NCBI RefSeq assembly: GCF_000384295.1
Contig: NZ_KB913037.1
Coordinates: 908,762-972,761 of the forward strand
DNA: 64,000 nt
Reading direction: 5' to 3'
From: Amycolatopsis balhimycina FH 1894
GTDB taxonomy: Bacteria; Actinomycetota; Actinomycetes; Mycobacteriales; Pseudonocardiaceae
Positions 1-64,000 of this stretch are shown in pieces. Position numbers and translations under genes: made by a program. The notes under the pieces were generated by a model, which saw only the letters and a program-made list of their open reading frames with translations, had not been told where the DNA came from and did no database searches. The number at the start of each line of letters is the position of its first letter. Within the stretch, counting starts at the first letter, position 1.

Positions 1-149
1 ACCGAACGCCTCCCGGACATCCGCGCCGGATGGCGCCGATCACGATCGGGTTGAGACTAGCGGGCCCTGTACATGGTCCTCACAGGCTGTGCCCATACAC
101 TGCCGCTACCTCAGACGTGTGACACGAGCGGAACCTGGGAGGGACCGGG
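1..149. other. Upstream non-coding stretch
   Basis: No gene is supported here. It holds the upstream region of the cyclophilin gene, ending in a purine-rich ribosome-binding site (GGGAGGG, about 137-143) just before the GTG start at 150. A promoter is expected but no clear -35/-10 pair with normal spacing is seen. Confidence 0.5.
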
Positions 150-1019
150 GTGGCGACCAACCAGCAGCGCCGCGAAGCTGCGAAGCGCAAGCTCGAGCGA
201 CAGCTCGATCGCCGGAAGGAGCAGCAGAAGCGACGCCGGATGATCGGGGCTGGTGTGGTCGGTGTGGCCGTCCTCGTCGTCGCCGGCGTGGTGGTGTGGA
301 TCGTGAGCGCCAACGGCGGGGACAACACCAACGCCGCGGCGTCCTCCTCGGCCGCCCCGCCGCCCACCGACCTCCAGATCCCGACGCAGCGCACCGCGCT
401 GCCGAAGCGGTCGAAGGCGCTGCCGAACCCGACGACGTGCGACTTCAAGGCCGACACGACGGGCAAGGCGCCGAAGAAGGTGAACCTGCCCGACGGCAAG
501 AACGTCCCGTCGACCGGCACGGTGAACGTGACGCTCAAGAGCACGGCGGGCGACATCCCGCTGACGCTCGACCGGTCGCTCGCGCCCTGCGCGGTGCAGA
601 GCTTCATCAACCTCGCCAAGCAGAACTTCTACGACGGCACCATGTGCCACCGGCTCGGCACCGAGGGGCTGCAGATGCTGCAGTGCGGTGACCCGTCGGC
701 CACCGGCGACCCGACCACGGACGGCCAGGGCGGTCCGGGCTACACGATGCCGGACGAGGCGTTCCCGGAGATCAAGTACGGCCGCGGCATCATCGCCATG
801 GCGAAGACGCAGGCCCCGAACTCCGGTGGCAGCCAGTTCTTCATGGTGTACGGCGCCGCCGAACTGTCGCCGGACTACTCGGTGTTCGGCAGCATCAGCG
901 ACGAGGGTCTCAAGGTGCTCGACGCCGTCGCCAAGGCGGGCATCGCGAACCCGAACCCGCAGGACGGCACCGGGGCGCCGACCAAGCAGGTCAAGTTCAC
1001 GGGCGTCACCGTCCAGTAG
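150..1019 (+). CDS. Membrane-anchored cyclophilin-type peptidyl-prolyl cis-trans isomerase
   Basis: Cyclophilin-family prolyl isomerase of 289 residues, expected to speed proline isomerisation in proteins outside the membrane. A charged cytoplasmic N-terminus (about 1-30, Lys/Arg-rich) is followed by one hydrophobic segment (about 31-52), a Ser/Ala/Pro linker and a cyclophilin barrel from about residue 125. Barrel motifs include FINLAKQNFYDGTMCHR and NSGGSQFFMVYG, the latter carrying the conserved Gln-Phe-Phe. The GTG start is chosen because GGGAGGG lies about 7 nt upstream. In M. tuberculosis the equivalent gene (ppiB, Rv2582) also lies beside relA; here a 5-kb accessory stretch separates them. 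The family is certain, and the N-terminal anchor indicates an extracytoplasmic location. Confidence 0.93.
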   Translation: MATNQQRREAAKRKLERQLDRRKEQQKRRRMIGAGVVGVAVLVVAGVVVWIVSANGGDNTNAAASSSAAPPPTDLQIPTQRTALPKRSKALPNPTTCDFKADTTGKAPKKVNLPDGKNVPSTGTVNVTLKSTAGDIPLTLDRSLAPCAVQSFINLAKQNFYDGTMCHRLGTEGLQMLQCGDPSATGDPTTDGQGGPGYTMPDEAFPEIKYGRGIIAMAKTQAPNSGGSQFFMVYGAAELSPDYSVFGSISDEGLKVLDAVAKAGIANPNPQDGTGAPTKQVKFTGVTVQ

Positions 1020-1264
1020 TGCCGCTCCGCTTCGAGCTGAACTCCGGATCCGCTCGGCCCGGACGCCGCGATCGCGGGAATGGTCTCCTACGGCCATTTC
1101 ACCGCGATGCGGGTCCGGGCCGGGCGGGTTTGCGGGCTCGCCTTCCACCTCGACCGGCTGGCCGCGAGCACGCGGCCTGGGACAAGATCTGAACCGCACC
1201 CCCTCCCGCCCCGTGTAGAGGGCAACACCGGAGGCCCACCGGTCGCCGGGGAGAGGTGCCGACG

Positions 1265-2089
1265 ATGGTGGAAAACCCGGTTCCCGCGGTGCGCCGCGTC
1301 CTCGGGCGGGCCGGTCAGGCCGGCGCCGCCGCGGTCCTCTTCGCCGTGCTCGCCGGCGGTCCCGCACTCGCGCAGTCCGACGCTCCCCCTCCGCCGCCGG
1401 TCAAGTACTTCATCGTCCCGCACGCCGAAAACCCGGAGGACATCACGCTGTTCAAGATCGCCGAGCGGGCCCTCGGCGACGGACGGCGGTTCCCCGAGAT
1501 CTTCAAGCTGAACCAGGGCAGGCCACGGCCGGACGGGACGCCGTTCACCGACCCCGCGACGATCGAGCCCGGCCAGGTCCTGCAGCTGCCCGAAGACGCC
1601 GAGGACCCCGCCGTGCAGTTCGGGCCGCTCCCGGCGGCGGCACCGCCGGTCACTCCCCCGGTGCAACGCGTCGAAGAGCCCTCCGGCCTCGGCATCGGGC
1701 TGGCTTCGGCCGTCAGCGGCTCCGGTGGTCTCCTGACCGGCCTGCTCGCCGGGCTCTGGTGGCGACGCCGTCCGCAGCTCGTCCCGCCGCCGCCGTTCGA
1801 ACCGGCGCTGTCCTTCGAGCCGCCGATGCACGAGGAGGCCGACGACGGCTCCGGCTCGGTCAGCGGCACCCTGCCGCTGCCGATCGTCGTCCCCGAACCG
1901 CGCCCGGACGTGGTACTGCGCCCCGAGCCGATCACCGCCGAGCACTCGATCATCGTGCTCGACACCGCCGAGACCCAGGTGATCGCCGCGATCCGGCCCG
2001 GCGCGCAGTTCCGGTTCCGCTTCGAGAAGGATCCGGGCTTCGCCAACAGCTCCACCGTCCTCGTGGTCGATGAGGGCGACCGACCGTGA
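1265..2089 (+). CDS. Secreted or membrane LysM-like domain protein
   Basis: Protein of about 274 residues with a signal peptide or first membrane segment (about 15-37, ending ALAQS). A LysM-like module at about 45-115 shows the pattern IAERALGDGRRFPEIFKLN then IEPGQVLQLP. A Pro-rich linker and a second hydrophobic segment (about 142-165, GLASAVSGSGGLLTGLLAG) followed by WWRRRP lead to a Pro-rich cytoplasmic tail. LysM modules bind peptidoglycan; this divergent kind is common in actinobacterial membrane proteins of unknown role. ATG 1265 is preferred over GTG 1256 because GAGAGG ends about 8 nt upstream of it. It stands alone on the plus strand. Function beyond envelope association is not known. 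Confidence 0.75.
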   Translation: MVENPVPAVRRVLGRAGQAGAAAVLFAVLAGGPALAQSDAPPPPPVKYFIVPHAENPEDITLFKIAERALGDGRRFPEIFKLNQGRPRPDGTPFTDPATIEPGQVLQLPEDAEDPAVQFGPLPAAAPPVTPPVQRVEEPSGLGIGLASAVSGSGGLLTGLLAGLWWRRRPQLVPPPPFEPALSFEPPMHEEADDGSGSVSGTLPLPIVVPEPRPDVVLRPEPITAEHSIIVLDTAETQVIAAIRPGAQFRFRFEKDPGFANSSTVLVVDEGDRP

Positions 2090-2196
2090 CCGGCGACGTC
2101 GTGGCCCCCCGTACGCGCGAAGTCACTCTGCGCTGAACGGCTCAACCGCCGCCGGAACACTGGCCTTGGGGCCGCCGGTGCCGCGATAGTCGAACG

Positions 2197-2760
2197 ATGA
2201 CCTCGGACCCGTTCGGGACCCTGCGGAAAGCTCTGTGGATCGGCGGCGCGCCGTGGACCGGCAAGTCCACCGTCGCCCGGCTGCTGGCCGGCCGGCACGG
2301 GCTGGCGGCCTACCACGACGACGACCGGATCCGGCCGGAAACCTCACCGGCCGACGACATCCCGGCCGGCGAGCAGCTGACCGTGGCGCTGGCCGAGTTC
2401 CGGCAGCGCTTCCAGCGCGCCTTGGACGACCTGCGTGCCTGGGAGTCGCCGCGGCCGATCGTCGCCGAAGGCTGGGCGCTGCGGCCGGAACTGGTCGCAC
2501 CGCTCGTGGACTCGCCGCGCCGGATGGTCGTGCTGGTGCCGACCGAGCTGTTCCGCCAGCACCAGCTGCGGCACCGGCCGGACGAACCCGCGATCCCGCG
2601 GCAGCGGACGCGGCTGACCCGCGACCGGATGCTCGCCGCGCAGGCCGTGCGGTCGGCGCGGGAGCTCGGCATCCGCGTCATCGAGATCGACGGCAGGCTC
2701 GATCCCGCGGGCGTCACCGACGTCGTCGCCGAGCACTTCCGCGAATACCTGGACGCCTGA
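2197..2760 (+). CDS. P-loop kinase-like ATP-binding protein
   Basis: A 187-residue protein with an N-terminal Walker A motif GGAPWTGKST (about residues 14-23), followed by a short DDDR segment where shikimate- or gluconate-kinase-like enzymes bind substrate. IVAEGW (about 88-93) is a plausible Walker B-like strand. The C-terminal half is Arg-rich (RQRTRLTRDRML), as in the lid of small-molecule kinases. The layout suggests a phosphotransferase of the AAA_33/cytidylate-kinase-like superfamily with unknown substrate. It lies 107 bp downstream of the LysM gene and ends 6 bp before a convergent crotonase gene. No strong ribosome-binding site is visible, so the start is tentative. Confidence 0.7.
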   Translation: MTSDPFGTLRKALWIGGAPWTGKSTVARLLAGRHGLAAYHDDDRIRPETSPADDIPAGEQLTVALAEFRQRFQRALDDLRAWESPRPIVAEGWALRPELVAPLVDSPRRMVVLVPTELFRQHQLRHRPDEPAIPRQRTRLTRDRMLAAQAVRSARELGIRVIEIDGRLDPAGVTDVVAEHFREYLDA

Positions 2761-2765
2761 GGCCG

Positions 2766-3545
2766 TCAGCGGAAGGTGAAGCGCGGCGGGCGCCGCTCGA
2801 GGAACGCGGCGACGCCCTCCGCGTAGTCGACGCCGTGGAGGGCCTCCGAGCGGATCTCCTCGACCTCGGCGTCCGGCGTCTCCTGCCCGGCGACGATCTT
2901 TTCGATGATCCGGTTCATCCCGCGGACGGACGCCTGCGAGCGCGAGCACAGCGTCGACACGAACGCCCGCGTCGACGGTTCCAGTTCGCCGGCCGGGAAG
3001 ACGTCGTTGAGCAGCCCGATCTCCCGGGCGCGGCCCGCGCTGATCAGCTCGCCGGACAGGAGGAAGTACCTGGCGTGCGCCGGGCCGACGAGCGACACGA
3101 GCTGACGCGTCGAGCCGAAGTGGTACACGATGCCGAGCTTCGCCGGGGTGATGCCGAACCGCGCGTCTTCGGCGGCGAACCGGAAGTCGCAGGCGACCGA
3201 GATCTGGCAGCCGCCGCCGATGCAGTTGCCCTGGATCATCGCGACCGACGGCTTCCGCATCGCGGTGAGGGCGGCCACCGCGCCCTCGACGGCCTTGTCG
3301 TAGCTCGCCGCGCCTTCCGCCGTGGTCCGCAGCTCCCCGAACTCGCTGATGTCGGCGCCGGCGGAGAAGTGCTTTCCGGCGCCCGCGATCACCAGCACCT
3401 TGCGGGCCGGGTCGGCTTCCACTTCGGCCACGACGTCCGGGATCGCCGACCACATGCCGTAGGTGATCGCGTTCATCTTCTCCGGCCGGGCCAGCGTGAG
3501 CCGGGCGACCTCGCCGTCGCGCGTCAGCTCGAATCCGTCGGTCAT
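2766..3545 (-). CDS. Crotonase-superfamily protein (enoyl-CoA hydratase/isomerase-like)
   Basis: Crotonase-fold CoA enzyme of about 259 residues. The first oxyanion-hole region reads FSAGADISEF and the second IQGNCIGGGCQISVACDF. Two acidic residues that catalyse hydration in true enoyl-CoA hydratases are absent: the first glutamate position is Gln (GGGCQ) and the second is Ala (ITPAKLG). The segment FGITPAKLGIVYHFG instead resembles methylmalonyl-CoA decarboxylase YgfG, which has Thr and Tyr at these positions. A decarboxylase or other non-hydratase activity is therefore possible. ATG 3545 is preferred; GTG 3554 is an in-frame alternative. It converges on the kinase-like gene and diverges from the hydrolase at 3619. 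Confidence 0.85.
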   Translation of the reverse strand: MTDGFELTRDGEVARLTLARPEKMNAITYGMWSAIPDVVAEVEADPARKVLVIAGAGKHFSAGADISEFGELRTTAEGAASYDKAVEGAVAALTAMRKPSVAMIQGNCIGGGCQISVACDFRFAAEDARFGITPAKLGIVYHFGSTRQLVSLVGPAHARYFLLSGELISAGRAREIGLLNDVFPAGELEPSTRAFVSTLCSRSQASVRGMNRIIEKIVAGQETPDAEVEEIRSEALHGVDYAEGVAAFLERRPPRFTFR

Positions 3546-3618
3546 GTCCCGCACGATAACCGCTCGCCCTGAGCGAAACCCGCGGTGTGTGACGCGGTCG
3601 TGTCGCTAGCTTGGGGCC

Positions 3619-4452
3619 ATGGCGGCGATCGAAGTGAACGGGACGGCGTTCGGTTACGACGAAGCGGGTGAGGGGCCCGCGGTCGTGCTGCTGCACGCCG
3701 CGATCGGCGACCGGCGGATGTGGGACGCGCAGTTCACCACGCTCGCCGCCACCCACCGGGTGATCCGCTACGACCGCCGGGGCTTCGGCGAAACCGGCGG
3801 CGAAACCGGCGAACACGCCCACTACGAGGACCTGCTGGCCCTGCTCGATGCCAGGGGGATCGAGCAGGCCGCGCTGGTCGGGGCGTCGATGGGCGGGGCG
3901 TGCGCGCTGGACGCCGCCCTCGCCGTGCCGGAGCGGATCACCCGGCTCGTGCTGCTCGGCTCGGGCCTCACCGGGCACACCTGGCCGGACCACATGCAGG
4001 CGGACCTCGCGCGGCTGGCCGCCGAAGCCTTCCCGCCCGGCCGGCTCGGCGAATACCAGGCCCGGGAGCGCACCCCCGACCCGGCGGACGTGCGCGCGAT
4101 GGCGGACGCCAACCTCAGCTACCTCGTCGCCGGTCCGGAGCGCGACATCTCGGTCCTGCCGCCCGGGATGGTCGCGCTGGTGCGGGAAATGTGCGAGCAG
4201 GTGTACCGGCACGACTGGACCACTCCACAGTGGACGGAGAAGATCCCGGACACCCGGCACCGCCTGGCCGAGATCACGACACCCGCCCTGGTGGTCATCG
4301 GGAGGGCCGACGCGCTCGGCCTGGTGGAGCTTTCGCGGCACCTCGCGGAGTCGCTGCCGGGCGCGGAGCTGGTCGAACTCGCCGACACCGGCCATCTCCC
4401 CGCGATGGAACGACCGGACGAGGTCAACGCCCTGCTGAGGAAATTCCTCTAG
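3619..4452 (+). CDS. Alpha/beta hydrolase
   Basis: A 277-residue alpha/beta-hydrolase-fold enzyme. The oxyanion region is LLHAAIGDRRMW, the nucleophile elbow is LVGASMGGA (Ser at about residue 92), the acid is probably Asp in GRADALG and the base is His in TGHLPAMERP near the C-terminus. The catalytic triad therefore looks intact. Homologues act as esterases, lactonases or C-C hydrolases; substrate cannot be inferred. The gene is transcribed away from the crotonase across a 73-bp gap that must hold both promoters. The 76 bp downstream before the MarR gene contain nothing recognisable. Confidence 0.88.
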   Translation: MAAIEVNGTAFGYDEAGEGPAVVLLHAAIGDRRMWDAQFTTLAATHRVIRYDRRGFGETGGETGEHAHYEDLLALLDARGIEQAALVGASMGGACALDAALAVPERITRLVLLGSGLTGHTWPDHMQADLARLAAEAFPPGRLGEYQARERTPDPADVRAMADANLSYLVAGPERDISVLPPGMVALVREMCEQVYRHDWTTPQWTEKIPDTRHRLAEITTPALVVIGRADALGLVELSRHLAESLPGAELVELADTGHLPAMERPDEVNALLRKFL

Positions 4453-4528
4453 AACAACAGCTTCGCGGTCAGCTCACCCTCAGCGCCCGCGCTCGGGCCG
4501 AACGGCAAGCAAGTTGCGACGCGCGACA

Positions 4529-4969
4529 CTAACCGGGCTCGATCCGCTCGATCAGGTGCTCGCTCCAGCTCCGGATGCCCGCGGCCTGCTCGGGCGTGAG
4601 CTCGTCGAGGACGAGCCGGCGGATGTTGCCACCGTGCGCGAGCGTCGCGCGCTCCGCGGTACGGCGGCCTTCGCCGGTCAGCTCGATCCCGGTGCGGCGG
4701 CCGGTGGCCCCGTCCTCGATCCGCCGCACCAGCCCGCGGTTCTCCATGCGCGTCAGCAGGTGCGAGACGCGGCTCTTCTCCCAGTCGAGCGCGTCGGCCA
4801 GCTCCCCGACGCGCATCGGCCGCCGCAGTCTCACCAGCACGCTGAACTCGGCCTTCGAGATGCCGCAGGCGCGCTGCAGTCCCTGGTCGAGCTCACGGAG
4901 GACCAGGCGCTGCGCACGCATCCAGGTGTCCCAGAACTCCCACTCCGCCGGCTCCAGGGTTTCCGCCAT
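4529..4969 (-). CDS. MarR-family transcriptional regulator
   Basis: A 146-residue winged-helix regulator. Helices around AEFSVLVRL and VGELADALDWEKSRVSHLLTRME form the DNA-reading part, and GATGRRTGIELTGEG is the wing. An in-frame GTG at 5014 would start inside the operator palindromes, so ATG 4969 is chosen. The gene is divergent from the amidohydrolase at 5052. The 82 bp between them carry two copies of a 16-bp palindrome, which suggests that this protein controls both itself and its neighbour. The ligand is unknown. Confidence 0.9.
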   Translation of the reverse strand: MAETLEPAEWEFWDTWMRAQRLVLRELDQGLQRACGISKAEFSVLVRLRRPMRVGELADALDWEKSRVSHLLTRMENRGLVRRIEDGATGRRTGIELTGEGRRTAERATLAHGGNIRRLVLDELTPEQAAGIRSWSEHLIERIEPG

Positions 4970-4990
4970 GGCGGAAGCATAAGGCCCGAC

Positions 4991-5035
4991 AGTTGACGCA
5001 TCAACTCGACGCACCCTAGAGTTGATGCGTCAACT
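4991..5035. promoter_or_regulatory. Duplicated palindromic operator between marR-type and amidohydrolase genes
   Basis: Two 16-bp sites, 4991-5006 (AGTTGACGCATCAACT) and 5020-5035 (AGTTGATGCGTCAACT), are exact reverse complements of each other, and each has perfect 6-bp arms AGTTGA/TCAACT around a 4-bp centre. The centres are 29 bp apart. The position between divergent genes, one encoding a MarR protein, is typical of an autoregulated operator. A ribosome-binding site (GGAAGGG, 5039-5045) for the amidohydrolase follows at once, so bound repressor would overlap its promoter or leader. Confidence 0.8.
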
Positions 5036-5051
5036 CTAGGAAGGGAACCCA

Positions 5052-6341
5052 ATGCGAACACTGGTACGCGGCGGCATGGTGGTCAGCATGGATCCGGCGG
5101 TCGGGGACCTCCGCCGCGGTGACGTGCTCGTCGAGGACGGCCGGATCGCCGCGATCGCCCCGGTCCTCGACGCCGCCGGGGCCGAGGTCGTCGACGCCTC
5201 GGGCAAGATCGTCATGCCGGGTTTCGTGGACACCCACCGGCACACCTGGCAGACGGCGTTCCGCGGCCTCGGCGCGGACTGGACGTTCGCCCAGTACCGC
5301 GTGGCCATGCACGGCACGCTCGGGCCCCGCTACCGCCCGGAAGACGTGTACCTCGGCAACCTGCTGGGCCGGATCGAGGCGCTGGGCTCCGGCGTCACGA
5401 CCCTGCTCGACTGGTTCCACCGCGCCGACCGCCCCGAGAACGCCGACGCCGCGATCCAGGCCCTGCGGGACGCGCCCGGCCGCTCGATCTTCTGCTACGG
5501 CGCCGCGGGGCCGGACATCGCCCCGGAGATCCGGCGGGTGCGAGCCCTGCTGCCGGACGAAGGAATGGCATTGGGCCTACGGGGACCGGCGATGTCCACA
5601 ATGGACGATACCGCGGCGGATGTCGCGCTGGCGCGGGAACTCGGCCTGCGGGTGAGCCTGCACGTCCACGGCACCGGCGGCTGGCCGCACGGCGACCGGC
5701 CGATCGCCGGGATGCGGGAGCGCGGCCTGCTCGACGACCGCACCACCGTCGTGCACGGCAACGGCCTCTCCGACGACCAGCTGGCGATGCTGGCCGACGC
5801 GGGCGGCTCGGTGTCGGTCAGCCCGGACGTCGAGCTGAAGATGGGCTTCGAACCACCCGTCACCGGCCGGGCGCTGGCCGCCGGTCTCCGGCCGTCGCTG
5901 TCGATCGACGACTGCCCGTCCGCCGGCGGCGACATGTTCGCCACCATGCGCACGGCGCTGGCCGCCGAGCGCGGCGCCGTCACCACCCGGGACGTCCTCG
6001 CGTTCGCCACGATCGACGGCGCCCGGGCGTGCGGGCGCGGCGACCGGACCGGCAGCCTCACCGTCGGCAAGGACGCCGACCTGCTCCTGCTCGACGCCGA
6101 GGACCCGTCGGTCTTCCCGGTCGGCGACCCGGCCGGGAGCATCGTCAGCGCGGGTCACCCCGGCCTCGTCGACAGCGTCTTCGTCGCCGGGAAGGCGGTC
6201 AAGCGGAACGGCCGCCTGCTGGAGGTCGACCTGCCGTCGTTGCGCGCGCGGCTGCTCGAATCCCGCGACCGGATCGCCGCGGCCGCGGGCATCGCGATCG
6301 ACGGGTCGTGGCAGCCTCAGGAAGCCGACGTCACGCGGTAG
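5052..6341 (+). CDS. Amidohydrolase (cytosine deaminase/chlorohydrolase-like)
   Basis: A 429-residue metal-dependent amidohydrolase. An N-terminal beta-sandwich half ([12 protein letters not shown]) leads into the barrel with the metal motif [11 protein letters not shown] (HxH, about residues 60-62). Further ligands are His in [10 protein letters not shown] and VVHGNGL and Asp in [12 protein letters not shown]. The C-terminal [13 protein letters not shown] is the usual sandwich return. The family deaminates or dechlorinates heterocycles such as s-triazines, guanine or cytosine; the substrate is not evident. The start has GGAAGGG 7 nt upstream. Control by the divergent MarR protein is likely. 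Its last 25 bp overlap the 3' end of the convergent rel gene. Confidence 0.9.
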
Positions 6342-8671
6342 ACGTCGTAGACGCCTTCCACGCCACGGACCACCTTGAGGACGTGGCCGAGGTGCTTCGG
6401 GTCGCCCATCTCGAACGAGAAGCGGCTGACCGCGACCCGGTCGCGGGACGTCGTCACCGAGGCCGACAGGATGTTGACCTTCTCGTCGGCGAGCACCTTG
6501 GTCACGTCCGAGAGGAGCCGGTGCCGGTCGAGGGCCTCGACCTGGATGGCCACCAGGAACACCGACGACGCCGAGGGCGCCCATTCGACCTCGACCAGCC
6601 GCTCGGGCTGGGACTGCAGGTCACCGGCGTTCGTGCAGTCGGTGCGGTGCACCGAGACCCCGCCACCGCGGGTCACGAAGCCGAGGATCTCGTCGCCCGG
6701 CACCGGCGTGCAGCAGCGGGCGAGCTTGGCCCAGACGTCGCTGGCGCCCTTGACCACGACACCGACGTCGTTGGAGCCGCGGCGCCGGGTCACCGTGGAC
6801 GGCGTCGCCCGCTCGGCGAGCTCCTCCTCCGCCGCGTCGACCCCGCCGATCAGCGCAACCAGCCGCTGAACGACGTGCTTCGCGCTGGTGTGGCCTTCGC
6901 CGACCGCCGCGTACAGCGACGAAATGTCGGCGTGGCGCAGCTCGGTGGCGACCGCGCCCATCGACTCCGCGGAGACCAGCCGCTGGATCGGCAGGCCGAC
7001 CTTGCGGATCTCCTTGGTGATGGCTTCCTTGCCGCTTTCGATCGCCTCGTCACGGCGTTCCTTGGCGAACCACTGCCGGATCTTCGCGCGGGCCTTCGGC
7101 GATCCGGCGAACGACAGCCAGTCACGCGACGGCCCGGCGTTCTCCGCCTTCGACGTGAAGATCTCGACGGACTCGCCGTTCTCGAGCTTCCGTTCGAGCG
7201 CCACCAGCCTGCCGTTGACGCGGGCGCCGATGCAGCGGTGGCCGACCTCGGTGTGCACGGCGTAGGCGAAGTCGACCGGCGTCGAGTCGACCGGCAGCGT
7301 GACCACGTCACCCTTCGGCGTGAACACGAAGATCTCGCGCGCGGCCAGCTCGTAGCGCAGCGACTCGAGGAAGTCGCCCGGGTCCGCCGCCTCCCGCTGC
7401 CAGTCGAGGAGCTGGCGCATCCACGCCATTTCGTCGACGTCCACCGCGTTGCCGTTGTGGGTGCCCTTGGTCTCCTTGTACCGCCAGTGTGCGGCGATGC
7501 CGTACTCGGCGGTGCGGTGCATCTCGTAGGTGCGGATCTGCACCTCGAGGGGCTTGCCGTCCGGGCCGATCACGGTGGTGTGCAGCGACTGGTAGACGCC
7601 GAACCGCGGCTGGGCGATGTAGTCCTTGAACCGGCCGGGCACCGGCTGCCACAGCGCGTGCACGACGCCCATCGCCGCGTAGCAGTCGCGGACGTCCTCG
7701 ACCAGGATCCGCACGCCGACCAGGTCGTGGATGTCGTCCAGGTCGCGGCCGCGGACGATCATCTTCTGGTGGATCGAGTAGTAGTGCTTCGGCCGGCCTT
7801 CGACCTTCGCGGTGATCCGCGACGAGACGAGGTTGCTGGTCAGTTCGACGATCACCGACCGCAGGTAGATGTCGCGCGACGGCGCGCGGTCGGCGACCAG
7901 CCGCACGATCTCGTCGTACTTCTTCGGCTGCAGGATGGCGAACGCCAGGTCCTCCAGCTCCCACTTCACCGTGGCCATGCCGAGCCGGTGGGCCAGCGGC
8001 GCGAGCACCTCGAGCGTCTCGCGGGCCTTGCGGGCCTGCTTCTCCGGCGGCAGGAACCGCATGGTGCGCATGTTGTGCAGCCGGTCGGCGAGCTTGACGA
8101 CCAGCACGCGGGGGTCCTTGGCCATCGCGATGACCATCTTGCGGATGGTCTCGGCCTCGGCGGACGTGCCGAGCTTGACCTTGTCCAGCTTAGTGACGCC
8201 GTCGACCAGCTCGGCGACCTTCTCGCCGAAGTCGGCCTTCAGGCTCTCGACGGCGTAGCCGGTGTCCTCGACCGTGTCGTGCAGCAGCGCCGCGACGAGC
8301 GTGGTCGTGTCCATGCCCAGCTCGGCGAGGATGGTGGCGACGGCCAGGGGGTGGGTGATGTAGGGGTCACCGGACTTGCGCCGCTGGTCGCGGTGCAGTT
8401 CCTCGGCGACGTCGTAGGCGCGCTGCAGCAGTCCGAGGTCGGCGTTCGGGTGGAGCTCGCGGTGGATGACGGCCAGGGGTTCGAGGACCTGCTTGACCGG
8501 GGCGGCGCGCTGCGCGGTGATCCGCCGGGCGAGGCGCGCCCGGACCCGCCGGGTGGCGGACGGATTCGGCGCCGCGCCGTTCGGCTTCGGCGGCGCGGGC
8601 TGTGCCGCCGCCTGCCCGTTCTGCTGGGCGCCCTGCTTCGCGGGCACCGCGGCGTCGAGCTCCTGGCTCAC
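6317..8671 (-). CDS. rel: Bifunctional (p)ppGpp synthetase/hydrolase RelA/SpoT
   Basis: Stringent-response enzyme of 784 residues that makes and degrades (p)ppGpp. In order: a disordered Ala/Pro N-terminus; HD hydrolase domain with [11 protein letters not shown]; RelA/SpoT synthetase domain with [21 protein letters not shown] and [15 protein letters not shown] domain ([11 protein letters not shown]); the helical/zinc-finger region with [13 protein letters not shown]; and a C-terminal ACT domain. Both catalytic centres appear intact, as expected for the single Rel of most actinomycetes. GTG 8671 is chosen over an upstream GTG at 8707 because AGGAGG sits 5 nt before it. Its neighbours apt, secF and secD match the M. 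tuberculosis order. Confidence 0.96.
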
Positions 8672-8783
8672 CCGCACCTCCTGCTGCTCGTGCGGCCTTC
8701 GGACCACCAGGGTAGCCGCTGCACCTCGCGGCCCTCCCGGGTGCGCCCGTTCAGGGGGTTCCCCAGCCCCGGACCAGCCGGAA

Positions 8784-8898
8784 CCCGCGTGATCCGGGCC
8801 GTGACCCGCGTGATCCGGGCCGTAACTGACGTGATGGGGGCCGTAACTCGCGAGTTACGGCCCCCATCACGCGAGATCGGTTTCCGATCACGCGAGTT
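8784..8898. repeat. Inverted short-repeat array (ACTCGCGTGATC family), locus 1
   Basis: Between rel and apt, forward copies of (C)CGCGTGATC at about 8785-8815 are followed by a perfect 42-bp palindrome at 8830-8871 (arms of 21 bp meeting at CTCGCGAG), then reversed copies ATCACGCGAG at about 8867-8875 and 8887-8896. The same units recur at 35.73-35.88 kb. The array could fold into a long hairpin and stop transcription running leftward from apt towards rel. It may instead be a dispersed genomic repeat. Confidence 0.85.
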
Positions 8899-8904
8899 AC
8901 GGGT

Positions 8905-9423
8905 TCAGCAGGTCCGCAGCGCGTGGATCTTGCGGTCTCCCAGTACGCCGCGGCCGCCGAGGGCGGCCAGTTCCAGGACCACCGACACGCTGTCGACCAC
9001 CGCGCCCGCGTCCTCCAGGAGCTTGCCGGTGGCCGCGACCGTGCCGCCGGTGGCGAGGACGTCGTCGAGGACCGCGATCCGCTGGCCCGGCTTCACCACG
9101 CCGGACGGCAGTTCCACCGTCGCCGTGCCGTACTCCAGCGCGTAGTCCACGCGGCCCGCCACCTGCGGCAGCTTGCCGGGCTTGCGGATCAGCACCACGC
9201 CGAGGCCGCGGGCGTACCCGACGGCCGCGGCGAGCAGGAACCCGCGGGCCTCCACGCCGGCGAGCGCCTCGACCGAAGGATCGAGGGTGCCCGCCAGCGC
9301 GTCGGTCACGGCCTTGAACGCGCCCGCGTCCGCGAAGAGCGGGCTCAGGTCGCGGAACAGCACGCCGGGCTCGGGGAAGTCCGGCACCTCGGCGATCAGG
9401 CCGAGGGCGTCGTCCAGTTCCAC
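8905..9423 (-). CDS. apt: Adenine phosphoribosyltransferase
   Basis: A 172-residue type I phosphoribosyltransferase that converts adenine and PRPP to AMP in purine salvage. The PRPP-binding loop VLDDVLATGGT is at about residues 118-128. VEARGFLLAAAVGYARG matches the adenine-binding segment of bacterial Apt and RKPGKLP the flexible lid. The GTG start lies 1 nt after the secF stop, so translation is probably coupled to secF. Position between secDF and rel is conserved in actinomycetes. Length is normal for the family. Confidence 0.95.
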   Translation of the reverse strand: MELDDALGLIAEVPDFPEPGVLFRDLSPLFADAGAFKAVTDALAGTLDPSVEALAGVEARGFLLAAAVGYARGLGVVLIRKPGKLPQVAGRVDYALEYGTATVELPSGVVKPGQRIAVLDDVLATGGTVAATGKLLEDAGAVVDSVSVVLELAALGGRGVLGDRKIHALRTC

Positions 9424-9424
9424 G

Positions 9425-10642
9425 TCAGCGCTTCCGCTTCCCGGCCGGGCGCTGCTTCTGGATCCGGGCGGGCACGCCGGCCGCGGCCGCGTACGCCCTC
9501 TCCTTGCGCAGTTCCTTCGCCAGGGCGTCGTCGTCCGAGGCGTCGAAGTCCTCGCCCGCCGCCGCCTTGCGCTCCTGGTTGGCCCGGCGCTGCCGGACCC
9601 GCTCGGCCTGCTGCTGGTACTTCGGGTCGCGCATCTTGAAGTCGACCAGCAGCGGCGTCGCCAGGGCGACCGACGACATGACGCCGACGAGGGTACCGGT
9701 GAGCTGCACCAGCGCCAGGTCCTGCAGCGTGCCCGAGCCGAGCAGCACGTACCCGACGATCAGCAGGCCCAGGATCGGCAGCAGCGCGATGAACGCCGTG
9801 TTGAACGACCGCATCAGGGTCTGGTTCAGCGCCAGGTTCGCGGCCTCGCCGTAGGTGCGGCGGGTCAGCCCGAGCAGGCCGCGCGTGTTCTCGCGGACCT
9901 TGTCGAACACCACCACCGTGTCGTAGAGCGAGAACCCGAGGATGGTCAGCAGGCCGATCACGGTCGCCGGGGTGACCTCGAAGCCGACCAGCGAGTACAC
10001 GCCGGCCGTGACCAGGATGTCGTGCAGCAGCGAGACGAGCGCCGCCGCGGCCATCCGGAGGTCGAAGTAGATCCCGAGGAAGATGACCACCGCGACGAGG
10101 AACACCGCGAGCGCGATCAGCGCCTTCTGCGAGATCTCACCGCCCCAGGACGCGCTCACCGCGCTGTCGCTGATCGCCTGGACGCTGGGCTGCTTGCTGC
10201 TGCCGATCGGGCCCAGGTCCTGGAACAGGCCCTGCTTGACCTTCGCGACGTCGGCCGCGTCCAGCGTGTCGGTGCGGATCTGGATGGTCGACGCGTTGCC
10301 GGTGCCGACCTTCTGCGTCTCCGCGGCCGGGCGGCCGAGTGCCTTCAGGAACGACGCCTTGGCCTGATCCTCGGTGATCACGCCGTGGGTGCCGTTCGCC
10401 GGCATCTGGATCTGCGTGCCGCCCTCGAACTCGATGCCGATGTTGAAGCCGCGGAAGATCATCGAGGCGAGGCACACCAGCACCAGCCCCGCGAAGAAGA
10501 TGTACCAGCGCTTGCGCTTGCCGACGACGTCGAACGCGCCCGTGCCGACGTAGAGCCGGTGGAAGACGCTTTCCTTCTTGCCGGGCTTCGCCTTCACGTT
10601 GGCGTTGCCTTCGGCGTCCGTGCCCAGTTCTTCGACCCCCAT
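9425..10642 (-). CDS. secF: Protein translocase subunit SecF
   Basis: A 405-residue inner-membrane protein that works with SecD to complete proton-driven protein export through SecYEG. The first membrane segment (about 44-62) is followed by the GIEFEGGTQIQMP motif at the start of the extracytoplasmic P1 loop. Five more membrane segments follow, with the conserved GFSLYDTVVVFDKVREN region and NQTLMRSFNTAF. The Lys/Arg-rich tail is cytoplasmic. The start has GGAGG 7 nt upstream and is separated from the secD stop by 1 nt. An operon secD-secF-apt is indicated. Confidence 0.96.
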   Translation of the reverse strand: MGVEELGTDAEGNANVKAKPGKKESVFHRLYVGTGAFDVVGKRKRWYIFFAGLVLVCLASMIFRGFNIGIEFEGGTQIQMPANGTHGVITEDQAKASFLKALGRPAAETQKVGTGNASTIQIRTDTLDAADVAKVKQGLFQDLGPIGSSKQPSVQAISDSAVSASWGGEISQKALIALAVFLVAVVIFLGIYFDLRMAAAALVSLLHDILVTAGVYSLVGFEVTPATVIGLLTILGFSLYDTVVVFDKVRENTRGLLGLTRRTYGEAANLALNQTLMRSFNTAFIALLPILGLLIVGYVLLGSGTLQDLALVQLTGTLVGVMSSVALATPLLVDFKMRDPKYQQQAERVRQRRANQERKAAAGEDFDASDDDALAKELRKERAYAAAAGVPARIQKQRPAGKRKR

Positions 10643-10643
10643 G

Positions 10644-12431
10644 TCAGGCCTCCTTCACGTTCGCGCGGCCGACCGAGGTCGACTTCTTACGCTGCGAACC
10701 CACTTGCTGCACGGCGCCGAGGCCCAGATGCCTCGGATTGGACAGGAACGCGTTCTTGGACGTGGACACCATGGCCACCAGCGGGTGCGTCACCAGGTAC
10801 ACGACGACCAGGTCGAGCACCGTGGACATACCGAGGGTGAACGCGAAGCCCTGCACGTCGCCGACCGCGATGACGTACAGGATGGCGGCGGCCAGGAAGC
10901 TCACGCCGTCCGAGGCCAGGATGGTGCGCCGGGCGCGGACCCAGCCGCGTGGCACCGCGGACCGGAACGTCCGGCCCTCCCGGATTTCGTCTTTGAGCCG
11001 TTCGAAGTAGATGACGAACGAGTCCGCCGTGATACCGATGGCGATGATCAGGCCGGCGATGCCGGCGAGGTCCAGCGTGTAGCCGATCCAGCGCCCGAGC
11101 AGCACCAGCACGGCGAACACCAGCGCGCCGGACAGAACCAGCGACAGGATGGTGAGCACGCCGAGCAGCCGGTAGTAGAACAGGCAGTAGATGAACACGA
11201 CCAGCAGGCCGATGCCACCGGCGATGAGGCCGGCCTGCAGCGACGCGAGGCCGAGAGTCGCCGATACCGTGGTCGCGTCCGACGACGCGAACGACAGCGG
11301 CAGCGAGCCGTACTTGAGGATGTCCGAGAGGTCCTTCGCTTCGGCCTGCGTGAACTTGCCGGTGATCTGGGTGTTGCCGTCGACGATGGCCACCTGGATG
11401 TTCGGCGCGGACACGACCTGCGTGTCGAGGACGAACGCGGCCTGCTGGCCGACGTTCTTCGTCGTGAAGTCGGCCCAGATCTTGGTGCCCTCGCCCTTGA
11501 AGCTGAGGTTCACCACCCACTGGCCGTTCTGCGTGTTGTAGTTCGCGTTCGCGTCCGAGATCTCGGTGCCCGGCAGGAACTCCGGCTCCATCAGGTACTT
11601 GTACGTGTCGTGGTCACCGCAGGCGACCAGCGGCAGCTTCGTGTCGTCGTTGCCCTCGAGGGGGTCCTTGGTGTTCGGTGCGCAGGTCAGCGCCGCCATC
11701 GCCTTGGCGACGAGCTCCTGGTTCGGCTGTCCGTCGGCGCCGATCAGCTGCGGGTTCTGCCGGACCGCCTTGGCGGCCTGGATCTCCTGCGCGGTCTGCG
11801 CGTCGACCGAGCCGTCCGAAGGCGCCGGGGTCGACGCGGGCGGCGGCGGGGTGCTGCTGCTCGGCGCGGCCGGCGTGGTGCTCTGCTGCTGCGCGAGTGC
11901 CGAACCGGGCGCGTTACCGCCACCGGGCTTCGTCGTCGGGGCGCCGGACGTCGCCGACGGCGCGCCCGAAGACGGCGGCGTCGAGCTCTTCGGGGTGCCC
12001 GAGGCCGGCGGGGTCGTGGCCGGCGGCGCGGTCTGCGGCGGCACCACCGGCTGGGTGGCGTTCGCGACGACCTTCCGGAAGCCCAGCTTCGCGGTCTTGC
12101 CCAGGCTCTTCGCCTGGTCGCCCTGCTCGCCCGGGACCGTGATGACGACGTTGTTGCCGTCGAGGAGGACCTCGGTGCCGCCGACGCCGATCCCGTTGAC
12201 GCGGCGCTCGATGATCTGGCGCGCCTGGTTCAGGGACTCGCGGGTCGGCTGGCCGCCGTCGGGGGTGCGGGCGGTGAGCGTGACCCGGGTGCCGCCCTGC
12301 AGGTCGATGCCCAGCTTCGGGGTCGGCTTGTGGTTGCCGGTGAGGAACACCAGCGCGTACAGCACGATCACGATCAGGGCGAACAGGGCGAGATAGCGTC
12401 CCGGGCGGAGATGCCCGGCCGATGCTGCCAC
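10644..12431 (-). CDS. secD: Protein translocase subunit SecD
   Basis: A 595-residue partner of SecF. After the first membrane segment (about 14-32) comes LGIDLQGGTRVTL, the SecD signature. The P1 loop holds a long Pro/Ser/Thr/Gly-rich low-complexity insertion (about 115-205), commonly seen in actinobacterial SecD. The C-terminal membrane domain has six segments with GLIIAIGITADSFVIYFERLKDE. GTG 12431 (VAASAG) is preferred over an in-frame upstream start at 12512 because GAGGAGA lies about 10 nt before it and it matches usual SecD N-termini. It sits downstream of yajC across a gap holding a strong hairpin. Confidence 0.95.
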   Translation of the reverse strand: MAASAGHLRPGRYLALFALIVIVLYALVFLTGNHKPTPKLGIDLQGGTRVTLTARTPDGGQPTRESLNQARQIIERRVNGIGVGGTEVLLDGNNVVITVPGEQGDQAKSLGKTAKLGFRKVVANATQPVVPPQTAPPATTPPASGTPKSSTPPSSGAPSATSGAPTTKPGGGNAPGSALAQQQSTTPAAPSSSTPPPPASTPAPSDGSVDAQTAQEIQAAKAVRQNPQLIGADGQPNQELVAKAMAALTCAPNTKDPLEGNDDTKLPLVACGDHDTYKYLMEPEFLPGTEISDANANYNTQNGQWVVNLSFKGEGTKIWADFTTKNVGQQAAFVLDTQVVSAPNIQVAIVDGNTQITGKFTQAEAKDLSDILKYGSLPLSFASSDATTVSATLGLASLQAGLIAGGIGLLVVFIYCLFYYRLLGVLTILSLVLSGALVFAVLVLLGRWIGYTLDLAGIAGLIIAIGITADSFVIYFERLKDEIREGRTFRSAVPRGWVRARRTILASDGVSFLAAAILYVIAVGDVQGFAFTLGMSTVLDLVVVYLVTHPLVAMVSTSKNAFLSNPRHLGLGAVQQVGSQRKKSTSVGRANVKEA

Positions 12432-12565
12432 GGTGCTTCGGTCTCCTCGGACTGGGTGGACCCCAAAGTTGCGGTGCCCGCCCGGAGGGTTACCGGGAGG
12501 GACTGTGTGCATTTAACCGACCGTGTGCGACTCACTCCCGGGCGCGGGGTATGACGGCGGACACG

Positions 12566-12599
12566 CACGCAGCACCGAGACACTACTCGGTGCTGCGTG
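12566..12599. terminator. Strong hairpin between yajC and secD
   Basis: A perfect 14-bp stem (12566-12579 with 12586-12599, core GCAGCACCGAG/CTCGGTGCTGC) with a 6-nt loop ACACTA lies in the 235-bp gap between yajC and secD. No T-run follows on either strand, so it may be a weak or factor-dependent terminator, an attenuator, or an mRNA-stability element separating yajC from secD expression. Confidence 0.6.
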
Positions 12600-12666
12600 A
12601 GCCCGGCGTTGGAGGTCATCCCGACTTTCGTCGGGATTCCCGGCCGCCCAGGAGGTGCCTCGGGGG

Positions 12667-13074
12667 TTACTTCTTGCCGTGCTCCAGCGGCGGCGCGACC
12701 TGCGCGGTGGTCTGCGGCTCGTCGTCCTTGATGCCGGAGGTCGACTCGATGATCGACGGCTCCTCGGCGGGGGTCTCCACCTCGTCGGCGGAGTCCTCCT
12801 CGGTCTCGACGACCGGCTCGACCTTCTCGCGGACCGCGAGGCGCAGCCAGGTGGTAACGACACCCGGCGCGATCTCGATGTCGATCGTGTTGTCGCCCGA
12901 AGCGTCGGCGACGGTGCCGTAGAGACCCGACGTGGTCATCACGCGGTCACCAGGCCCCAGGCTGCTCTGCAGTTCCTGCTGCGCGGCCTGCTGCTTCTTC
13001 TGCTTTCGCGTGCTCATCACCAACGGCACGGCGAGGACGAGCACGAGCAGCAGGGGCAGCAATAGCTGTTGCAT
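12667..13074 (-). CDS. yajC: Preprotein translocase accessory subunit YajC
   Basis: A 135-residue single-span membrane protein associated with SecDF. It starts MQQLLLPLLLVLVLAVPLV (membrane segment about 3-20), then the basic STRKQKKQQ, then the conserved core LGPGDRVMTTSGLYGTV. An acidic Glu/Asp-rich tail follows. ATG 13074 is chosen because GGAG lies 5-6 nt upstream and the hydrophobic segment then begins immediately. It lies between ruvB and secD as in other actinomycetes. Confidence 0.93.
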   Translation of the reverse strand: MQQLLLPLLLVLVLAVPLVMSTRKQKKQQAAQQELQSSLGPGDRVMTTSGLYGTVADASGDNTIDIEIAPGVVTTWLRLAVREKVEPVVETEEDSADEVETPAEEPSIIESTSGIKDDEPQTTAQVAPPLEHGKK

Positions 13075-13193
13075 GATTCTCCGTTCGACGGACTCCGGGC
13101 CCAGCCGAAATGTCCGGTTTTTGGGTATGTGCTCCTGTCGAGTGTGCCAGGTACCAGCGCGGACGCTGACACCCACCCGCCGGTACCGGCCGC

Positions 13194-14267
13194 TCAGTCC
13201 TGCTCGAAGAGCGCCGGCCCGCCCTGGTCCGGACGCACCGGGAGATCGGCTGGCGGCACCATGCCGAGGTGTTCCCAAGCGGTCGCGGTGGCGACCCGGC
13301 CACGCGGGGTGCGGGCGAGCATACCGGCGCGCACGAGGTAGGGCTCACACACCTCTTCCACGGTGGTCGCCTCCTCCCCCACGGCGACCGCCAGCGTGGA
13401 GATGCCCACCGGCCCGCCGCCGAACGACCTGGTCAGCGCCGTCAGCACGGCCCGGTCGAGCCGGTCCAGGCCCAGCTCGTCGACGTCGTAGACGGCCAGC
13501 GCGGCCTGGGCGATCTCGCGGGTCACCTTGCCGTCGGCGCGGACTTCGGCGTAGTCGCGGACGCGCCGCAGCAGCCGGTTCGCGATCCGGGGTGTGCCCC
13601 GCGAGCGGCCGGCGATCTCGGCGCAGCCGTCGCGGTCGATCGGGATGTCGAGGATCGTCGCGGCCCGGCGGACGACCAGTTCCAGCTCGGCGTCGGTGTA
13701 GAACTCCATCTGGCCGGTGAAGCCGAACCGGTCGCGCAGCGGGCCGGTCAGCGAGCCGGACCGGGTGGTGGCCCCGACCAGCGTGAACGGCGCGATTTCC
13801 AGCGGGATGCTGGTGGCGCCCGGGCCCTTGCCGACCACGACGTCGACCCGGAAGTCCTCCATCGCGAGGTAGAGCATCTCCTCGGCGGGGCGGGCGATCC
13901 GGTGGATCTCGTCGATGAACAGGACGTCGCCGGCGGCCAGGTTGGACAGCATCGCGGCGAGGTCGCCGGCGCGCTCGAGCGCCGGGCCCGAGGTGATCCG
14001 GATGGCCGCGCCCAGCTCGGCCGCGACGATCATCGCCATCGACGTCTTGCCCAGCCCGGGCGGACCGGACAGCAGGACGTGGTCGGGCGGCACGCCGCGG
14101 CGGCGCGCGCTCTCCAGCACCAGCTCCAGCTGCTCGCGCACGCGCGGCTGGCCGACGAACTCGTCGAGCTTGCGGGGCCGCAGGGTCCCCTCGACGTTCT
14201 CCTCGCCGGTCTGGGCCCACGCCGAGAGGGCGTCGTCCTCTTCGTCGCTCACGGCCTCATACTCCAT
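13194..14267 (-). CDS. ruvB: Holliday junction branch-migration ATPase RuvB
   Basis: A 357-residue hexameric AAA+ motor that drives branch migration of Holliday junctions with RuvA. Walker A is [11 protein letters not shown] (about 67-77), Walker B is VLFIDEIHR, sensor 1 is [10 protein letters not shown], and the arginine-finger segment is [10 protein letters not shown]. The C-terminal winged-helix domain carries [20 protein letters not shown] 14267 or the GTG at 14252 could be the start. The gene follows ruvA after an 8-bp gap, giving ruvC-ruvA-ruvB in one operon, perhaps under DNA-damage control, although no SOS box was recognised. Confidence 0.96.
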
Positions 14268-14275
14268 GGCCGCGC

Positions 14276-14872
14276 CTACCGCTTCCGGCCGAGGGTGGCC
14301 AGCGCGGCGCGAAGCACACTCGACGTCGTGTGGCCGTCGCCGTCGGCGATGACCTTGTCCACGGCCTGCTCGGCCTGCTTGGCCGGGAACCCGAGCCCGG
14401 CCAGCGCCTCGACGACCTCGGCGCGCAGGGCGCCGGGGGCCGCGACGGCGGGCACGTCGCCGGTGCCGCCGAGCGCGGTGACCTTGTCGCGCAGCTCGAG
14501 GGTGAGCCGTTCGGCGCCCTTGCGGCCGATGCCGGGCACCGAGGTGAGCACGGTGATGTTGCCTTCCACCAGCGCGGCCCGCAGCTTGCCGGGGTCGAGC
14601 ACGGCGAGGGTGGCCAGCGCGAGCCGCGGCCCGATCCCGGAGACCGTCTGCAGCAGCCCGAACAGCTCCCGCGCGTCGGCGTCGGCGAAGCCGAACAGCG
14701 TCAGGGAGTCCTCGCGCACGACCAGCGCGGTGTGCAGCCGGACCTCTTCGCCGCGGCGCAGGGTCGCGAGGGTGGCGGGGGTGGCCTGCACGGCTAAGCC
14801 CACCCCGCCGACCTCGACCACGACGTGGTCCAGGCCGACCGAAAGGACTTCTCCGCGTACCGACGAGATCAT
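14276..14872 (-). CDS. ruvA: Holliday junction DNA helicase subunit RuvA
   Basis: A 198-residue tetrameric protein that binds the Holliday junction and loads RuvB. It has an N-terminal OB domain ([13 protein letters not shown]), the two helix-hairpin-helix segments [19 protein letters not shown] and [17 protein letters not shown], and a C-terminal RuvB-binding domain ([20 protein letters not shown]). ATG 14872 has AGGAGC 7 nt upstream and overlaps the ruvC stop as ATGA, indicating translational coupling. The reading frame remains open far upstream, but that extension runs through ruvC in another frame and is not coding. Confidence 0.95.
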
Positions 14873-15453
14873 CGTGCTGCTCCTGGGTTCTTGGCTTGTT
14901 TCGCCGCCGCGGCGAGGCGGGCCTTGTGCGTGCGGGCCATCTCGGCCGCGCGGGCTTCGGCCTCGGCGAGCCGGGCCCGCATCGGCTCCCGCCAGAGGTG
15001 GCAGATGGCGAGCGCGAGCGCGTCGGCGGCGTCGGCGGGCTTCGGCGCGACTTCGAGGTTGAGCAGGCGCATCACCATGGCGGTGACCTGCGCCTTGTCC
15101 GCCCGGCCCGACCCGCTCACGGCGGCCTTGACCTCGCTCGGCGTGTGGAAGACGACCGGCAGGCCCCGCCGCGCGGCGGCCAGCGCGACGACCCCGCCTG
15201 CCTGCGCGGTGCCCATCGCGGTCCGGACGTTGTGCTGGGCGAACACCCGCTCGACCGCCACCGCGGCCGGCTTGTACTTGTCCATCCACCGCTCGACCTC
15301 GTCGGAGATGCCGAGCAGCCGGTGCGCCAGATCGGCGTCCGCCGACGTACGCACCACGTCGACGGCGACGCAGCGGACGGTCCGGCCCTTGCCGCCGTCG
15401 ACCACCCCCAGGCCGCACCTGGTCAGACCGGGGTCGACCCCGAGCACCCGCAC
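14869..15453 (-). CDS. ruvC: Crossover junction endodeoxyribonuclease RuvC
   Basis: A 194-residue Holliday-junction resolvase with an RNase H-like fold. The acidic catalytic residues are visible as Asp in [13 protein letters not shown] (residue 6-7), Glu in [20 protein letters not shown], and the Asp pair in [18 protein letters not shown] 15453 is chosen because GGAGGAAG lies just upstream and it matches usual RuvC N-termini. The C-terminal Ala/Arg/Lys-rich tail is typical of actinobacterial RuvC. It begins the ruvCAB operon and overlaps ruvA by 4 nt. Confidence 0.95.
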
Positions 15454-15517
15454 AGTTCTTCCTCCCGCCGCGAACATCAGTTCGAGCCAAGAGGCTACTG
15501 GGCGCGTCTGCGGCAGG

Positions 15518-15967
15518 ATGGCAGACATGCCGCAGCCCTCGGATTTCGTCACCCACCTGGGACTTCAGCCGTTGCCCGTCGAAGGCGGGCGGTGGGCGCA
15601 GAGCTGGCGGTCGGAGACCGGCTCGGCGATCTATTACCTGCTCGTCGACCCCGAGTTCTCCGCGCCGCACCGGCTGGACCGCGTCGAGGTCTACGCGCAC
15701 CACGCGGGCGCGCCGGCCGCGATGCTGCTGCTGCACCCGGACGGCTCGGTCGAGCGGCCGGTGCTCGGCACCGACGTCGCCGCCGGGGAACGCCCGCAGG
15801 TCGTCGTGCCCGCCGGGACCTGGCAGGCCACCGTCACGCGGGGTGCGTGGAGCCTGCTGGGGACCGTGGTCGTGCCGCCCTACATTGACGACTGCGTCGA
15901 GTTCGCGTCCGCCGCACAGCTGGCTCTGGAGTATCCGGAAGCCGCCGCCGACCTGCGGAAGTTCTAG
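15518..15967 (+). CDS. Cupin-domain protein, DUF985 type
   Basis: About 149 residues forming one beta-barrel cupin of the DUF985 kind. Recognisable segments are [19 protein letters not shown] near the N-terminus, [21 protein letters not shown] and the C-terminal [11 protein letters not shown]. Family members have solved cupin folds but no established reaction. The start may be ATG 15518 or ATG 15527. It is divergent from ruvC, and its stop codon shares the palindromic CTAG with the stop of the convergent DUF4262 gene, a 4-bp overlap. Confidence 0.82.
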
Positions 15968-16515
15968 GGACCGTCGACGCCGGGGGTCCAGCTTTCGGGG
16001 TCGCCGCTCTCGGTCAGCACCGGCTGCCAGGCGGCGAAGCCCTCGGGTGCGTCCGGGTGCCACGGGAACTTGCCTTCCGGCGTCGCGACGATCAGCTGCA
16101 GGGCCGGGAAGTCGCCGTCCGGGTAGATGAGGAACGCGGTGCCGAAGTACTCGGGGTAGTGCCCCCTGTTGACCCGCTCGAGGACCACCGGGACGCCCTC
16201 GAAGAAGTCGTCGTAGCGCCGGCCGACCTCGAAGATCTCGCCGTTGGCGGCGCGGTCGACGTAGGCGTCGAGCAGCACCTGGCCCATTTGGTCGGGCAGC
16301 CCGACCACGACGGCTTCCGGCACGTGGTGCAGTGCCCACGCACAGGCGGTGAAGCAGTAGCCGGCACCGTCGTCGTCCGCGGCGACGGTGATGACGGCGT
16401 TACCGCGTTCTTTCGCCTGCCCCTCGATCCATTCGATGAGGCGCAGTTCTTCCGCGGACAGTTCGGCGGTGATGTCGGCGGCAGCGGCGGGGGTCATCGA
16501 GGTCACGACGCACAT
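15964..16515 (-). CDS. DUF4262-like protein
   Basis: About 183 residues resembling DUF4262 proteins, which are widespread small cytoplasmic proteins of unknown function. The diagnostic region is [18 protein letters not shown] followed by [17 protein letters not shown]; later [21 protein letters not shown] is also typical. A leading helix [16 protein letters not shown] precedes this core. ATG 16515 or ATG 16497 could be the start and neither has a strong ribosome-binding site. A 29-bp palindrome lies between it and yebC. Confidence 0.78.
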
Positions 16516-16544
16516 TCTGCCTGACGAGCCCGCCGGAGCCCAGT

Positions 16545-16573
16545 GCCCGGGCCGGAAAGTTTCCGGCCCGGGC
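16545..16573. terminator. Perfect palindrome downstream of yebC
   Basis: A 29-bp perfect inverted repeat (14-bp arms GCCCGGGCCGGAAA and its complement around a single G) sits 29 bp after the yebC stop on the leftward strand. The very stable GC stem is a plausible transcription terminator for the pdxT/yebC unit, although no T-run follows. Confidence 0.65.
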
Positions 16574-16601
16574 GGGGAATCCTTACTGGACAAGGGAAAA
16601 C

Positions 16602-17357
16602 TCAGCCGACCTCGGCTAGCACCTCGTCGGACACATCGAAGTTCGCGTAGACGTTCTGGACGTCGTCGCAATCCTCGAGGGCGTCGATCAATTTGAAGAC
16701 CTTCTTCGCGCCGTCGACGTCGAGAGGGACGTTGACCGTCGGGAGGAAGGTGAGCTCCGCCGACTCGTACTCGAACCCGGCCTCCTGGAGCGCCTTGCGC
16801 ACCGGCACCAGGTCGCCGCCCTCGCAGACGATTTCGAAGCTCTCGTCGAGGTCGTTGACCTCTTCGGCGCCCGCGTCGAGCACCGCCATGAGGACGTCGT
16901 CCTCGGTGACGCCGCCCTTCGGCATGATCACCACGCCCTTGCGGTTGAACATGTAGGCGACCGACCCAGGGTCGGCGAGGGAGCCGTTGTTGCGCGTGAG
17001 CGCGGTCCGGACCTCCATCGCGGCGCGGTTCTTGTTGTCGGTGAGGCACTCGATCAGCACCGCCACGCCGTTGGGGCCGTAGCCCTCGTACGTGATGTCC
17101 TGCCAGTCCGCGCCGCCGGCCTCTTCACCGGCGCCACGCTTGCGGGCGCGCTCGATGTTGTCCTGCGGGACCGAGTTCTTCTTCGCCTTCTGGATGGCGT
17201 CGTAGAGCGTGGGGTTGCCATCCGGGTCGCCACCACCGGTGCCCGTGCGGGCGGCCACCTCGATGTTCTTGATCAACCGCGCGAAGAGCTTGCCGCGCTT
17301 CGCGTCGAGGTTGGCCTTCTTGTGCTTCGTGGTGGCCCACTTGGAGTGGCCGCTCAT
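16602..17357 (-). CDS. yebC: YebC/PmpR-family regulatory protein
   Basis: A 251-residue member of the YebC/TACO1 family. It opens [25 protein letters not shown], the family signature, followed by domains 2 and 3 with [21 protein letters not shown] and [11 protein letters not shown]. Relatives act as transcriptional regulators or, as shown for TACO1 and some bacterial YebC proteins, assist translation of difficult sequences such as polyproline. Position between pdxT and ruvC is conserved in actinomycetes. The 41-bp gap to pdxT suggests co-transcription. Confidence 0.95.
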
Positions 17358-17398
17358 CTCTCCTCCATCTGTTCCGTACCCCGGGCGGGCACCGCGTC

Positions 17399-18019
17399 TC
17401 AGCCGGCCTTTCGCACCAGGTCGACGAACAGCCGGTGCACCCGCACGTCGGGCGTGAGTTCCGGGTGGAACGCGGTCGCCAGCACCGCCCCCTGCCGGAC
17501 CGCGACGATCCTAGCGGTGTCCTCGTCCACGCCGGGCACGCCGCTGACGGTGGCCAGCACCTCGACGCCGTCACCGGCCTTCTCGACCCAGGGAGCGCGG
17601 ATGAACACGGCGTGCACGGGCGGCGTTTCGATGCCCGCGAAGTCGAGGTCGGCCTCGAAGGAGTCGACCTGCCTGCCGAAGGCGTTGCGCCGGACGACGA
17701 CGTCGAGCCCGCCGAGCTGCTGCTGGTCGGGCCGCCCGTCGAGGGTCTGCCGCGCGAGCAGGATCATCCCGGCGCACGAGCCGAACGCGGGCAGCCCCTC
17801 GGCGATCCGCGCCCGCAGCGGCTCGAGCAGTTCGAAGCTCTCCAGCAGCCGTGACATCGCGGTCGACTCGCCACCGGGCAGCACCAGACCGTCTACTTCG
17901 GACAACTCGGCGGCGCGGCGCACGGGCTTGGCCCGCGCACCCGCTTCGGCCAGCATCGCGACGTGCTCACGCACGGCACCCTGCATGGCGAGCACCCCGA
18001 CCACCGGCTCCGACGACAA
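17399..18019 (-). CDS. pdxT: Pyridoxal 5'-phosphate synthase glutaminase subunit PdxT
   Basis: A 206-residue class I glutamine amidotransferase that releases ammonia for PLP synthesis by PdxS. The N-terminus [14 protein letters not shown] is typical, [14 protein letters not shown] is the glycine strip, the nucleophile Cys lies in [13 protein letters not shown], and the His/Glu pair is in TAFHPELT near the C-terminus. The triad is intact. In related actinomycetes pdxS lies one gene away. Here pdxS is at 29972, so the two PLP-synthase subunits are split by about 12 kb of inserted DNA. Confidence 0.95.
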
Positions 18020-18099
18020 CCCGACCTCCCGAAAGACCTTCCCACCAGCCTAGACGCACGGGCCCGGCGGCTTACCGGCAGGTCAGCCCCGGTCCGCAC

Positions 18100-18172
18100 C
18101 GCCGCGAATGACTCATTCGCGGCGCCGGCGCCCGTGACCCAAGCGCACCAATGCCACATTGGGGCGCCGGCG
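18100..18172. repeat. Adjacent palindromes between pdxT and azlD
   Basis: A near-perfect palindrome at 18100-18124 (12-bp arms centred on GAATGACTCATTC) is followed by a second hairpin at 18148-18162 (CCAATG-CCA-CATTGG). Both are flanked by the direct repeat GGCGCCGGCG (about 18121-18130 and 18163-18172). This 179-bp gap marks the left edge of the DNA that separates pdxT from pdxS. The elements may be terminators or a dispersed intergenic repeat. Confidence 0.7.
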
Positions 18173-18198
18173 ACCGGACAACAGCGTGAGCCGGGCCC

Positions 18199-18519
18199 TC
18201 AGGGCACGCCGGCCAGCCTGAGCAGCGCCGCCGTCGCCGCGGCGGCCACCACCACCAGCACGAACGGCGCCTTCCGCCACGCCAGCACCCCGGCGACCAG
18301 CACCCCGGCCGGCCGGGCGAAGCCCGCGAAGCCGTGCCCCTCCGTCAGCGCGCTGACCGCGACCAGCGCCGCCAGCAGCACCACCGCCGCCAGCGCCATC
18401 AGCCGTTCCGCTCGAGGCGACAGTTTCACCCGGCTGCGCAGCACCGGGCCGGCGAACCGGAACGCGAACGTCCCCAGCGCCAGCACCGCCGTGCCGATCA
18501 GCAGCTCCACCCCGTCCAT
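18199..18519 (-). CDS. azlD: AzlD-family branched-chain amino acid export subunit
   Basis: A 106-residue hydrophobic protein with about three to four membrane segments, of the AzlD family that partners AzlC to export branched-chain amino acids or analogues. The segment AFRFAGPVLRSRVKLSPRAERLM is typical. ATG 18519 shares its A with the azlC stop (TGATG) and has AGGAGG 7 nt upstream, so it is translationally coupled to azlC. Confidence 0.88.
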   Translation of the reverse strand: MDGVELLIGTAVLALGTFAFRFAGPVLRSRVKLSPRAERLMALAAVVLLAALVAVSALTEGHGFAGFARPAGVLVAGVLAWRKAPFVLVVVAAAATAALLRLAGVP

Positions 18520-19211
18520 CAGCACGCCTCCTGCAGTTCGGGCTCCTTCGCCGCGACGCCCACGACGACGCCCGCCAGGGCGAGCAGCACCGGCAGCCCG
18601 GCCGGCAGGAACGGCGTCGCGGCCAGCGCCACCACCACCCCGGCCAGCACCGGCAGCCGCGCCGCTCGGTCCCGCAGTGACGGCAGCACCAGCGCCAGCA
18701 GCACCGCCGGGAACGCCGCGTCCAGGCCGAACACGTCCGTGTCGCTGATCGCCGTCCCGGCGAACGCGCCGGCGACCACGCCGAGGTTCCAGCAGGCGAA
18801 CAGGCCGATCCCGCAGGCCCAGTACGCCGCACGGCGGCGGTGCGCCTCGCGCTGGGCCAGGGCGAACGCGACCGATTCGTCGATCATCAGGTGGCTGCCG
18901 GCCAGCCGGGCCGTCCACCGCTTGCCCAGGACGTCGCCGATCGCGAAGCCGAACGGCAGGTGGCGCGCGTTGGCCAGCAGGCCGGCGAGCACGGCCGCGA
19001 ACGGGTTGCCGCCGGCGGCCACGATGCCGACGAACATGAACTGCGACGCCCCGGCGAAGACCAGCAGCGACATCAGCATCGGCAGCCACAGCGGAAAGCC
19101 CGAGCTCACCGCGATGGCGCCGTAGGAGACCCCCACGAGACAATCGGCGAGACAGACCAGGCCGATGTCACGGGCGAGGCCCCGATCGAGTGTTCGCCAT
19201 ATCGAACGCAT
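18519..19211 (-). CDS. azlC: AzlC-family branched-chain amino acid exporter
   Basis: A 230-residue membrane protein of the AzlC family with about five to six hydrophobic segments. Family features include GVSYGAIAVSSGFPLW, FAGASQFMFVGIVAAGGN and NARHLPFGFAIGD. With AzlD it should form an exporter of branched-chain amino acids in the cytoplasmic membrane. The gene diverges from an XRE/cupin regulator across a 68-bp gap holding a perfect palindrome, a common arrangement for azlCD. Confidence 0.9.
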   Translation of the reverse strand: MRSIWRTLDRGLARDIGLVCLADCLVGVSYGAIAVSSGFPLWLPMLMSLLVFAGASQFMFVGIVAAGGNPFAAVLAGLLANARHLPFGFAIGDVLGKRWTARLAGSHLMIDESVAFALAQREAHRRRAAYWACGIGLFACWNLGVVAGAFAGTAISDTDVFGLDAAFPAVLLALVLPSLRDRAARLPVLAGVVVALAATPFLPAGLPVLLALAGVVVGVAAKEPELQEAC

Positions 19212-19237
19212 GTATTCTACAGTGAACGACAGGCCAC

Positions 19238-19257
19238 CTGTTCGTCAAGACGAACAG
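19238..19257. promoter_or_regulatory. Palindromic operator between azlC and XRE/cupin regulator
   Basis: CTGTTCGTC-AA-GACGAACAG is a perfect 9-2-9 inverted repeat located 26 bp upstream of azlC and 22 bp upstream of the regulator start. It is a likely binding site for the divergently encoded XRE-family regulator controlling both directions. Confidence 0.75.
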
Positions 19258-19279
19258 ATCGACCGATGGAGCGAACGGA

Positions 19280-19843
19280 ATGTCACAGGAGACCACCGGA
19301 GCACCGCTGGAGATCATCGCGGCGTCGCTGCGCCGCGAGCGGACCCGCGCGGGACTGTCCCTGACCGAGGTCGCGCGCCGCGCCGGCCTGGCCAAGTCGA
19401 CGCTGTCGCAGCTCGAGTCCGGCACCGGCAATCCCAGCGTCGAGACGCTGTGGGCGCTCGGCGTCGCCCTCGACGTCCCGTTTTCCCGGCTGGTCGAGCC
19501 GGAGCGGCCGAAGGTCCGCGTGGTCCGCGCCGGCAAGGGCCCGACGGTGTTCGCCGAGCACTCCGACTACGCGTGCACCCTGCTGTCGGCGTGTCCCACC
19601 GGCGCCCGGCGGGACATCTACATCGTCCGCGGTGAGCCGGGCACGCCGCGGCGCTCCGACCCGCACATGACCGGCGTGGTCGAGCACATCGTGCTCTGTG
19701 CGGGCCGGGCGCGCATCGGCGTCCTGGACGCCCCGGAGGAACTGCACCCGGGCGACTACATCTCCTACCCCGGCGACGTCCCCCACATCTTCGAAGCCCT
19801 CGAGCCGGGTACCTACGGCGTCGAGATCTCCGAGTACATCTAG
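19280..19843 (+). CDS. XRE-family regulator with cupin sensor domain
   Basis: A 187-residue protein with an N-terminal helix-turn-helix (LSLTEVARRAGLAKSTLSQLESGTGNPSVETLWAL at about 25-59; the recognition region is GLAKSTLSQLE) and a C-terminal cupin domain (HPGDYISYPGDVPHIFEAL). Such regulators bind a small ligand in the cupin and commonly sit beside azlCD. Divergence from azlC and the palindrome at 19238 suggest control of amino-acid export. The stop is 18 bp from the end of a convergent gene. Confidence 0.9.
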   Translation: MSQETTGAPLEIIAASLRRERTRAGLSLTEVARRAGLAKSTLSQLESGTGNPSVETLWALGVALDVPFSRLVEPERPKVRVVRAGKGPTVFAEHSDYACTLLSACPTGARRDIYIVRGEPGTPRRSDPHMTGVVEHIVLCAGRARIGVLDAPEELHPGDYISYPGDVPHIFEALEPGTYGVEISEYI

Positions 19844-19860
19844 GACGTACATCCAGGACG

Positions 19861-20961
19861 TCACGCGGTCTCTCCGCCGGCCTCCGCCTTCGGACCGGTC
19901 AGCAGTTCCGCCTCCAGACAGGCCCTCCGGTTCCGGATCCGGGCCTCCTCCGTCTCGCTCCGCAGTCGCGCCTCGCGCATCGGATCGCACGAGGAGCAGT
20001 GCGCCAGCTCCGCCTCGTACAGCGTGCCGTCCGTCGGGAGGGTCACCTGCCGGGCGTCCATGACCTCCTCGAGCGGCCGCGGCAGCACGTCGCCGACGCG
20101 CTCCATGGCGCGCTCGAGTTCCGCCGCCTTGTCCTCGATGGACCGCCAAGGCGTGTCGCCGATGCGCCACTCGATCGACTCGACCCTGCTCGACGCGGAG
20201 TACACCTCCAGCACCCGCCGCACGTAGTAAGTGACGGCGTAGCAAGGGTTTTCGTTGCGGAGGGTCCGCCGCGTCGTCGTCTGGCTGTCGGCTTCGTCGA
20301 AGGTGGAGACCACGACCGACCGTTCCGCCTCGGTGGACTGTGCGGCGGTGATCGCGTTCTGGGTGAACTGGGAACTCGCCGTCCGCACCGAGGCACCGCT
20401 GGCCACCGTCGTCTCGGTCGCGACCCCGAATTCGCCGCTCACCTGGGGTGCGCCGAAGAAGCCGGCGAGCCCGCCGCCCACGGATACCGACGTGTCGGCC
20501 CGCGTGCGGATGTCCACCAGGCTGTTCGTGTACGCCGACGCCGACGAGAACCTGCTGGTCTCGGACAGCGCGCTCATCGTCTGCCGGAACGACGAATGCA
20601 CCGACAGCCGTTGCTCCGCGGCCCGCACCCGGCGGTACCGGTCGAATTCGGAAACCTCCACCGACTCGCCGGGCAGCAGGGTGACCGTGTACAGCAAGGG
20701 CCCCTGCTGCCTGCCCACCAGGCTGAGCGCGTGCTGGTAAGTGATCCTGATTTCCAGCCGGCCCTGGTCGAACCGGTCGAGCGCGAACACCCGGCCCTCG
20801 TAGAAGTACTGGGCCCGGTCGTAGGGCAGCCAGGGAACCGGTGCCGGGCCGCCGCATTCGCCCGGGATCGGCTCCTCACACCCGCCGCCACAGCCGGAAC
20901 AATCACCGCACCCTTTCCGTTTCTCCCCCGCAGCAGGGTGCTTCTTCTCTTTCGCGGCCAT
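19861..20961 (-). CDS. Cys-rich protein of unknown function in the CHAT/sigma locus
   Basis: A 366-residue protein that I do not recognise. The N-terminus is basic and Cys-rich, with C18, C21, C24, C28 and C36 (KGCGDCSGCGGGCEEP), and a second CxxC (HCSSC) lies near the C-terminus, so metal binding or disulfides are possible. The middle (about 110-235) is Ser/Thr/Ala/Gly-rich with many small hydroxylated residues and little hydrophobic content (SETSRFSSASAYTNSL, ETTVASGASVRTASSQF). The C-terminal 60 residues are charged and probably helical. No signal peptide or membrane segment is evident. It is the last gene of a leftward group (subtilase-like, sigma factor, beta-rich protein, this gene), 80 bp after its neighbour. 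Confidence 0.75.
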   Translation of the reverse strand: MAAKEKKHPAAGEKRKGCGDCSGCGGGCEEPIPGECGGPAPVPWLPYDRAQYFYEGRVFALDRFDQGRLEIRITYQHALSLVGRQQGPLLYTVTLLPGESVEVSEFDRYRRVRAAEQRLSVHSSFRQTMSALSETSRFSSASAYTNSLVDIRTRADTSVSVGGGLAGFFGAPQVSGEFGVATETTVASGASVRTASSQFTQNAITAAQSTEAERSVVVSTFDEADSQTTTRRTLRNENPCYAVTYYVRRVLEVYSASSRVESIEWRIGDTPWRSIEDKAAELERAMERVGDVLPRPLEEVMDARQVTLPTDGTLYEAELAHCSSCDPMREARLRSETEEARIRNRRACLEAELLTGPKAEAGGETA

Positions 20962-21041
20962 TTTTCCTCCTCCGTTCCGGCACCCTTCATGCCGTTATCG
21001 GACGGGGGACGGAACTGCGGCCGTGATACGCGGCGGAACCG

Positions 21042-21503
21042 CTAGACTGCCGTCCAGTCCGTGAGCACGATGTGTCCCGTCCCGACGCGCAGACGCAGCC
21101 TGAACCGTCCCGCCGGCTTGGGCCGGACGACGAACCAGCCGACTTCGTCGACCGGCACGGTCATGACGGTCCCGTCGCGGGTTTCGACGTCGAGTTCGCC
21201 CGGCTGCGCGGGCACGACCTGCCCGTGGAGGTCGCCGGAGCCGACCTCGAGCTCGATCGTGAAGTCGCGGCCGGAAAAGGTGAGCGCACGCAATGGGGCC
21301 GAGTCGGCGCGCACCTCCGTCGACCGCCCGGCGGTGACGGAATCGTAGGAAAGCGTGGCGAGTTCCGCGTCGAGATCGCGCCACGAGAACGCGGCTTTGC
21401 CTGCCTCGACGAACCGGGCGGGCACCTCCCGCGCAGTCCGGAGCGCCTCGCCCAGCTCGGCGAGCAGCTCTTCGTCGCCCCTCCAGTGGTCCGCCATGGC
21501 CAT
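21042..21503 (-). CDS. Small beta-rich protein coupled to sigma factor
   Basis: A 153-residue protein with a helical start (DEELLAELGEALRTAREVPARFVEAGKAAF; the repeated AL/EA pattern is at about 10-35) and a beta-strand-rich C-terminal part (FTIELEVGSGDLHGQVVPAQ then VRPKPAGRFRLRLRV) resembling the carboxypeptidase-regulatory or Ig-like folds. ATG 21503 overlaps the sigma-factor stop as TGATG, so the two are made together. A tightly coupled partner of a sigma factor is often its anti-sigma or regulator; here that is only inference, since no zinc-finger anti-sigma motif is present. Confidence 0.75.
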   Translation of the reverse strand: MAMADHWRGDEELLAELGEALRTAREVPARFVEAGKAAFSWRDLDAELATLSYDSVTAGRSTEVRADSAPLRALTFSGRDFTIELEVGSGDLHGQVVPAQPGELDVETRDGTVMTVPVDEVGWFVVRPKPAGRFRLRLRVGTGHIVLTDWTAV

Positions 21504-22072
21504 CACGCTTCCCCGGGATCGACGAACGACGCCAAGGCCCGGCTGCCGCGGAGCGCGGCGAGGCACCGCGAGCGGGACGGGCCGATCCCCCCGATCGGCA
21601 TGGCCAGTCTCCCCGAAATCTCGGCGTAGGGCAGCCGCGGATCGCTGAACAGGAGGGTCAGGAGCTCCCGGCAGCGGGACGGCAGCTCGGCGAACGCCTG
21701 GCGCAGCGCGATGAACCGCTCCTGCTTCAGCAACTCGGCATCGGCCTCCGGAGCCGCCTCGTCGACGAGCCGGCCGTCGTCGGGCACGGGCTGCGTCCGC
21801 TGCTGCTCCCGCAGGAACCGCAGGCATTCCCGGCGGGTGACGGTCGCCACCCAGCCCGGCAGCGCGGCCGGCTCACGCACCGACGGCAGGCCTTCGACGA
21901 GCCTGAGCCACACGCTCGCCCCGACGTCGTCGCAGTCGGCCGGGGACAGCCGGTAGCGGCGGCAGATCGACCACACCAGGGGCGCGTACCGCTCGACGAG
22001 CTGGTCCCAGGCCCGGTTGTCGCCGTCCCGCGCCCGCTTGACCAGCGCGATCACGGCAGGATCGTCTCGCAT
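21503..22072 (-). CDS. ECF-like sigma-70 family RNA polymerase sigma factor
   Basis: A 189-residue sigma factor with region 2 (RDGDNRAWDQLVERYAPLVWSICRRY through WLRLVEGL, about 15-62) and region 4 (LTLLFSDPRLPYAEISGRL then IGPSRSRCLAALRG), joined by a linker rich in Asp/Glu. It lacks regions 1 and 3, as in ECF sigma factors. ATG 22072 has GAGG about 7 nt upstream. It sits 26 bp after a subtilase-like gene and overlaps a small partner. Such sigma factors are usually inactive until released, and a divergent TPR-CHAT protease gene makes proteolytic release a reasonable hypothesis. Confidence 0.88.
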   Translation of the reverse strand: MRDDPAVIALVKRARDGDNRAWDQLVERYAPLVWSICRRYRLSPADCDDVGASVWLRLVEGLPSVREPAALPGWVATVTRRECLRFLREQQRTQPVPDDGRLVDEAAPEADAELLKQERFIALRQAFAELPSRCRELLTLLFSDPRLPYAEISGRLAMPIGGIGPSRSRCLAALRGSRALASFVDPGEA

Positions 22073-22098
22073 GGCACCACCTCGGGTCGAAGGGCCGG

Positions 22099-22956
22099 TC
22101 AGCGCTTGCCGCACGCGATATCGTGGGCGATCTTGCCCGTGACGGCGGCGGCGGCGAACGACGTCCCGCTCCACCGCGCGAAACCCTCGAAGTTCTGCTC
22201 CGACGCGTCGGACAGCCGCACCGGCTTGTCGAGGTAGTAGCCGTTGACCTGCAGGCCGTCGGCTTCGGTGTCGACCCAGTCCCGTTTCATGCTGAAGTCC
22301 GCGCCGGCCGCCCCGACGGCGAGGACACCGTTCATCGCCGCGGGCCAGATCTGCCACGGCGGCCGGGCGATGTGGCCGAGGTTGCCCGCGGCGGCCACGA
22401 CGAAGGTGGCGTGCCCGGCCCAGACCGAATAGATGCCCTTCCGGTCGGGCTCCGCCGCCACGCCGTCCTCGGCCTCGATCTGATCTTTCGGGAAATCGGG
22501 GTGCCAATACAGCGGTGTGTCCACGATGCCGACGCGAACCGGGTTCTCCGCCGTGACCTCGTAGGTGTTACCGGGCGGGTCGATCCGGTCACCGAAATCG
22601 GGATCACCGAGCCCCTTGTGCTGCGGGTAGCCGATCAAGGTGTCCCGGTTCTTCCCGATCGCCGGAAGGGCTCCGAGTTCGCTCGCGAACTGATTGCGCA
22701 CCTCGTACAACAGCACGTCGAGATCGGTGAACTGCCGGCCGCCGCGGCGCTCGAGCGCGGAGATCTCCTGCCAATACTTCGCGCGGGTCTTCGTCGCGAA
22801 CTCCGCGATTCCGGCCAGGTCCCTTATCAAGGACAACTGCAGCACGTCGTCGGTCTCCGGTTCCGTTGCTCCCGCCCAGACCCGGAGATCCTTCAGTTTG
22901 TTTCCCACGTCTTCGACGTACCGGGAGTCGACAATCAGTTCGGTCTGCACAGTCAT
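22099..22956 (-). CDS. Subtilase (S8)-like protein with internal deletion
   Basis: A 285-residue protein with an unusual N-terminal region (1-135, mixed helical) followed by a compressed subtilase core. The catalytic Asp is D146 in VGIVDTPLYWHPDF, His is H182 in WAGHATFV, the oxyanion Asn is N192 in VVAAAGN, and Ser is S266 in WSGTSFAAAAVTG. His and Asn are only 10 residues apart, against about 90 in subtilisin, so about 80 residues of the central sheet are missing in frame. All four active-site motifs remain, but activity is doubtful. No secretion signal is seen. ATG 22956 has GGAAGG 6 nt upstream. It heads the leftward operon and diverges from the CHAT gene. Confidence 0.82.
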   Translation of the reverse strand: MTVQTELIVDSRYVEDVGNKLKDLRVWAGATEPETDDVLQLSLIRDLAGIAEFATKTRAKYWQEISALERRGGRQFTDLDVLLYEVRNQFASELGALPAIGKNRDTLIGYPQHKGLGDPDFGDRIDPPGNTYEVTAENPVRVGIVDTPLYWHPDFPKDQIEAEDGVAAEPDRKGIYSVWAGHATFVVAAAGNLGHIARPPWQIWPAAMNGVLAVGAAGADFSMKRDWVDTEADGLQVNGYYLDKPVRLSDASEQNFEGFARWSGTSFAAAAVTGKIAHDIACGKR

Positions 22957-23071
22957 GATCTGCCTTCCGCTCGTACTCGGCCCATGCTCGACGGAGGCGT
23001 CCCTCACCCGTTTGATTCCAGCATCGGAAAATTAGTTCCGGATACCGCCAACACGGTTCATGCTGTCAGGC

Positions 23072-25696
23072 ATGAACCCGACCGCGGCCCTCGATCAGGC
23101 ACTCGAGGCGTTGCGCCGTGCCGACGTCGACGCCGGTCGCGCCGTGCCGGTCGCGGAACGGGCCAAACGGCAGGCCGACGCCGAGGGCGACGACGCCGCG
23201 GCCTCGATCGCCGAGCGGGCCTGGGGCCGCGCATTGCTGCAATGCGGGAACGTCGACAGCGCGATCAGTCACCTGCGAGATTCCGTAGAATTCGCGGAGA
23301 AATCCGGCTCCCCCGCGCTCGCCGGCGAAACACGAATCCCGCTCGCGGCGGCACTGCTCCAGCGCGGAGAACCCCACGAAGCGCTGCGGAACATCGACGA
23401 CGCCGTCGCTTCGCTCACCGGGGCCGGGCACGCGCGGGCGCGCGCCCAGCGCGCCGACATCCTGCACCAGATCGGCAGGCTGACCGAGGCCCACACCGAG
23501 TACGAGTCCGCCATTTCGCTGCTGCGTGACGGCGGTGACCTGCTGAACCTGCAACGCGCGTTGGTCAACCGCGGCATCCTGCACACCGAACGGTACGTCT
23601 TCCCCGCCGCCGAGGCCGACCTGGAGGAGGCCCGCGAGCTGGCCGGGCGGCTCGGCCGGAAACTGGCCACGGCGATCATCGACGAGAACCTCGGCTTCCT
23701 CGAGACCGTGCGCGGCGACGTTCCCGCCGCGCTCGCCCGGCTCGGCCGGGCCGAGCAGGCGATCGGCGAACTGGGCGGCCAGCTCGGCCCGGTGTTCTCC
23801 GACCAGGCCGAACTGCTGCTGTCGGTGGGCGCGCGCGGCGAGGCCGCCGACGCCGCCCAGCGAGCCGTCCTCGCGTTCGAACGGGACCAGCGGCACCTGC
23901 TCGTGCCCGCCGCGCGCCTGTTGCTCACCCAAGCCGCGGTGCTCGGCCGCGACTGGACGACCGCGCTGGACCAGGCGCGCCAGGCCCACCGGGACTTCGT
24001 CGCCCAGCAGCGCGCGGAATGGGCGGCGCTGGCCCAGCTGGGCGTGCTGCGGGCCCAGCTGGCGCTCGGGCATGACACGCCGATCTCCGGCGAGGACGCC
24101 GAGACCATGGTGGCCACCCTGAGCTCGGCGGGCTGGCCCGCCGCGGCCCTCGAAGCCCACCTCGCCGCCGCCCGGCTGGCCGGCTCCCGCGCCGAAGCCA
24201 AGCGGAGCCGGTTCCACCTCCACCGCGCCGGCGCGGTGGACCGGCGCGGGCCGGCCGCGCTTCGCGCGCGCGGCTGGTACGCGCGGGCCCTGCTGGCCTG
24301 GGAGGACGGGAACGCCCAGGCCACGGACCGGGCGGTGCGGGCCGGGCTGCGCATCCTCGACGAGCACGCCGCGTCGCTCGGGGCGACCGACCTGCGGGCC
24401 CATTCCGCCGCGCACCGCAGCGAGCTGAGCGAACTCGGGCTGCGGCTCGCCCTCCGCTCCGGCGAGCCGGCACGGGTCTTCGAGTGGGCCGAACGCGGCC
24501 GGGCCGGCCGGCTCGCCCACCGGCCGGTGCGCCCGCCCGACGACCCGGAGCTCGCCGCCCTGCTCGCCGAACTGCGCGCCACGGTCCGGGAGATCGACCA
24601 GCCCGGGCGCGCGGCGCCGGACCTGCGGCACCGGCAGTCCCTGCTCGAACGCCGGATCCGGGACCGGGCGCGGCTCTACCCGGGCGTGCCCGGGCAGCCG
24701 CCGGCCACCCCGGTCAAGGTCGCCGACCTCGACCTCGGCGATCGCGCGCTCATCGAGTTCGCGCGGGCGGACGGCGCCCTGCACGCCCTCAGCCTGGTCG
24801 GCGGGCGGCTGCGGCTGCGGGCGCTGGGCGCCGCCGACGACGACGTCGCCGAGCTGGTGGCCCGCCTGGCGTTCGCCCTCCGGCGCCTCGCGCACCGCAC
24901 CGGCAGCGCGCAGTCCCGGGCCGCCGCGCTGACGTTGCTGCAGCGGACCGCGGAGGTGCTGGACCGGACCCTTTTCGGGCTCCTGCCGGAGATCGGTGAC
25001 CGGCCGCTCGTCCTGGTGCCGACCGGTTCGCTGCACAGTGTGCCGTGGTCGGTGCTGCCGTCCTGCTCGGGGCGTCCGGTCACGGTGTCGCCGTCGGCCA
25101 CGCTGTGGCACGCCGCCGCCGAACGCCGCGACGCGGTCCTCGGCACGGTCGCGGTCGCCGCCGGGCCCGGCCTGGCCGGAGCCCACGACGAAGCACAGGC
25201 CGTGGCGGCGTTGCACGGCGTCGCCCCGCTCGCGGGCGAAGCCGCCACCGTCGAGGCCGTGCTGAAGGCCGTGGGCACGGCCGACACCCTGCACCTGGCC
25301 GCGCACGGCAGGCTCGCCGTGGACCAGCCGCTGTTCTCCGACCTGCGGCTGCACGACGGCCCGCTCGTCGTGCACGACCTGGAACGGCTCGACCGGGTGC
25401 CGCGGACCGTCGTGCTCGCCTCCTGCGACAGTGGCCGGTCGGTGGTGTGCACGGGGGACGAGCTCCTCGGCCTCAGCGCCACGTTCATGGGATCGGGCAC
25501 GGTTCACCTCATCGCGTCCGTGGTTCCCGTGCCCGACGCGGAAACCCGGCCGCTGATGGTCGAATTCCACCGGGGGCTCGCGCGCGGCGCCGCGCCGGCG
25601 GCCGCGCTGGCCGACGCCCAGAAGTCGTTGCGCGGCAACGGGCTGGAAGCGCTCGTCGCCGCCGCGGGATTCGGCTGTTTCGGAGCCGGTCATTGA
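23072..25696 (+). CDS. TPR-repeat CHAT-domain protease
   Basis: An 874-residue cytoplasmic protein. The N-terminal two thirds (about 1-480) is an array of TPR-like helical pairs (repeated Ala/Leu/Gly pattern, for example DAIAHLRD-type segments and SEYAE-like pairs from about residue 60 onward). The C-terminal third is a CHAT caspase-like protease domain with the dyad His745 in LHLAAHGRL and Cys785 in LASCDSGR, followed by GDELLGLSATFMGSGTVHLI. The dyad is intact. CHAT proteases act as regulated proteases in conflict systems; the TPR part usually senses a partner. Start at ATG 23072 rather than 23060 is tentative. It diverges from the subtilase/sigma operon (115-bp gap) and precedes lodA-like genes. 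Confidence 0.9.
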   Translation: MNPTAALDQALEALRRADVDAGRAVPVAERAKRQADAEGDDAAASIAERAWGRALLQCGNVDSAISHLRDSVEFAEKSGSPALAGETRIPLAAALLQRGEPHEALRNIDDAVASLTGAGHARARAQRADILHQIGRLTEAHTEYESAISLLRDGGDLLNLQRALVNRGILHTERYVFPAAEADLEEARELAGRLGRKLATAIIDENLGFLETVRGDVPAALARLGRAEQAIGELGGQLGPVFSDQAELLLSVGARGEAADAAQRAVLAFERDQRHLLVPAARLLLTQAAVLGRDWTTALDQARQAHRDFVAQQRAEWAALAQLGVLRAQLALGHDTPISGEDAETMVATLSSAGWPAAALEAHLAAARLAGSRAEAKRSRFHLHRAGAVDRRGPAALRARGWYARALLAWEDGNAQATDRAVRAGLRILDEHAASLGATDLRAHSAAHRSELSELGLRLALRSGEPARVFEWAERGRAGRLAHRPVRPPDDPELAALLAELRATVREIDQPGRAAPDLRHRQSLLERRIRDRARLYPGVPGQPPATPVKVADLDLGDRALIEFARADGALHALSLVGGRLRLRALGAADDDVAELVARLAFALRRLAHRTGSAQSRAAALTLLQRTAEVLDRTLFGLLPEIGDRPLVLVPTGSLHSVPWSVLPSCSGRPVTVSPSATLWHAAAERRDAVLGTVAVAAGPGLAGAHDEAQAVAALHGVAPLAGEAATVEAVLKAVGTADTLHLAAHGRLAVDQPLFSDLRLHDGPLVVHDLERLDRVPRTVVLASCDSGRSVVCTGDELLGLSATFMGSGTVHLIASVVPVPDAETRPLMVEFHRGLARGAAPAAALADAQKSLRGNGLEALVAAAGFGCFGAGH

Positions 25697-25708
25697 AATC
25701 GCTCGGTG

Positions 25709-25798
25709 TACTAATCCGGCCAAAAGTAGGCCGACCCCCCGCGCGGGACGCAACCGTTGCTACAAAGCCATTCGGCCGTGACTGTGGTCGGATTAGTA
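25709..25798. promoter_or_regulatory. Inverted repeat and putative control region upstream of lodA-like gene
   Basis: In the 199-bp gap between the CHAT gene and the oxidase gene, TACTAATCCG (25709-25718) and its exact complement CGGATTAGTA (25789-25798) form 10-bp arms 70 bp apart. Inside the left half a small hairpin CGGCC-AAAAGTA-GGCCG (25717-25733) could end CHAT transcription. A direct repeat GTAACG follows (about 25796 and 25811). Together these suggest the oxidase genes have their own regulated promoter. Confidence 0.55.
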
Positions 25799-25895
25799 AC
25801 GATCGGCACAGTAACGTTCTTTTCCCGGCCGCGACTCTGGAGGTCGAGGCGGCGTGAAACCGTGGTTCGCGAGATTTCTGTCGAGGTGGGCTCAA

Positions 25896-27341
25896 ATGGG
25901 TGTGGTCGAGGTACGCATTCACCCGGCGATCGGTATCGCGCGCGTGGGGAACAGCGTGGACGAGTATTTCATCGGCCCCGAGCGGCAGTGGGACCGTTCG
26001 GCACCGGCGGACGGGTCCTACAAGGACCGCTCGCACCGGATCAAGCGCCAGGTCGCGCGGTTCCGGCTGTTCGCCTACGACGAACGGGGCGTCCCCACCG
26101 AACTGGTCGAAGGACCCGGCGTCGAGATCACCTGGACCGTCCACCTCGTCAACGCGAAAGCGGCCGCCCGGCTGTTCCGGCCCGATTCGACGCGGAACAG
26201 TGGCTATTCCGGCGACGCGCTCCGCGACCTGGTGATCGATCCCGGGCCGCGCACCGTCGACCGGCTCCATCGTCGCGCCGAGTTCGGCACCGGGAAGTTC
26301 ATCCTCAAGGAGTGCCGCCCCCAGCGGGTTCCGCTGGGGGAAATCCGGCTGGACGACGACGGGCGGCTCTTGGTTTTCGGCGGAGCCGGCGCCACCGGGT
26401 CCCCCGCCCACACGTCGCTGTCCGTCCAGGACGACAGCGACAACTGGTACGACGACATCGCCGACGGCCCGGTCACGGCGACCGTCCGGATCAACGGCGC
26501 GGACCACCCGGTGGCCGGGTCCTGGGTGATCACCGCTCCCCCGAACTTCGCGCCGCCGGTCGGCAGCGCGATCCGGCTCTGGGACGCGATGTTCGACGCG
26601 CTCGCGACAGAGCAGCAGAAATCCGCGCCGCCGTCCTACGTGGACGACATCTACCCCATCCTGCAGGCCGCGATCGACTCCGGCGCGGTCGCTTCGGTCG
26701 CCAAGCCGCACCACCACTTCCGGCACCCCGTGTCACCCCGCGAGCTCGACGAACAGCTCGCCAAAGTGGGGCACATGCCGCGGCTCGCGTCCGGCCGCGG
26801 CGCTGCGCTGGACCTGCCGCTGACGCCGACCCAGAAACAGCGGATGCGGGTCTGGGCGAAGGCCGGGAACCCGGACATCTCCTGGGACATGACGTGGGTG
26901 GACGGACCACCGGTGTCCAAGGACTTCACGCCCGACGGCATGGACAAGGCCGCACTGGAAAACTGCGTCGGCGGCGCGCTCCGCCCCGGCATCGAGGCCG
27001 GGGAGTTCCTCCTCGAACCCGCGAGGTACGGGCCGATCGAGACGGTCAACGGGCAGCCGTCGTTCCGGCTCGACCACAACCAGGTCGAACCCGGTCAGGT
27101 GACCGCGGGCATGTCGCTGCCGTGGCAAGCCGACTTCCACGCGTGCAACCCGCTCTGGTGGCCGGCGCCCCGGCCCGGCCAGGTCGTGCCGGCCGGCTCC
27201 CCGCCCGGCGCCGCGCCGGTTCAGTGGAACCGGGGGTACAGCAGACCCGTGTTCGTGAATGGCGGCTGGACCAGGATGGGGTTCGTCACGCGGCAGGCCG
27301 AAGGACTCGTCGAAACCGACAGCGACCCGCTGAACCAGTGA
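25896..27341 (+). CDS. LodA/GoxA-family quinone (CTQ) amine oxidase
   Basis: A 481-residue member of the LodA family, whose characterised members oxidise amino acids (LodA: lysine epsilon-amine; GoxA: glycine) and release hydrogen peroxide, using a cysteine tryptophylquinone made from their own Cys and Trp. The N-terminus VVEVRIHPAIGIARVGNS is the family hallmark. WQADFHACNPLWWP supplies Cys417 with Asp413 four residues before it, the spacing of Asp512/Cys516 in LodA, and NGGWTRMGFV supplies Trp458. It is shorter than LodA (726 residues), as in other LodA-like subgroups. ATG 25896 has GAGGTGGG 5 nt upstream; an alternative GTG at 25854 also has an SD-like GGAGG. It overlaps lodB by 4 nt. Confidence 0.88.
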   Translation: MGVVEVRIHPAIGIARVGNSVDEYFIGPERQWDRSAPADGSYKDRSHRIKRQVARFRLFAYDERGVPTELVEGPGVEITWTVHLVNAKAAARLFRPDSTRNSGYSGDALRDLVIDPGPRTVDRLHRRAEFGTGKFILKECRPQRVPLGEIRLDDDGRLLVFGGAGATGSPAHTSLSVQDDSDNWYDDIADGPVTATVRINGADHPVAGSWVITAPPNFAPPVGSAIRLWDAMFDALATEQQKSAPPSYVDDIYPILQAAIDSGAVASVAKPHHHFRHPVSPRELDEQLAKVGHMPRLASGRGAALDLPLTPTQKQRMRVWAKAGNPDISWDMTWVDGPPVSKDFTPDGMDKAALENCVGGALRPGIEAGEFLLEPARYGPIETVNGQPSFRLDHNQVEPGQVTAGMSLPWQADFHACNPLWWPAPRPGQVVPAGSPPGAAPVQWNRGYSRPVFVNGGWTRMGFVTRQAEGLVETDSDPLNQ

Positions 27342-28495
27342 GGCACCTCGACGTCGCGGTGATCGGCGGCGGTCCGGCCGGCTCGGCGACCGCGCTGCTG
27401 CTGGCGCGCCTGGGCGCCGACGTCGGGTTGTACGACGCCCCGGGTTGCGAGCGGCCGCGCCTGGGCGAGTCCCTGCCACCGGCCGTGAACCCCGTGCTGC
27501 ACGAACTCGGTGTCGGAGCCGGCTTCGCCGCGCTCGGTGCGCTGCCGTCGTACGGGACGTCCGGTGCTTGGGGCACCGACGAGGTGTCGTCACAGTCGTT
27601 CCTGTTCAGTCCACACGGTACTGGCTGGCACGTCGACCGGGCCCGCTTCGACGAGATGCTCGCGACCGCCGCGGCACGGGCCGGCGCGACGGTCTTTCCG
27701 TCGCGGGTCCGGCGAGTGCACCGGATCGCGGGCGGCTTCACCGTCGACGCGGCGATCCCCGCCCATGCGGACGCGGTGGTGGACGCCACCGGCCGGGCGG
27801 CCCGGATCTCCCGCGAACTCGACGCCCGGCCGGCCCGGCACGACCGGCTGGTCTGTGCGGCCCGGGTGGTCCCCCGCCGCGGCGACGAGCCGTTCCGCGA
27901 CACCTTCGTGGAGGCCGTGGCGGAGGGCTGGTGGTATTCGGCGCCCCTGCCGGACGGTCACCGGATCGTGGCCTGCTTCACCGACGCACCCATCGCGGCA
28001 CGGGCCGGACTGGCGACGCCGGCCGGGTGGCGCGCGGCCCTGGTGGCCACCACCTACGTCCGGCAGTTCGTGCGCGGCCGGGCGGAGAGCCCCGTCCGGG
28101 TCGTCACCGCCGCCGGCCACCGGCTGCGGCCCTGCGCCGGGCCAGGCTGGCTGGCGGTCGGGGACGCCGCCTTCGCGACGGACCCGCTTTCGTCCGGCGG
28201 GGTGACTTCCGCGTTGCGAACGGCGATCGCCGCGGCGGCTGCCCTGGCCGACGGCGACCGGGCGAACTACCTCGCTCTGGTCGACGCCATGGCAGCCGGC
28301 TACTACGCCCGCCATTCGGAAATCTACGGCTGGGAGCGCCGGTTCCCCACTTCGGCGTTCTGGCAGGCACGCCGACCCGACGTCACGAACTCGACGACGT
28401 CGCCGGAACCACGTCGACCGGCGGCGGGTCCTCCGATGTCCGCCCGTCGCTCTTGCTCTTCGAGTACAAGGCCGCGGTCCCGTCCGGAGTTTTGA
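27338..28495 (+). CDS. LodB-like FAD-dependent oxidoreductase
   Basis: A flavoprotein of about 385 residues related to tryptophan halogenases. The FAD-binding motif [21 protein letters not shown] is at the N-terminus (motif GGGPAGS), with [11 protein letters not shown] and the GD motif [19 protein letters not shown] later. LodB proteins are needed to form the quinone cofactor of LodA, and the GTGA overlap with the lodA-like stop supports this pairing. The last 113 bp overlap the holin-like gene on the other strand; the C-terminal tail (Ser/Arg/Pro-rich after [10 protein letters not shown]) looks like read-through beyond an older stop. Confidence 0.85.
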
Positions 28496-28676
28496 TCACG
28501 CCTCCGATCGACATCAGCAGCGACAGCACCGTCGCCGTGCCCACCGTGGAAAAGAACGTGAGCCAGTGCATGTCGAGCAGCCCCGACCCGGCGGCGACGA
28601 ACACCGATGCGCCCGCCTGCGCGGCCGTCCGGACCGAACGTTCGAGCGCGTCTTTCCAAAAACCGACAGTCCACAT
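28383..28676 (-). CDS. Holin-like small membrane protein (phage r1t type)
   Basis: A 97-residue protein beginning [20 protein letters not shown], a pattern seen in actinophage r1t-type holins, followed by two hydrophobic segments (about 21-36 and 40-60, [11 protein letters not shown] and [18 protein letters not shown]) and a hydrophilic Ser-rich tail. Holins oligomerise in the cytoplasmic membrane and form holes. Here there is no endolysin next to it, and it lies between lodB and a lipase gene. ATG 28676 has GGAGG (as AGGTGT/GGAGGTG) just upstream. The 3' end overlaps lodB by 113 bp in convergent orientation. Confidence 0.75.
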
Positions 28677-28858
28677 GATGACACCTCCGCCAAGACAGAG
28701 CGCCTTCCGGCGGCCGTGATACGGACTCCCGGGCGAGGAGAAATCACCGACCGGAGGTCGATCCGGAAATCAGGAAACCAAGGCGGGATTCGTATTTTCG
28801 CGCGTAACACGCCACCGTCCAGGTGCGACTCACAATGATCCGACGCCGGGGAGGAAAC

Positions 28859-29899
28859 ATGGCGAAACGTCTGGTGATCTGCTGCGACGGCACCTGGAAC
28901 AAACTAGGCCAGCCGAATCCCACGAACGTGGCGAAGGTCAAGAACGCGGTCGCCGAAACGGACTCCGCCGGCATTCGCCAGAAGGCCTTCCACGGCGACG
29001 GCGTCGGCACCGGGCCGAACCTGTGGGACCACCTCACCGGTGGCGCTTTCGGGTGGGGACTCTCGGCCAAGGTGCAGGACGCCTACGGGTTCATCGTCGA
29101 CAACTACGAGCCCGGCGACGAACTCTTCTTCTTCGGCTTCAGCCGCGGCGCGTTCACCGCGCGCAGCACCGTGGGCTTCATCCGGAACTGCGGCGTCCTC
29201 CGCCGCGAGAACGCAGGCCTCGTCAAAGAGGCCTACCAGCTTTATCGCGACCGGGACACCTCGGCCACCGGCCCGGACAGCCCGAAGGCCACCGAGTTCC
29301 GCCGGAAATACGCCCACGAAGACAGGACGCCGATCCGGTTCATCGGGGTCTGGGACACCGTCGGCGCACTGGGCATCCCCTTGAGCGGCGGCCGCCTGCT
29401 CAACGTGCTGAACCGGCGCTGGCAGTTCCACGACACGCGGCTGTCCTCGATCGTGCAATCGGCCTTCCAGGCCCTGGCCGTGGACGAGCACCGCCCGTCG
29501 TTCGAACCGGCGGTCTGGGAGCCGTCACAGAGCGGCCAGGAGCACGAACAGGTCTGGTTCGCCGGGGACCACTCCGACGTCGGCGGCGGGCATCCGGTGT
29601 CCGACCTTTCGGACCTCGCCCTGCGCTGGATGACCGACCGGGCGCACAAGTGCGGCCTCGCCTTCGAGCCGGACGCCTTCACCGGCTTGCTCCCCGGCAA
29701 CCCGCTCGGCGTACTGCATGATTCGCCCAACGCGTTCTTCCGCTTGTTCGGCTCGGTGGTTCGCGGCATCGGCACGGTGGACCCGCAGTCCGAGTTCGCC
29801 GCGTCCACCGCGGTGGACCGCCACGGGCAGATGCAGCCGCCGTATCGGCCTGACAACCTCGTCGCCTACCTCGCGGCGCACCGCACCATGACGGTGTAG
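28859..29899 (+). CDS. DUF2235 alpha/beta hydrolase (Tle1-like lipase)
   Basis: A 346-residue DUF2235 protein. It begins KRLVICCDGTWNKLGQPNP, the family signature, and has the nucleophile motif FFGFSRGAFTAR (Ser95). IGVWDTVGALG and WFAGDHSDVGGGHP match the acid and base regions. The family includes Tle1 phospholipase effectors of type VI secretion, but actinomycete members have no known secretion machine; no signal peptide is visible. ATG 28859 has an excellent ribosome-binding site, GGGGAGGAAAC. It is the last gene before pdxS and ends at a bidirectional terminator. Confidence 0.88.
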   Translation: MAKRLVICCDGTWNKLGQPNPTNVAKVKNAVAETDSAGIRQKAFHGDGVGTGPNLWDHLTGGAFGWGLSAKVQDAYGFIVDNYEPGDELFFFGFSRGAFTARSTVGFIRNCGVLRRENAGLVKEAYQLYRDRDTSATGPDSPKATEFRRKYAHEDRTPIRFIGVWDTVGALGIPLSGGRLLNVLNRRWQFHDTRLSSIVQSAFQALAVDEHRPSFEPAVWEPSQSGQEHEQVWFAGDHSDVGGGHPVSDLSDLALRWMTDRAHKCGLAFEPDAFTGLLPGNPLGVLHDSPNAFFRLFGSVVRGIGTVDPQSEFAASTAVDRHGQMQPPYRPDNLVAYLAAHRTMTV

Positions 29900-29922
29900 A
29901 CCGCATCCCAGCGCACGAGAGA

Positions 29923-29950
29923 GGCCCCGTGGACAGGCGTTCACGGGGCC
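29923..29950. terminator. Bidirectional terminator between DUF2235 gene and pdxS
   Basis: GGCCCCGTG (29923-29931) and CACGGGGCC (29942-29950) form a 9-bp stem with a 10-nt loop in the 72-bp gap between two convergent genes. On the leftward strand it is followed by TCTCTCGTG. It marks the right edge of the DNA inserted between pdxT and pdxS. Confidence 0.7.
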
Positions 29951-29971
29951 CCTTGCGCGATCGACGTGGCT

Positions 29972-30895
29972 TTACCAGCCGCGCTCGGCCAGCCGGTGCG
30001 GCTCCGGGACCTCTTCGACGTTGATGCCGACCATGGCCTCGCCGAGACCGCGCGAGACCTTCGCGAGCACGTCCGGGTCGTCGTGGAACGTCGTCGCCTT
30101 GACGATCGCCGCGGCGCGCTGGGCCGGGTTACCGGACTTGAAGATGCCCGAGCCGACGAACACGCCTTCGGCGCCGAGCTGCATCATCATCGCCGCGTCG
30201 GCCGGGGTCGCGATGCCGCCCGCGGTGAACAGCACCACCGGCAGCTTGCCCGCCTCGGCCACTTCGCGGACCAGCTCGTACGGCGCCTGCAGTTCCTTCG
30301 CCGCGACGAACAGCTCGTCCTCGGGCAGCGACTGCAGCCGCCGGAGCTCGCCGCGGATCTTCCGCATGTGGGTGGTGGCGTTGGAGACGTCGCCGGTGCC
30401 CGCCTCGCCCTTGGAGCGGATCATCGCCGCGCCCTCGGTGATCCGGCGCAGCGCCTCGCCGAGGTTGGTCGCCCCGCAGACGAAGGGCACGGTGAACGCC
30501 CACTTGTCGATGTGGTTGGCGTAGTCGGCCGGGGTGAGCACCTCGGACTCGTCGATGTAGTCGACGCCGAGGGACTGCAGGACCTGCGCCTCGACGAAGT
30601 GGCCGATGCGGGCCTTCGCCATCACCGGGATCGAGACGGCCTCGATGATGCCGTCGATCAGGTCGGGGTCGCTCATCCGCGCGACGCCGCCCTGGGCGCG
30701 GATGTCCGCGGGCACGCGCTCCAGCGCCATCACCGCGACGGCGCCGGCGTCTTCGGCGATCTTGGCCTGCTCGGCGGTGACCACGTCCATGATCACGCCG
30801 CCCTTGAGCATCTCGGCCATGCCGCGCTTCACCTTGGCGGTGCCGGTGACGGACTGGACGGGGCCGCTGGTGGGAGTGGTCTGCTGCTCGGACAC
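29972..30895 (-). CDS. pdxS: Pyridoxal 5'-phosphate synthase lyase subunit PdxS
   Basis: A 307-residue (beta/alpha)8-barrel enzyme that builds PLP from ribose 5-phosphate, glyceraldehyde 3-phosphate and ammonia supplied by PdxT. Conserved parts include [46 protein letters not shown] and [16 protein letters not shown]; the lysines that carry intermediates lie in KARIGH and further on. GTG 30895 is chosen because AAAGG sits 7 nt upstream; 30913 is an in-frame alternative. It is separated from pdxT (17399) by about 12 kb, although the two proteins form one complex. Confidence 0.96.
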
Positions 30896-30983
30896 GACGG
30901 GGCCTTTCGACACGAAATCGGGGGTTACGCTTCCGAGCGTAAGTCGGCGGTGGACCCTTCAGGCAGGCCAGTACGCGGGTATC

Positions 30984-31967
30984 TCAGCAGTCCACTTCGC
31001 CGGTGCCCGCGACCAGGGCTTCCGCGAGCGGAGTACGCGCGTAGAGCACGTGACGTCCGGCACGGTGCCCGCTGACCAGCGCCGCAGCCTTCAGGATGCC
31101 GAGGTGCTGCGACACCGCGCCGGTGCTCAGCCCGGTCCGCCGGGCCAGCTCCGCGGTGGACGCCGGGGCGCCCAGTTCGGCCAGCAGCATGGCCCGGCCA
31201 CGGCCCACGACGGCGGCCAGCGCCCCGGGCGCGGTGGCCGTGCCGGTCTCCCACAGCGTGGCGATGCCGCGCGGCGGGTAGCGCAGCACCGGCTGCCAGC
31301 GCGCGTCGGTCTTGGAGAACACCCGCGGCCAGACGAACGCCGACGGCACGAGCACGAGACCGCGCCCGTCCAGCGGGACCGCCGCGCGCAGGTGCCGGTG
31401 CGCGACCGTCAGCGTGCCGCTCTGCCAGCGGACCAGCGGCGTGAGGTCGTTGAACAGTTCGGCGGCCCCGCCCTGGGCCAGCAGCCGGGACCGGTGCAGC
31501 ACGTCGGCCTCGAGCAGCGCGCGGATCCGGGGCCACTCGGGGGCGAGCACGAGGTCCCAGTAGCGCTCCATCAGCGTCGCGAGCCGCTCGAGACCCGCCT
31601 CCGGGTCGCGGTGGAAGCGGCTCAGCGCGGGCGAGCGCGGCCCGGACATCGCGTCCAGCTCGCGCCGGACGAAGCGGGGCGGCACGTCGCGCAGGTCGGC
31701 GAGCTCGTCGGCCAGCTCGGGCAGGGGCGTCGACGGCGTCCCGGCCAGGAAGCCGGGCAGGTGCCGCAGCGGGACGAGGTCGCGCAGGAGCCCGATGTCG
31801 AGGCCGGCTTCGCCGAGCGCCACGGTGGCGCGCTTGACCCACGGCAGGTGCAGGGCGTGCTCGCCCGGGGAGTTCAGGACGCGGACGCTCGCCACGATCT
31901 CCCACGCCGGGGAGAACGCGAACCGGGTGTGTGCCAGGTCTTCGGTGGAAAAAGCCAGGTCGAGCAC
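30984..31967 (-). CDS. DUF5937/ArsR-type transcriptional regulator
   Basis: A 327-residue protein. The long N-terminal part (about 1-240) matches the DUF5937 type, with FSPAWEIVASVRVL near the start and RWQPVLRYPPRGIATLW late. A C-terminal winged helix of the ArsR type follows (LGAPASTAELARRTGLSTGAVSQHLGILKAAALVSG, about 265-300; recognition helix TGAVSQHLGIL). No metal-binding Cys cluster is visible, so metal sensing is unlikely. The target is unknown. It lies between pdxS and a FAD oxidase gene, 38 bp from the latter. Confidence 0.85.
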   Translation of the reverse strand: MLDLAFSTEDLAHTRFAFSPAWEIVASVRVLNSPGEHALHLPWVKRATVALGEAGLDIGLLRDLVPLRHLPGFLAGTPSTPLPELADELADLRDVPPRFVRRELDAMSGPRSPALSRFHRDPEAGLERLATLMERYWDLVLAPEWPRIRALLEADVLHRSRLLAQGGAAELFNDLTPLVRWQSGTLTVAHRHLRAAVPLDGRGLVLVPSAFVWPRVFSKTDARWQPVLRYPPRGIATLWETGTATAPGALAAVVGRGRAMLLAELGAPASTAELARRTGLSTGAVSQHLGILKAAALVSGHRAGRHVLYARTPLAEALVAGTGEVDC

Positions 31968-32005
31968 GCGCTGCCTCTCTGCCTCGGGTCCGGCGCAGTC
32001 TAGGT

Positions 32006-33442
32006 CTATCCCATGTGGACAGTGGAGCGGGGTGAAGAAAGCCCTTGCGGGAACGCGAAAATTCCTCGCGGGTCGTACTTCCGCGCGACGGCGCGCAGCC
32101 GCGCCAGGTTCACCCCGTAGTACGCCTCGGCCCAGTCCGGCATCTCCGGGTCGAGGTAGTTGACGTAGCCCGTCGTGCCGAACTCCGGCCCCAGCCCGTC
32201 ACGGACCACGGCGAGCGCGCGCCTGGCCTCGGCTTCGCCGCCGTCCGCCGGGGCGGCGCCGTGCAGAAGCTGGAAACTGGCCAGGGCCTTCCGGTGCGGG
32301 AACGCCGTTTCGCGCACGCCGACGCGGGCGATCGCACCGCCGCCGGAGTCGATGAGCGTGCCGACGCCCGGCTCGCTGAGCAGCACCTCGACGACCGCGG
32401 CGGGGTCGTCGGCGGGCCGCGTCAGCATGCGCGAGGTCCCGACGTACGCCGCTCGCGCCGCGACCGCCCCGGGCCGGGATTCCGGATCGTCGAACGACTG
32501 CATCGCGGTCAGGTGGTCCAGCACCCGCCCCTCCCGCTCGGTGGGCCGGGTGCCGACGCGGCGGATCAGGTCGTCGAGCAGCCCGTCCATCCGGGCTTGC
32601 GGCCCGAGGAAGCTGCCGCCGGCGTTGGCGGCGGTCGCGTCGAGGTTCAGCCCTGACCACAGCTCGTCCGGCATCGACGGCTGCCACTCCTGCCAGGCGG
32701 CGAACAACGCCGTCTGGGTGCCCGCCGGGAATTTCAGGGTGAAGGTGGCCACGTCCGCGATCGGCACGGTCCGGAACGTGAAGCCGGTGACGATGCCGAA
32801 GTTGCCGCCGCCCCCGCCGCGCAGCGCCCAGAACAGATCCGGCTCCGCCGCCCTCGACACCGTGCGCACGCGGGCGTCCGCCGTGACGATCCGCGCCGCC
32901 TCCAGGTGGTCACAGGTCAGCCCGTACTTGCGGTCGAGCACGCCGACGCCGCCGCCGAGGACCAGCCCGGCGATCCCGACGGTGTCGCAGCTGCCCGCCG
33001 GCAGCACGCGCCCGGCTGCGGCGAGCGTCGTCGCGATCGGCCCGAGCCGGGCCCCCGCGCCGATCACCACGCGGCCGTCCGGGCGCACGTCGATCCCCGA
33101 AAACCGGCTCAGGTCCACCACGATCCCGCCGTCCACAGTGGAGTAGCCGGGGTAGCTGTGCCCGCCGCCGCGGGCGGCGACGGGCAGCCGGTGCCGGGCC
33201 GCGAAGCCGACCGCCGCCTGGACGTCTTCGACGCGCGCCGCGCCGACGACCGCGGCCGGCGTGCGGTCGTCGTACATCGTGAAGTACCCCTGCTTGGCCT
33301 CCGGGTACTCCGGGTCGCCGGGCCGGAACAGCGGCCCGGAAAGCCGCCGCCGCAGCCGCTCCCAGTCGTCCGGCGGCGGCCACTCCGCCAGGCCCGCCAC
33401 CGGGACCGCCCCGGACATCCGCAAGAAGGTCCGCCTGTCCAT
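32006..33442 (-). CDS. Tat-exported FAD-binding oxidoreductase (BBE-like)
   Basis: About 478 residues. The N-terminus MDRRTFLRMSGAVPVAGLA is a twin-arginine signal (RRTFL), so the enzyme is exported folded. The FAD domain shows ARGGGHSYPGYS, whose His is the usual covalent attachment, and GSCDTVGIAGLVLGGG, whose Cys matches the second attachment in bicovalent berberine-bridge-type oxidases. The C-terminal BBE segment ends NLARLRAVARKYDPRG. Such enzymes oxidise sugars or secondary metabolites. ATG 33442 has GGAGG 8 nt upstream; ATG 33448 is too close to it. It diverges from an EF-G paralogue. Confidence 0.87.
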   Translation of the reverse strand: MDRRTFLRMSGAVPVAGLAEWPPPDDWERLRRRLSGPLFRPGDPEYPEAKQGYFTMYDDRTPAAVVGAARVEDVQAAVGFAARHRLPVAARGGGHSYPGYSTVDGGIVVDLSRFSGIDVRPDGRVVIGAGARLGPIATTLAAAGRVLPAGSCDTVGIAGLVLGGGVGVLDRKYGLTCDHLEAARIVTADARVRTVSRAAEPDLFWALRGGGGGNFGIVTGFTFRTVPIADVATFTLKFPAGTQTALFAAWQEWQPSMPDELWSGLNLDATAANAGGSFLGPQARMDGLLDDLIRRVGTRPTEREGRVLDHLTAMQSFDDPESRPGAVAARAAYVGTSRMLTRPADDPAAVVEVLLSEPGVGTLIDSGGGAIARVGVRETAFPHRKALASFQLLHGAAPADGGEAEARRALAVVRDGLGPEFGTTGYVNYLDPEMPDWAEAYYGVNLARLRAVARKYDPRGIFAFPQGLSSPRSTVHMG

Positions 33443-33614
33443 CGCCATGTCCTCCCCCTGCCGCACGCCCCCGGGCCCCTGCCGCGCTTCCCGGACCCCT
33501 GCCGCGCGCCTGGGCATTCGGCTGGTCCCCGGAGCCCTGCCTTGCCGTGACCAGGGTAGCGGGTGTGTGATCGAGGACACATCCCGTACATCAGCCGTTC
33601 GCCGAGGAGTCGTC

Positions 33615-35723
33615 ATGGCAGACAAACAAGCCAAGAACGCCGACACCGGGGCCGCCGTCGCTGTGGACGACCCCGCCAAGGTCCGCAACGTCGTGCTCGT
33701 CGGCCCGGCGGGCTCCGGGAAGACCACCCTGGCGGAGGCCCTGCTCGCCGCGTCCGGCACGGTGCCGCGCGCGGGCTCGGTGGTCGACGGGACGACGGTG
33801 TGCGACCACGACCCGGCGGCGGTCCGCCAGCAGCGTTCGGTGGGCCTTTCGGTCGCCCCCGTGCTGCACCAGGGCCACAAGATCAACCTGATCGACACGC
33901 CCGGGTACGCCGACTTCGTCGGGGAACTGCGGGCCGGGCTGCGCGCGGCCGACGCCGCGCTGTTCGTCGTCAGCGCCGCCGAAGGCGTCGACGCGGCGAC
34001 GGTCGCCGTCTGGGAGGAGTGCGCCGCGGTCGGGATGCCGCGCGCCGTCGTCGTCTCCCGGCTCGACCACCACCGGGCCGACGCGACGGCGGAGATCGGC
34101 GCCTGCCAGTCCGCGTTCGGCGCCGGCGTGCTGCCGCTGTACCTCCCCGCGGGCGACGGCCTGGTCGGGCTGATCACCCAGCGGTACTTCGACTACTCCG
34201 GCGGCCACCCGCCCAAGATCGGCGAGCCCGATCCGGCCGACCTGGAGCGGATGGCCGAGGCCCGCAACGAGCTGATCGAAGGGATCATCGCCGAGAGCGA
34301 GGACGAGTCCCTGATGGACCGCTACCTCGCCGGCGAGGAGATCGCCGAGGAAACCCTGATCGGCGACCTCGAAACCGCCGTCGCGCGCGGCTCCTTCCAC
34401 CCCGTCATCCCGGTGTGCTCGACCAGCGGGATCGGCCTCGCCGAGGTGCTCGACGGGATCGTCCGCGCGTTCCCCTCCCCGCTGGAGCACCGGCCACCCG
34501 ACGTCACGACGCCGGACGGCGGCCCGCACTCCGCGATCAGCGCCGACCCCGCGGGCCCCCTCGCCGCGGAGGTCGTCCGGACGGCCGTCGACTCCTACGT
34601 CGGCCGGGTGTCACTCGTCCGGGTGTTCTCCGGGACGTTGCGCCCCGAACGGCCGGTGCACGTGTCCGGGCACGGCCTCGCCGAACGCGGCCACGAGGAC
34701 CACGACGCCGACGAGCGCGTCGCGCACCTCTACTCGCCGCTCGGCGCGAACCTGCGGGAGGTGCCCTACTGCGTCGCGGGCGACCTCTGCGCGCTCACGA
34801 AGGTGGGCTCGGCGGAAACCGGCGACACCGTCTCCTCCCCCGACGATCCGCTGCTGATGGAGCCGTGGGCGATGCCGGAACCGCTGCTGCCGGTGGCAGT
34901 GGTCGCGAAGACCCGCAGCGACGAGGACACCCTGGCCCGCAACCTCGCCCGCCTGGTCGCCGGCGACCCGACGCTGCGGCTGGACCGCAACGCCGAGACC
35001 AACCAGCTGGTGCTGTGGTGCATGGGTGAAGCGCACGCCGACGTCGTGCTGTCGCGGCTGCGGGCGGGCGGCGCGGACGTCGAAACCGAACCGGTGAAGA
35101 TCAGCCTGCGCTCGACGTTCGCCAAACCGGCCAAGGGACACGGGCGGCACGTCAAGCAGTCCGGCGGGCACGGCCAGTTCGCCGTCTGCGACATCGAGGT
35201 CGAGCCGCTGCCGCGCGGCGGCGGGTTCGAGTTCGTGGACAAGGTGGTCGGCGGCTCGGTGCCGCACCAGTTCATCCCGAGCGTCGAGAAGGGCGTGCGG
35301 GCCCAGCTGCAGCGCGGGCTCGCCGACGGGCACCCGGTCGTCGACGTCAAGGTGACGCTGGTCGACGGCAAGGCGCACAGCGTCGACTCCTCGGACGCGG
35401 CGTTCCAGACCGCCGGCGCGCTGGCCCTGCGGGAGGCCGCGGCGAACGGCCACATCACGATGCTGGAGCCCCTGGAGGAGGTGGCGATCCGGCTGCCGGA
35501 CGAGCACCTCGGCACCGTGCTCGGCGACCTGTCGTCCCGGCGGGGCCGCGTCCTCGGCACCGAGGCCGGCGAAGGCGGGCGGACGGTGATCAGGGCGGAG
35601 GTCCCGGCGACCGAGCTGCTCCGGTACCTCATCGACCTGCGGTCGATGACCTCGGGCACGGCGACGTTCACCCGCCGCCACGCGAGGTTCGAACCGATGC
35701 CGGAAGGAATGGCAGTCCACTGA
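33615..35723 (+). CDS. Elongation factor G-like GTPase (EF-G2)
   Basis: A 702-residue translation-factor GTPase of the EF-G2 subgroup (compare M. tuberculosis fusA2). G1 is VLVGPAGSGKTTL, G3 is LIDTPGYADF and G4 is degenerate, VVSRLDHHRA in place of NKxD. Domains II to V follow, with VKQSGGHGQFAVCDIEVEP and LIDLRSMTSGTATFT at the domain IV/V positions. The second G motif (switch I) is poorly conserved, as in this subgroup, which is thought not to replace EF-G in elongation. ATG 33615 has GAGGAG 6 nt upstream. Confidence 0.92.
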   Translation: MADKQAKNADTGAAVAVDDPAKVRNVVLVGPAGSGKTTLAEALLAASGTVPRAGSVVDGTTVCDHDPAAVRQQRSVGLSVAPVLHQGHKINLIDTPGYADFVGELRAGLRAADAALFVVSAAEGVDAATVAVWEECAAVGMPRAVVVSRLDHHRADATAEIGACQSAFGAGVLPLYLPAGDGLVGLITQRYFDYSGGHPPKIGEPDPADLERMAEARNELIEGIIAESEDESLMDRYLAGEEIAEETLIGDLETAVARGSFHPVIPVCSTSGIGLAEVLDGIVRAFPSPLEHRPPDVTTPDGGPHSAISADPAGPLAAEVVRTAVDSYVGRVSLVRVFSGTLRPERPVHVSGHGLAERGHEDHDADERVAHLYSPLGANLREVPYCVAGDLCALTKVGSAETGDTVSSPDDPLLMEPWAMPEPLLPVAVVAKTRSDEDTLARNLARLVAGDPTLRLDRNAETNQLVLWCMGEAHADVVLSRLRAGGADVETEPVKISLRSTFAKPAKGHGRHVKQSGGHGQFAVCDIEVEPLPRGGGFEFVDKVVGGSVPHQFIPSVEKGVRAQLQRGLADGHPVVDVKVTLVDGKAHSVDSSDAAFQTAGALALREAAANGHITMLEPLEEVAIRLPDEHLGTVLGDLSSRRGRVLGTEAGEGGRTVIRAEVPATELLRYLIDLRSMTSGTATFTRRHARFEPMPEGMAVH

Positions 35724-35731
35724 CAGGCCCG

Positions 35732-35884
35732 GATCTCGCGTGATCGGAGCCGGATCTCGCGTGATCGAGCCCGTGACTCGCGTGATTCGAGGCGGTACGG
35801 CTCCGATCACGCGAGTCACGGCTTCAATCACGCGAGTTACGGCTTCAATCACGCGAGATCCGTTTTCCGGCACGCGAGTTACGG
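35732..35884. repeat. Inverted short-repeat array (ACTCGCGTGATC family), locus 2
   Basis: Between the convergent EF-G2 and XdhC-like genes, three forward copies of (A/T)CTCGCGTGAT (about 35735, 35755, 35777) are followed by four reversed copies ATCACGCGAG or CACGCGAG (about 35806, 35827, 35849, 35870), with the spacer GTTACGGCTTCA repeated between the reversed copies. The layout can fold into a large multi-branched hairpin and could stop transcription from both sides. The units match locus 1 at 8784-8898. Confidence 0.85.
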
Positions 35885-35897
35885 AAACCGAAGCGGG

Positions 35898-36407
35898 TCA
35901 GGCGCCGAAGTCGAAGCCGCCGGGGCGGCCGTTGCGGTCGGCCAGGAGGCCGGCGAGGGTGGCCAGCGCGATCTCCGCCGGGGTTCGCGACCCGATGTTC
36001 AGCCCGACCGGCCGGTGCACCCGGGCGATCTCCTCGTCCGGCACGCCCAGCCCGCGCAGCGCGGCCACGTGCGGGCCCTCGTGACGCGGGTTGCCGAGCA
36101 CGCCGACCCAGCGCGGCTTCCCCTCGAGCGCGATCTTCAGCACCACGCCCAGCTCCGGCCGGTGGTGGTCGGTGACGACGACGTCCGCCGAGCCGTCCAG
36201 CGGCGGCGGCGTCGTGTCCGCTTCGATGCCGTCCGGCACGTCGGTGACGCGCGCCGCATCGGGTTCGTACAGCGCGACGTGGTAGCCAAGGTCGCGCGCG
36301 AACCGGAGCAGGAAGCGGGACACCGGCGACGCGAACACCGCCACCAGCGTCCGCACGCCCGGGTCGGCCGGGGCCGTGCCGTGGGCGACGTCGCAGGTCT
36401 CACTCAT
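35898..36407 (-). CDS. XdhC/CoxI-like Rossmann-fold protein
   Basis: A 169-residue protein matching the C-terminal Rossmann domain of XdhC. A nucleotide-binding start TLVAVFASPVSRFLLRFARDLG, then VVTDHH and WVGVLGNPRHEGPH, then VHRPVGLNIGSRTPAEIALATLAGLLA are typical. The N-terminal XdhC domain with its Cys-containing motif is absent. Full-length XdhC proteins insert and sulfurate molybdenum cofactor in xanthine dehydrogenases; no such enzyme gene is in the window, so the target is unknown. Confidence 0.85.
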   Translation of the reverse strand: MSETCDVAHGTAPADPGVRTLVAVFASPVSRFLLRFARDLGYHVALYEPDAARVTDVPDGIEADTTPPPLDGSADVVVTDHHRPELGVVLKIALEGKPRWVGVLGNPRHEGPHVAALRGLGVPDEEIARVHRPVGLNIGSRTPAEIALATLAGLLADRNGRPGGFDFGA

Positions 36408-36426
36408 GGAGTTCAGTGTGGCAGCT

Positions 36427-36675
36427 TCAGATCTCTTCGAGCACGCTCAACCGGAAGTGGAAAGTCGACGTGCGCCCCTCGACGATCACCAGGTACCCGT
36501 CCGGGCCCCGCAGCACCTTCCGCGACTTCGGCGACCACGGGTAGGCCGGCTGGTACTCCCGCGCCAGCCGCAGCGCCTCGCTCTCGGCGGTCTCCCGGTC
36601 GGGATGCGGAAACGTCTCCGACAGCGACCAGTTCCGGTCCGACCCGCGCGGCTCCTCGACGACCACCCACCACAT
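36427..36675 (-). CDS. Small conserved hypothetical protein
   Basis: An 82-residue protein that I do not recognise. It is Trp-rich at the start (MWWVVVEEPRGSDRNWSL), then has a helical stretch DRETAESEALRLAREYQ and a beta end GYLVIVEGRTSTFHFRL, like a compact alpha/beta domain. No signal peptide is present. ATG 36675 has GGAGG 7 nt upstream, and it follows the LemA-like gene with 1 nt between, so it is probably part of the pimA operon. Confidence 0.7.
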   Translation of the reverse strand: MWWVVVEEPRGSDRNWSLSETFPHPDRETAESEALRLAREYQPAYPWSPKSRKVLRGPDGYLVIVEGRTSTFHFRLSVLEEI

Positions 36676-36676
36676 G

Positions 36677-37159
36677 TCAGACCTCCGGCTCCGCGAACTC
36701 GAAGTACTCCGGCAGCGGTGCGGTGCCCGCGAGGCGGAAGTACCGGACCTTGCGCCGGCGCCGCAGCCGCAGCGTGTCGCGGACGGCGTCGTTGTGGACG
36801 CGCCGGGCGATCACCACCCGGTGCTCGGCGTCGGTCAGCTCTTCGGCCAGCTCGGCGGGCAGGATCGCCCGGTCGACGCGGCTCAGCCGCAAGGTCAGCT
36901 CGTTCTCCGAGGCTTCACGGTCGGTCCGGGGCGCCGCTTCGGCGCGCTCGGCCGACGTCCGCAGCGCTGTGTCGCCCAGCACCAGAGCGACCGCGCGCGC
37001 CACCACGGCCCGGCGCGCCAGTGCCGCGTCCAGGGCGGCCCAGCCCGCGTCCGTCCGGACGTGCAGCCGGTCGAGCCGGTTCGCCGTCGCCACCAGGAAC
37101 AGCCCGCCCAGCACGACGACCAGCGCGAGCACCGGGAGCAGCCAGCCGAGCACGCTCAC
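36677..37159 (-). CDS. LemA-like single-span membrane protein
   Basis: A 160-residue protein with one N-terminal membrane segment (about 3-24, GWLLPVLALVVVLGGLFLVA) followed by a helical part NRLDRLHVRTDAGWAALDAALARR, similar in layout to LemA proteins, and a basic C-terminus (RLRRRRKVRYFRL). Its GTG start overlaps the pimA stop (GTGA), so it is co-translated with pimA. A role in the phosphatidylinositol-mannoside pathway is suggested only by position. Confidence 0.7.
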   Translation of the reverse strand: MSVLGWLLPVLALVVVLGGLFLVATANRLDRLHVRTDAGWAALDAALARRAVVARAVALVLGDTALRTSAERAEAAPRTDREASENELTLRLSRVDRAILPAELAEELTDAEHRVVIARRVHNDAVRDTLRLRRRRKVRYFRLAGTAPLPEYFEFAEPEV

Positions 37160-38316
37160 CGGGCGAACTCCCGCTCCGGCGCCGCCACCCGGCGCGGGTC
37201 GGCGGCGACGGCGGCCTCGTAGACGCGCAGCACCTGTGTGGCCACCACCGACCAGTCGTACATCGTGACGCGCTCCCCCGCCGCCGCGGCCAGCGAAGCC
37301 CGGCGCGCCGGGTCTCCGAGCAGCTCGCGAAGCCCGTCCGCGAGCGCGGCCGGATCACCGGTCTCGACGAGCTGCCCGGCGCGGCCGTCGTCGAGCACCC
37401 GCCGGAACGAGTCGAGCCCGCTGGCCAGCACCGGGGTCCCGGCCGCCATCGCCTCGGTGAGGATCATCCCGAAGCTCTCGCCGCCGGTGTTGGGCGCGCA
37501 GTAGACGTCGACGCTGCGCAGCGCCTGGGCCTTCACGTGGTCGTCGGCCTGGCCGAGCAGCTCCAGGTGCGGCGCCAGCTCCGGCCCGGCCTCGCGGCGC
37601 AGCTGGTCTTCGTCGCCGCGGCCGACGACGACCAGCCGCAGGTCCTCGAACTCCGGCAGGATCCGCCGCAGCGCCTCCAGCAGCACGCCCATGCCCTTGC
37701 GCGGCTCCCCGAACCGGCCGACGAACCCGACCGTGCCCCCGGCCCGCGGATAGCCCGGCAGCGGCGTCGCCGAAGAGAAGAACTCGACGTCGACGCCGTT
37801 GGGGATCTCGACGGCGTCGCCGCCCGCGTGCTCCACCTGGACCCGGCGGGCCAGCGCCGACACCGCGATCCGGGCCGTGATCTTCTCCAGCAGCGGCCGC
37901 AGCACCGGCTGGAACGCCGACAGCGTGCGCGAGCGCGTCGTCGCGGTGTGGAACGTCGCCACGATCGGGCCGTCCGCGATGAGCAGCGCGAGCAGCGAAA
38001 GGCTCGGCGCGGCCGGTTCGTGCAGGTGCAGGACGTCGAAATCGCCTTCGCGGATCCAGCGCCGCACGCGGGCGTAGGACACCGGGCCGAACTGCAGCCG
38101 CGCGACCGAGCCGTTGTAGGGAATGCCGAGTGCCTTGCCCGCCGGGTGCACGAACTCCGGCAGGTCGGCGTCCTCGTCGGCGGGCGCCAGCACGGACACC
38201 TGGTGCCCGCGGCCGAGCAGCGCCTTCGTCAGGTCGATCACGTGCCCCTGGACCCCGCCGGGCACGTCGAACGAGTAGGGGCACACGATCCCGACCCGCA
38301 TCGGCCGCGTGGCCAC
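37156..38316 (-). CDS. pimA: Phosphatidyl-myo-inositol alpha-mannosyltransferase PimA
   Basis: A 386-residue GT4 glycosyltransferase that transfers the first mannose from GDP-mannose to phosphatidylinositol on the inner face of the membrane. VPGGVQGHVIDL is the N-terminal GT-B glycine loop, GFVGRFGEPRKGMGVLLEAL the donor-side motif, and NTGGESFGMILTEAMA the conserved EX7E region. Neighbours acyltransferase, pgsA, HIT gene and thrS are in the same order as in M. tuberculosis. The start may be GTG 38316 or ATG 38301; neither has a strong ribosome-binding site. Confidence 0.94.
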   Translation of the reverse strand: MATRPMRVGIVCPYSFDVPGGVQGHVIDLTKALLGRGHQVSVLAPADEDADLPEFVHPAGKALGIPYNGSVARLQFGPVSYARVRRWIREGDFDVLHLHEPAAPSLSLLALLIADGPIVATFHTATTRSRTLSAFQPVLRPLLEKITARIAVSALARRVQVEHAGGDAVEIPNGVDVEFFSSATPLPGYPRAGGTVGFVGRFGEPRKGMGVLLEALRRILPEFEDLRLVVVGRGDEDQLRREAGPELAPHLELLGQADDHVKAQALRSVDVYCAPNTGGESFGMILTEAMAAGTPVLASGLDSFRRVLDDGRAGQLVETGDPAALADGLRELLGDPARRASLAAAAGERVTMYDWSVVATQVLRVYEAAVAADPRRVAAPEREFAR

Positions 38317-38319
38317 GCC

Positions 38320-39237
38320 TCAGCTCGCTTCTTCGAGGCTGACCCGGTCGCCGGCCTCGATGTCGGCCGGCCAGAACTTCTGCACCATGTGCCAGTCGGC
38401 CGGGTGCGCGGCGATGTCGCCGGCGAAGATGTCCGCCAGTGCCTGGGTCGCGGCCGGGACCTCGGCCCGCGCGGTGACCCGGATGCGCGGGTGCAGCCGG
38501 ATCTGCCAGCCGTCTTCGGTGAACCAGCAGCCGGCCGGGATCAGCGCCGCGCCGGTCGTCGCCGCCAGCCGCGCCGGTCCGCCGGGGAAGCGGGCCTGCT
38601 CGCCGAAGAACTTCACCGGGATCCCGCTCGTGGTGAGGTCGCGGTCGCCGACCAGGCAGACGGCCTTGTTCTCCCGCAGCCGCTTCAGCAGCACGCGCAT
38701 CGCCGAGCTGTCGCCGGTCAGCGGCACGATTTCGAAGCCCAGCGACTCGCGGTACTCGACGAACCGGCGGTAGAGCGACTCGGGCTTCAGCCGTTCCGCC
38801 ACCGTCGTGAAGCTGCCGAGGTAGTCGGCCAGCCACACGCCGGCGGCGTCCCAGTTCCCGCTGTGCGGCAGCGCCATCACCGCGCCGTTGCCCTCGGCGA
38901 GCGCGGCGTCGAGGTTCTCCACGCCGGTGATCGAGGCCGCGACCTTGGCGCTGACCTCCTTGTGGTCCATCGAGGGCAGCCGGAACATCTCGTGCCAGTA
39001 CCGGGCGTACGAGCGCATCGCCCGCCGCGTCAGCTCGTCCAGCTCGACCGGGTCGGCCTGCGGCACCACGCGGGCGAGGTTCGCGCGCAGCTGCCGCACG
39101 GCCCCGCCGTCCCGCCGGACCGCCAGGTCCGCGCCGAGCGAGAAGACCGTGCCGCCGAACCCGGCGGGCAGCCAGCCGGCGAGCCGCCAGCCGGCCGCGT
39201 AGCCGAAGGCGCTCAGCCGCTCGCTCACCCTGCTCAT
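38320..39237 (-). CDS. Phosphatidylinositol mannoside acyltransferase
   Basis: A 305-residue membrane-associated acyltransferase of the LpxL/HtrB family, the equivalent of Rv2611c, which adds an acyl chain to the mannose of PIM. The HX4D catalytic motif is LPHSGNWDAAGVW, and VKFFGEQARFPGGPARLA is the conserved later block. ATG 39237 overlaps the pgsA stop (ATGA), giving tight coupling. The 3-bp gap to the pimA start completes a single operon pgsA-acyltransferase-pimA. Confidence 0.93.
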   Translation of the reverse strand: MSRVSERLSAFGYAAGWRLAGWLPAGFGGTVFSLGADLAVRRDGGAVRQLRANLARVVPQADPVELDELTRRAMRSYARYWHEMFRLPSMDHKEVSAKVAASITGVENLDAALAEGNGAVMALPHSGNWDAAGVWLADYLGSFTTVAERLKPESLYRRFVEYRESLGFEIVPLTGDSSAMRVLLKRLRENKAVCLVGDRDLTTSGIPVKFFGEQARFPGGPARLAATTGAALIPAGCWFTEDGWQIRLHPRIRVTARAEVPAATQALADIFAGDIAAHPADWHMVQKFWPADIEAGDRVSLEEAS

Positions 39238-39860
39238 GCCGGCTGCTCCCCGGCGGCCGCTTCGCGGGCCGCCTTCGCTACGGCGGCGAAGCGCTGCAGC
39301 AGCGTGACGACCGATCCGGCGGCGAGCAGCCAGAGCGTCACGTCCACGGTGTACGGAATGCCGAAGCCGTGCAGGCCGGTGCCGACCAGCGCGATGATCA
39401 GCCGCTCGGCGCGCTCGACGAGCCCGCCGTCGACCGGCAGGCCCGAGGCGTCGGCCCGGGCTTTGACGTAGGAGATCACCTGGGCCAGCACCAGGCACAG
39501 CAGCGCCGCGGCGGCGGCCGGGTGGTTGTCGTCGACGACGAAGCACCACCAGGCGATGGCGGCGAACAGGGCACCGTCGACCAGACGGTCGCAGGTCGCG
39601 TCGAGCACCGCGCCGAACGGGGTGCCGTAGCCGCGGGCCCGGGCCATGGCACCGTCGAGGATGTCGAGCATGGCGAAGCCCCACACCGTGAAGGTGCCCC
39701 ACAGGAGGTGGTCGTTCGGGAAGAAGATCAGTGCGCAGACCACCGCGCCGGCGGTGCCGAACACGGTCATCGCGTTCGGGGTCAGCCCGGAGCGGACCAG
39801 CGCCTGGCCGATCGGATCGGTGACGCGGGAGACGGAGGCACGCGCGAAGATATTGAGCAT
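39234..39860 (-). CDS. pgsA: Phosphatidylinositol phosphate synthase (CDP-alcohol phosphatidyltransferase)
   Basis: A 208-residue membrane enzyme that joins CDP-diacylglycerol to inositol phosphate, the first committed step of phosphatidylinositol synthesis. The CDP-alcohol signature is visible as DGAMARARGYGTPFGAVLDA followed by TCDR (DGX2ARX8GX3DX3D complete). About six membrane segments are expected. The start MLNIFARASVSRVTDPIGQ is typical of the actinobacterial enzyme. It heads the PIM operon. Confidence 0.94.
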   Translation of the reverse strand: MLNIFARASVSRVTDPIGQALVRSGLTPNAMTVFGTAGAVVCALIFFPNDHLLWGTFTVWGFAMLDILDGAMARARGYGTPFGAVLDATCDRLVDGALFAAIAWWCFVVDDNHPAAAAALLCLVLAQVISYVKARADASGLPVDGGLVERAERLIIALVGTGLHGFGIPYTVDVTLWLLAAGSVVTLLQRFAAVAKAAREAAAGEQPA

Positions 39861-39948
39861 CGGTTCGTCGAGGCACCTGGCTACGAGGGTCGGGTGGGCG
39901 ATGGCAGCCTATCGACCCACGTGCGCGGCCCCGACGCGCCGCCCCGGG

Positions 39949-40479
39949 TCAGCCCGATTTCGTGAGCCGGACGACGTCGGCTTCGTGCTCCCTCGCCTCT
40001 TCGGCGGCCACGGCGGCGGCGCATTTCGGCGACAATTGACGGCGGATCGCCGCGCTGATCTCGCCGAGCGCCCTCACCTGCTCCGGCGTCAGCGGGTCGA
40101 ACAGGCTTTCCCGGACGGCCTCGACGTGTCCGGGCGCGGCCGCTTCCAGCGCGGTGAACCCCGCGTCGGTCAGCACCGCCCAGGCGCCGCGCTTGTCGGT
40201 CGGGCACGCCTCGCGCCGCACCCACCCGTTCGCTTCGAGCCTCGCGACCGCGTGGGAAAGACGGCTCCGCGACGCCTGCCGCACGTCGGCGAGCTCGCTC
40301 ATCCGCAGCCGGCGGCCGGGTGCTTCCGAGAGCGCCACGAGAACCTCGTAGTACGTGTGCGGCATGGCCGAGTCGTGCTGCAGCTGGGCCTCGAGATGCG
40401 CGCTGAGCATCCGGGTGGCCGCGTTGAACTCACGCCAGACGCGTTGTTCGTCGTCGCTGAGCCATCGGGTTTCGGACAT
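39949..40479 (-). CDS. MarR-family transcriptional regulator
   Basis: A 176-residue winged-helix protein. LRMSELADVRQASRSRLSHAVARLEANG is the DNA-reading region (recognition part SRSRLSHAVARLE) and CPTDKRGAWAVLTDAG the wing. ATG 40479 is preceded by GGAGGT. Just upstream, TTGAACACTCAA (40499-40510) is a short palindrome, and a similar TTGAAC-type site precedes the nitroreductase gene 3.4 kb away. It is not obviously tied to the PIM operon. Confidence 0.9.
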   Translation of the reverse strand: MSETRWLSDDEQRVWREFNAATRMLSAHLEAQLQHDSAMPHTYYEVLVALSEAPGRRLRMSELADVRQASRSRLSHAVARLEANGWVRREACPTDKRGAWAVLTDAGFTALEAAAPGHVEAVRESLFDPLTPEQVRALGEISAAIRRQLSPKCAAAVAAEEAREHEADVVRLTKSG

Positions 40480-40574
40480 ACCTCCACTATACCCGCGGTT
40501 GAACACTCAATAAGGAGTTTTTCCCGGTCATGGACGTGGCGGCCGAGGGGCGGCCGCCGGTGGTCCAGACGAGT

Positions 40575-41117
40575 TCACCAGGCGTCGGCGAGCAGGTCCC
40601 GCGTCTCCCCCAGCAGCTGCGGCAGCACCTTCGTCTGGCCGATGATCGGCATGAAGTTGGCGTCCCCGCCCCAGCGCGGCACCAGGTGCTGGTGCAGGTG
40701 CGCGGCGATGCCGGCGCCCGCGATCACGCCCTGGTTCAGCCCGATGTTGAACCCGTGCGCGCCGGACACCGCCCGGATCACCTTCATCGCGTGCTGCGTG
40801 AACTCGGCGACCTCGCGCGTCTCCTCGACCGTCAGCTCGGTGTAGTCCGCGACGTGCCGGTACGGCACCACCATCAGGTGGCCGGGGTTGTACGGGTACA
40901 GGTTCAGCACCGCGTACACCGTCTCGCCGCGCGCGACGATCAGGCCCGTCTTGTCGTCCAGGGACGGAATGCGGCAGAACGGGCAGCCGGTGTCCTCGTC
41001 GTCCGCCGGCTTGTCCTGGCCCTTGATGTAGGCCATCCGGTGCGGGGTCCAGAGGCGCTGGAACGCGTCCTGGACCCCGATGCCCTGCTGTTCGACGAAC
41101 TCGGGACCCTCACTCAC
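40575..41117 (-). CDS. HIT-family nucleotide hydrolase/phosphorylase
   Basis: A 180-residue HIT-superfamily protein, equivalent of Rv2613c, which in mycobacteria acts as an Ap4A phosphorylase. The histidine triad is [10 protein letters not shown] near the C-terminus; CPFCRIPS near residue 45 is a Cys pair that may bind zinc. [20 protein letters not shown] is the typical nucleotide-binding stretch. GTG 41117 overlaps the thrS stop (GTGA). The reading frame is open upstream but that part is antisense-frame to thrS and not coding. Confidence 0.92.
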
Positions 41118-43141
41118 CGAACGACCGTCTCCAGCGCCTCGGCCGACGGCGACGCGTTTTCGCGGCGCTCGACCCACTCCGCGATCGCCTTGACCGCCGC
41201 GTCCACCGGCACGCCGTTGATCTGGCCGCCGTCGCGGAAGCGGAACGACACCGCGCCCGCCTCGACGTCCTTCGCGCCGGCCAGCAGCATGAACGGCACC
41301 TTCTGCGTGGTGTGCGTGCGGATCTTCTTCTGCATGCGGTCGTCGCTCGCGTCGACCTCGGCGCGGATCCCCTTGGCGCGCAACGCCTTCTCGACGTCCT
41401 GCAGGTGCTCGACCTGGTCGGCGGTGATCGGGATGCCGACCACCTGCACCGGCGAGAGCCACGCCGGGAACGCGCCCGCGTAGTGCTCGGTCAGCACGCC
41501 GAAGAACCGCTCGATCGAGCCGAACAGCGCACGGTGGATCATCACCGGCCGCTGCCGGGTGCCATCGGGTGCGGTGTACTCGAGCTCGAACCGCTTGTTC
41601 TGGTTGAAGTCCAGCTGGATGGTCGACATCTGCCAGGTGCGGCCGATGGCGTCCTTGGCCTGCACCGAGATCTTCGGGCCGTAGAAGGCCGCGCCGCCCG
41701 GGTCCGGGACCAGCTCGAGGCCGGAGTCGACGGCGGCCTGCCGCAGCGTCTCGGTGGCCTCCTCCCACTCCCAGTCCTCGCCGATGAACTTCTCGGAGTC
41801 CCCGCGGGTGGAGAGTTCGAGGTAGAAGTCGGAGAGGCCGTAGTCGGCCAGCAGGTCGAGGACGAACTTCAGCAGTGACCGCAGCTCGCCCGGCATCTGC
41901 TCCTTGGTGCAGTAGATGTGCGAGTCGTCCATCGTCAGCCCGCGCACGCGGGTCAGGCCATGCACCACGCCCGACTTCTCGTAGCGGTACACCGTGCCGA
42001 ACTCGAACAGCCGCAGCGGCAGCTCGCGGTAGGACCGCCCGCGTGAGCGGAAGATCAGGTTGTGCATCGGGCAGTTCATGGCCTTGAGGTAGTAGTTCTC
42101 CTCGTCGAACTGCACCGGCGGGAACATCGTGTCCGCGTAGTAGGGCAGGTGGCCGGAGGTGTGGAACAGCTCGCCCTTGCTGATGTGCGGGGTGTTCACG
42201 AACTCGTAGCCGGCCTCTTCGTGGCGGCGGCGCGAGTAGTTCTCCAGCTCGCGGCGGATGATGCCGCCCTTCGGGTGGAACACCGGCAGGCCGGAGCCGA
42301 TCTCCTCGGGGAAGGAGAACAGGTCGAGCTCGGCGCCGAGCTTGCGGTGGTCGCGGCGCTCGGCCTCGGCGATGCGCTCGAGGTGGGCGTCCTGCGCCTC
42401 CGCCGACTCCCACGCCGTGCCGTAGATCCGCTGCAGCTGCGGGTTCTTTTCGCTACCCCGCCAGTACGCCGCGGCGACGCGGGTCAGCTTGAACGCCGGG
42501 ATGAACTTCGTGGTCGGCACGTGCGGACCACGGCAGAGGTCACTCCAGACACGTTCCTTGGTGCGCGGGTCGAGATTGTCGTAAATGGTGAGCTCGCCCT
42601 CGCCCACCTCCATCACCTCGGACGTGTCCACTTCGGACTTGAGATCGACGAGCTCGAGCTTGAACGGCTCGTCGGCGAGCTCCTTCTTGGCCTCGTCGAC
42701 GGAGTCGAAAACGCGCCGCGAGAACTGCTGGGCGCCCTTGACGATCTGCTTCATGCGCTTTTCGAGCGCCTGCAGGTCCTCCGGGGTGAACGGAGTGTCC
42801 ACGGCGAAGTCGTAATAGAAGCCGTCCTTGACCGGCGGGCCGATACCGAGCTTGGCATCCGGGAACTGCTGCTGCACGGCCTGGGCGAGCACGTGCGCCG
42901 CCGAATGGCGGATGACGCTGCGCCCGTCCTCGGTGTTCGCGGCGACCGGCTCGACCTCCGCGTCGGTTTCCGGGGCCCAGGCGAGGTCGCGCAGCTTCCC
43001 TTCGGCGTCGCGGACTACGACGATCGTGTCCTCGCCCTTGGTCGGCAGACCGGCTTCGCGGACCGCCGCGCCCGCCGTAGTGCCCGCCGGTACCACCACA
43101 CGGGAGGCGGCCACGGGGGAAACGGGGGGCGACTGCGACAC
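41114..43141 (-). CDS. thrS: Threonine-tRNA ligase
   Basis: A 675-residue class II aminoacyl-tRNA synthetase. An N-terminal TGS domain and an editing domain (second domain [21 protein letters not shown], motif HxxxH in RHSAAHVLA) precede the catalytic core with [20 protein letters not shown] (motif 2; its Cys is a zinc ligand) and [15 protein letters not shown] (motif 3). The anticodon-binding domain is C-terminal. GTG 43141 is chosen over ATG 43168 because GAGGAG lies 6 nt upstream. It is followed at once by the HIT gene, as in mycobacteria. Confidence 0.95.
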
Positions 43142-43230
43142 GATCGGCTCCTCAAGCTGGAGTGACAAAGACGACGCCGTCGATGCTAGTCCGCGGCCCG
43201 CGCGCGCCTCACGCGCGTGGCGCGAACGCC

Positions 43231-43266
43231 GGGCAGGCCGCCTCCGGTTCCGGAAGCGGCCTGCCC
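43231..43266. terminator. Hairpin between nitroreductase and thrS
   Basis: GGGCAGGCCGC (43231-43241) and its complement GCGGCCTGCCC (43256-43266) form an 11-bp stem with a 14-nt loop, located 8 bp after the nitroreductase stop on the leftward strand. It is a likely intrinsic-type terminator insulating thrS. Confidence 0.7.
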
Positions 43267-43274
43267 GAACGACG

Positions 43275-43889
43275 TCAGAGGGTCTCGACGACCTGGTCGA
43301 AGTTCAGCCGCGGCAGGCGGTCGAACCACGGGTTCTCGCCCGGCTTGCCGACGTTCACCACGACGAGCGAGCGCCACTTCTTGTCCGCGAAGAACTCGTC
43401 GTCGACGCCCTGGGCGTCGAAGCCGGTCATCGGGCCGGCGGCCAGCCCGGCGGCGCGGACGCCGATGATGAAGTAGCCGACCTGCAGCAGCGAGTTCAGC
43501 TTCGAGAACTCGACGCGGCCCTGCTCGTCGGCGAAGTTGTCCTTCACCTGCGGGGCGTGCGGGAAGACCTGCGGGATGTTTTCGTGGAAGTCGACGTCCG
43601 CGGCGAGCACGACGGTCAGCGGAGCGGCTTCGGTCTTGTCCCGGTTACCCGGGGCCAGGTGCGGGAGCAGGCGGGCCTTCGCCTCGGCGGTCCGGAGCAC
43701 CAGCGCGCGCAGCGGCTGGGTGTTCATCGACGTCGGGGCCCACTTGACGAGGTCGTAGATCGCGCGGACCTGCTCCTCGGTCACCGGCTCGGAGCTGAAA
43801 CTGTTGGCCGTGCGGGCCTCGCGGAACAGCAGGTTCTGGACGTCCGCGGGGAGCTGAAGGGCCTCGGTCTGCTCGGCAAAGGTGGTCAT
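43275..43889 (-). CDS. Nitroreductase-family protein (RutE-like)
   Basis: A 204-residue flavin-dependent reductase of the nitroreductase fold. [22 protein letters not shown] and [17 protein letters not shown] match the malonic-semialdehyde reductase/RutE-like group, and [16 protein letters not shown] is the C-terminal signature. FMN is the expected cofactor; the substrate may be an aldehyde, quinone or nitro-compound. A TTGAAC-type inverted repeat lies 52-73 bp upstream, so control by a MarR protein is probable. Confidence 0.88.
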
Positions 43890-43940
43890 GGGGCTGAGAT
43901 TCCTTCCGTTGGGTCGGTACCCCCTGCAACCAGGTTGAGC

Positions 43941-43962
43941 GTTGAACTATTTCGCGTTCAAC
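43941..43962. promoter_or_regulatory. Inverted repeat upstream of nitroreductase
   Basis: GTTGAAC (43941-43947) and GTTCAAC (43956-43962) form 7-bp arms around an 8-bp spacer; a further GGTTGA (43933-43938) precedes it. The half-site resembles TTGAACACTCAA (40499-40510) upstream of the MarR gene at 39949, suggesting one regulator acts on both. Confidence 0.55.
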
Positions 43963-44062
43963 CATCTGTGGAGCGGATCACAAGACCCGGGAATGGACAC
44001 GGCCGCCGACCCCCTGCGACGGGGATCGGCGGCCGTGGTGCGCAGTGCGCGGCGGAGACGGG

Positions 44063-45592
44063 TCAGTAGGCGCCCTGCCCGCCCATCACCGCGCGGAAGG
44101 TCTTCCAGAGGATCACCAGGTCCAGCGCGAGGGACCAGTCCTCGACGTAACGCAGGTCGAGCCGGATGCTCTCGGCCCACGTGAGGTCGCTGCGCCCGCT
44201 GACCTGCCAGAGGCCGGTCAGCCCCGGCTTGACCAGCAGCCGGCGCCGGGCGTCCGGGGCGTACTGCGCGGTCTCCTCCGGCAGCGGCGGCCGCGGGCCG
44301 ACGAGCGACATCTTCCCGGAGACGACGTTGAACAGCTGGGGCACCTCGTCGAGCGAGTACCGGCGCAGGAAACCACCCACGCGGGTGATCCGCGGGTCGC
44401 GCTTCATCTTGAAGAGCGGGCCCGCTCCCTCGTTGTCCGCGGCCAGGGTCTGCTTGATCGCGTCGGCGTTGGTGACCATCGTCCGGAACTTGAGCATGGT
44501 GAACGTCGCGCCGTCGCGGCCGACGCGGCGCTGGCGGTAGATGACCGGGCCGCGGTCGTTCAGCTTGATCGCGACCGCGATCGCGAGCAGCAGCGGGGAC
44601 AGCAGGGTGAGCAGCAGCGCCGAGCCGCAGCGGTCGACGATCTCCTTCACCACCCGGCGGCCGCCGGTGAACATCGGCGCGGTGACCCGCAGCAGGGGCA
44701 TGCCGAGCACGCCCGTGACGTTGAGCCGGGGCCCGGCGACCTCCATCAGCACGGGCGCCACGACCATCTCCGCGCCGGTGCCCTCCATGTCCCAGGCCAG
44801 CCGCTGCAGCCGCTTCGGCGTCCAGTACTGGTCCGCGGTGATCGCCACGACCCGGTAGCCGCCGCGCCGCACGTACCGGGACAGCTCCTCCAGCCTGCCG
44901 ACCACCGGGACGCCGTCGATCTCGCCGCTGTCGCGGTCGGCGCCGTGCCCGGTGAACGTGCAGGCCGCCTCGACGCGCCAGCCGACATGCACCTCCGAGC
45001 GGGTGCGCGCGATGAGGTCGGCGACGGTCTCCGGGCTGCCTGCCGCCATCACCGGCAGCAGGCAGAGTCCCTTGGCGCGCTTGCGGTGCAGCACCTGGCG
45101 CAGCAGGTACCGCTGCGGGAAGGCGACGAGCGCGATCGCCGGGACGACGACGAACACCCAGACCTGGACCTCGAGCGCGCCGAACAGCAGGCCGCCCAGC
45201 GCGACCAGGACGGCGGCGGTGATGAACCCGCGGCCGAGGGTGCGGTACTCCTCCGCGCCTTCGCCGAGCACACGCGGGCTCCACGCCCGGCTGACCGGCA
45301 GGGAGACGAACACCGCGAGCATCGTGCCGAAGGCGTGCATGTCGTGCGGCGCAACGCGATCGATGACGAACGCGCTGATCGCGATGACGAGCAGCGTGAT
45401 GAAGACGTCGCTGCCGATGACCCAGGCTCTGTACCGCGCTTCCCAGGCGGCCGGCAATGCCTTGGGCGACGGCGTACCCGAGGGTTCGACGCCCGGCTGG
45501 CCGTCCCGGTGGGCGGGACGCGGGATGGCCTGGAGGTCGATGTGCGGCGGTGGCTGGCTCACCGTGTAAGAGGGCCGCACAGACTCTTCCAT
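44063..45592 (-). CDS. Exopolysaccharide polyprenyl-phosphate sugar phosphotransferase
   Basis: A 509-residue membrane protein that should start exopolysaccharide or cell-wall glycan assembly by moving a sugar-1-phosphate to undecaprenyl phosphate. Four membrane segments lie at about 50-160, then a Rossmann-like CoA-binding-3 domain (VADLIARTRSEVHVG), then a membrane-anchored C-terminal sugar transferase domain with KLNDRGPVIYRQRRVG, TMLKFRTMV and SLVGPRPPLPEE. ATG 45592 has GGGAGG 5 nt upstream. No other glycan-synthesis genes are in the window. Confidence 0.92.
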   Translation of the reverse strand: MEESVRPSYTVSQPPPHIDLQAIPRPAHRDGQPGVEPSGTPSPKALPAAWEARYRAWVIGSDVFITLLVIAISAFVIDRVAPHDMHAFGTMLAVFVSLPVSRAWSPRVLGEGAEEYRTLGRGFITAAVLVALGGLLFGALEVQVWVFVVVPAIALVAFPQRYLLRQVLHRKRAKGLCLLPVMAAGSPETVADLIARTRSEVHVGWRVEAACTFTGHGADRDSGEIDGVPVVGRLEELSRYVRRGGYRVVAITADQYWTPKRLQRLAWDMEGTGAEMVVAPVLMEVAGPRLNVTGVLGMPLLRVTAPMFTGGRRVVKEIVDRCGSALLLTLLSPLLLAIAVAIKLNDRGPVIYRQRRVGRDGATFTMLKFRTMVTNADAIKQTLAADNEGAGPLFKMKRDPRITRVGGFLRRYSLDEVPQLFNVVSGKMSLVGPRPPLPEETAQYAPDARRRLLVKPGLTGLWQVSGRSDLTWAESIRLDLRYVEDWSLALDLVILWKTFRAVMGGQGAY

Positions 45593-46397
45593 CTGACCTC
45601 CCGGAAACAAGGATCGGGGTTGGATCCGCAAGCACGCAGCGTTACCAAAGGTGATTTCGTAGCGTTATCACGGTTCGGGTCTCGCGCGGAGCCTGCGGAG
45701 GGCTTCACGGCAAGGTATCGGCGACTCTCTCGCCATCGTTACAAGGATTTCCAGCCACATGCTGCGCGTCTTATCCGCCAGAAAATGGCCGCAAGATAAC
45801 AAGAAGGTGACGATGAGTAAGAGGACGTATCCCCCGGAAAACTACGTTCCGTAACGAGAGGACCGTTGTCCGCACCCGGGTGGACCAGACGCTCGCGAAC
45901 GGCCGAGCACGGCCGTGAAGATCTACTGTGGACACTGTGGCACCGAAGTGGTCCACAGTGGACCAGAGAGCGGACGCGACCGCCGCGGCGCGGGTGCCCG
46001 GTACACAGATCGTGACGTTCCTCGTCAATTCGTCACGCGCACGCGGTTTTGTCGTACCTACCCCGGACCAGCCGGGCACGCGCGGTGCCGAAGATCACAT
46101 CCACACCTCCCGCGGCGGTTCGTTCACCAGAAACCCACCGCGGCGGCAGGGTTCAGAGGCAGTTCCGGCGAGCCCAGGCGGCACGGGCGCGAACTGCTCT
46201 CGTCACCTGATACGGAAGATCCGAACGGATCGTTCACTCCACTTACAGAAGTTCCCCACCCCGGCAGCGGACCAGGCGCGGGTCGACCACCCCAACTCAC
46301 GGAAGTTCACACCCGAACGGGACCACACGCGGGGGCCCGGGGGCTTGCCCCCGGCGGGGGTGTGGGGGCTCGGCCCCCACAAGACACAGAACGAGAG
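45593..46397. other. Gene-free region upstream of sugar transferase
   Basis: No convincing gene in 805 bp; an open frame at 45928-46470 runs through the tRNA and has no protein-like character. The region holds an inverted repeat ACTGTGGAC/GTCCACAGT (45925-45933 and 45951-45959, 17-bp spacer). It also holds two adjacent very G-rich hairpins: CCGGGGGC-TT-GCCCCCGG (46337-46354) and GTGGGGGC-TCG-GCCCCCAC (46362-46380). Confidence 0.6.
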
Positions 46398-46430
46398 AGC
46401 CCCTGTTCGCGCACTCCGCGAACAGGGGCT
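46398..46430 (-). terminator. Terminator of tRNA-Val(CAC)
   Basis: A perfect 14-bp stem (46398-46411 with 46417-46430, AGCCCCTGTTCGCG and complement) with a 5-nt loop lies 14 bp past the 3' end of tRNA-Val on the leftward strand and is followed by CTCTCTCGTTCTG, a pyrimidine-rich tail. Confidence 0.8.
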
Positions 46431-46443
46431 ACCCCGAATCGAG

Positions 46444-46515
46444 TGGGCGATACTGGGATCGAACCAGTGACCTCTTCGGTGTGAACGAAGCGCTCTCCCG
46501 CTGAGCTAATCGCCC
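46444..46515 (-). tRNA. tRNA-Val (CAC)
   Basis: A 72-nt tRNA. Acceptor arms GGGCGAT/ATCGCCC with discriminator A, D-arm AGCTCAGCGGGAGAGCG, anticodon arm CTTCG-TTCACAC-CGAAG with anticodon CAC (reads GUG), and T-arm ACTGGTTCGATCCCAGT are all present. CCA is not encoded. Confidence 0.95.
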
Positions 46516-46904
46516 GCCCTTGTTGTTGCGAGAACTCTAGCCTACGACTTTAGGGCGCCTGCAAACGGGTGGTCCTCACCGACCACACTCCGCTTACTGG
46601 CGAGTACGGAACGAACAACCCCGAGCTAGCCGGGGTTGTGCCGACGGGGGGCCGCCTGACGCCACGTTCGACACCCGTGCGACGGTGCTATCGCCCGGCG
46701 ACTAAACCGCGCAATATGGAGGCGTGGGCCTCACGGGGCGCGCCGGTCAGCTGCGCGCCGTGGGTGGTCACGGGTGGAGACGGGGGCCGATGAGCCCGAC
46801 CGGGTGATTTGCGGCGCACCCGCGACGGAATCGGCCTCCTGATGCGTCCCAGTGGTGATGCCCTCGGCCGGGCCGGGCCGGGAAGGGAGACGAAGGGTAG
46901 GACG
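46516..46904. other. Intergenic region between tRNA-Val and ssgA-like gene
   Basis: No gene supported. On the leftward strand, TTGCAG (complement of 46559-46564) and TAGAGT (complement of 46534-46539) are a weak candidate promoter for the tRNA, with a longer than usual 19-bp spacer. The rightward part leads into the ribosome-binding site of the SsgA-like gene. Confidence 0.4.
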
Positions 46905-47330
46905 ATGCGCAACGATCACGTGACGCTCCGCTCGACGGCGGTCTTCGACCTGCTGGCGCCGCGGACGCCCGCGGTTCCGGTCAAGGTGGAGCTGCGCTAC
47001 GACACACGCGACCCGTACGCGGTCGTCGCCGCCTTCCGCACCGGCCGCGCGGGGTGGGTCGAATGGGTGTACGCGCGTGACCTCCTCGCGGACGGCCTCC
47101 TGGCCGACGCCGGCGACGGAGACGTCCGCATCCGCCCTTCCGTCGAGGACCCCGAAGCCGTCCTGATCGAGCTGAACTCGCCGTCCGGGCACGCCATGTT
47201 CGAGGCGTCCGCCCAGGAGCTGGCCGACTTCCTCGACCGGACCTACGACGTGGTGCTGCCGGGCAACGAGCACCTGTGGGTCGACGTCGACGACGCGCTC
47301 ACCCACCTCATCCCCCACGATTTGGCCTGA
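46905..47330 (+). CDS. SsgA-family sporulation/cell-division regulator
   Basis: A 141-residue SsgA-like protein, a family restricted to morphologically complex actinomycetes. SsgA and SsgB guide septum placement during sporulation-specific division. Family features are the N-terminal VELRYDTRDPYAVVAAF, GWVEWVYARDLLADGL and FLDRTYDVVLPGNE. ATG 46905 is preceded by GGTAGGACG. The gene lies between two tRNA groups. Confidence 0.92.
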   Translation: MRNDHVTLRSTAVFDLLAPRTPAVPVKVELRYDTRDPYAVVAAFRTGRAGWVEWVYARDLLADGLLADAGDGDVRIRPSVEDPEAVLIELNSPSGHAMFEASAQELADFLDRTYDVVLPGNEHLWVDVDDALTHLIPHDLA

Positions 47331-47442
47331 TGACGGCCACGCAACGGCCGAGTGACACCCCGGTGTCGGCCCCGGTTCCGGGGTCCGATATGGTTTTCCC
47401 ACACCACGGCGACGGGGTAACAACCTCCCGGAGCGGTGGAGT

Positions 47443-47515
47443 GCGGATGTAGCGCAGCTGGTAGCGCATCACCTTGCCAAGGTGAGGGTCGCGGGTTCGA
47501 ATCCCGTCATCCGCT
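47443..47515 (+). tRNA. tRNA-Gly (GCC)
   Basis: A 73-nt tRNA with acceptor arms GCGGATG/CATCCGC, discriminator T, anticodon arm CACCT-TGCCAAG-type with anticodon GCC, and T-arm GCGGGTTCGAATCCCGT. CCA is not encoded. First of three plus-strand tRNA genes. Confidence 0.95.
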
Positions 47516-47538
47516 CGATAGGCTCTCGAGCCTGGCAC

Positions 47539-47609
47539 GGTGGAGTGGCCGAGAGGCGAGGCAACGGCCTGCAAAGCCGTGTACACGGGTTCGAATCCCG
47601 TCTCCACCT
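47539..47609 (+). tRNA. tRNA-Cys (GCA)
   Basis: A 71-nt tRNA with acceptor arms GGTGGAG/CTCCACC, discriminator T, anticodon loop CTGCAAA (anticodon GCA) in stem CGGC/GCCG, and T-arm ACGGGTTCGAATCCCGT. CCA is not encoded. It lies 23 bp after tRNA-Gly, probably in one transcript. Confidence 0.95.
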
Positions 47610-47610
47610 C

Positions 47611-47685
47611 GCGCGATTAGCTCAGCGGGAGAGCGCTTCCCTGACACGGAAGAGGTCACTGGTTCAATCCCAGTATCGCGCACCA
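47611..47685 (+). tRNA. tRNA-Val (GAC), with integrative element attached
   Basis: A tRNA with acceptor arms GCGCGAT/ATCGCGC, anticodon loop CTGACAC (anticodon GAC), and T-arm ACTGGTTCAATCCCAGT; the mature gene ends at 47682 and CCA is encoded at 47683-47685. A tyrosine integrase gene ends 51 bp downstream, so the 3' end is the likely attachment site of the integrated element. No second copy of the 3' end was found in the window. Confidence 0.93.
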
Positions 47686-47703
47686 CATGTTTTCGCAGGT
47701 CAG

Positions 47704-47738
47704 AAGCCCTGTCCCTCCCCGGAGGGGCGGGGCTTTCA
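47704..47738. terminator. Hairpin at tRNA-Val/integrase junction
   Basis: AAGCCC (47704-47709) and GGGGCTT (47729-47735) flank an inner stem CCTCC/GGAGG, ending in TTT. The imperfect hairpin would terminate the tRNA transcript and abuts the integrase stop codon, so it may serve both directions. Confidence 0.6.
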
Positions 47739-49067
47739 GCTGTCAGTCGGCGACGATCCGGCGACGGCCCCCGGACCCGGCCCAATCGCCCGCTGGGACC
47801 GCAGGTGCGGGAACCAGGACACCAGCTTCGCGCGCTCCCCCGGGTACAGGGACGCCAGCGACCGCAGCCAGCGTTCCTCCAGGGCGTCCAGGATCTGGTT
47901 CACCATGGCCGGGGTCACATGGTCGTAGACGCGGGCGATGCCTTTCATCTTCTGGCCCAGCCGCGCCCGGCGGGCAACCTCCGGGATCCCGTCCTCAGTC
48001 AGCCAGGTGCTGTGCGTGTGCCGGCCTTCGTGGAAGGTGAACGTCGGGAGGATCGGCGGGCGCCGCTCCCCCGCACCAGGGTCATCAAGTTCGACCCCGT
48101 CCCAGGCCGGCCGCCAGAACCGGATGCGGAAGTTCGACCGCCGCCACGGATACCCCTCCGGCGTGCACAGCACGAACGGCTCCCGATGGCTGTCCATCAA
48201 CTCCTCGTAGAGCACCGCGATCCCGGGCGGGAGCGCCACAAACCTCGTACCCGCAGGAGTTTTGGTCCGGCCCTTCTTGGGCCGGGAGTTCCCGCGCCTC
48301 GTCGGTGGCCGCTGGCGGCCGTCTGAGTGATGATCATCACTCTTCCGTCCTCCTTTGTAGACCTTCCCGCTGACTTCCTTCAGCGGTGTCCGGATGTCGA
48401 TGCCGCGGCGTTCGGAGTCGTACTCGTGCCGTTGCTGCCCGACGAGTTCACCCCATCGGGCGCCGGTATAGAAATCCATCAAGCACAGCACGAACCCGCG
48501 CATCCCCAGACCCAGCTCGTACAGCCGCATCGCGGCCCGCAAGGCCTGCGCCGGGGTGGCCACCAGCCGCTCGGCGTCGAACTCGCCCTTGGACACGCGC
48601 ACCCCGCTGCACGGGTTGGCCGGGATCATCCGAGCGCGCACGGCAGCGTTGAGGATGGTGGAGAACAGCGCGAAGTACGACGACACCGACGACTCGGCGT
48701 AGTCCTCGTGCAGCTCCGAGAGCCACCGCTCGATCTCGACGTAGCCGTTGAAGATCGCGATCAGCGGCCACGCCTTCCACTGCGGCAGCAGCTGCGTGTC
48801 CAGGAACGAGCGGTACTTCGCCACTGTGTTCAGCTCCAGCCGCGGAGCCACCGCCGCCAGCCACTCCTCCGCAAAGTCATCGAAGCGCGTCTCGCCATCA
48901 CGAGGATCCAGCCACAGGTTCCGCCGGATCAGCGCCTCCTGCTCCACCCCCCAATCCTCGGCCGCCTTCTTGGTGGGAAACCCTGACCTACTCCCCCACG
49001 TCCCGTCGGGACGCTTGTACCGGGCACGCCACTCACCCGTGCCGGGCTCTTCCTGGCCGTGAGCCAT
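47736..49067 (-). CDS. Tyrosine site-specific integrase
   Basis: A 443-residue tyrosine recombinase that would integrate and excise the element at tRNA-Val. An N-terminal SAM-like core-binding domain includes YRSFLDTQLLPQW. The catalytic domain has the first Arg in YTGARWGELVG, the HxxR-type box in FHEGRHTHSTWL and the nucleophile Tyr in ARVYDHVTPAM. Length and order match actinomycete integrative elements (AICE and phage type). It is transcribed towards the tRNA, with an excisionase gene upstream. Confidence 0.92.
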   Translation of the reverse strand: MAHGQEEPGTGEWRARYKRPDGTWGSRSGFPTKKAAEDWGVEQEALIRRNLWLDPRDGETRFDDFAEEWLAAVAPRLELNTVAKYRSFLDTQLLPQWKAWPLIAIFNGYVEIERWLSELHEDYAESSVSSYFALFSTILNAAVRARMIPANPCSGVRVSKGEFDAERLVATPAQALRAAMRLYELGLGMRGFVLCLMDFYTGARWGELVGQQRHEYDSERRGIDIRTPLKEVSGKVYKGGRKSDDHHSDGRQRPPTRRGNSRPKKGRTKTPAGTRFVALPPGIAVLYEELMDSHREPFVLCTPEGYPWRRSNFRIRFWRPAWDGVELDDPGAGERRPPILPTFTFHEGRHTHSTWLTEDGIPEVARRARLGQKMKGIARVYDHVTPAMVNQILDALEERWLRSLASLYPGERAKLVSWFPHLRSQRAIGPGPGAVAGSSPTDS

Positions 49068-49099
49068 CCTTCAACTCCTTCTCTGTTACTCCGCCCGCC

Positions 49100-49432
49100 T
49101 CACGCGGCGCGGAAGTCCTGGGCAACGTCCGCAACGGACACCCGCCGCCGCGGCGGCTTCACCGGCGCCGCGCTCAACCGCACGATCTCGGCGACATCGC
49201 CACGGGTGAACCGGTAGTGCTTGCCGAAGCGGTGATGCGGCAGCACTCCCACGGCGGCCTGGTCCTTCAACGTCCTCGGCGAAAGCTGCAACAGCTCCCC
49301 CACCTCTTCCGCGGTCAGCAACGCGTCCGGATCCACCGGCGGCTCCGGCACAGCCGCACGGACCGCCGCCGCGAGCTCCCGGATCGCAGCAGCAACAGCG
49401 TTGACCTGCCCCTGGTCACGTTCGGTTTCCAT
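49100..49432 (-). CDS. Excisionase-like helix-turn-helix protein
   Basis: A 110-residue protein with a helical N-terminal part ([16 protein letters not shown]) and a MerR/HTH_17-type DNA-binding domain ([20 protein letters not shown], about 45-64, then [18 protein letters not shown]). Such small proteins next to an integrase set the direction of recombination. ATG 49432 has GGAGG 5 nt upstream. It lies 32 bp upstream of the integrase gene and is probably co-transcribed. Confidence 0.85.
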
Positions 49433-49656
49433 CACAACCTCCAATGTTCCTGTTGGAGAACTCGACTCAAAACAGGGAAGTGTTCGCCACACCACACACC
49501 CCATCCATGCCTACAAGACCACAGACGGTCAACAGCTTCTCGAAAGAAACTCAAAGAGACTCGTCCAGACACCTACCCGCCGACACCACACGATTCCACG
49601 ACGCTACTATTCGACCAATTCACCATGCACCTGCACCGGAACGGAAGGAAACACAA

Positions 49657-50088
49657 ATGGCCAAGAGGGTCAGCATCGAGATATTCGACGACACGGACGG
49701 CAGCCCGGCCGAACAGACCGTCCCGTTCGGACTCGACGGCGTGTCCTACGAGATCGACCTATCCGCGCCGAACGCCGAAGAACTACGCGAAGCGCTGACA
49801 CCGTACGTGTCGGCCGCGCGCCGCACCGGCGGCCGCCGCATCAAGGTCGCCGTCGGCCAAGCAACCACTGACACCACGACCGAAACCGAAGCAGCCACCG
49901 AATACACAGCTACACACGACATCCGGAACTGGGCGCGGCAAAACGGCCACGAAGTGGCCAACCGAGGACGAATTCCAGCCTCGATAGTCGACGCCTATCA
50001 CGCATCACGAAAGACCGAAAACTCCGGCCCCTCGCGAAAGAACCGAGCACAATCAACAGCGCGACCAAAGTCGACGCGAAGCAAATGA
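49657..50088 (+). CDS. Lsr2-family nucleoid protein
   Basis: A 143-residue homologue of Lsr2, the actinobacterial counterpart of H-NS that binds AT-rich DNA and silences acquired genes. The N-terminal dimerisation part begins [20 protein letters not shown], and the C-terminal DNA-binding part is [19 protein letters not shown] with the RGR loop that enters the minor groove. ATG 49657 has GGAAGGA upstream. Location inside the tRNA-linked element suggests an element-borne copy, with the host Lsr2 elsewhere. The upstream 224 bp are unusually AT-rich for this window. Confidence 0.92.
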
Positions 50089-50768
50089 CTCGCCAGCAGG
50101 AGGACACCACCCCGGCCGACGCACCGTCAGACCGCACACCGGGAACCCTTCGAAAGACAAGAATCATCGGCGCTCCATCTCAAGCGATCCGGCGCCCGAG
50201 CTGGCACCGGTGACCTCTAACTCCGGTTGTTCCCGCGCTTGGAGACAGGCACCGGTCAGTTGGCGCGTTGCGGGGCGGCCCTGATGCGGTTGCCGGAGCC
50301 AGCGCTCACTGGCGAGCTCCAGCGGCTCGCAGCAGCCGGCCGGGCCAATCACGCTGGCAGCTGGTACTACCCGTGGCCGACGAGCATTCCGTCGATCCCC
50401 GGCTCCAAGACGGCTTGAACCGACCTCGGCATCGACGGCACAACCGACCCAGACGCGTTCGAGTCCATTGCCAGCTGGGTGAGCTCACGCCCGAACCGGC
50501 TTACCGACACTCATGACAATTCCAAGTGCACGGCGACACCACAGCTCCCGACAACCCCGAGTGGCCCACCTGAAGTAACAACGGCAGCGTCATTGCGCCA
50601 TGACCACGAAACCACCAACGTCATCGGCTATCAGTAATGTCCCGACCCGCGCACCCTCGAACCCACACGCGACGATCCGCGCGGCCGGGTTGTGGGAAGC
50701 GCCCAGAACGCGGGAGATTACCCCATGTCTGCGTGTTCAAAGGGGGACTCGAACACATGTTCGCAGCA
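50089..50768. other. Decayed DNA of the integrative element
   Basis: About 680 bp without a supported gene. Open frames here are short and interrupted, and none shows a recognisable domain. It lies between the lsr2 gene and the IS66-like element and is probably the remains of the element's right part. No tRNA-like attachment repeat was found in it. Confidence 0.5.
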
Positions 50769-52273
50769 TCCCTGCGGTAACTGTTCAGGTCGTTTTGGGG
50801 CTGTGAGCGGGTCTGTGGGATGATCTTGTTGTGGGGAAAGGTGTTCGTCCGTCGTATGACGAGCTGGCCGCGCTGGTCGCAGCGCAGGCGGTGGAGCTCG
50901 TACGTGCACGGGAAGAGATCACCGCGTTGCAGGCCGAGGTCGCTGCGCTCAAGCGCCAGTTGGGGACGAACTCGGGTAACTCTTCGATGCCACCCTCATC
51001 GGACCGGTTCAGCAAACCTGCCCCGAAGTCGTTGCGCGGCAAGTCCGGCCGCAAGCAGGGTAAGCAACCCGGCGCACCTGGGGCGACCCTGTCGTTGATG
51101 GAGAACCCGGACACCATCGTCGAGCATGCGCCGTCGGCATGCTCGGGATGCGGGACAGGTCTGCGCCGTGCCGAGCGTGTGGGAGTCATCCGGCGGCAGG
51201 TGGTGGATCTGCCGCCGGTGCGTCCGTCGGTGACCGAACACCGCCTGCACCGGCTGCGGTGCCGCGGCTGCCGCCACATCACGACCGCACCCGGCCCGGC
51301 GGAGGCGACAGCGCCGGCCTGCTACGGGCCGAACGTGACCGCGTTGGCGGCATATCTGCTGACCTACCAGCACATACCGGTCGCTCGGACAGCGCAGTTG
51401 CTGGCGGACCTGCTCGGGCTGCCGGTGTCGACCGGCTGGGTCGCCGGTGTCCTCTCCCCGGTCGCCACCCGGCTCGAGGGGTTCGCCGAGCAGGTCGAAC
51501 AGGCGCTGCGGGCAGCGCCGGTGGCCCACTTCGACGAGACCGGCATCCGGGTCGAAGGGAAGAACTGGTGGCTGCACGTCGCCTGCACCCCACACCTGAC
51601 CGCCTACCTGCCGCACCGCCAGCGTGGTGGTGAGGCGATGGACGAGTTCGGGATCCTCACCCGGTTCCGCGGCGTCGCGTCCACGACGGCCTCATGTCGT
51701 ATCAAGACTTCGGACGCAACCACACCCGCTGCAACGCCCACCACCTCCGCGAACTGGTCGCGGCCGGCGAAGCCCACCCGGAGCACACCTGGCCCCGGAT
51801 CGCCATGAAAACCCTCGAACAGCTCAACACCGCCGCCCATGCCGCACGCGACGCCGGCCTGGACGCCATCCCCGCCCATGTCGTCGATCCGCTGATCTCC
51901 AGGTTCGTCCGCACCATCCATCTCGGGCTGCTGCTGCACCCACCGGACCGAGGCCGCAAGCAAAGCAAGACCCGCAACCTGCTGGTGCGCCTACGCGACT
52001 ACCAGCACCAAGTGCTGCTCTTCGCCCGCGACCTCACCGTCCCGTTCACCAACAACCAGGCCGAACGCGACCTACGGATGATCAAAGCCCAGCTGAAGAT
52101 CTCCGGCGGCTGGCGCACACGGCACGGCGCCCAGGCATGGCTGCGCGTCCGCGGCTACATCTCCACCGTCCGCAAGAACAGCCTGCACGTCATCACCGCG
52201 CTCCGTGATGCCATCACCGGAAACCCTTGGCTGCCAACAGCTGTCGAAACGACCTGAACAGTTACTCCCTGCG
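50769..52273 (+). mobile_element. IS66-like insertion sequence with 8-bp target duplication
   Basis: The element spans 50777-52265. Its ends are perfect 19-bp inverted repeats, GTAACTGTTCAGGTCGTTT (50777-50795) and its complement (52247-52265). The host 8-bp sequence TCCCTGCG is duplicated on both sides (50769-50776 and 52266-52273), the target length known for IS66 elements. It carries a single transposase gene, with no tnpA or tnpB accessory genes, as in the single-gene IS66 subgroup. The intact ends indicate a recent insertion. Confidence 0.95.
50831..52257 (+). pseudogene. IS66-family transposase, frameshifted
   Basis: The reading frame starts at GTG 50831 and encodes an N-terminal coiled helix (VRAREEITALQAEVAALKRQ), a zinc-binding region (CSGCGTGL and LRCRGCRH) and the first catalytic Asp in HFDETGIRVEG. 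At about 51679/51680 one base, by homology a G, is missing; the frame then runs off, and the normal sequence continues in another frame as MSYQDFGRNHTRCNAHHLRE to NQAERDLRMIKAQLK (the catalytic Glu). The second catalytic Asp lies at the break. The product is therefore probably inactive, unless the deletion is a sequencing error. Confidence 0.9.
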
Positions 52274-52444
52274 CAGGATGCGTGTTCATGCGACAGACCA
52301 TAGCGCCGCATGGCGGCTGTACGCCAGCCGGCTCACGTCAGCGTCTGCCGAGGGCTACCGAGCGGCGCTGAAATCCGACACTAGATATGCGTGCATTGAT
52401 CGCGAACGACGACGGCATCGGCTCGACACGCGAAACGGTCCGAA

Positions 52445-52708
52445 GTGGACACCAGCCGGATCGGGATCGTGGGCTGGTTCCTCGGCGGGTACTACGCACC
52501 CCGCGCTGCGGCGTTCGAGAGCCGGTTCGCGCTCTGCGTCGCCTGGGGCGCCAACCCGGTCGATCAGCGCATGCCCGAACCCGGAAGCATGGGCCAGGAA
52601 CATGCCGATCTGGCAGTTCTCGATCCGCTTGTCTGCCGCCTGGCCGAAGAACACCGGCAACACCAGGAGGTCGTGAATCTCGGCCCGGCCACACCCCGCG
52701 TCGCCTGA
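52445..52708 (+). pseudogene. Alpha/beta hydrolase remnant
   Basis: A short frame whose first 45 residues, DTSRIGIVGWFLGGYYAPRAAAF then RFALCVAWGAN, match the nucleophile region of dienelactone-hydrolase-like enzymes. The expected Ser of GWSLGG is Phe (GWFLGG), and the rest of the protein is missing on both sides. It is a gene fragment next to the IS66-like element. The surrounding 52274-52787 holds no other supported gene. Confidence 0.65.
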
Positions 52709-52787
52709 TGTCCAGGCGCAGCGGCAAACGACACCAACTGTGCCTGCGCCGTACCCGAAAGCGCTGTGCTGCGCGGACAACTTCGCG

Positions 52788-54320
52788 TCAGATCGCGGCT
52801 GGTGCTGAACCGTAGATCCCCAGCGGTCCTTCGGCGAGGTTGATGACGACGGCCTTCACTTGGGTGTAATGGAGAAGCGTCTCGAAGGAGTTCTCCCGCC
52901 CGAAGCCGCTTTCCTTGTAGCCACCGAGAGGCTGGCCCGGAACGAAGTTGTAGTACCGGTTGATCCAGACCGAGCCTGTCTGCATCTCGCGGGCGAACCT
53001 GTGAGCGCGGCCGAGGTCGCGGGTCCAGACGCCACCTCCGAGGCCGTACGGCGTCTCGTTGGCCAGGCGCAAAACCTCCTCCTCGTCGGTCCAGGCCTGG
53101 ACGCAGGTGACCGGTCCGAAGATCTCCTCCTGGGCGATCCGCATGTCGTTCTCGACCTCGGTGAAGATGGTCGGTTCGATGAAGAGTCCCTTTTCCAGTC
53201 CGGGAATCCTCGCCGGAACCCCACCCGTCAGCACCTTCGCACCCTCCTGTGGGCCGAGTTCGAGGTAGGACTTGACCTTGTCGAATTGCACCTGGCCGGC
53301 CTGCGGGCCCAGTTGCGTCTCCGGCAGTGTCGGATCGCCTTGCGACACCCTGCGGAGAACGGTCTTCAGCTTCTCCAGGAACTCTTCCATGACCGGTTGC
53401 TGCACGAAGGTGCGGGTACCCGCGATGCAGACCTCGCCCTTGTTGAAGACAGTGGACATCACGACACCCTCGACCGCCGCGTCGAGGTCGGCGTCCGCGC
53501 AGATGATGTTCGCCGACTTGCCGCCGAGTTCCATGGTCTGCGGGATGATGTTCACCGCCGCGTACCCCATGATCTTGCGGGCCGTCGGCTTGGAGCCGGT
53601 GAACGACACCTTGCGGACGTCGGGGTGGGTCACCAGTGGCTCGCCGGCTTCGGGACCGTAACCGGTCACGATGTTGACGACGCCGGGAGGCAGGATGTCG
53701 GCACATTCGGCGAAGAACTCGAGGACAGCCAGACAGGTCGACTCGGCGGGCTTGAGAACCACGGTGTTGCCGGCGGCGAGCGCCGGCGCGAGCTTCAGTG
53801 CCGTGCAGTACATCGGGATGTTCCACGGCACGATCGCGGCGCACACGCCGAGGGGCTCACGGTGGACGAGCGAGATGGCGTCCGGGAAGTCCATGGTCTC
53901 GCCGCGCAGGTGCAGCGGCGTCGTCGAGTAGAAGTCGTAGACAGCCGCCGTGCCGGGCAGGTCGAACCCGGCGGAGTCGCGGATCGGCTTCCCGTTGTCG
54001 AGGGTCTCCATCATCGCGAAGTCGTCGATGCGGGCCTTCAACCGGCGCGCCATCTCCGCCAGCACGGCCTGGCGCTGCATCGGATGAGAACGTGACCAGG
54101 AGGGGAAGGCGGCCTTGGCGGCCGCCACCGCGCGGTTGACGTCCGCCGCGTCGCCTGCCTGGATCGTCGACAGCAGCGTTCCATCGGCCGGGTTGGTGAC
54201 GGGAATCGTTCGTCCGCTGTTGCCCTCCGTCCATTGGCCGCCGATGAAGTGGCCGTACTCCGCACGGAAGTACCGCTGCGCGCGTTCGGTCCTGGTCAGC
54301 ACCTCGGACTCCGTCGTCAT
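52788..54320 (-). CDS. NAD(P)-dependent aldehyde dehydrogenase
   Basis: A 510-residue aldehyde dehydrogenase. The cofactor-site segment is VPWNIPMYCTALKLAPALAAGN, the general-base Glu is in TMELGGKSANII, and the catalytic Cys is in NKGEVCIAGTRTFVQ. EEIFGPVTCVQAW is the conserved C-terminal block. ATG 54320 has GGAG about 8 nt upstream. It is divergent from a hydratase-aldolase gene whose expected product is an aromatic aldehyde, so oxidation of that aldehyde to the acid is the likely role. Confidence 0.92.
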   Translation of the reverse strand: MTTESEVLTRTERAQRYFRAEYGHFIGGQWTEGNSGRTIPVTNPADGTLLSTIQAGDAADVNRAVAAAKAAFPSWSRSHPMQRQAVLAEMARRLKARIDDFAMMETLDNGKPIRDSAGFDLPGTAAVYDFYSTTPLHLRGETMDFPDAISLVHREPLGVCAAIVPWNIPMYCTALKLAPALAAGNTVVLKPAESTCLAVLEFFAECADILPPGVVNIVTGYGPEAGEPLVTHPDVRKVSFTGSKPTARKIMGYAAVNIIPQTMELGGKSANIICADADLDAAVEGVVMSTVFNKGEVCIAGTRTFVQQPVMEEFLEKLKTVLRRVSQGDPTLPETQLGPQAGQVQFDKVKSYLELGPQEGAKVLTGGVPARIPGLEKGLFIEPTIFTEVENDMRIAQEEIFGPVTCVQAWTDEEEVLRLANETPYGLGGGVWTRDLGRAHRFAREMQTGSVWINRYYNFVPGQPLGGYKESGFGRENSFETLLHYTQVKAVVINLAEGPLGIYGSAPAAI

Positions 54321-54479
54321 GGGCTCACTCCGTTCTGATCGGCCGCCTCGGCGCTCGGAGTGTAGACACAGCACAGACCCGAGTTCAACCTTACCGTCAA
54401 TTTTTCGCACCACGCGTCAAACGAGTGTGGCGGTCGGCACGGTGATCGTCGTTGACGCGCTCAACTCACGCGTCTAACT

Positions 54480-54502
54480 TTCTACGTAGACGACAAATTT
54501 GT
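54480..54502. promoter_or_regulatory. Palindromes between aldehyde dehydrogenase and aldolase
   Basis: TCTACGTAGA (54481-54490) and ACAAATTTGT (54493-54502) are perfect 10-bp palindromes lying side by side, 43 bp upstream of the aldolase start. They are candidate operators, perhaps for the TetR protein encoded at 59194. The surrounding 224-bp gap holds both divergent promoters. Confidence 0.45.
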
Positions 54503-54544
54503 GGCGCGGACCCCGCGCCTGCGTACAGGAAGACCTGGTCGAAG

Positions 54545-55579
54545 ATGACGAAACTCAGAGATCGCCTCACGGCCGCGGACATCCGCGGTGCGTGGGCGAT
54601 CATCCCGACACCCGCCACGGACGACGCTTCCGATTGGCGCGCGCGCAACACGGTGGACGTGGACGAGACGGCACGGGCGGTCGACGCCCTCATCGAGGCC
54701 GGGATCGACGGCATTCTCAGTCTCGGCACGCTCGGCGAGACCGCCACGCTCACCTGGGACGAGAAGCGCACCTTCATCACCACGATGGTCGAGGCCGCCG
54801 CGGGCCGGGTACCGGTGTTCGCCGGGACGTCGAGTCTGAGCACGCGCGAGACCATCCGGCAAACACGGGAAGCAAGCGATCTCGGTGTCGACGGAACCAT
54901 GATCGGCCCGCCGATGTGGAACAGGCCGGACACCGCCACGGCCGCGCAGTTCTTCCGTGACGTGGCCGAAGCCGTGCCCGAAATCTCGATCTGCGTCTAT
55001 GCCAACCCCGGCGTCTTCAAGTTCGGCTTCCCGCCCGCGTTCTGGGCCCAGGTCGCCGACATCCCCCAGGTCGTCATGGCCAAGACCGCCGGGGCCGCGA
55101 CCTACCTGCGTGACCTCGAGGCCAGCGCCGGCCGGATCCGGTTGATGCCGATCGACGCGGAGTTCTACTCCGCCGCCCGGATCGACCCGGACTCGGCCGT
55201 CGCGTTCTGGTCGAGCAGCGCCTCGTGCGGGCCGGCGCCGGCCATCGCCCTGCGGGAGCGGGTGGCCGAGGCGAAGCGCACCGGCGACTGGACCCTGGCC
55301 CGGACGTTGAACGACCAGATCGGTGCGGCGGTACTGCCCACGATCGCCTACGGCGACATGGACACGTTCCAGACGCACAACATCGCCCTGGAGAAGGGGC
55401 GGATGAACGTGGCCGGCTTCCTCCGCGCCGGCCCGCACCGCCCACCGCACCACCTCGTGCCGGACCACATCGCCGAGCTCGGCCGGCTCGGCGGCGAAGC
55501 CTGGGCCGCGCTGCAGGAGGAATACCAGGAGTACGCGGCCTCGGTGACGCGTGCCGAAGTCCGGATCGGAGACCGCTGA
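54545..55579 (+). CDS. Hydratase-aldolase of the DapA superfamily (NahE/PhdJ type)
   Basis: A 344-residue class I aldolase. It opens RGAWAIIPTPATDDASDWRA and contains GILSLGTLGETATLTW, typical of trans-o-hydroxybenzylidenepyruvate hydratase-aldolases (NahE, PhdJ). The Schiff-base Lys is in PQVVMAKTAG and the Tyr region is ICVYANPGVFKFGFP. These enzymes hydrate an arylidene pyruvate and split it into pyruvate and an aromatic aldehyde. The stop overlaps the next start (TGATG). ATG 54545 lacks a strong ribosome-binding site. Confidence 0.88.
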   Translation: MTKLRDRLTAADIRGAWAIIPTPATDDASDWRARNTVDVDETARAVDALIEAGIDGILSLGTLGETATLTWDEKRTFITTMVEAAAGRVPVFAGTSSLSTRETIRQTREASDLGVDGTMIGPPMWNRPDTATAAQFFRDVAEAVPEISICVYANPGVFKFGFPPAFWAQVADIPQVVMAKTAGAATYLRDLEASAGRIRLMPIDAEFYSAARIDPDSAVAFWSSSASCGPAPAIALRERVAEAKRTGDWTLARTLNDQIGAAVLPTIAYGDMDTFQTHNIALEKGRMNVAGFLRAGPHRPPHHLVPDHIAELGRLGGEAWAALQEEYQEYAASVTRAEVRIGDR

Positions 55580-56499
55580 TGCCGCTCGTACCCCTCAACG
55601 GAATCGAGATCAACTACCGGGACGGGGGCCGGGGCGAAGACCTGCTGCTGGTCCACAACCTGACGTCGAACATCACGGGTTTCGATCGCAACTTCCCGGA
55701 GTTGTCCCGGCATTACCGCACAGTCGCGGCCGACCTGCGCGGACACGGCCTGACCACGCACGAGGAGAACGAGGCCGCCGCGGCCGGCTTCTACACGTTC
55801 GACAACATGGTCGACGACCAGCTGGCCCTGCTCGACAAGCTGGGCATCGACCGGTTCTACCTGTTCGGCCAGGCCTTCTGGGGCGCGAACGTCGCCCTGC
55901 ACCTGTTCGACCGGGTCCCGGACCGGGTCAAGGGCCTCGTGATCTCGTCGACGTACATGATCATCAACGATGCGCGCGAGAAGGCCTACGACGCCCTCGG
56001 GGAACAGGCGCAGCAGAACTTCCGGCGCATGCACGAACAGGCGCGCACCGAGGGGATGATGGCGGTCTACCAGGACCGGCTGGCTTCCGGGCAGTTCTGG
56101 GGCCCGAAGGTGCTGGGAAGCCCCGACATCCTCGAGGCGTTCGCCGCCGCCCACCGGCTCACCTCCCCCACCGCGTTCGTCACCATCCCGCAGCTGTCCC
56201 GCGAGCGGCGCGCCGGCATCGCCGCGAAGCTCTCCGCCCGGGGGCTGCCCCTGATGCTGCTGCTCGGCGAGGACGAGACCCCGCACGAGCGGAAGCTGTT
56301 CATCGACGAGATGCGCGCCGACTACCCCGGCACCCACGTGCTGCTGCTGCCCGGCGCCGGCCACTACCCGACCATCGAGAACCCCGCGGACTTCAACCGC
56401 GTGCTCCTCGACTTCTACGCAGGAGTCGCCCGGTACGGCGACACCCGCGCCGACACCGAGAACGAATCCGACACCACGCCCGAGGAGGCTTCCGCATGA
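55579..56499 (+). CDS. Alpha/beta-hydrolase-fold protein lacking the nucleophilic serine
   Basis: A 306-residue alpha/beta-hydrolase-fold protein. The fold is clear (VHNLTSNITGFDRNF, DLRGHGLTTHE, and the C-terminal LLLPGAGHYPTIENP with its His), but the elbow reads LFGQAFWGANVAL, so the usual Ser is Ala. It cannot work by the standard serine mechanism. It may be a cofactor-free dioxygenase-like, decarboxylase-like or scaffolding member. It overlaps both neighbours by 1 and 4 nt, so it belongs to the catabolic operon. Confidence 0.88.
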   Translation: MPLVPLNGIEINYRDGGRGEDLLLVHNLTSNITGFDRNFPELSRHYRTVAADLRGHGLTTHEENEAAAAGFYTFDNMVDDQLALLDKLGIDRFYLFGQAFWGANVALHLFDRVPDRVKGLVISSTYMIINDAREKAYDALGEQAQQNFRRMHEQARTEGMMAVYQDRLASGQFWGPKVLGSPDILEAFAAAHRLTSPTAFVTIPQLSRERRAGIAAKLSARGLPLMLLLGEDETPHERKLFIDEMRADYPGTHVLLLPGAGHYPTIENPADFNRVLLDFYAGVARYGDTRADTENESDTTPEEASA

Positions 56500-57464
56500 C
56501 CACCGCCGACTTCCGTTACCAGCGAGCCGGGTACGTCGCGCTCAACGTCACCGACCTCGCCCGCACCCACGACTTCGCCACCGGCATCTACGGCCTCACC
56601 TTCACCGGTGAGGGTCCGTCGGGGGAAAGGTTCTACCGATCCGGCCCCCGGCACCACGAGGTGGTGCTCCAGCCCGCGGCCGAGCCCGGCTTCGTGCGGG
56701 CCGGTTGGGAGCTGGAGACCGAGGACGACGTCTCGCGCGCGTTCCACCACTTCCGGCAGCTCGGCCTGAAGCCTCGCCGTGTCCCGGCGGAGGAGCGTGC
56801 CGCGCTGGGCCTGTCGATCAGCGATGCCTTCCGCGTGCGCGAGCCGGTCAACGGCGTCGAGTTCGAGTACTACTCGCGCATGGAGTACCTGAGCCGCCCG
56901 CTCGACGGCGACCTGACGACCTTCAAGCGGTTCGCGCACGTCGGCATCGGTGTGCCGGACGTGCAGCGCTCCACGCAGTTCCTGCTGGACAACATGGGCT
57001 TTCTCGCATCCGACATCGTCGGCGACTACACCTCCGTGTTCATGCGGCCGTGGCCGGTGAGCGACCACCACGGCTTCGGATACCTGCCCACCCGCACCGG
57101 TGCCCCCGCGTTCCACCACCTCGCGTTCCTCGTCGACTCCATCGACGACATCGGCAAACTGTTCAACCGGATCGAGGAGCACGCCGTGGGACGCGCGTTC
57201 GGCATCGGCCGGCATCCCACCTCGGGCAGCGTCCACCTCTACATCACCGATCCCGACGGGATGCTCTGGGAGTACACGCTCGGCATGGAGCAGTTCCCGG
57301 AGACCGGTTACCGCGGGCCGCGCTTCATGTCGGCTGCCCCGGAGGACGCCGATCTGTGGCAGGCCAAGCCCAAGCCCGAGTTCGTGGGCAAGGGCGGCGT
57401 CGTGACCGGCGACGCCGGAATCGACGAGGCGCTCACCGAGCTCGTCGCGCAGGCCCGGAAGTGA
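56496..57464 (+). CDS. Two-domain VOC protein, extradiol-dioxygenase type
   Basis: A 322-residue protein with two vicinal-oxygen-chelate domains. The first begins RAGYVALNVTDLARTHDF; the second begins RFAHVGIGVPDVQRSTQFL. Metal ligands of the type I extradiol enzymes are visible in the C-terminal domain as His in FAHVGIG, His in AFHHLAFLVD and Glu in LWEYTLGME. It should cleave a catechol-type ring next to the hydroxyls using Fe(II). It overlaps the upstream stop by 4 nt. Confidence 0.87.
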   Translation: MTTADFRYQRAGYVALNVTDLARTHDFATGIYGLTFTGEGPSGERFYRSGPRHHEVVLQPAAEPGFVRAGWELETEDDVSRAFHHFRQLGLKPRRVPAEERAALGLSISDAFRVREPVNGVEFEYYSRMEYLSRPLDGDLTTFKRFAHVGIGVPDVQRSTQFLLDNMGFLASDIVGDYTSVFMRPWPVSDHHGFGYLPTRTGAPAFHHLAFLVDSIDDIGKLFNRIEEHAVGRAFGIGRHPTSGSVHLYITDPDGMLWEYTLGMEQFPETGYRGPRFMSAAPEDADLWQAKPKPEFVGKGGVVTGDAGIDEALTELVAQARK

Positions 57465-57475
57465 GGAACTCCGCG

Positions 57476-59221
57476 ATGAACGGCGACACCCCTGCTGCCG
57501 CGGGCCACGCGCCGAGAGCGATCGAGACCGCGGTCCTGGTCGTGGGTGCCGGACCGGTGGGCCTGACCGCCGCGATGCAGCTCGCTCACCGGGGCAACGA
57601 CGTCGTGGTGATCGAGCAGCGCGGCGCCGACGTCCCGGCCAGCGCCAAGTGCAACCACATCAGCGCCCGGACGATGGAGATCTACCGCCGGCTCGACGTG
57701 GCCGACGCCATCCGGGCCGAGGGCCTGCCCGACGACTTCCCGAACGACGGCGTCTACGCCACCCGCCTCACCGGCTACGAACTCACCCGGTTCCGGATGC
57801 CCTGTCGCCGTGACCGCTTCGACGACCACGGCTACGACGACGGCGACCTGCCTTCGCCCGAGCGCGCGGCACGGGTCAGCCAGCTCTACCTGGAGCCGGT
57901 CCTGCGCCACCACCTGCGCGAGCGGTTCAGCGAGGTGCCGGTGCTGCACGAGACCCGGTTCACCGGGTTCGAGCAGCACGACGACCACGTGGTCTCGTAC
58001 GCCGTGCGCGAGGACACCGGCGAGGAGTTCGAGATCCGCAGCCGGTACGTGATCGGAGCGGACGGCGCGTCCAGCAGCGTGCGCAAGGCGCTCGGACTGC
58101 GCCTGCGCGGTGACGACAACCTCACCCGGGCCCGTACCCGGTTGTTCCGGGCGCCGGATCTGCTGTCCCGCTTCAACTACCCACGGGCGTGGATGAACTG
58201 GTTCATCGTCGACGACATCTGGTCCTCGCTCCTCGCCATCGACGGCGAGGAACTGTGGAACTTCCACTGCTTCATGCCGCCGACGCGCGAGTTCGCGGAC
58301 CTCGACTTGGACAAGGCGCTACGCGACGCGCTGGGAGTGGGTCCGGACTTCACCTACGAGACCGTGCGCGACGAGGACTGGATCGGCCGCCGGCTGGTCG
58401 CCGGCACCTTCCAGGTGGGCCGGGTGTTCCTCAGCGGGGATGCCGCCCACCTCTGGGTGCCCTACGGGGGCTACGGCATGAACGCCGGCATCGCGGACGT
58501 GGCCAACCTCGCCTGGATGATGGACGCCGTGCTCCAGGGATGGGCGCCGGAATCACTCCTCGCCGCACACGACGCCGAACGGCGGCCGGTCACGGAACAG
58601 GTGTCGGCCTTCGCCTCGAACTTCGTCGAGGTGCTCCAGGAGACCGAGTCGGAGGTCATCGAGGAGGACAGCGCGGCCGGTGCTGCGGCACGCCGGGCCT
58701 TCGGGCAGCGATTGCGCGACGCGAACATCCGGTCGATGGTGCCCACCGGGCTCAACTTCGGCTACACGTACGGCACTTCACCGATCGTCGTGCACGACGG
58801 CGAGGAACCCCCGCCGTTCACGATGGGCGACTACCAGCCCTCCACGGTGCCGGGCGCCCGGCTGCCCCACTTCTGGTTCGCCGACGGAGAGTCGCTGTAC
58901 GACGCCCTGCCGGACGGCTTCACACTGTTGCGCTTCGACGACAACGTCGACGTCGCGCCGTTGGCAGCCGCGGCCGCGGAGCGGGGAGTGCCGCTCCGGG
59001 TCGTCAATGTCGACCCGGCCGAGGATGTCGAGAAGGGCATCGATCTCGCGGACCTGGGATATCGGCACGCTCTCGTGCTCGCCCGCCCCGACCAGCACGT
59101 CGCCTGGCGTGGGGCGGCACTGCCGCCCGACCCCGGCGCCCTGCTGGACCAGGTACGGGGCGCGGTGACCGCACAGTGCAACCGGCCGGAGCGTCAGGCG
59201 TCGAGGACTCTCTCCAAGTAG
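57476..59221 (+). CDS. FAD-dependent aromatic monooxygenase
   Basis: A 581-residue class A flavoprotein monooxygenase (phenol hydroxylase/TfdB-like). The FAD motif VLVVGAGPVGLTAAMQL is at about 22-38, the DG motif is YVIGADGASSSVR, and the GD motif is FLSGDAAHLWVPYGGYGMN. A thioredoxin-like C-terminal domain follows. It should add a hydroxyl to an aromatic ring using NAD(P)H and O2, making the substrate for the VOC enzyme. ATG 57476 has GAGGAA 8 nt upstream. Its last 28 bp overlap the convergent tetR gene. Confidence 0.92.
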   Translation: MNGDTPAAAGHAPRAIETAVLVVGAGPVGLTAAMQLAHRGNDVVVIEQRGADVPASAKCNHISARTMEIYRRLDVADAIRAEGLPDDFPNDGVYATRLTGYELTRFRMPCRRDRFDDHGYDDGDLPSPERAARVSQLYLEPVLRHHLRERFSEVPVLHETRFTGFEQHDDHVVSYAVREDTGEEFEIRSRYVIGADGASSSVRKALGLRLRGDDNLTRARTRLFRAPDLLSRFNYPRAWMNWFIVDDIWSSLLAIDGEELWNFHCFMPPTREFADLDLDKALRDALGVGPDFTYETVRDEDWIGRRLVAGTFQVGRVFLSGDAAHLWVPYGGYGMNAGIADVANLAWMMDAVLQGWAPESLLAAHDAERRPVTEQVSAFASNFVEVLQETESEVIEEDSAAGAAARRAFGQRLRDANIRSMVPTGLNFGYTYGTSPIVVHDGEEPPPFTMGDYQPSTVPGARLPHFWFADGESLYDALPDGFTLLRFDDNVDVAPLAAAAAERGVPLRVVNVDPAEDVEKGIDLADLGYRHALVLARPDQHVAWRGAALPPDPGALLDQVRGAVTAQCNRPERQASRTLSK

Positions 59222-59991
59222 TCGAGGTCCTGGCGGAGCAGGGCCAGCGCGGCTTTCGGGCCGGAGACCTCCGGTATCCGTTCGTCCGGCCGGATCACCA
59301 TGGCCACGGCCATGTCGGCCACCAGCTCGGCGGCTTCTTCGTCGGTGTGCAGAGAGCCGCCGGGATGGTGCCACCACGCCACCCAGTTGCACATCCCGGC
59401 CACGGCGAGCGCCGCCGCCCGGGTGTCCACCGGCCGGAACTGGCCCTTCAGGACTCCCTCCTCCATCACGTGCATGAGACCGGTCAGGGCGGCGCGCTGA
59501 CCTGCTCTGTTCGCTTTGGCAGCGGCCGGCGGGAGGTCCGCCTCGGACCGGAGCAGCAACTGGAACCGGCTGGGGTGACCGGCCCGCTGGAAGGCGATGA
59601 GATGGGCGATCTTGCGCAGCCTCGCGGCCGGGTCGAGGGAGTCGTCGTTGGCGAGTGCCTCAATCTCCGCGGCGGGTGCTTCGGTCATCTGGGCCACGAG
59701 CTTGGCGAGAAGGTCGTCCTTGCTCTTCACGTAGTAGTAGAGCGCAGGCCGGGTGATGCCCATCACGTCGGCGATGTCCTGAAGGTTCGTGCCGGCGAAC
59801 CCGCGCTCCGCGAAGAGGCGGGCTGCCTGCTCGAAGATCTCGTTTTCCACCAGTTCCCGCCGCGCCGTGGGGCGCGTGGTGGTGTCGGCCGGCTTTTTCG
59901 GAGAGCGGCGTCCTGCCGCGCTCTTGGGCTGTGCTCGGCGCCGACTCTCCGGCTTGGCACTTTTGGAGGCGTTCCCCGAGCGTTCCGTCAT
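59194..59991 (-). CDS. TetR-family transcriptional regulator
   Basis: A 265-residue TetR protein with an unusually long, basic N-terminal extension (about 45 residues, Lys/Arg/Pro/Ala-rich) before the helix-turn-helix (LFAERGFAGTNLQDIADVMGITRPALYYYVKSKDDLL region, recognition helix ITRPALYYYV). The ligand-binding part is helical. It is convergent with the monooxygenase and divergent from the FAD amine-oxidase-like gene, and probably controls the catabolic cluster. The effector is unknown. Confidence 0.9.
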   Translation of the reverse strand: MTERSGNASKSAKPESRRRAQPKSAAGRRSPKKPADTTTRPTARRELVENEIFEQAARLFAERGFAGTNLQDIADVMGITRPALYYYVKSKDDLLAKLVAQMTEAPAAEIEALANDDSLDPAARLRKIAHLIAFQRAGHPSRFQLLLRSEADLPPAAAKANRAGQRAALTGLMHVMEEGVLKGQFRPVDTRAAALAVAGMCNWVAWWHHPGGSLHTDEEAAELVADMAVAMVIRPDERIPEVSGPKAALALLRQDLDYLERVLDA

Positions 59992-60134
59992 GTCTTGATA
60001 CTAGCGACCGGCCTGAGTTCGGCACGCCGGGCACATCGGCTCGAGCGCTGGTCAGCGCATCCGCCGTTTCCCATTCTCGACTCCATCGACGAAACATGGA
60101 CAGGCAAGTCAGCAAGATTTCCGGAAGGTCGATC

Positions 60135-61475
60135 ATGAACAAGCCCGAACCCGACGTAATGGTCGTGGGTGGGGGAATCGCCGGTCTCGCCGCGGCGTTC
60201 CGCCTTCAGCAGCAGGGCCGGACGGTCACCGTGTTCGAGGCAGCGGACACCGTCGGCGGGATGATGAGGAGCACCCGGCGCGACGGCTTCGTGCTGAACC
60301 GCGCGGCGACGCTGCTCCCGGCTGGCCATGCCGCCGTCATCCGCCTCTGCGCCGACGCCGGCCTCAGCAACCCCTTCCGGCCGTTGCCCCTCAGCATCGG
60401 CATTCCCCGTGACGGCAGGCTGCGGTCGCTGGGCGGGGAGGGCCTCGGCGCCGTCATGGAAGGGGTCCGCACCGACCTGTTGTCCTCGCGGAGCAAGTTG
60501 TTGCTGGGCCGGCTTCTCGTCGACATGAGGCGGTGGAAGCGCCAGCTGGGGCACGACGACTACGAGGCGGCGGCCCGGCTGGACACCGAGACGGTGCCGA
60601 CGTACGCGCGGCGCCGGCTGCACCAGGAGATCTACGACTACCTGATCGACCCCCTGCTCCGGGGCGTCTACCTGGAGGACCCGGCGAAGATGTCCGTCGT
60701 CGACCTCTTCGTGACGCTCGGCAAGTTCACCCAGGGCGGCCCGATGCGATATCCGACCGGTATCGACTTCTTGGCCAGGCACCTCGCCTCCCTGCTCGAC
60801 GTGCGCACGGGAGCCACGGTCCAGGAGGTCCGGCGCACCGAGGCCGGGGTCCGGGCCCGCTGGCACGACGCCGGCGGCGACCACACGGTCGAGACCCGTG
60901 GCTGCGTGCTCGCCGTCAACGGTCCGGCGGTGCTGGACATCTATCCGGACCTGCCCGATGGCCAGCGCAAACTGATCGAGTCGATCCCGTACGCCGGTAT
61001 CCTCAAAGGCATCTTCGCCCTGCGCCGTGCTCCGGCGAACCTGCCGGGCCTCATCGCCGTCCCCAGCAAGGCGGGCCTGGGCCTGGGTATCGTGACCTAC
61101 GACTCCCGGTCCATGCCCGAATCCGTGCCGGCCGGCAAAGCGGTCGTCTCCGGACACTGGGTCGACAGCTACCTCAAGGCGGCCGCCGAACGGCCCGACG
61201 ACGAGATGCTGGCAGAGATGCTGCGGCACATGGATGCCGTCGTCCCAGGATTCTCCGGTGAAGTGGAGTTCGCGCAGCTCGAGCGCTGGGACACCGCGGC
61301 GAACTCACGATCCGTCGGGTTCTACCGGACAGTCGCGGAACTGCGCCGGCTGATGGACCCGGACGACATCGTCCACCTCGCCGGGGACTACCTCGGGAAC
61401 CCCAGCACCAATGGCTCGGCCGAGTCCGGCGAACGTGCCGCCGCCGCGCTCGGGAAACGACTTCGGCACCCATGA
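60135..61475 (+). CDS. FAD-dependent amine-oxidase/protoporphyrinogen-oxidase-like protein
   Basis: A 446-residue flavoprotein. DVMVVGGGIAGLAAAFRLQQQ is the FAD-binding start, followed by FEAADTVGGMM, and the C-terminal VHLAGDYLGNPSTNGSAESG is the closing FAD motif. The overall layout matches protoporphyrinogen oxidase-like and phytoene-desaturase-like amine oxidases; a role in the aromatic pathway is unproven. ATG 60135 has GGAAGG 6 nt upstream. It is separated from the convergent acyl ligase by only 10 bp. Confidence 0.87.
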   Translation: MNKPEPDVMVVGGGIAGLAAAFRLQQQGRTVTVFEAADTVGGMMRSTRRDGFVLNRAATLLPAGHAAVIRLCADAGLSNPFRPLPLSIGIPRDGRLRSLGGEGLGAVMEGVRTDLLSSRSKLLLGRLLVDMRRWKRQLGHDDYEAAARLDTETVPTYARRRLHQEIYDYLIDPLLRGVYLEDPAKMSVVDLFVTLGKFTQGGPMRYPTGIDFLARHLASLLDVRTGATVQEVRRTEAGVRARWHDAGGDHTVETRGCVLAVNGPAVLDIYPDLPDGQRKLIESIPYAGILKGIFALRRAPANLPGLIAVPSKAGLGLGIVTYDSRSMPESVPAGKAVVSGHWVDSYLKAAAERPDDEMLAEMLRHMDAVVPGFSGEVEFAQLERWDTAANSRSVGFYRTVAELRRLMDPDDIVHLAGDYLGNPSTNGSAESGERAAAALGKRLRHP

Positions 61476-61485
61476 CGGTGAATCC

Positions 61486-63186
61486 CTACGCGTCACCGGT
61501 TTTCTCGGCCGCGAGGATCTCCGTGATCCTGGCCCGCAGAGCACGCTTGTCGACCTTGGAGACGTTGGTGAGTGGGAACTCGTCAAGTGGCTCGATGCGC
61601 TCCGGCCACTTGAACTTCGCGACACCGATCCCGTCGAGGTACCGCTGCACCTCGCCGAGGCCGGGGACCCGTGCACCGGCCTTCGGCACGATGAAGGCGC
61701 AGGCGCGTTCCCCGAGCCGTTCGTCGGGCATGGCCACCAAGGCGGCGCGCTCCACGGCGGGATGACGGACGAGGAGGTTCTCCACCTCGGCCGCGTTGAC
61801 CTTCTCGCCGCCCCGGTTGATGAGGTCCTTGATGCGGTCCTGGAGGCGGTAGAAGCTGCGGCCGCCATGCGGGATCTCGACGACGATGTCGCCAGTGCGG
61901 TAGAAGCCTTCGGAGGTGAAAGCTTCCGCGTTGCGCTCCGGCGCCCGGAAGTAGCCGCGGATGGTCACCGGGCCACGGGCGCAGAGCTCACCCGGCGTGC
62001 CCGGCGGTACCGGATCCTCGGTTCCCGGCGCGTACACACGGACCTCGTCGAACGGACCGATCGGAGTGCCCACCGTCCGGTGCCTGATCTCGGCGGGTGC
62101 CGCGGCCGGGGTGACCATGCACATCCCCTCACCCATCCCGAACATCTGGATGATGGTGCGCGACGGCGTCTCGAACCTCGCCACGATGTCGGCAGACAGC
62201 GGGCCGTTCACCCACACGAGCCGGCGCAGGCCGGCCAGGGCGTCGAAGAGCCCGGCGTCCTGCGTCACCATGGCCGCCAGCGCCGGCGAGAGCATGGCGT
62301 GCGTGACCTGCGGGGCGATCACCTTGAGCTGAGCCGGCACCGGCGCGGCGAGTGCGACACAGCCGCCTACGGCGTGCGCGGCGTGCAGCCCGCACACGAT
62401 GCCCGCGTTGTGCACCATGGGCAGGAGATGGACGACCGTACCGGTGGAGTCGAGATCGATGGCCTCGGCGTAGGTCCGCGCGTTGTACCAGTACTCGGTG
62501 TGCAGCCGGGGAATCAGTTTGGGAGTGTTCGTCGTGCCGCCGGAGAGCTGGAGCACGCCCAAGGCATCGCCGCGGATGGCGTCCTGGATCTCCTCCACCG
62601 CAGCGCGCGCGACCGCGGGATCCACCGGACGATCCGCCGACTCGAGCGACTCCAGGGTGATGGCGCCCGCGGGCGGTGTTGCCGTACCGATCGTGAGCAG
62701 CCGGCGCAGCGTCGGCTGCGCCTTGGCCACCTCGGCGGCGAGGGCGACCAGGTCGTGGCTGCGGAAGTCGGGTTCGATGAGATGGGCCACGGGTTCGGCC
62801 TGGCGGGCGATATCGAGGATCTCGTGGCGGCGGTGCAAGGCCAGGGTGGCGATCGGGACCAGTCCGGCCTTGAGAAGTCCGTACCAGGCCAGCACGGCCC
62901 AGACGCCGTTGGTCACCTGCAACAGCACCCGCTCGCCGGGCCGCAGCCCGAGATCGCGCAGCCCGAGAGCCAGCCGATCGGTGCGCCGGTCCAGCTCGGC
63001 GTAGGTCAGCCGCGCGTCGGGCGCGATGACCGCGAGATGGCCGGGGTGCTCGCCGGCGATCGCGCGGAACTCCTGCGCCAGGGTCCGGTCGGACCACACG
63101 CCGGCCGCGCGGTAGCGGCGTACGGCCTCCTCGGGGAAGGGGACCAGGGTTTCCGGCGTCGGCGCTGACTCGGATGTGGTCTTCAT
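61486..63186 (-). CDS. Aryl-acid adenylate-forming ligase (DhbE/salicylate-ligase-like)
   Basis: A 566-residue ANL-superfamily enzyme. The P-loop is LQLSGGTTNTPKLIPRLH and the A4-like motif is VHLLPMVHNAGI, as in 2,3-dihydroxybenzoate and salicylate AMP ligases. The hinge RLQDRIKDLINRGGEKV and the Lys-bearing NVSKVDKRALR are present. It should activate an aromatic acid to the adenylate or CoA ester. ATG 63186 overlaps the stop of the upstream hydrolase gene (ATGA), so the two are co-translated. Confidence 0.91.
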   Translation of the reverse strand: MKTTSESAPTPETLVPFPEEAVRRYRAAGVWSDRTLAQEFRAIAGEHPGHLAVIAPDARLTYAELDRRTDRLALGLRDLGLRPGERVLLQVTNGVWAVLAWYGLLKAGLVPIATLALHRRHEILDIARQAEPVAHLIEPDFRSHDLVALAAEVAKAQPTLRRLLTIGTATPPAGAITLESLESADRPVDPAVARAAVEEIQDAIRGDALGVLQLSGGTTNTPKLIPRLHTEYWYNARTYAEAIDLDSTGTVVHLLPMVHNAGIVCGLHAAHAVGGCVALAAPVPAQLKVIAPQVTHAMLSPALAAMVTQDAGLFDALAGLRRLVWVNGPLSADIVARFETPSRTIIQMFGMGEGMCMVTPAAAPAEIRHRTVGTPIGPFDEVRVYAPGTEDPVPPGTPGELCARGPVTIRGYFRAPERNAEAFTSEGFYRTGDIVVEIPHGGRSFYRLQDRIKDLINRGGEKVNAAEVENLLVRHPAVERAALVAMPDERLGERACAFIVPKAGARVPGLGEVQRYLDGIGVAKFKWPERIEPLDEFPLTNVSKVDKRALRARITEILAAEKTGDA

Positions 63187-64000
63187 CGGCTCATGCGCTC
63201 CTCGGTCCAGGCAACCACTTCTCGTACGGCCACCGCGATCCCGGACTCGTCGCCGTCGGCGAGCGGCCTGCCGAAGTGGTCGGCCCGGACGCGCAGGTGA
63301 GTGGAATCCTCGGCCTTCAAGGCGGCCAGAGCGTCTTGGACGTCGCCGGGGAACACCGAGCAGTCCCCGGTGAACTCGATGGTCAGCGTCGGGATCGCCA
63401 CTCCGCCGAGAGAGCGGACGAGAGAGGCGTTCGACGAGAGGCCGGACCAGGTCGACAGCCAGGACTCCGGCGTGGCGAGGCGGCCGAAGCCGGTGACGCC
63501 GTAGTTCGACACGGACGGCCGCGCGCTGATCACCGAACCGTACGGACGGTCGGACGGGTCCAGGCGCAGGTCGGTGCAGCGTGGGTCGGCGTCCGTCCGG
63601 TACGTGGTGATGATCGGCGTCAGGACACTGCGACGCCGGTCGGCCGGATCGTCCGAGCCGCCCTTGAGCCGCTTGCGGGCCGCGAGCTGATCGGCGATCA
63701 GGTCACGCGCCCGCTCGTCGATTCGCGCGACCCGCTCGTGCTGGGCCCGGCGGTACCGCTCGACGAACTCGGCCGGGTAGTGCGACCCCTCCGGCGCCGC
63801 GCCGAAGCCGTTCGCCGGGTGGTACGGGTCGAGATCGAGGTCCACCGAGAACGGATCGTTCTCGTCCGTGACCGAAGGGTCGATCATCGACAGCAGCAGA
63901 CTCCCTTGGCCGGGGTGCGGCGCGACGAGAACGAGCCCGTCCGGCGCCGGCATCGCCGCCTCGGCCAGCCTGACCGGCGTCCCGCCCGGCGTCCGGGTGA
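63183..64000 (-). CDS. Alpha/beta hydrolase, 5' end outside window
   Basis: The frame remains open to the right edge (position 64000), so at least 272 residues are present and the start lies beyond the window. GLVLVAPHPGQGSLLLSMIDP and DENDPFSVDLD are characteristic of an uncharacterised alpha/beta-hydrolase group that often accompanies aromatic-acid ligases. TIEFTGDCSVFPGD and VRADHFGRP near the C-terminus supply the likely acid and base (Asp and His); the nucleophile region is upstream of the window. It overlaps the ligase start by 4 nt. Confidence 0.85.
   Translation of the reverse strand, partial: TRTPGGTPVRLAEAAMPAPDGLVLVAPHPGQGSLLLSMIDPSVTDENDPFSVDLDLDPYHPANGFGAAPEGSHYPAEFVERYRRAQHERVARIDERARDLIADQLAARKRLKGGSDDPADRRRSVLTPIITTYRTDADPRCTDLRLDPSDRPYGSVISARPSVSNYGVTGFGRLATPESWLSTWSGLSSNASLVRSLGGVAIPTLTIEFTGDCSVFPGDVQDALAALKAEDSTHLRVRADHFGRPLADGDESGIAVAVREVVAWTEERMSR

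Follow-up and report, generated by a model that had tools for sequence, protein, structure and literature searches.

The stretch of DNA analyzed here, a window of 64,000 nt from the soil actinomycete Amycolatopsis balhimycina FH 1894 (NZ_KB913037.1, 908,762–972,761, forward strand; all coordinates are those of the window), carries genes for a Cys-rich protein, a small protein, an ECF-type sigma factor, an S8 subtilase-like protein, a TPR-CHAT protease, a LodA/LodB oxidase pair and an r1t-type holin-like protein, beside a gene of the DUF2235/Tle1 type (Table 1). These identities agree with a first-pass annotation made from the sequence alone, except that the holin-like gene, which had been read rightward, lies on the minus strand.

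Table 1. Genes, promoter elements and block boundaries in the window.
Feature	Position	Strand	Remarks
Inserted block	19842–28723		8,882 bp, eight genes; missing at the equivalent site of relative G162
Cys-rich protein, 366 aa	19861–20961	-	no family
Element GTATCA-N18-CCGTC	21001–21029	-	exact match, ~40 nt upstream of the Cys-rich gene
Small protein, 153 aa	21042–21503	-	coupled with the sigma gene; putative partner of sigma
ECF-type sigma factor, 190 aa	21503–22075	-	TIGR02937, 75.4 bits (cut-off 42.9)
S8 subtilase-like protein	22099–22956	-	PF00082, 31.2 bits (cut-off 21.8)
Element GAATCA-N18-CCGTC	22990–23018	-	one mismatch; precedes the subtilase-sigma-small operon
TPR-CHAT protease, 874–878 aa	23060 or 23072–25696	+	PF12770, 123.7 bits
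LodA/GoxA-like quinoprotein amino-acid oxidase, 481 aa	25896–27341	+	PF17990, 200.7 bits; PF18417
LodB/GoxB-like flavoprotein (quinone maturase)	27338–28495	+	NF038174, 226.6 bits, under the cut-off of 400 (scanned as 27338–28438)
r1t-type holin-like membrane protein, 97 aa	28383–28676	-	PF16945, 53.9 bits (cut-off 26.9)
Element GTATCA-N18-CTGTC	28694–28722	-	precedes the holin gene, at the right edge of the block
DUF2235/Tle1-like protein	28859–29899	+	resident flank, outside the block

The inserted block and its sigma-protease core

The boundaries of the block are set by alignment with the reversed L094 sequence of G162, in which window positions 19842–28723 are exactly absent. Window 8905–19841 corresponds to L094 3347–14270 at 94.5% identity and window 28724–33448 to L094 14271–19001 at 94.7% identity, and the two flanking stretches abut in L094 (14270/14271) where the window carries the block. 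The empty site identifies the eight genes from the Cys-rich gene to the holin gene as a single insertion, so that protease, sigma factor and pore gene arrived together. The block lies between an XRE gene and the DUF2235-pdxS genes, an interval whose gene content varies between strains. The DUF2235 lipase, previously counted as part of the unit, is ruled out as a member by the empty site and by copies of the gene, at 87%, that adjoin pdxS in G162 and G161, both of which lack the block. Standard sigma-70-type promoters were not found in window 19700–29000. Ten proteins, eight of them from the block, were scanned against protein families, and PADLOC gave no defense family for the core genes among the block proteins scanned. 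Two weak PADLOC matches involve the subtilase (E 0.0021) and, for LmuA, LodB (E 0.0021).

The core consists of a subtilase-sigma-small gene operon with the TPR-CHAT gene divergent from it, and relatives of the sigma factor occur beside the same core genes in other genomes. The sigma gene ends on the base with which the small gene begins. The small protein, aligned in a set of 11 sequences, is predicted to have a helical N-terminal part and a β-rich C-terminal part; its structural model has a mean pLDDT of 66, with residues 81–140 at 86–93 when averaged by tens. The protein had no significant match in Pfam or NCBIfam, and its weak model had none in the PDB (best E 0.013). It is a candidate partner of the sigma factor, to whose gene its own is coupled. 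The conservation of the core is apparent in 40 loci chosen solely by the small protein, in which sigma was present in 39, the CHAT protein in 35 and the S8 protein in 34, a count for which extra queries were drawn from the same loci. One of these queries, called a subtilase from its gene position, scored 249 bits against a profile of the aligned subtilases, among whose source sequences is a close relative; dropping the query altered no count. Loci L040–L059 were selected through subtilase matches, so that the presence of a subtilase there is by choice.

The two proteases of the window differ in their state of preservation. The CHAT dyad, H745/C785 as numbered from start 23072, is kept in 56 of 57 aligned sequences, the window protein included, as the first-pass annotation had proposed; the 57th sequence is cut short and gapped at the dyad. 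The protein had no sequence match among solved structures at E 0.001. The earlier description of the neighboring gene as subtilase-like was borne out by the S8 match and by retention of the D, H, N and S residues, but not by its catalytic core. Only 9 residues separate the catalytic His from the oxyanion Asn, as opposed to 81–90 in 37 aligned relatives, leaving the S8 core between these residues incomplete. The core is ~79 residues shorter than that of G131, in frame, and 72–81 shorter than that of each of the 37 relatives, a deletion unique among the 38 aligned sequences; the C-terminus is also shorter than in G131. As judged from its sequence, the window subtilase is probably inactive, and its damage points to an altered or decaying control of the module in this strain.

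A promoter element and the genes that it precedes

What is new at this locus is not the core but a promoter element, GTATCA-N18-CYGTC, found before the core operon, the holin gene and the Cys-rich gene (Table 1). A matrix was trained on 13 subtilase promoters of other genomes, neither the window nor L040 being included. Across the 64-kb window it places its two top scores at the promoters of the holin and subtilase genes; three of the five best sites lie outside the block, at scores of 13.9–16.0, and represent scanning noise. The Cys-rich site, with a matrix score of 10.7 against a threshold of 12, is recovered only through the exact pattern. The shared motif that had been sought upstream of the neighbors precedes 22956 and 28676, and no matrix site was found before LodA (25896), CHAT (23072) or DUF2235. 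Of the earlier proposal that sigma turns on oxidase, pore and lipase genes, the element leaves the part concerning the pore gene, which sigma probably drives.

Beside the same core in other genomes, matrix sites occur before genes for a holin, a GH25 muramidase and a membrane GTPase and before the gene that heads LodA-LodB. In 15 cassette loci, 10 non-subtilase sites lie directly before gene starts, as compared with a mean of 0.84 and a maximum of 5 for 150 permuted matrices, and with one site in 31 control loci. About seven or eight lineages stand behind these 10 sites, because the GTPase sites are two ortholog pairs and both holins come from one genus. Five of the 15 loci (L044, L045, L050, L051 and L055) have no non-subtilase site, and the element is scarce in 17 more distant cassettes of the family (L063–L079), where two of 24 sites precede genes, both of them sigma genes. 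The exact element occurs three times in the 10.86-Mb genome, twice inside the block, and both copies in G131 fall in its cassette; 28 further genomes contain 27 copies, five of them in cassettes, as compared with 19 for the pattern read backward. Since the exact pattern was written after viewing the subtilase, holin and Cys-rich upstream regions of the window and L040, together with the subtilase upstream regions of other loci, matches in those regions are not independent evidence. Sites before the GTPase and GH25 genes, like the matrix test, are independent of the writing of the pattern. Gene starts in relatives are those of a simple gene caller, which missed the holin gene, included manually when sites were counted, and which placed the Cys-rich start at 20790; the ATG at 20961 was retained for the GGAGG stretch upstream of it.

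The genes beside the core vary. The holin-like protein, above the curated cut-off of its family, also matches PHROG 443 (holin) and has a relative in the G131 cassette (50%). The Cys-rich protein had no family, PDB, PHROG or plasmid match, and besides itself a single weak relative was detected in 390 family genomes (28%, 1.4e-6). An endolysin-like GH25 muramidase, supported by Pfam and PHROGs, is the putative output in G227, and holin and GH25 are the only lysis families found by database match among the outputs; no endolysin was recognized in the block of the window. Several other outputs, including the GTPase and regulator-like genes, are non-lytic by homology. The motif-bearing operon of L058/L148/L149 may, from motif likeness, encode a T4-lysozyme-type muramidase and an M15-like peptidase; these were not counted as lysis genes, as searches confirmed neither. 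A protein model from this operon matched over its hemopexin half only, and confidence is low across most of the remainder.

The LodA-like protein contains LodA_N and LodA_C domains and the Cys357/Trp410 pair for the CTQ cofactor, in columns invariant in all four aligned sequences, and is followed by the maturase gene, whose start overlaps the end of lodA (27338 vs. 27341). We take W410 to correspond to W581 of LodA. No hydrophobic segment was found in the window LodA. LodA is present in 17 of 390 family genomes and abuts a complete cassette in four of these, in differing arrangements; among the 14 genomes with the closest cassettes it occurs in three. Holin and LodA occur together next to a cassette in both the window and G131, and in G040 an element-bearing gene stands at the head of LodA-LodB. 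A further link in G247 was rejected: its cassette is complete, but LodA lies 5 kb away with unrelated genes between, and L057 has a cassette that resembles it, down to the aminotransferase on its flank, but no LodA. G278 was also set aside, having sigma alone near LodA and neither CHAT nor S8 in the stretches compared. LodA does associate with the core. Most of the homologous loci examined lack LodA, holin and lipase, a condition named beforehand as evidence against the proposed assembly.

Relation to known systems

The first-pass annotation did not recognize the assembly as a described system, yet its core fits ECF54 of the literature. In the portion of PMC8999054 that treats this group, subtilase, CHAT and carboxypeptidase are given as conserved context, with no anti-sigma factor (Huang, 2015; Casas-Pastor, 2021; cited in PMC8999054), and control by proteolysis of sigma itself is proposed. 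A subtilase and a CHAT protein likewise surround an ECF sigma in the window and in most of the 40 small-protein loci. The assignment is a match to the published gene context rather than to ECF-group models, and the small protein may correspond to the carboxypeptidase of that context. The same portion of PMC8999054 gives no promoter, target genes or outputs for ECF54, whereas a promoter element and exchangeable neighboring outputs, holin and GH25 included, are proposed here; the window is further distinguished by its damaged subtilase.

The locus also resembles Craspase (Cas7-11-Csx29, Csx30 and CASP-sigma) in its genetic linkage of TPR-CHAT with an ECF sigma factor and a protein that would be its partner, and in the presence of probable sigma sites within the locus; it differs in its S8 protease and its different small partner. 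None of the eight block proteins matched a Csx30-like protein in Pfam, NCBIfam or PADLOC, libraries that may lack a Csx30 model, and none of the eight, to which the Cas search was confined, matched a Cas family such as Cas7-11. Those of the eight that have no family match are the Cys-rich and the small protein, at only 366 and 153 aa. Among LodA/LodB and GoxA/GoxB proteins, the Cys/Trp pair followed by a maturase is shared, and PMC4417212 lists LodA-like proteins of 481 aa from A. balhimycina and of 1114 aa, with vWA, from A. vancoresmycina; the neighborhood of sigma, CHAT and subtilase is not mentioned in the relevant portion of that paper. Finally, the r1t-type holin and the GH25 protein of G227 recall phage lysis cassettes and holin-dependent (type 10) secretion, from which the present cassettes differ in carrying one recognized lysis protein rather than a full set, and in their probable control by a protease-linked sigma.

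A proposed protease-gated switch and its alternatives

These observations are best explained by a protease-gated, ECF54-type sigma switch whose outputs, acting on the envelope or in lysis, can be exchanged; to this reading we assign a probability of roughly 0.6. The 8.9-kb unit brought in the sigma factor with its coupled small partner, the S8 subtilase and the divergent TPR-CHAT protein. Proteolysis would hold or release sigma, as proposed for ECF54 in the part of the literature cited above, and active sigma would read GTATCA-N18-CYGTC promoters, including that of its own operon, along with locus-specific neighbors, here the holin-like gene and probably the Cys-rich gene. Outputs would be swapped between genomes (holin, GH25 muramidase, a membrane GTPase pair and a gene at the head of LodA-LodB, among others). 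The effect in this strain would be to open or weaken the cytoplasmic membrane, leading to cell death or to exit of the cytoplasmic LodA oxidase. The computations show how the module is conserved, where the block ends and where the promoter element lies; we infer the binding of sigma to the element, the direction of control and the lytic or export outcome.

A related possibility, though a doubtful one, is regulated release, in which holin-type outputs let leaderless LodA-like enzymes out in the manner of type 10 secretion, from few cells or without lysis. The pairing of holin with LodA near a single cassette in two genomes, the lack of a hydrophobic segment in LodA and the non-lytic holin export described in PMC9527704 are consistent with it; the absence of a recognized endolysin from the block and of LodA from most output-bearing cassettes is not what it would predict. 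The stricter cell-death programme of the first-pass annotation, with CHAT cutting an inhibitor and the freed sigma turning on oxidase, pore and lipase together, is very unlikely. It has an experimental precedent in Csx29-Csx30-sigma, where the cleaved partner Csx30 holds a sigma factor in check; the dyad is intact, and sigma, holin and LodA share one block. However, the lipase lies outside that block, the element is absent before LodA and DUF2235, no Csx30-like or Cas protein was recognized, and the S8 partner found in most loci is ignored.

It is improbable that the neighbors merely share an insertion hot spot as unrelated cargo, with cooperation confined to subtilase, sigma, small gene and CHAT. 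The variable XRE-pdxS interval and the lack of LodA and holin in most cassettes examined would suit such an origin, but the element precedes neighbors of many cassettes and far fewer genes in controls, and LodA abuts cassettes in four genomes in arrangements that differ. Nor is it likely that the block is a decaying remnant, on its way out and without present function after the subtilase deletion broke its control. The loss of ~79 residues from the catalytic core, seen in this copy alone, points in that direction; against it stand the in-frame nature of the deletion, the open reading frames of all seven remaining genes and the conserved catalytic residues still present in CHAT and LodA.

The preferred protease-gated switch may be a general one for cell lysis or protein release. 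A wider reading, which we hold tentatively and at less than even odds, is that such switches are widespread in actinobacteria, sharing one conserved promoter and exchangeable envelope-attacking outputs taken from phages (holin, muramidase) or consisting of released enzymes (LodA); in its full form, the caspase-like CHAT protein and the subtilase act on sigma and its small partner. If true, ECF54-type modules would be a sigma-based counterpart of caspase-triggered lysis. The element, rare genome-wide and placed before neighboring genes, offers a testable regulon for ECF54, and LodA-type oxidases, rare in this family, are now tied to a regulatory module. The recurrence of lysis-type genes in this position suggests a purpose for the caspase-like CHAT proteases of multicellular bacteria.

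The inserted block and its site

Among 24 same-genus genomes searched, including the window's own (10.86 Mb, a single contig), the nearest by pdxS (99%) is G162. Abutting stretches of that genome align with window positions 8905-19841 and 28724-33448, and the difference between the two is a block of 8,882 bp (19842-28723) with eight genes, from the Cys-rich to the holin-like gene. The DUF2235 lipase gene, which the first-pass annotation counted as a member of the unit, falls outside this block and is present beside pdxS, at 87%, in both G162 and G161. The holin-like gene, previously read as rightward, lies on the minus strand.

Genes of the inserted block
Gene	Position	Direction	Remarks
Cys-rich gene	19861-20961	leftward	beyond small-protein gene
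Small protein	21042-21503	leftward	operon-like set with subtilase and sigma
ECF sigma	21503-22075	leftward	same operon-like set
S8 subtilase-like	22099-22956	leftward	heads operon-like set
TPR-CHAT	23060/23072-25696	rightward	
LodA-like	25896-27341	rightward	481 aa
LodB-like	27338-28495	rightward	
Holin-like	28383-28676	minus strand	tail-to-tail overlap with LodB end

None of 20 same-genus pdxS loci examined from the 24 genomes carries the cassette (S8 subtilase, ECF sigma, small protein and divergent TPR-CHAT) at this site, and in several the XRE-pdxS interval is filled with other genes. Across these loci the interval (window 19843-29972) is variable, being empty or holding DUF2235 or differing gene sets. 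A genome of another genus, G227, has a cassette with a 57% identical CHAT protein between XRE and pdxS, without the Cys-rich, LodA, holin and DUF2235 genes.

Conservation of the core

The core of the block is already known, as an ECF54-type context. According to a review that cites Casas-Pastor 2021 and Huang 2015 (PMC8999054), proteolytic control without an anti-sigma factor has been proposed for ECF54 on account of its conserved neighbours, which are carboxypeptidase, subtilase and CHAT proteins; an ECF54 literature search returned nothing relevant beyond this review. In 40 loci chosen by the small protein alone, sigma was present in 39, CHAT in 35 and S8 in 34; five loci lack both CHAT and S8, two of which (L065, L070) end at contig ends. 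The small protein occurs in 238 of 390 genomes of the family (E <= 1e-5) and in 71 of 378 drawn from the class (E <= 1e-18). Of 57 aligned CHAT sequences, 56 retain the dyad and one has a gap at that place; all 38 aligned S8 sequences, the window's among them, have the D/H/N/S residues. The window's own genome contains 12 CHAT matches, counting the one in the block.

The window's subtilase is damaged, with 9 residues between His and Asn versus 81-90 in the other 37. In G131, similar sequences, CGTCGTGGC and CGTGGTGGC, stand at both ends of the stretch missing from the window, and the loss is thus compatible with slippage.

A promoter element and its placement

GTATCA, or a near form, with a CCGT-like box 18 bases on is common upstream of the subtilase in many loci. 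The exact pattern GTATCA-N18-CYGTC has three matches in the window's genome, of which one is upstream of the Cys-rich gene, one upstream of the holin gene and one within a predicted coding sequence; G131 has two, upstream of its holin and subtilase genes. Read backwards, the pattern gives one match in the window's genome and none in G131. At the window's subtilase the site departs from the pattern by one mismatch; when a single mismatch is tolerated, the 64-kb window holds three matches, which is not rare, since 7 of 100 shuffles reach that number. A scan of 28 further genomes gave 27 exact matches versus 19 read backwards. Five of the 27 belong to cassettes, where they precede a membrane GTPase gene (G152, G154, G163), a GH25 gene (G227) and a subtilase gene (G176). 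Three further exact matches precede genes for similar 131-133-aa proteins (G123, G162, G145). In the two examined, G162 and G145, the element-bearing gene has an orphan ECF sigma ~5 kb away that shares 47-48% identity with the window's; the 19-kb stretch analysed contains no CHAT or S8 match. L170 (2512-8661) and L171 (3010-9149) each show such an orphan ECF sigma (47-48% identity to the window's) in the vicinity of a 133-aa gene with the exact element upstream, together with two genes that by eye look SARP-like and radical-SAM-like; CHAT and S8 matches are absent.

A weight matrix was built from 13 subtilase promoters, excluding those of the window and L040. Within the window it scores highest upstream of the holin gene (17.7), followed by the subtilase promoter (16.4); the third-best site (16.0) lies elsewhere, and the Cys-rich site (10.7) is below the threshold of 12. 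The suggested sharing of a promoter motif is therefore borne out for subtilase and holin and fails for LodA, before which the matrix found no element. Across 15 cassette loci, 10 sites lie directly before the starts of non-subtilase genes, compared with a mean of 0.84 and a maximum of 5 for 150 column-permuted matrices on the same test and one site in 31 control loci. These genes encode the holin (window, G131), a membrane GTPase (G154, G163, G152, G130), in G040 a 206-aa product that by eye looks like a lipoprotein and whose gene is followed by LodA and LodB, in G159 a 71-aa protein containing two hydrophobic segments (site 121 nt away), in G176 a 251-aa protein and in G227 GH25. Nine of the 10 sites are in the gene run adjoining the core; the window is the exception, LodA and LodB intervening. 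No non-subtilase site is seen in five of the 15 loci, and in 17 loci of more distant family cassettes the element is hardly present (two of 24 sites before genes). G687 and G476, of another family, have the element upstream of the operon that it also precedes in G176.

An operon for proteins of 251-268 aa and 204-222 aa and a hemopexin protein comes immediately after the small gene in two families (L058 11253-13911, L148 10207-12946, L149 10182-12870). In its C-terminal half, the hemopexin protein has an E-9-D-6-T spacing that presumably resembles that of T4-type lysozymes. S8-CHAT pairs with no sigma match nearby occur on L046, L047, L048, L052, L053, L054 and L059; a promoter-like element before S8 on L046, L047, L053 and L054, all matrix training loci, suggests control in trans.

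LodA and the proposed switch

LodA_N was found in 17 of the 390 family genomes (18 genes). In four genomes, with differing arrangements, LodA adjoins a complete cassette or, in the case of one G131 copy, the holin gene next to it: the window's, G131 (two genes), G040 and G161. The G161 cassette belongs to a distant subtype, its small protein scoring 53 bits with the profile. In G247, LodA lies 5 kb from the cassette with other genes between, and G278 has sigma alone near LodA; the other 11 LodA genomes show no cassette genes in the 19.5-kb stretch examined. Of the 14 genomes whose small proteins are closest (E <= 4.3e-50), three have LodA, always beside the cassette, and 11 do not; LodA is therefore an optional but non-random companion. 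One LodA in G131 begins 3 nt after CHAT, so transcription by read-through from CHAT is possible. A 481-aa LodA-like protein, the length of the window's, is listed for A. balhimycina DSM 44591, and a 1114-aa form with vWA for A. vancoresmycina (PMC4417212). LodA of L083 (6593-9937) and L040 (4196-7534) is ~1,110 aa with an additional C-terminal stretch, which in L083 contains a vWA domain.

Conservation of the module, the block, the element and its placement are computational observations. Because the element co-occurs with these sigmas, including orphan ones, an ECF54-type sigma probably reads it, and such a sigma would autoregulate and drive expression of neighbouring outputs. CHAT and S8 would control the sigma by proteolysis, and the small protein, whose gene is coupled to that of the sigma, could be its partner or inhibitor. 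An analogous role is described for Csx30, partner or inhibitor of the Craspase sigma (PMC10028731); no relation of the small protein to Csx30 was detected. The conflict systems combining caspase-like and ECF components in PMC7159879 and PMC8195603 are distinct from the window's. Titles and abstract starts of the literature matches listed, mostly outside subscription papers, included no regulon of CHAT with sigma and subtilase, of LodA with CHAT, sigma or holin, or joining an ECF sigma with a holin, endolysin or caspase-like protein.

We favor a switch with exchangeable outputs (probability about 0.6). That these outputs form a lysis or export family is a more tentative reading, to which the window's main putative output, which is holin-like and falls in a phage lysis family, and the putative endolysin-like GH25 protein of G227 point; holin export without lysis and type 10 secretion both appear in the literature matches. 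The outcome of the switch may be suicide, or the release of enzymes that lack a leader, for example LodA.
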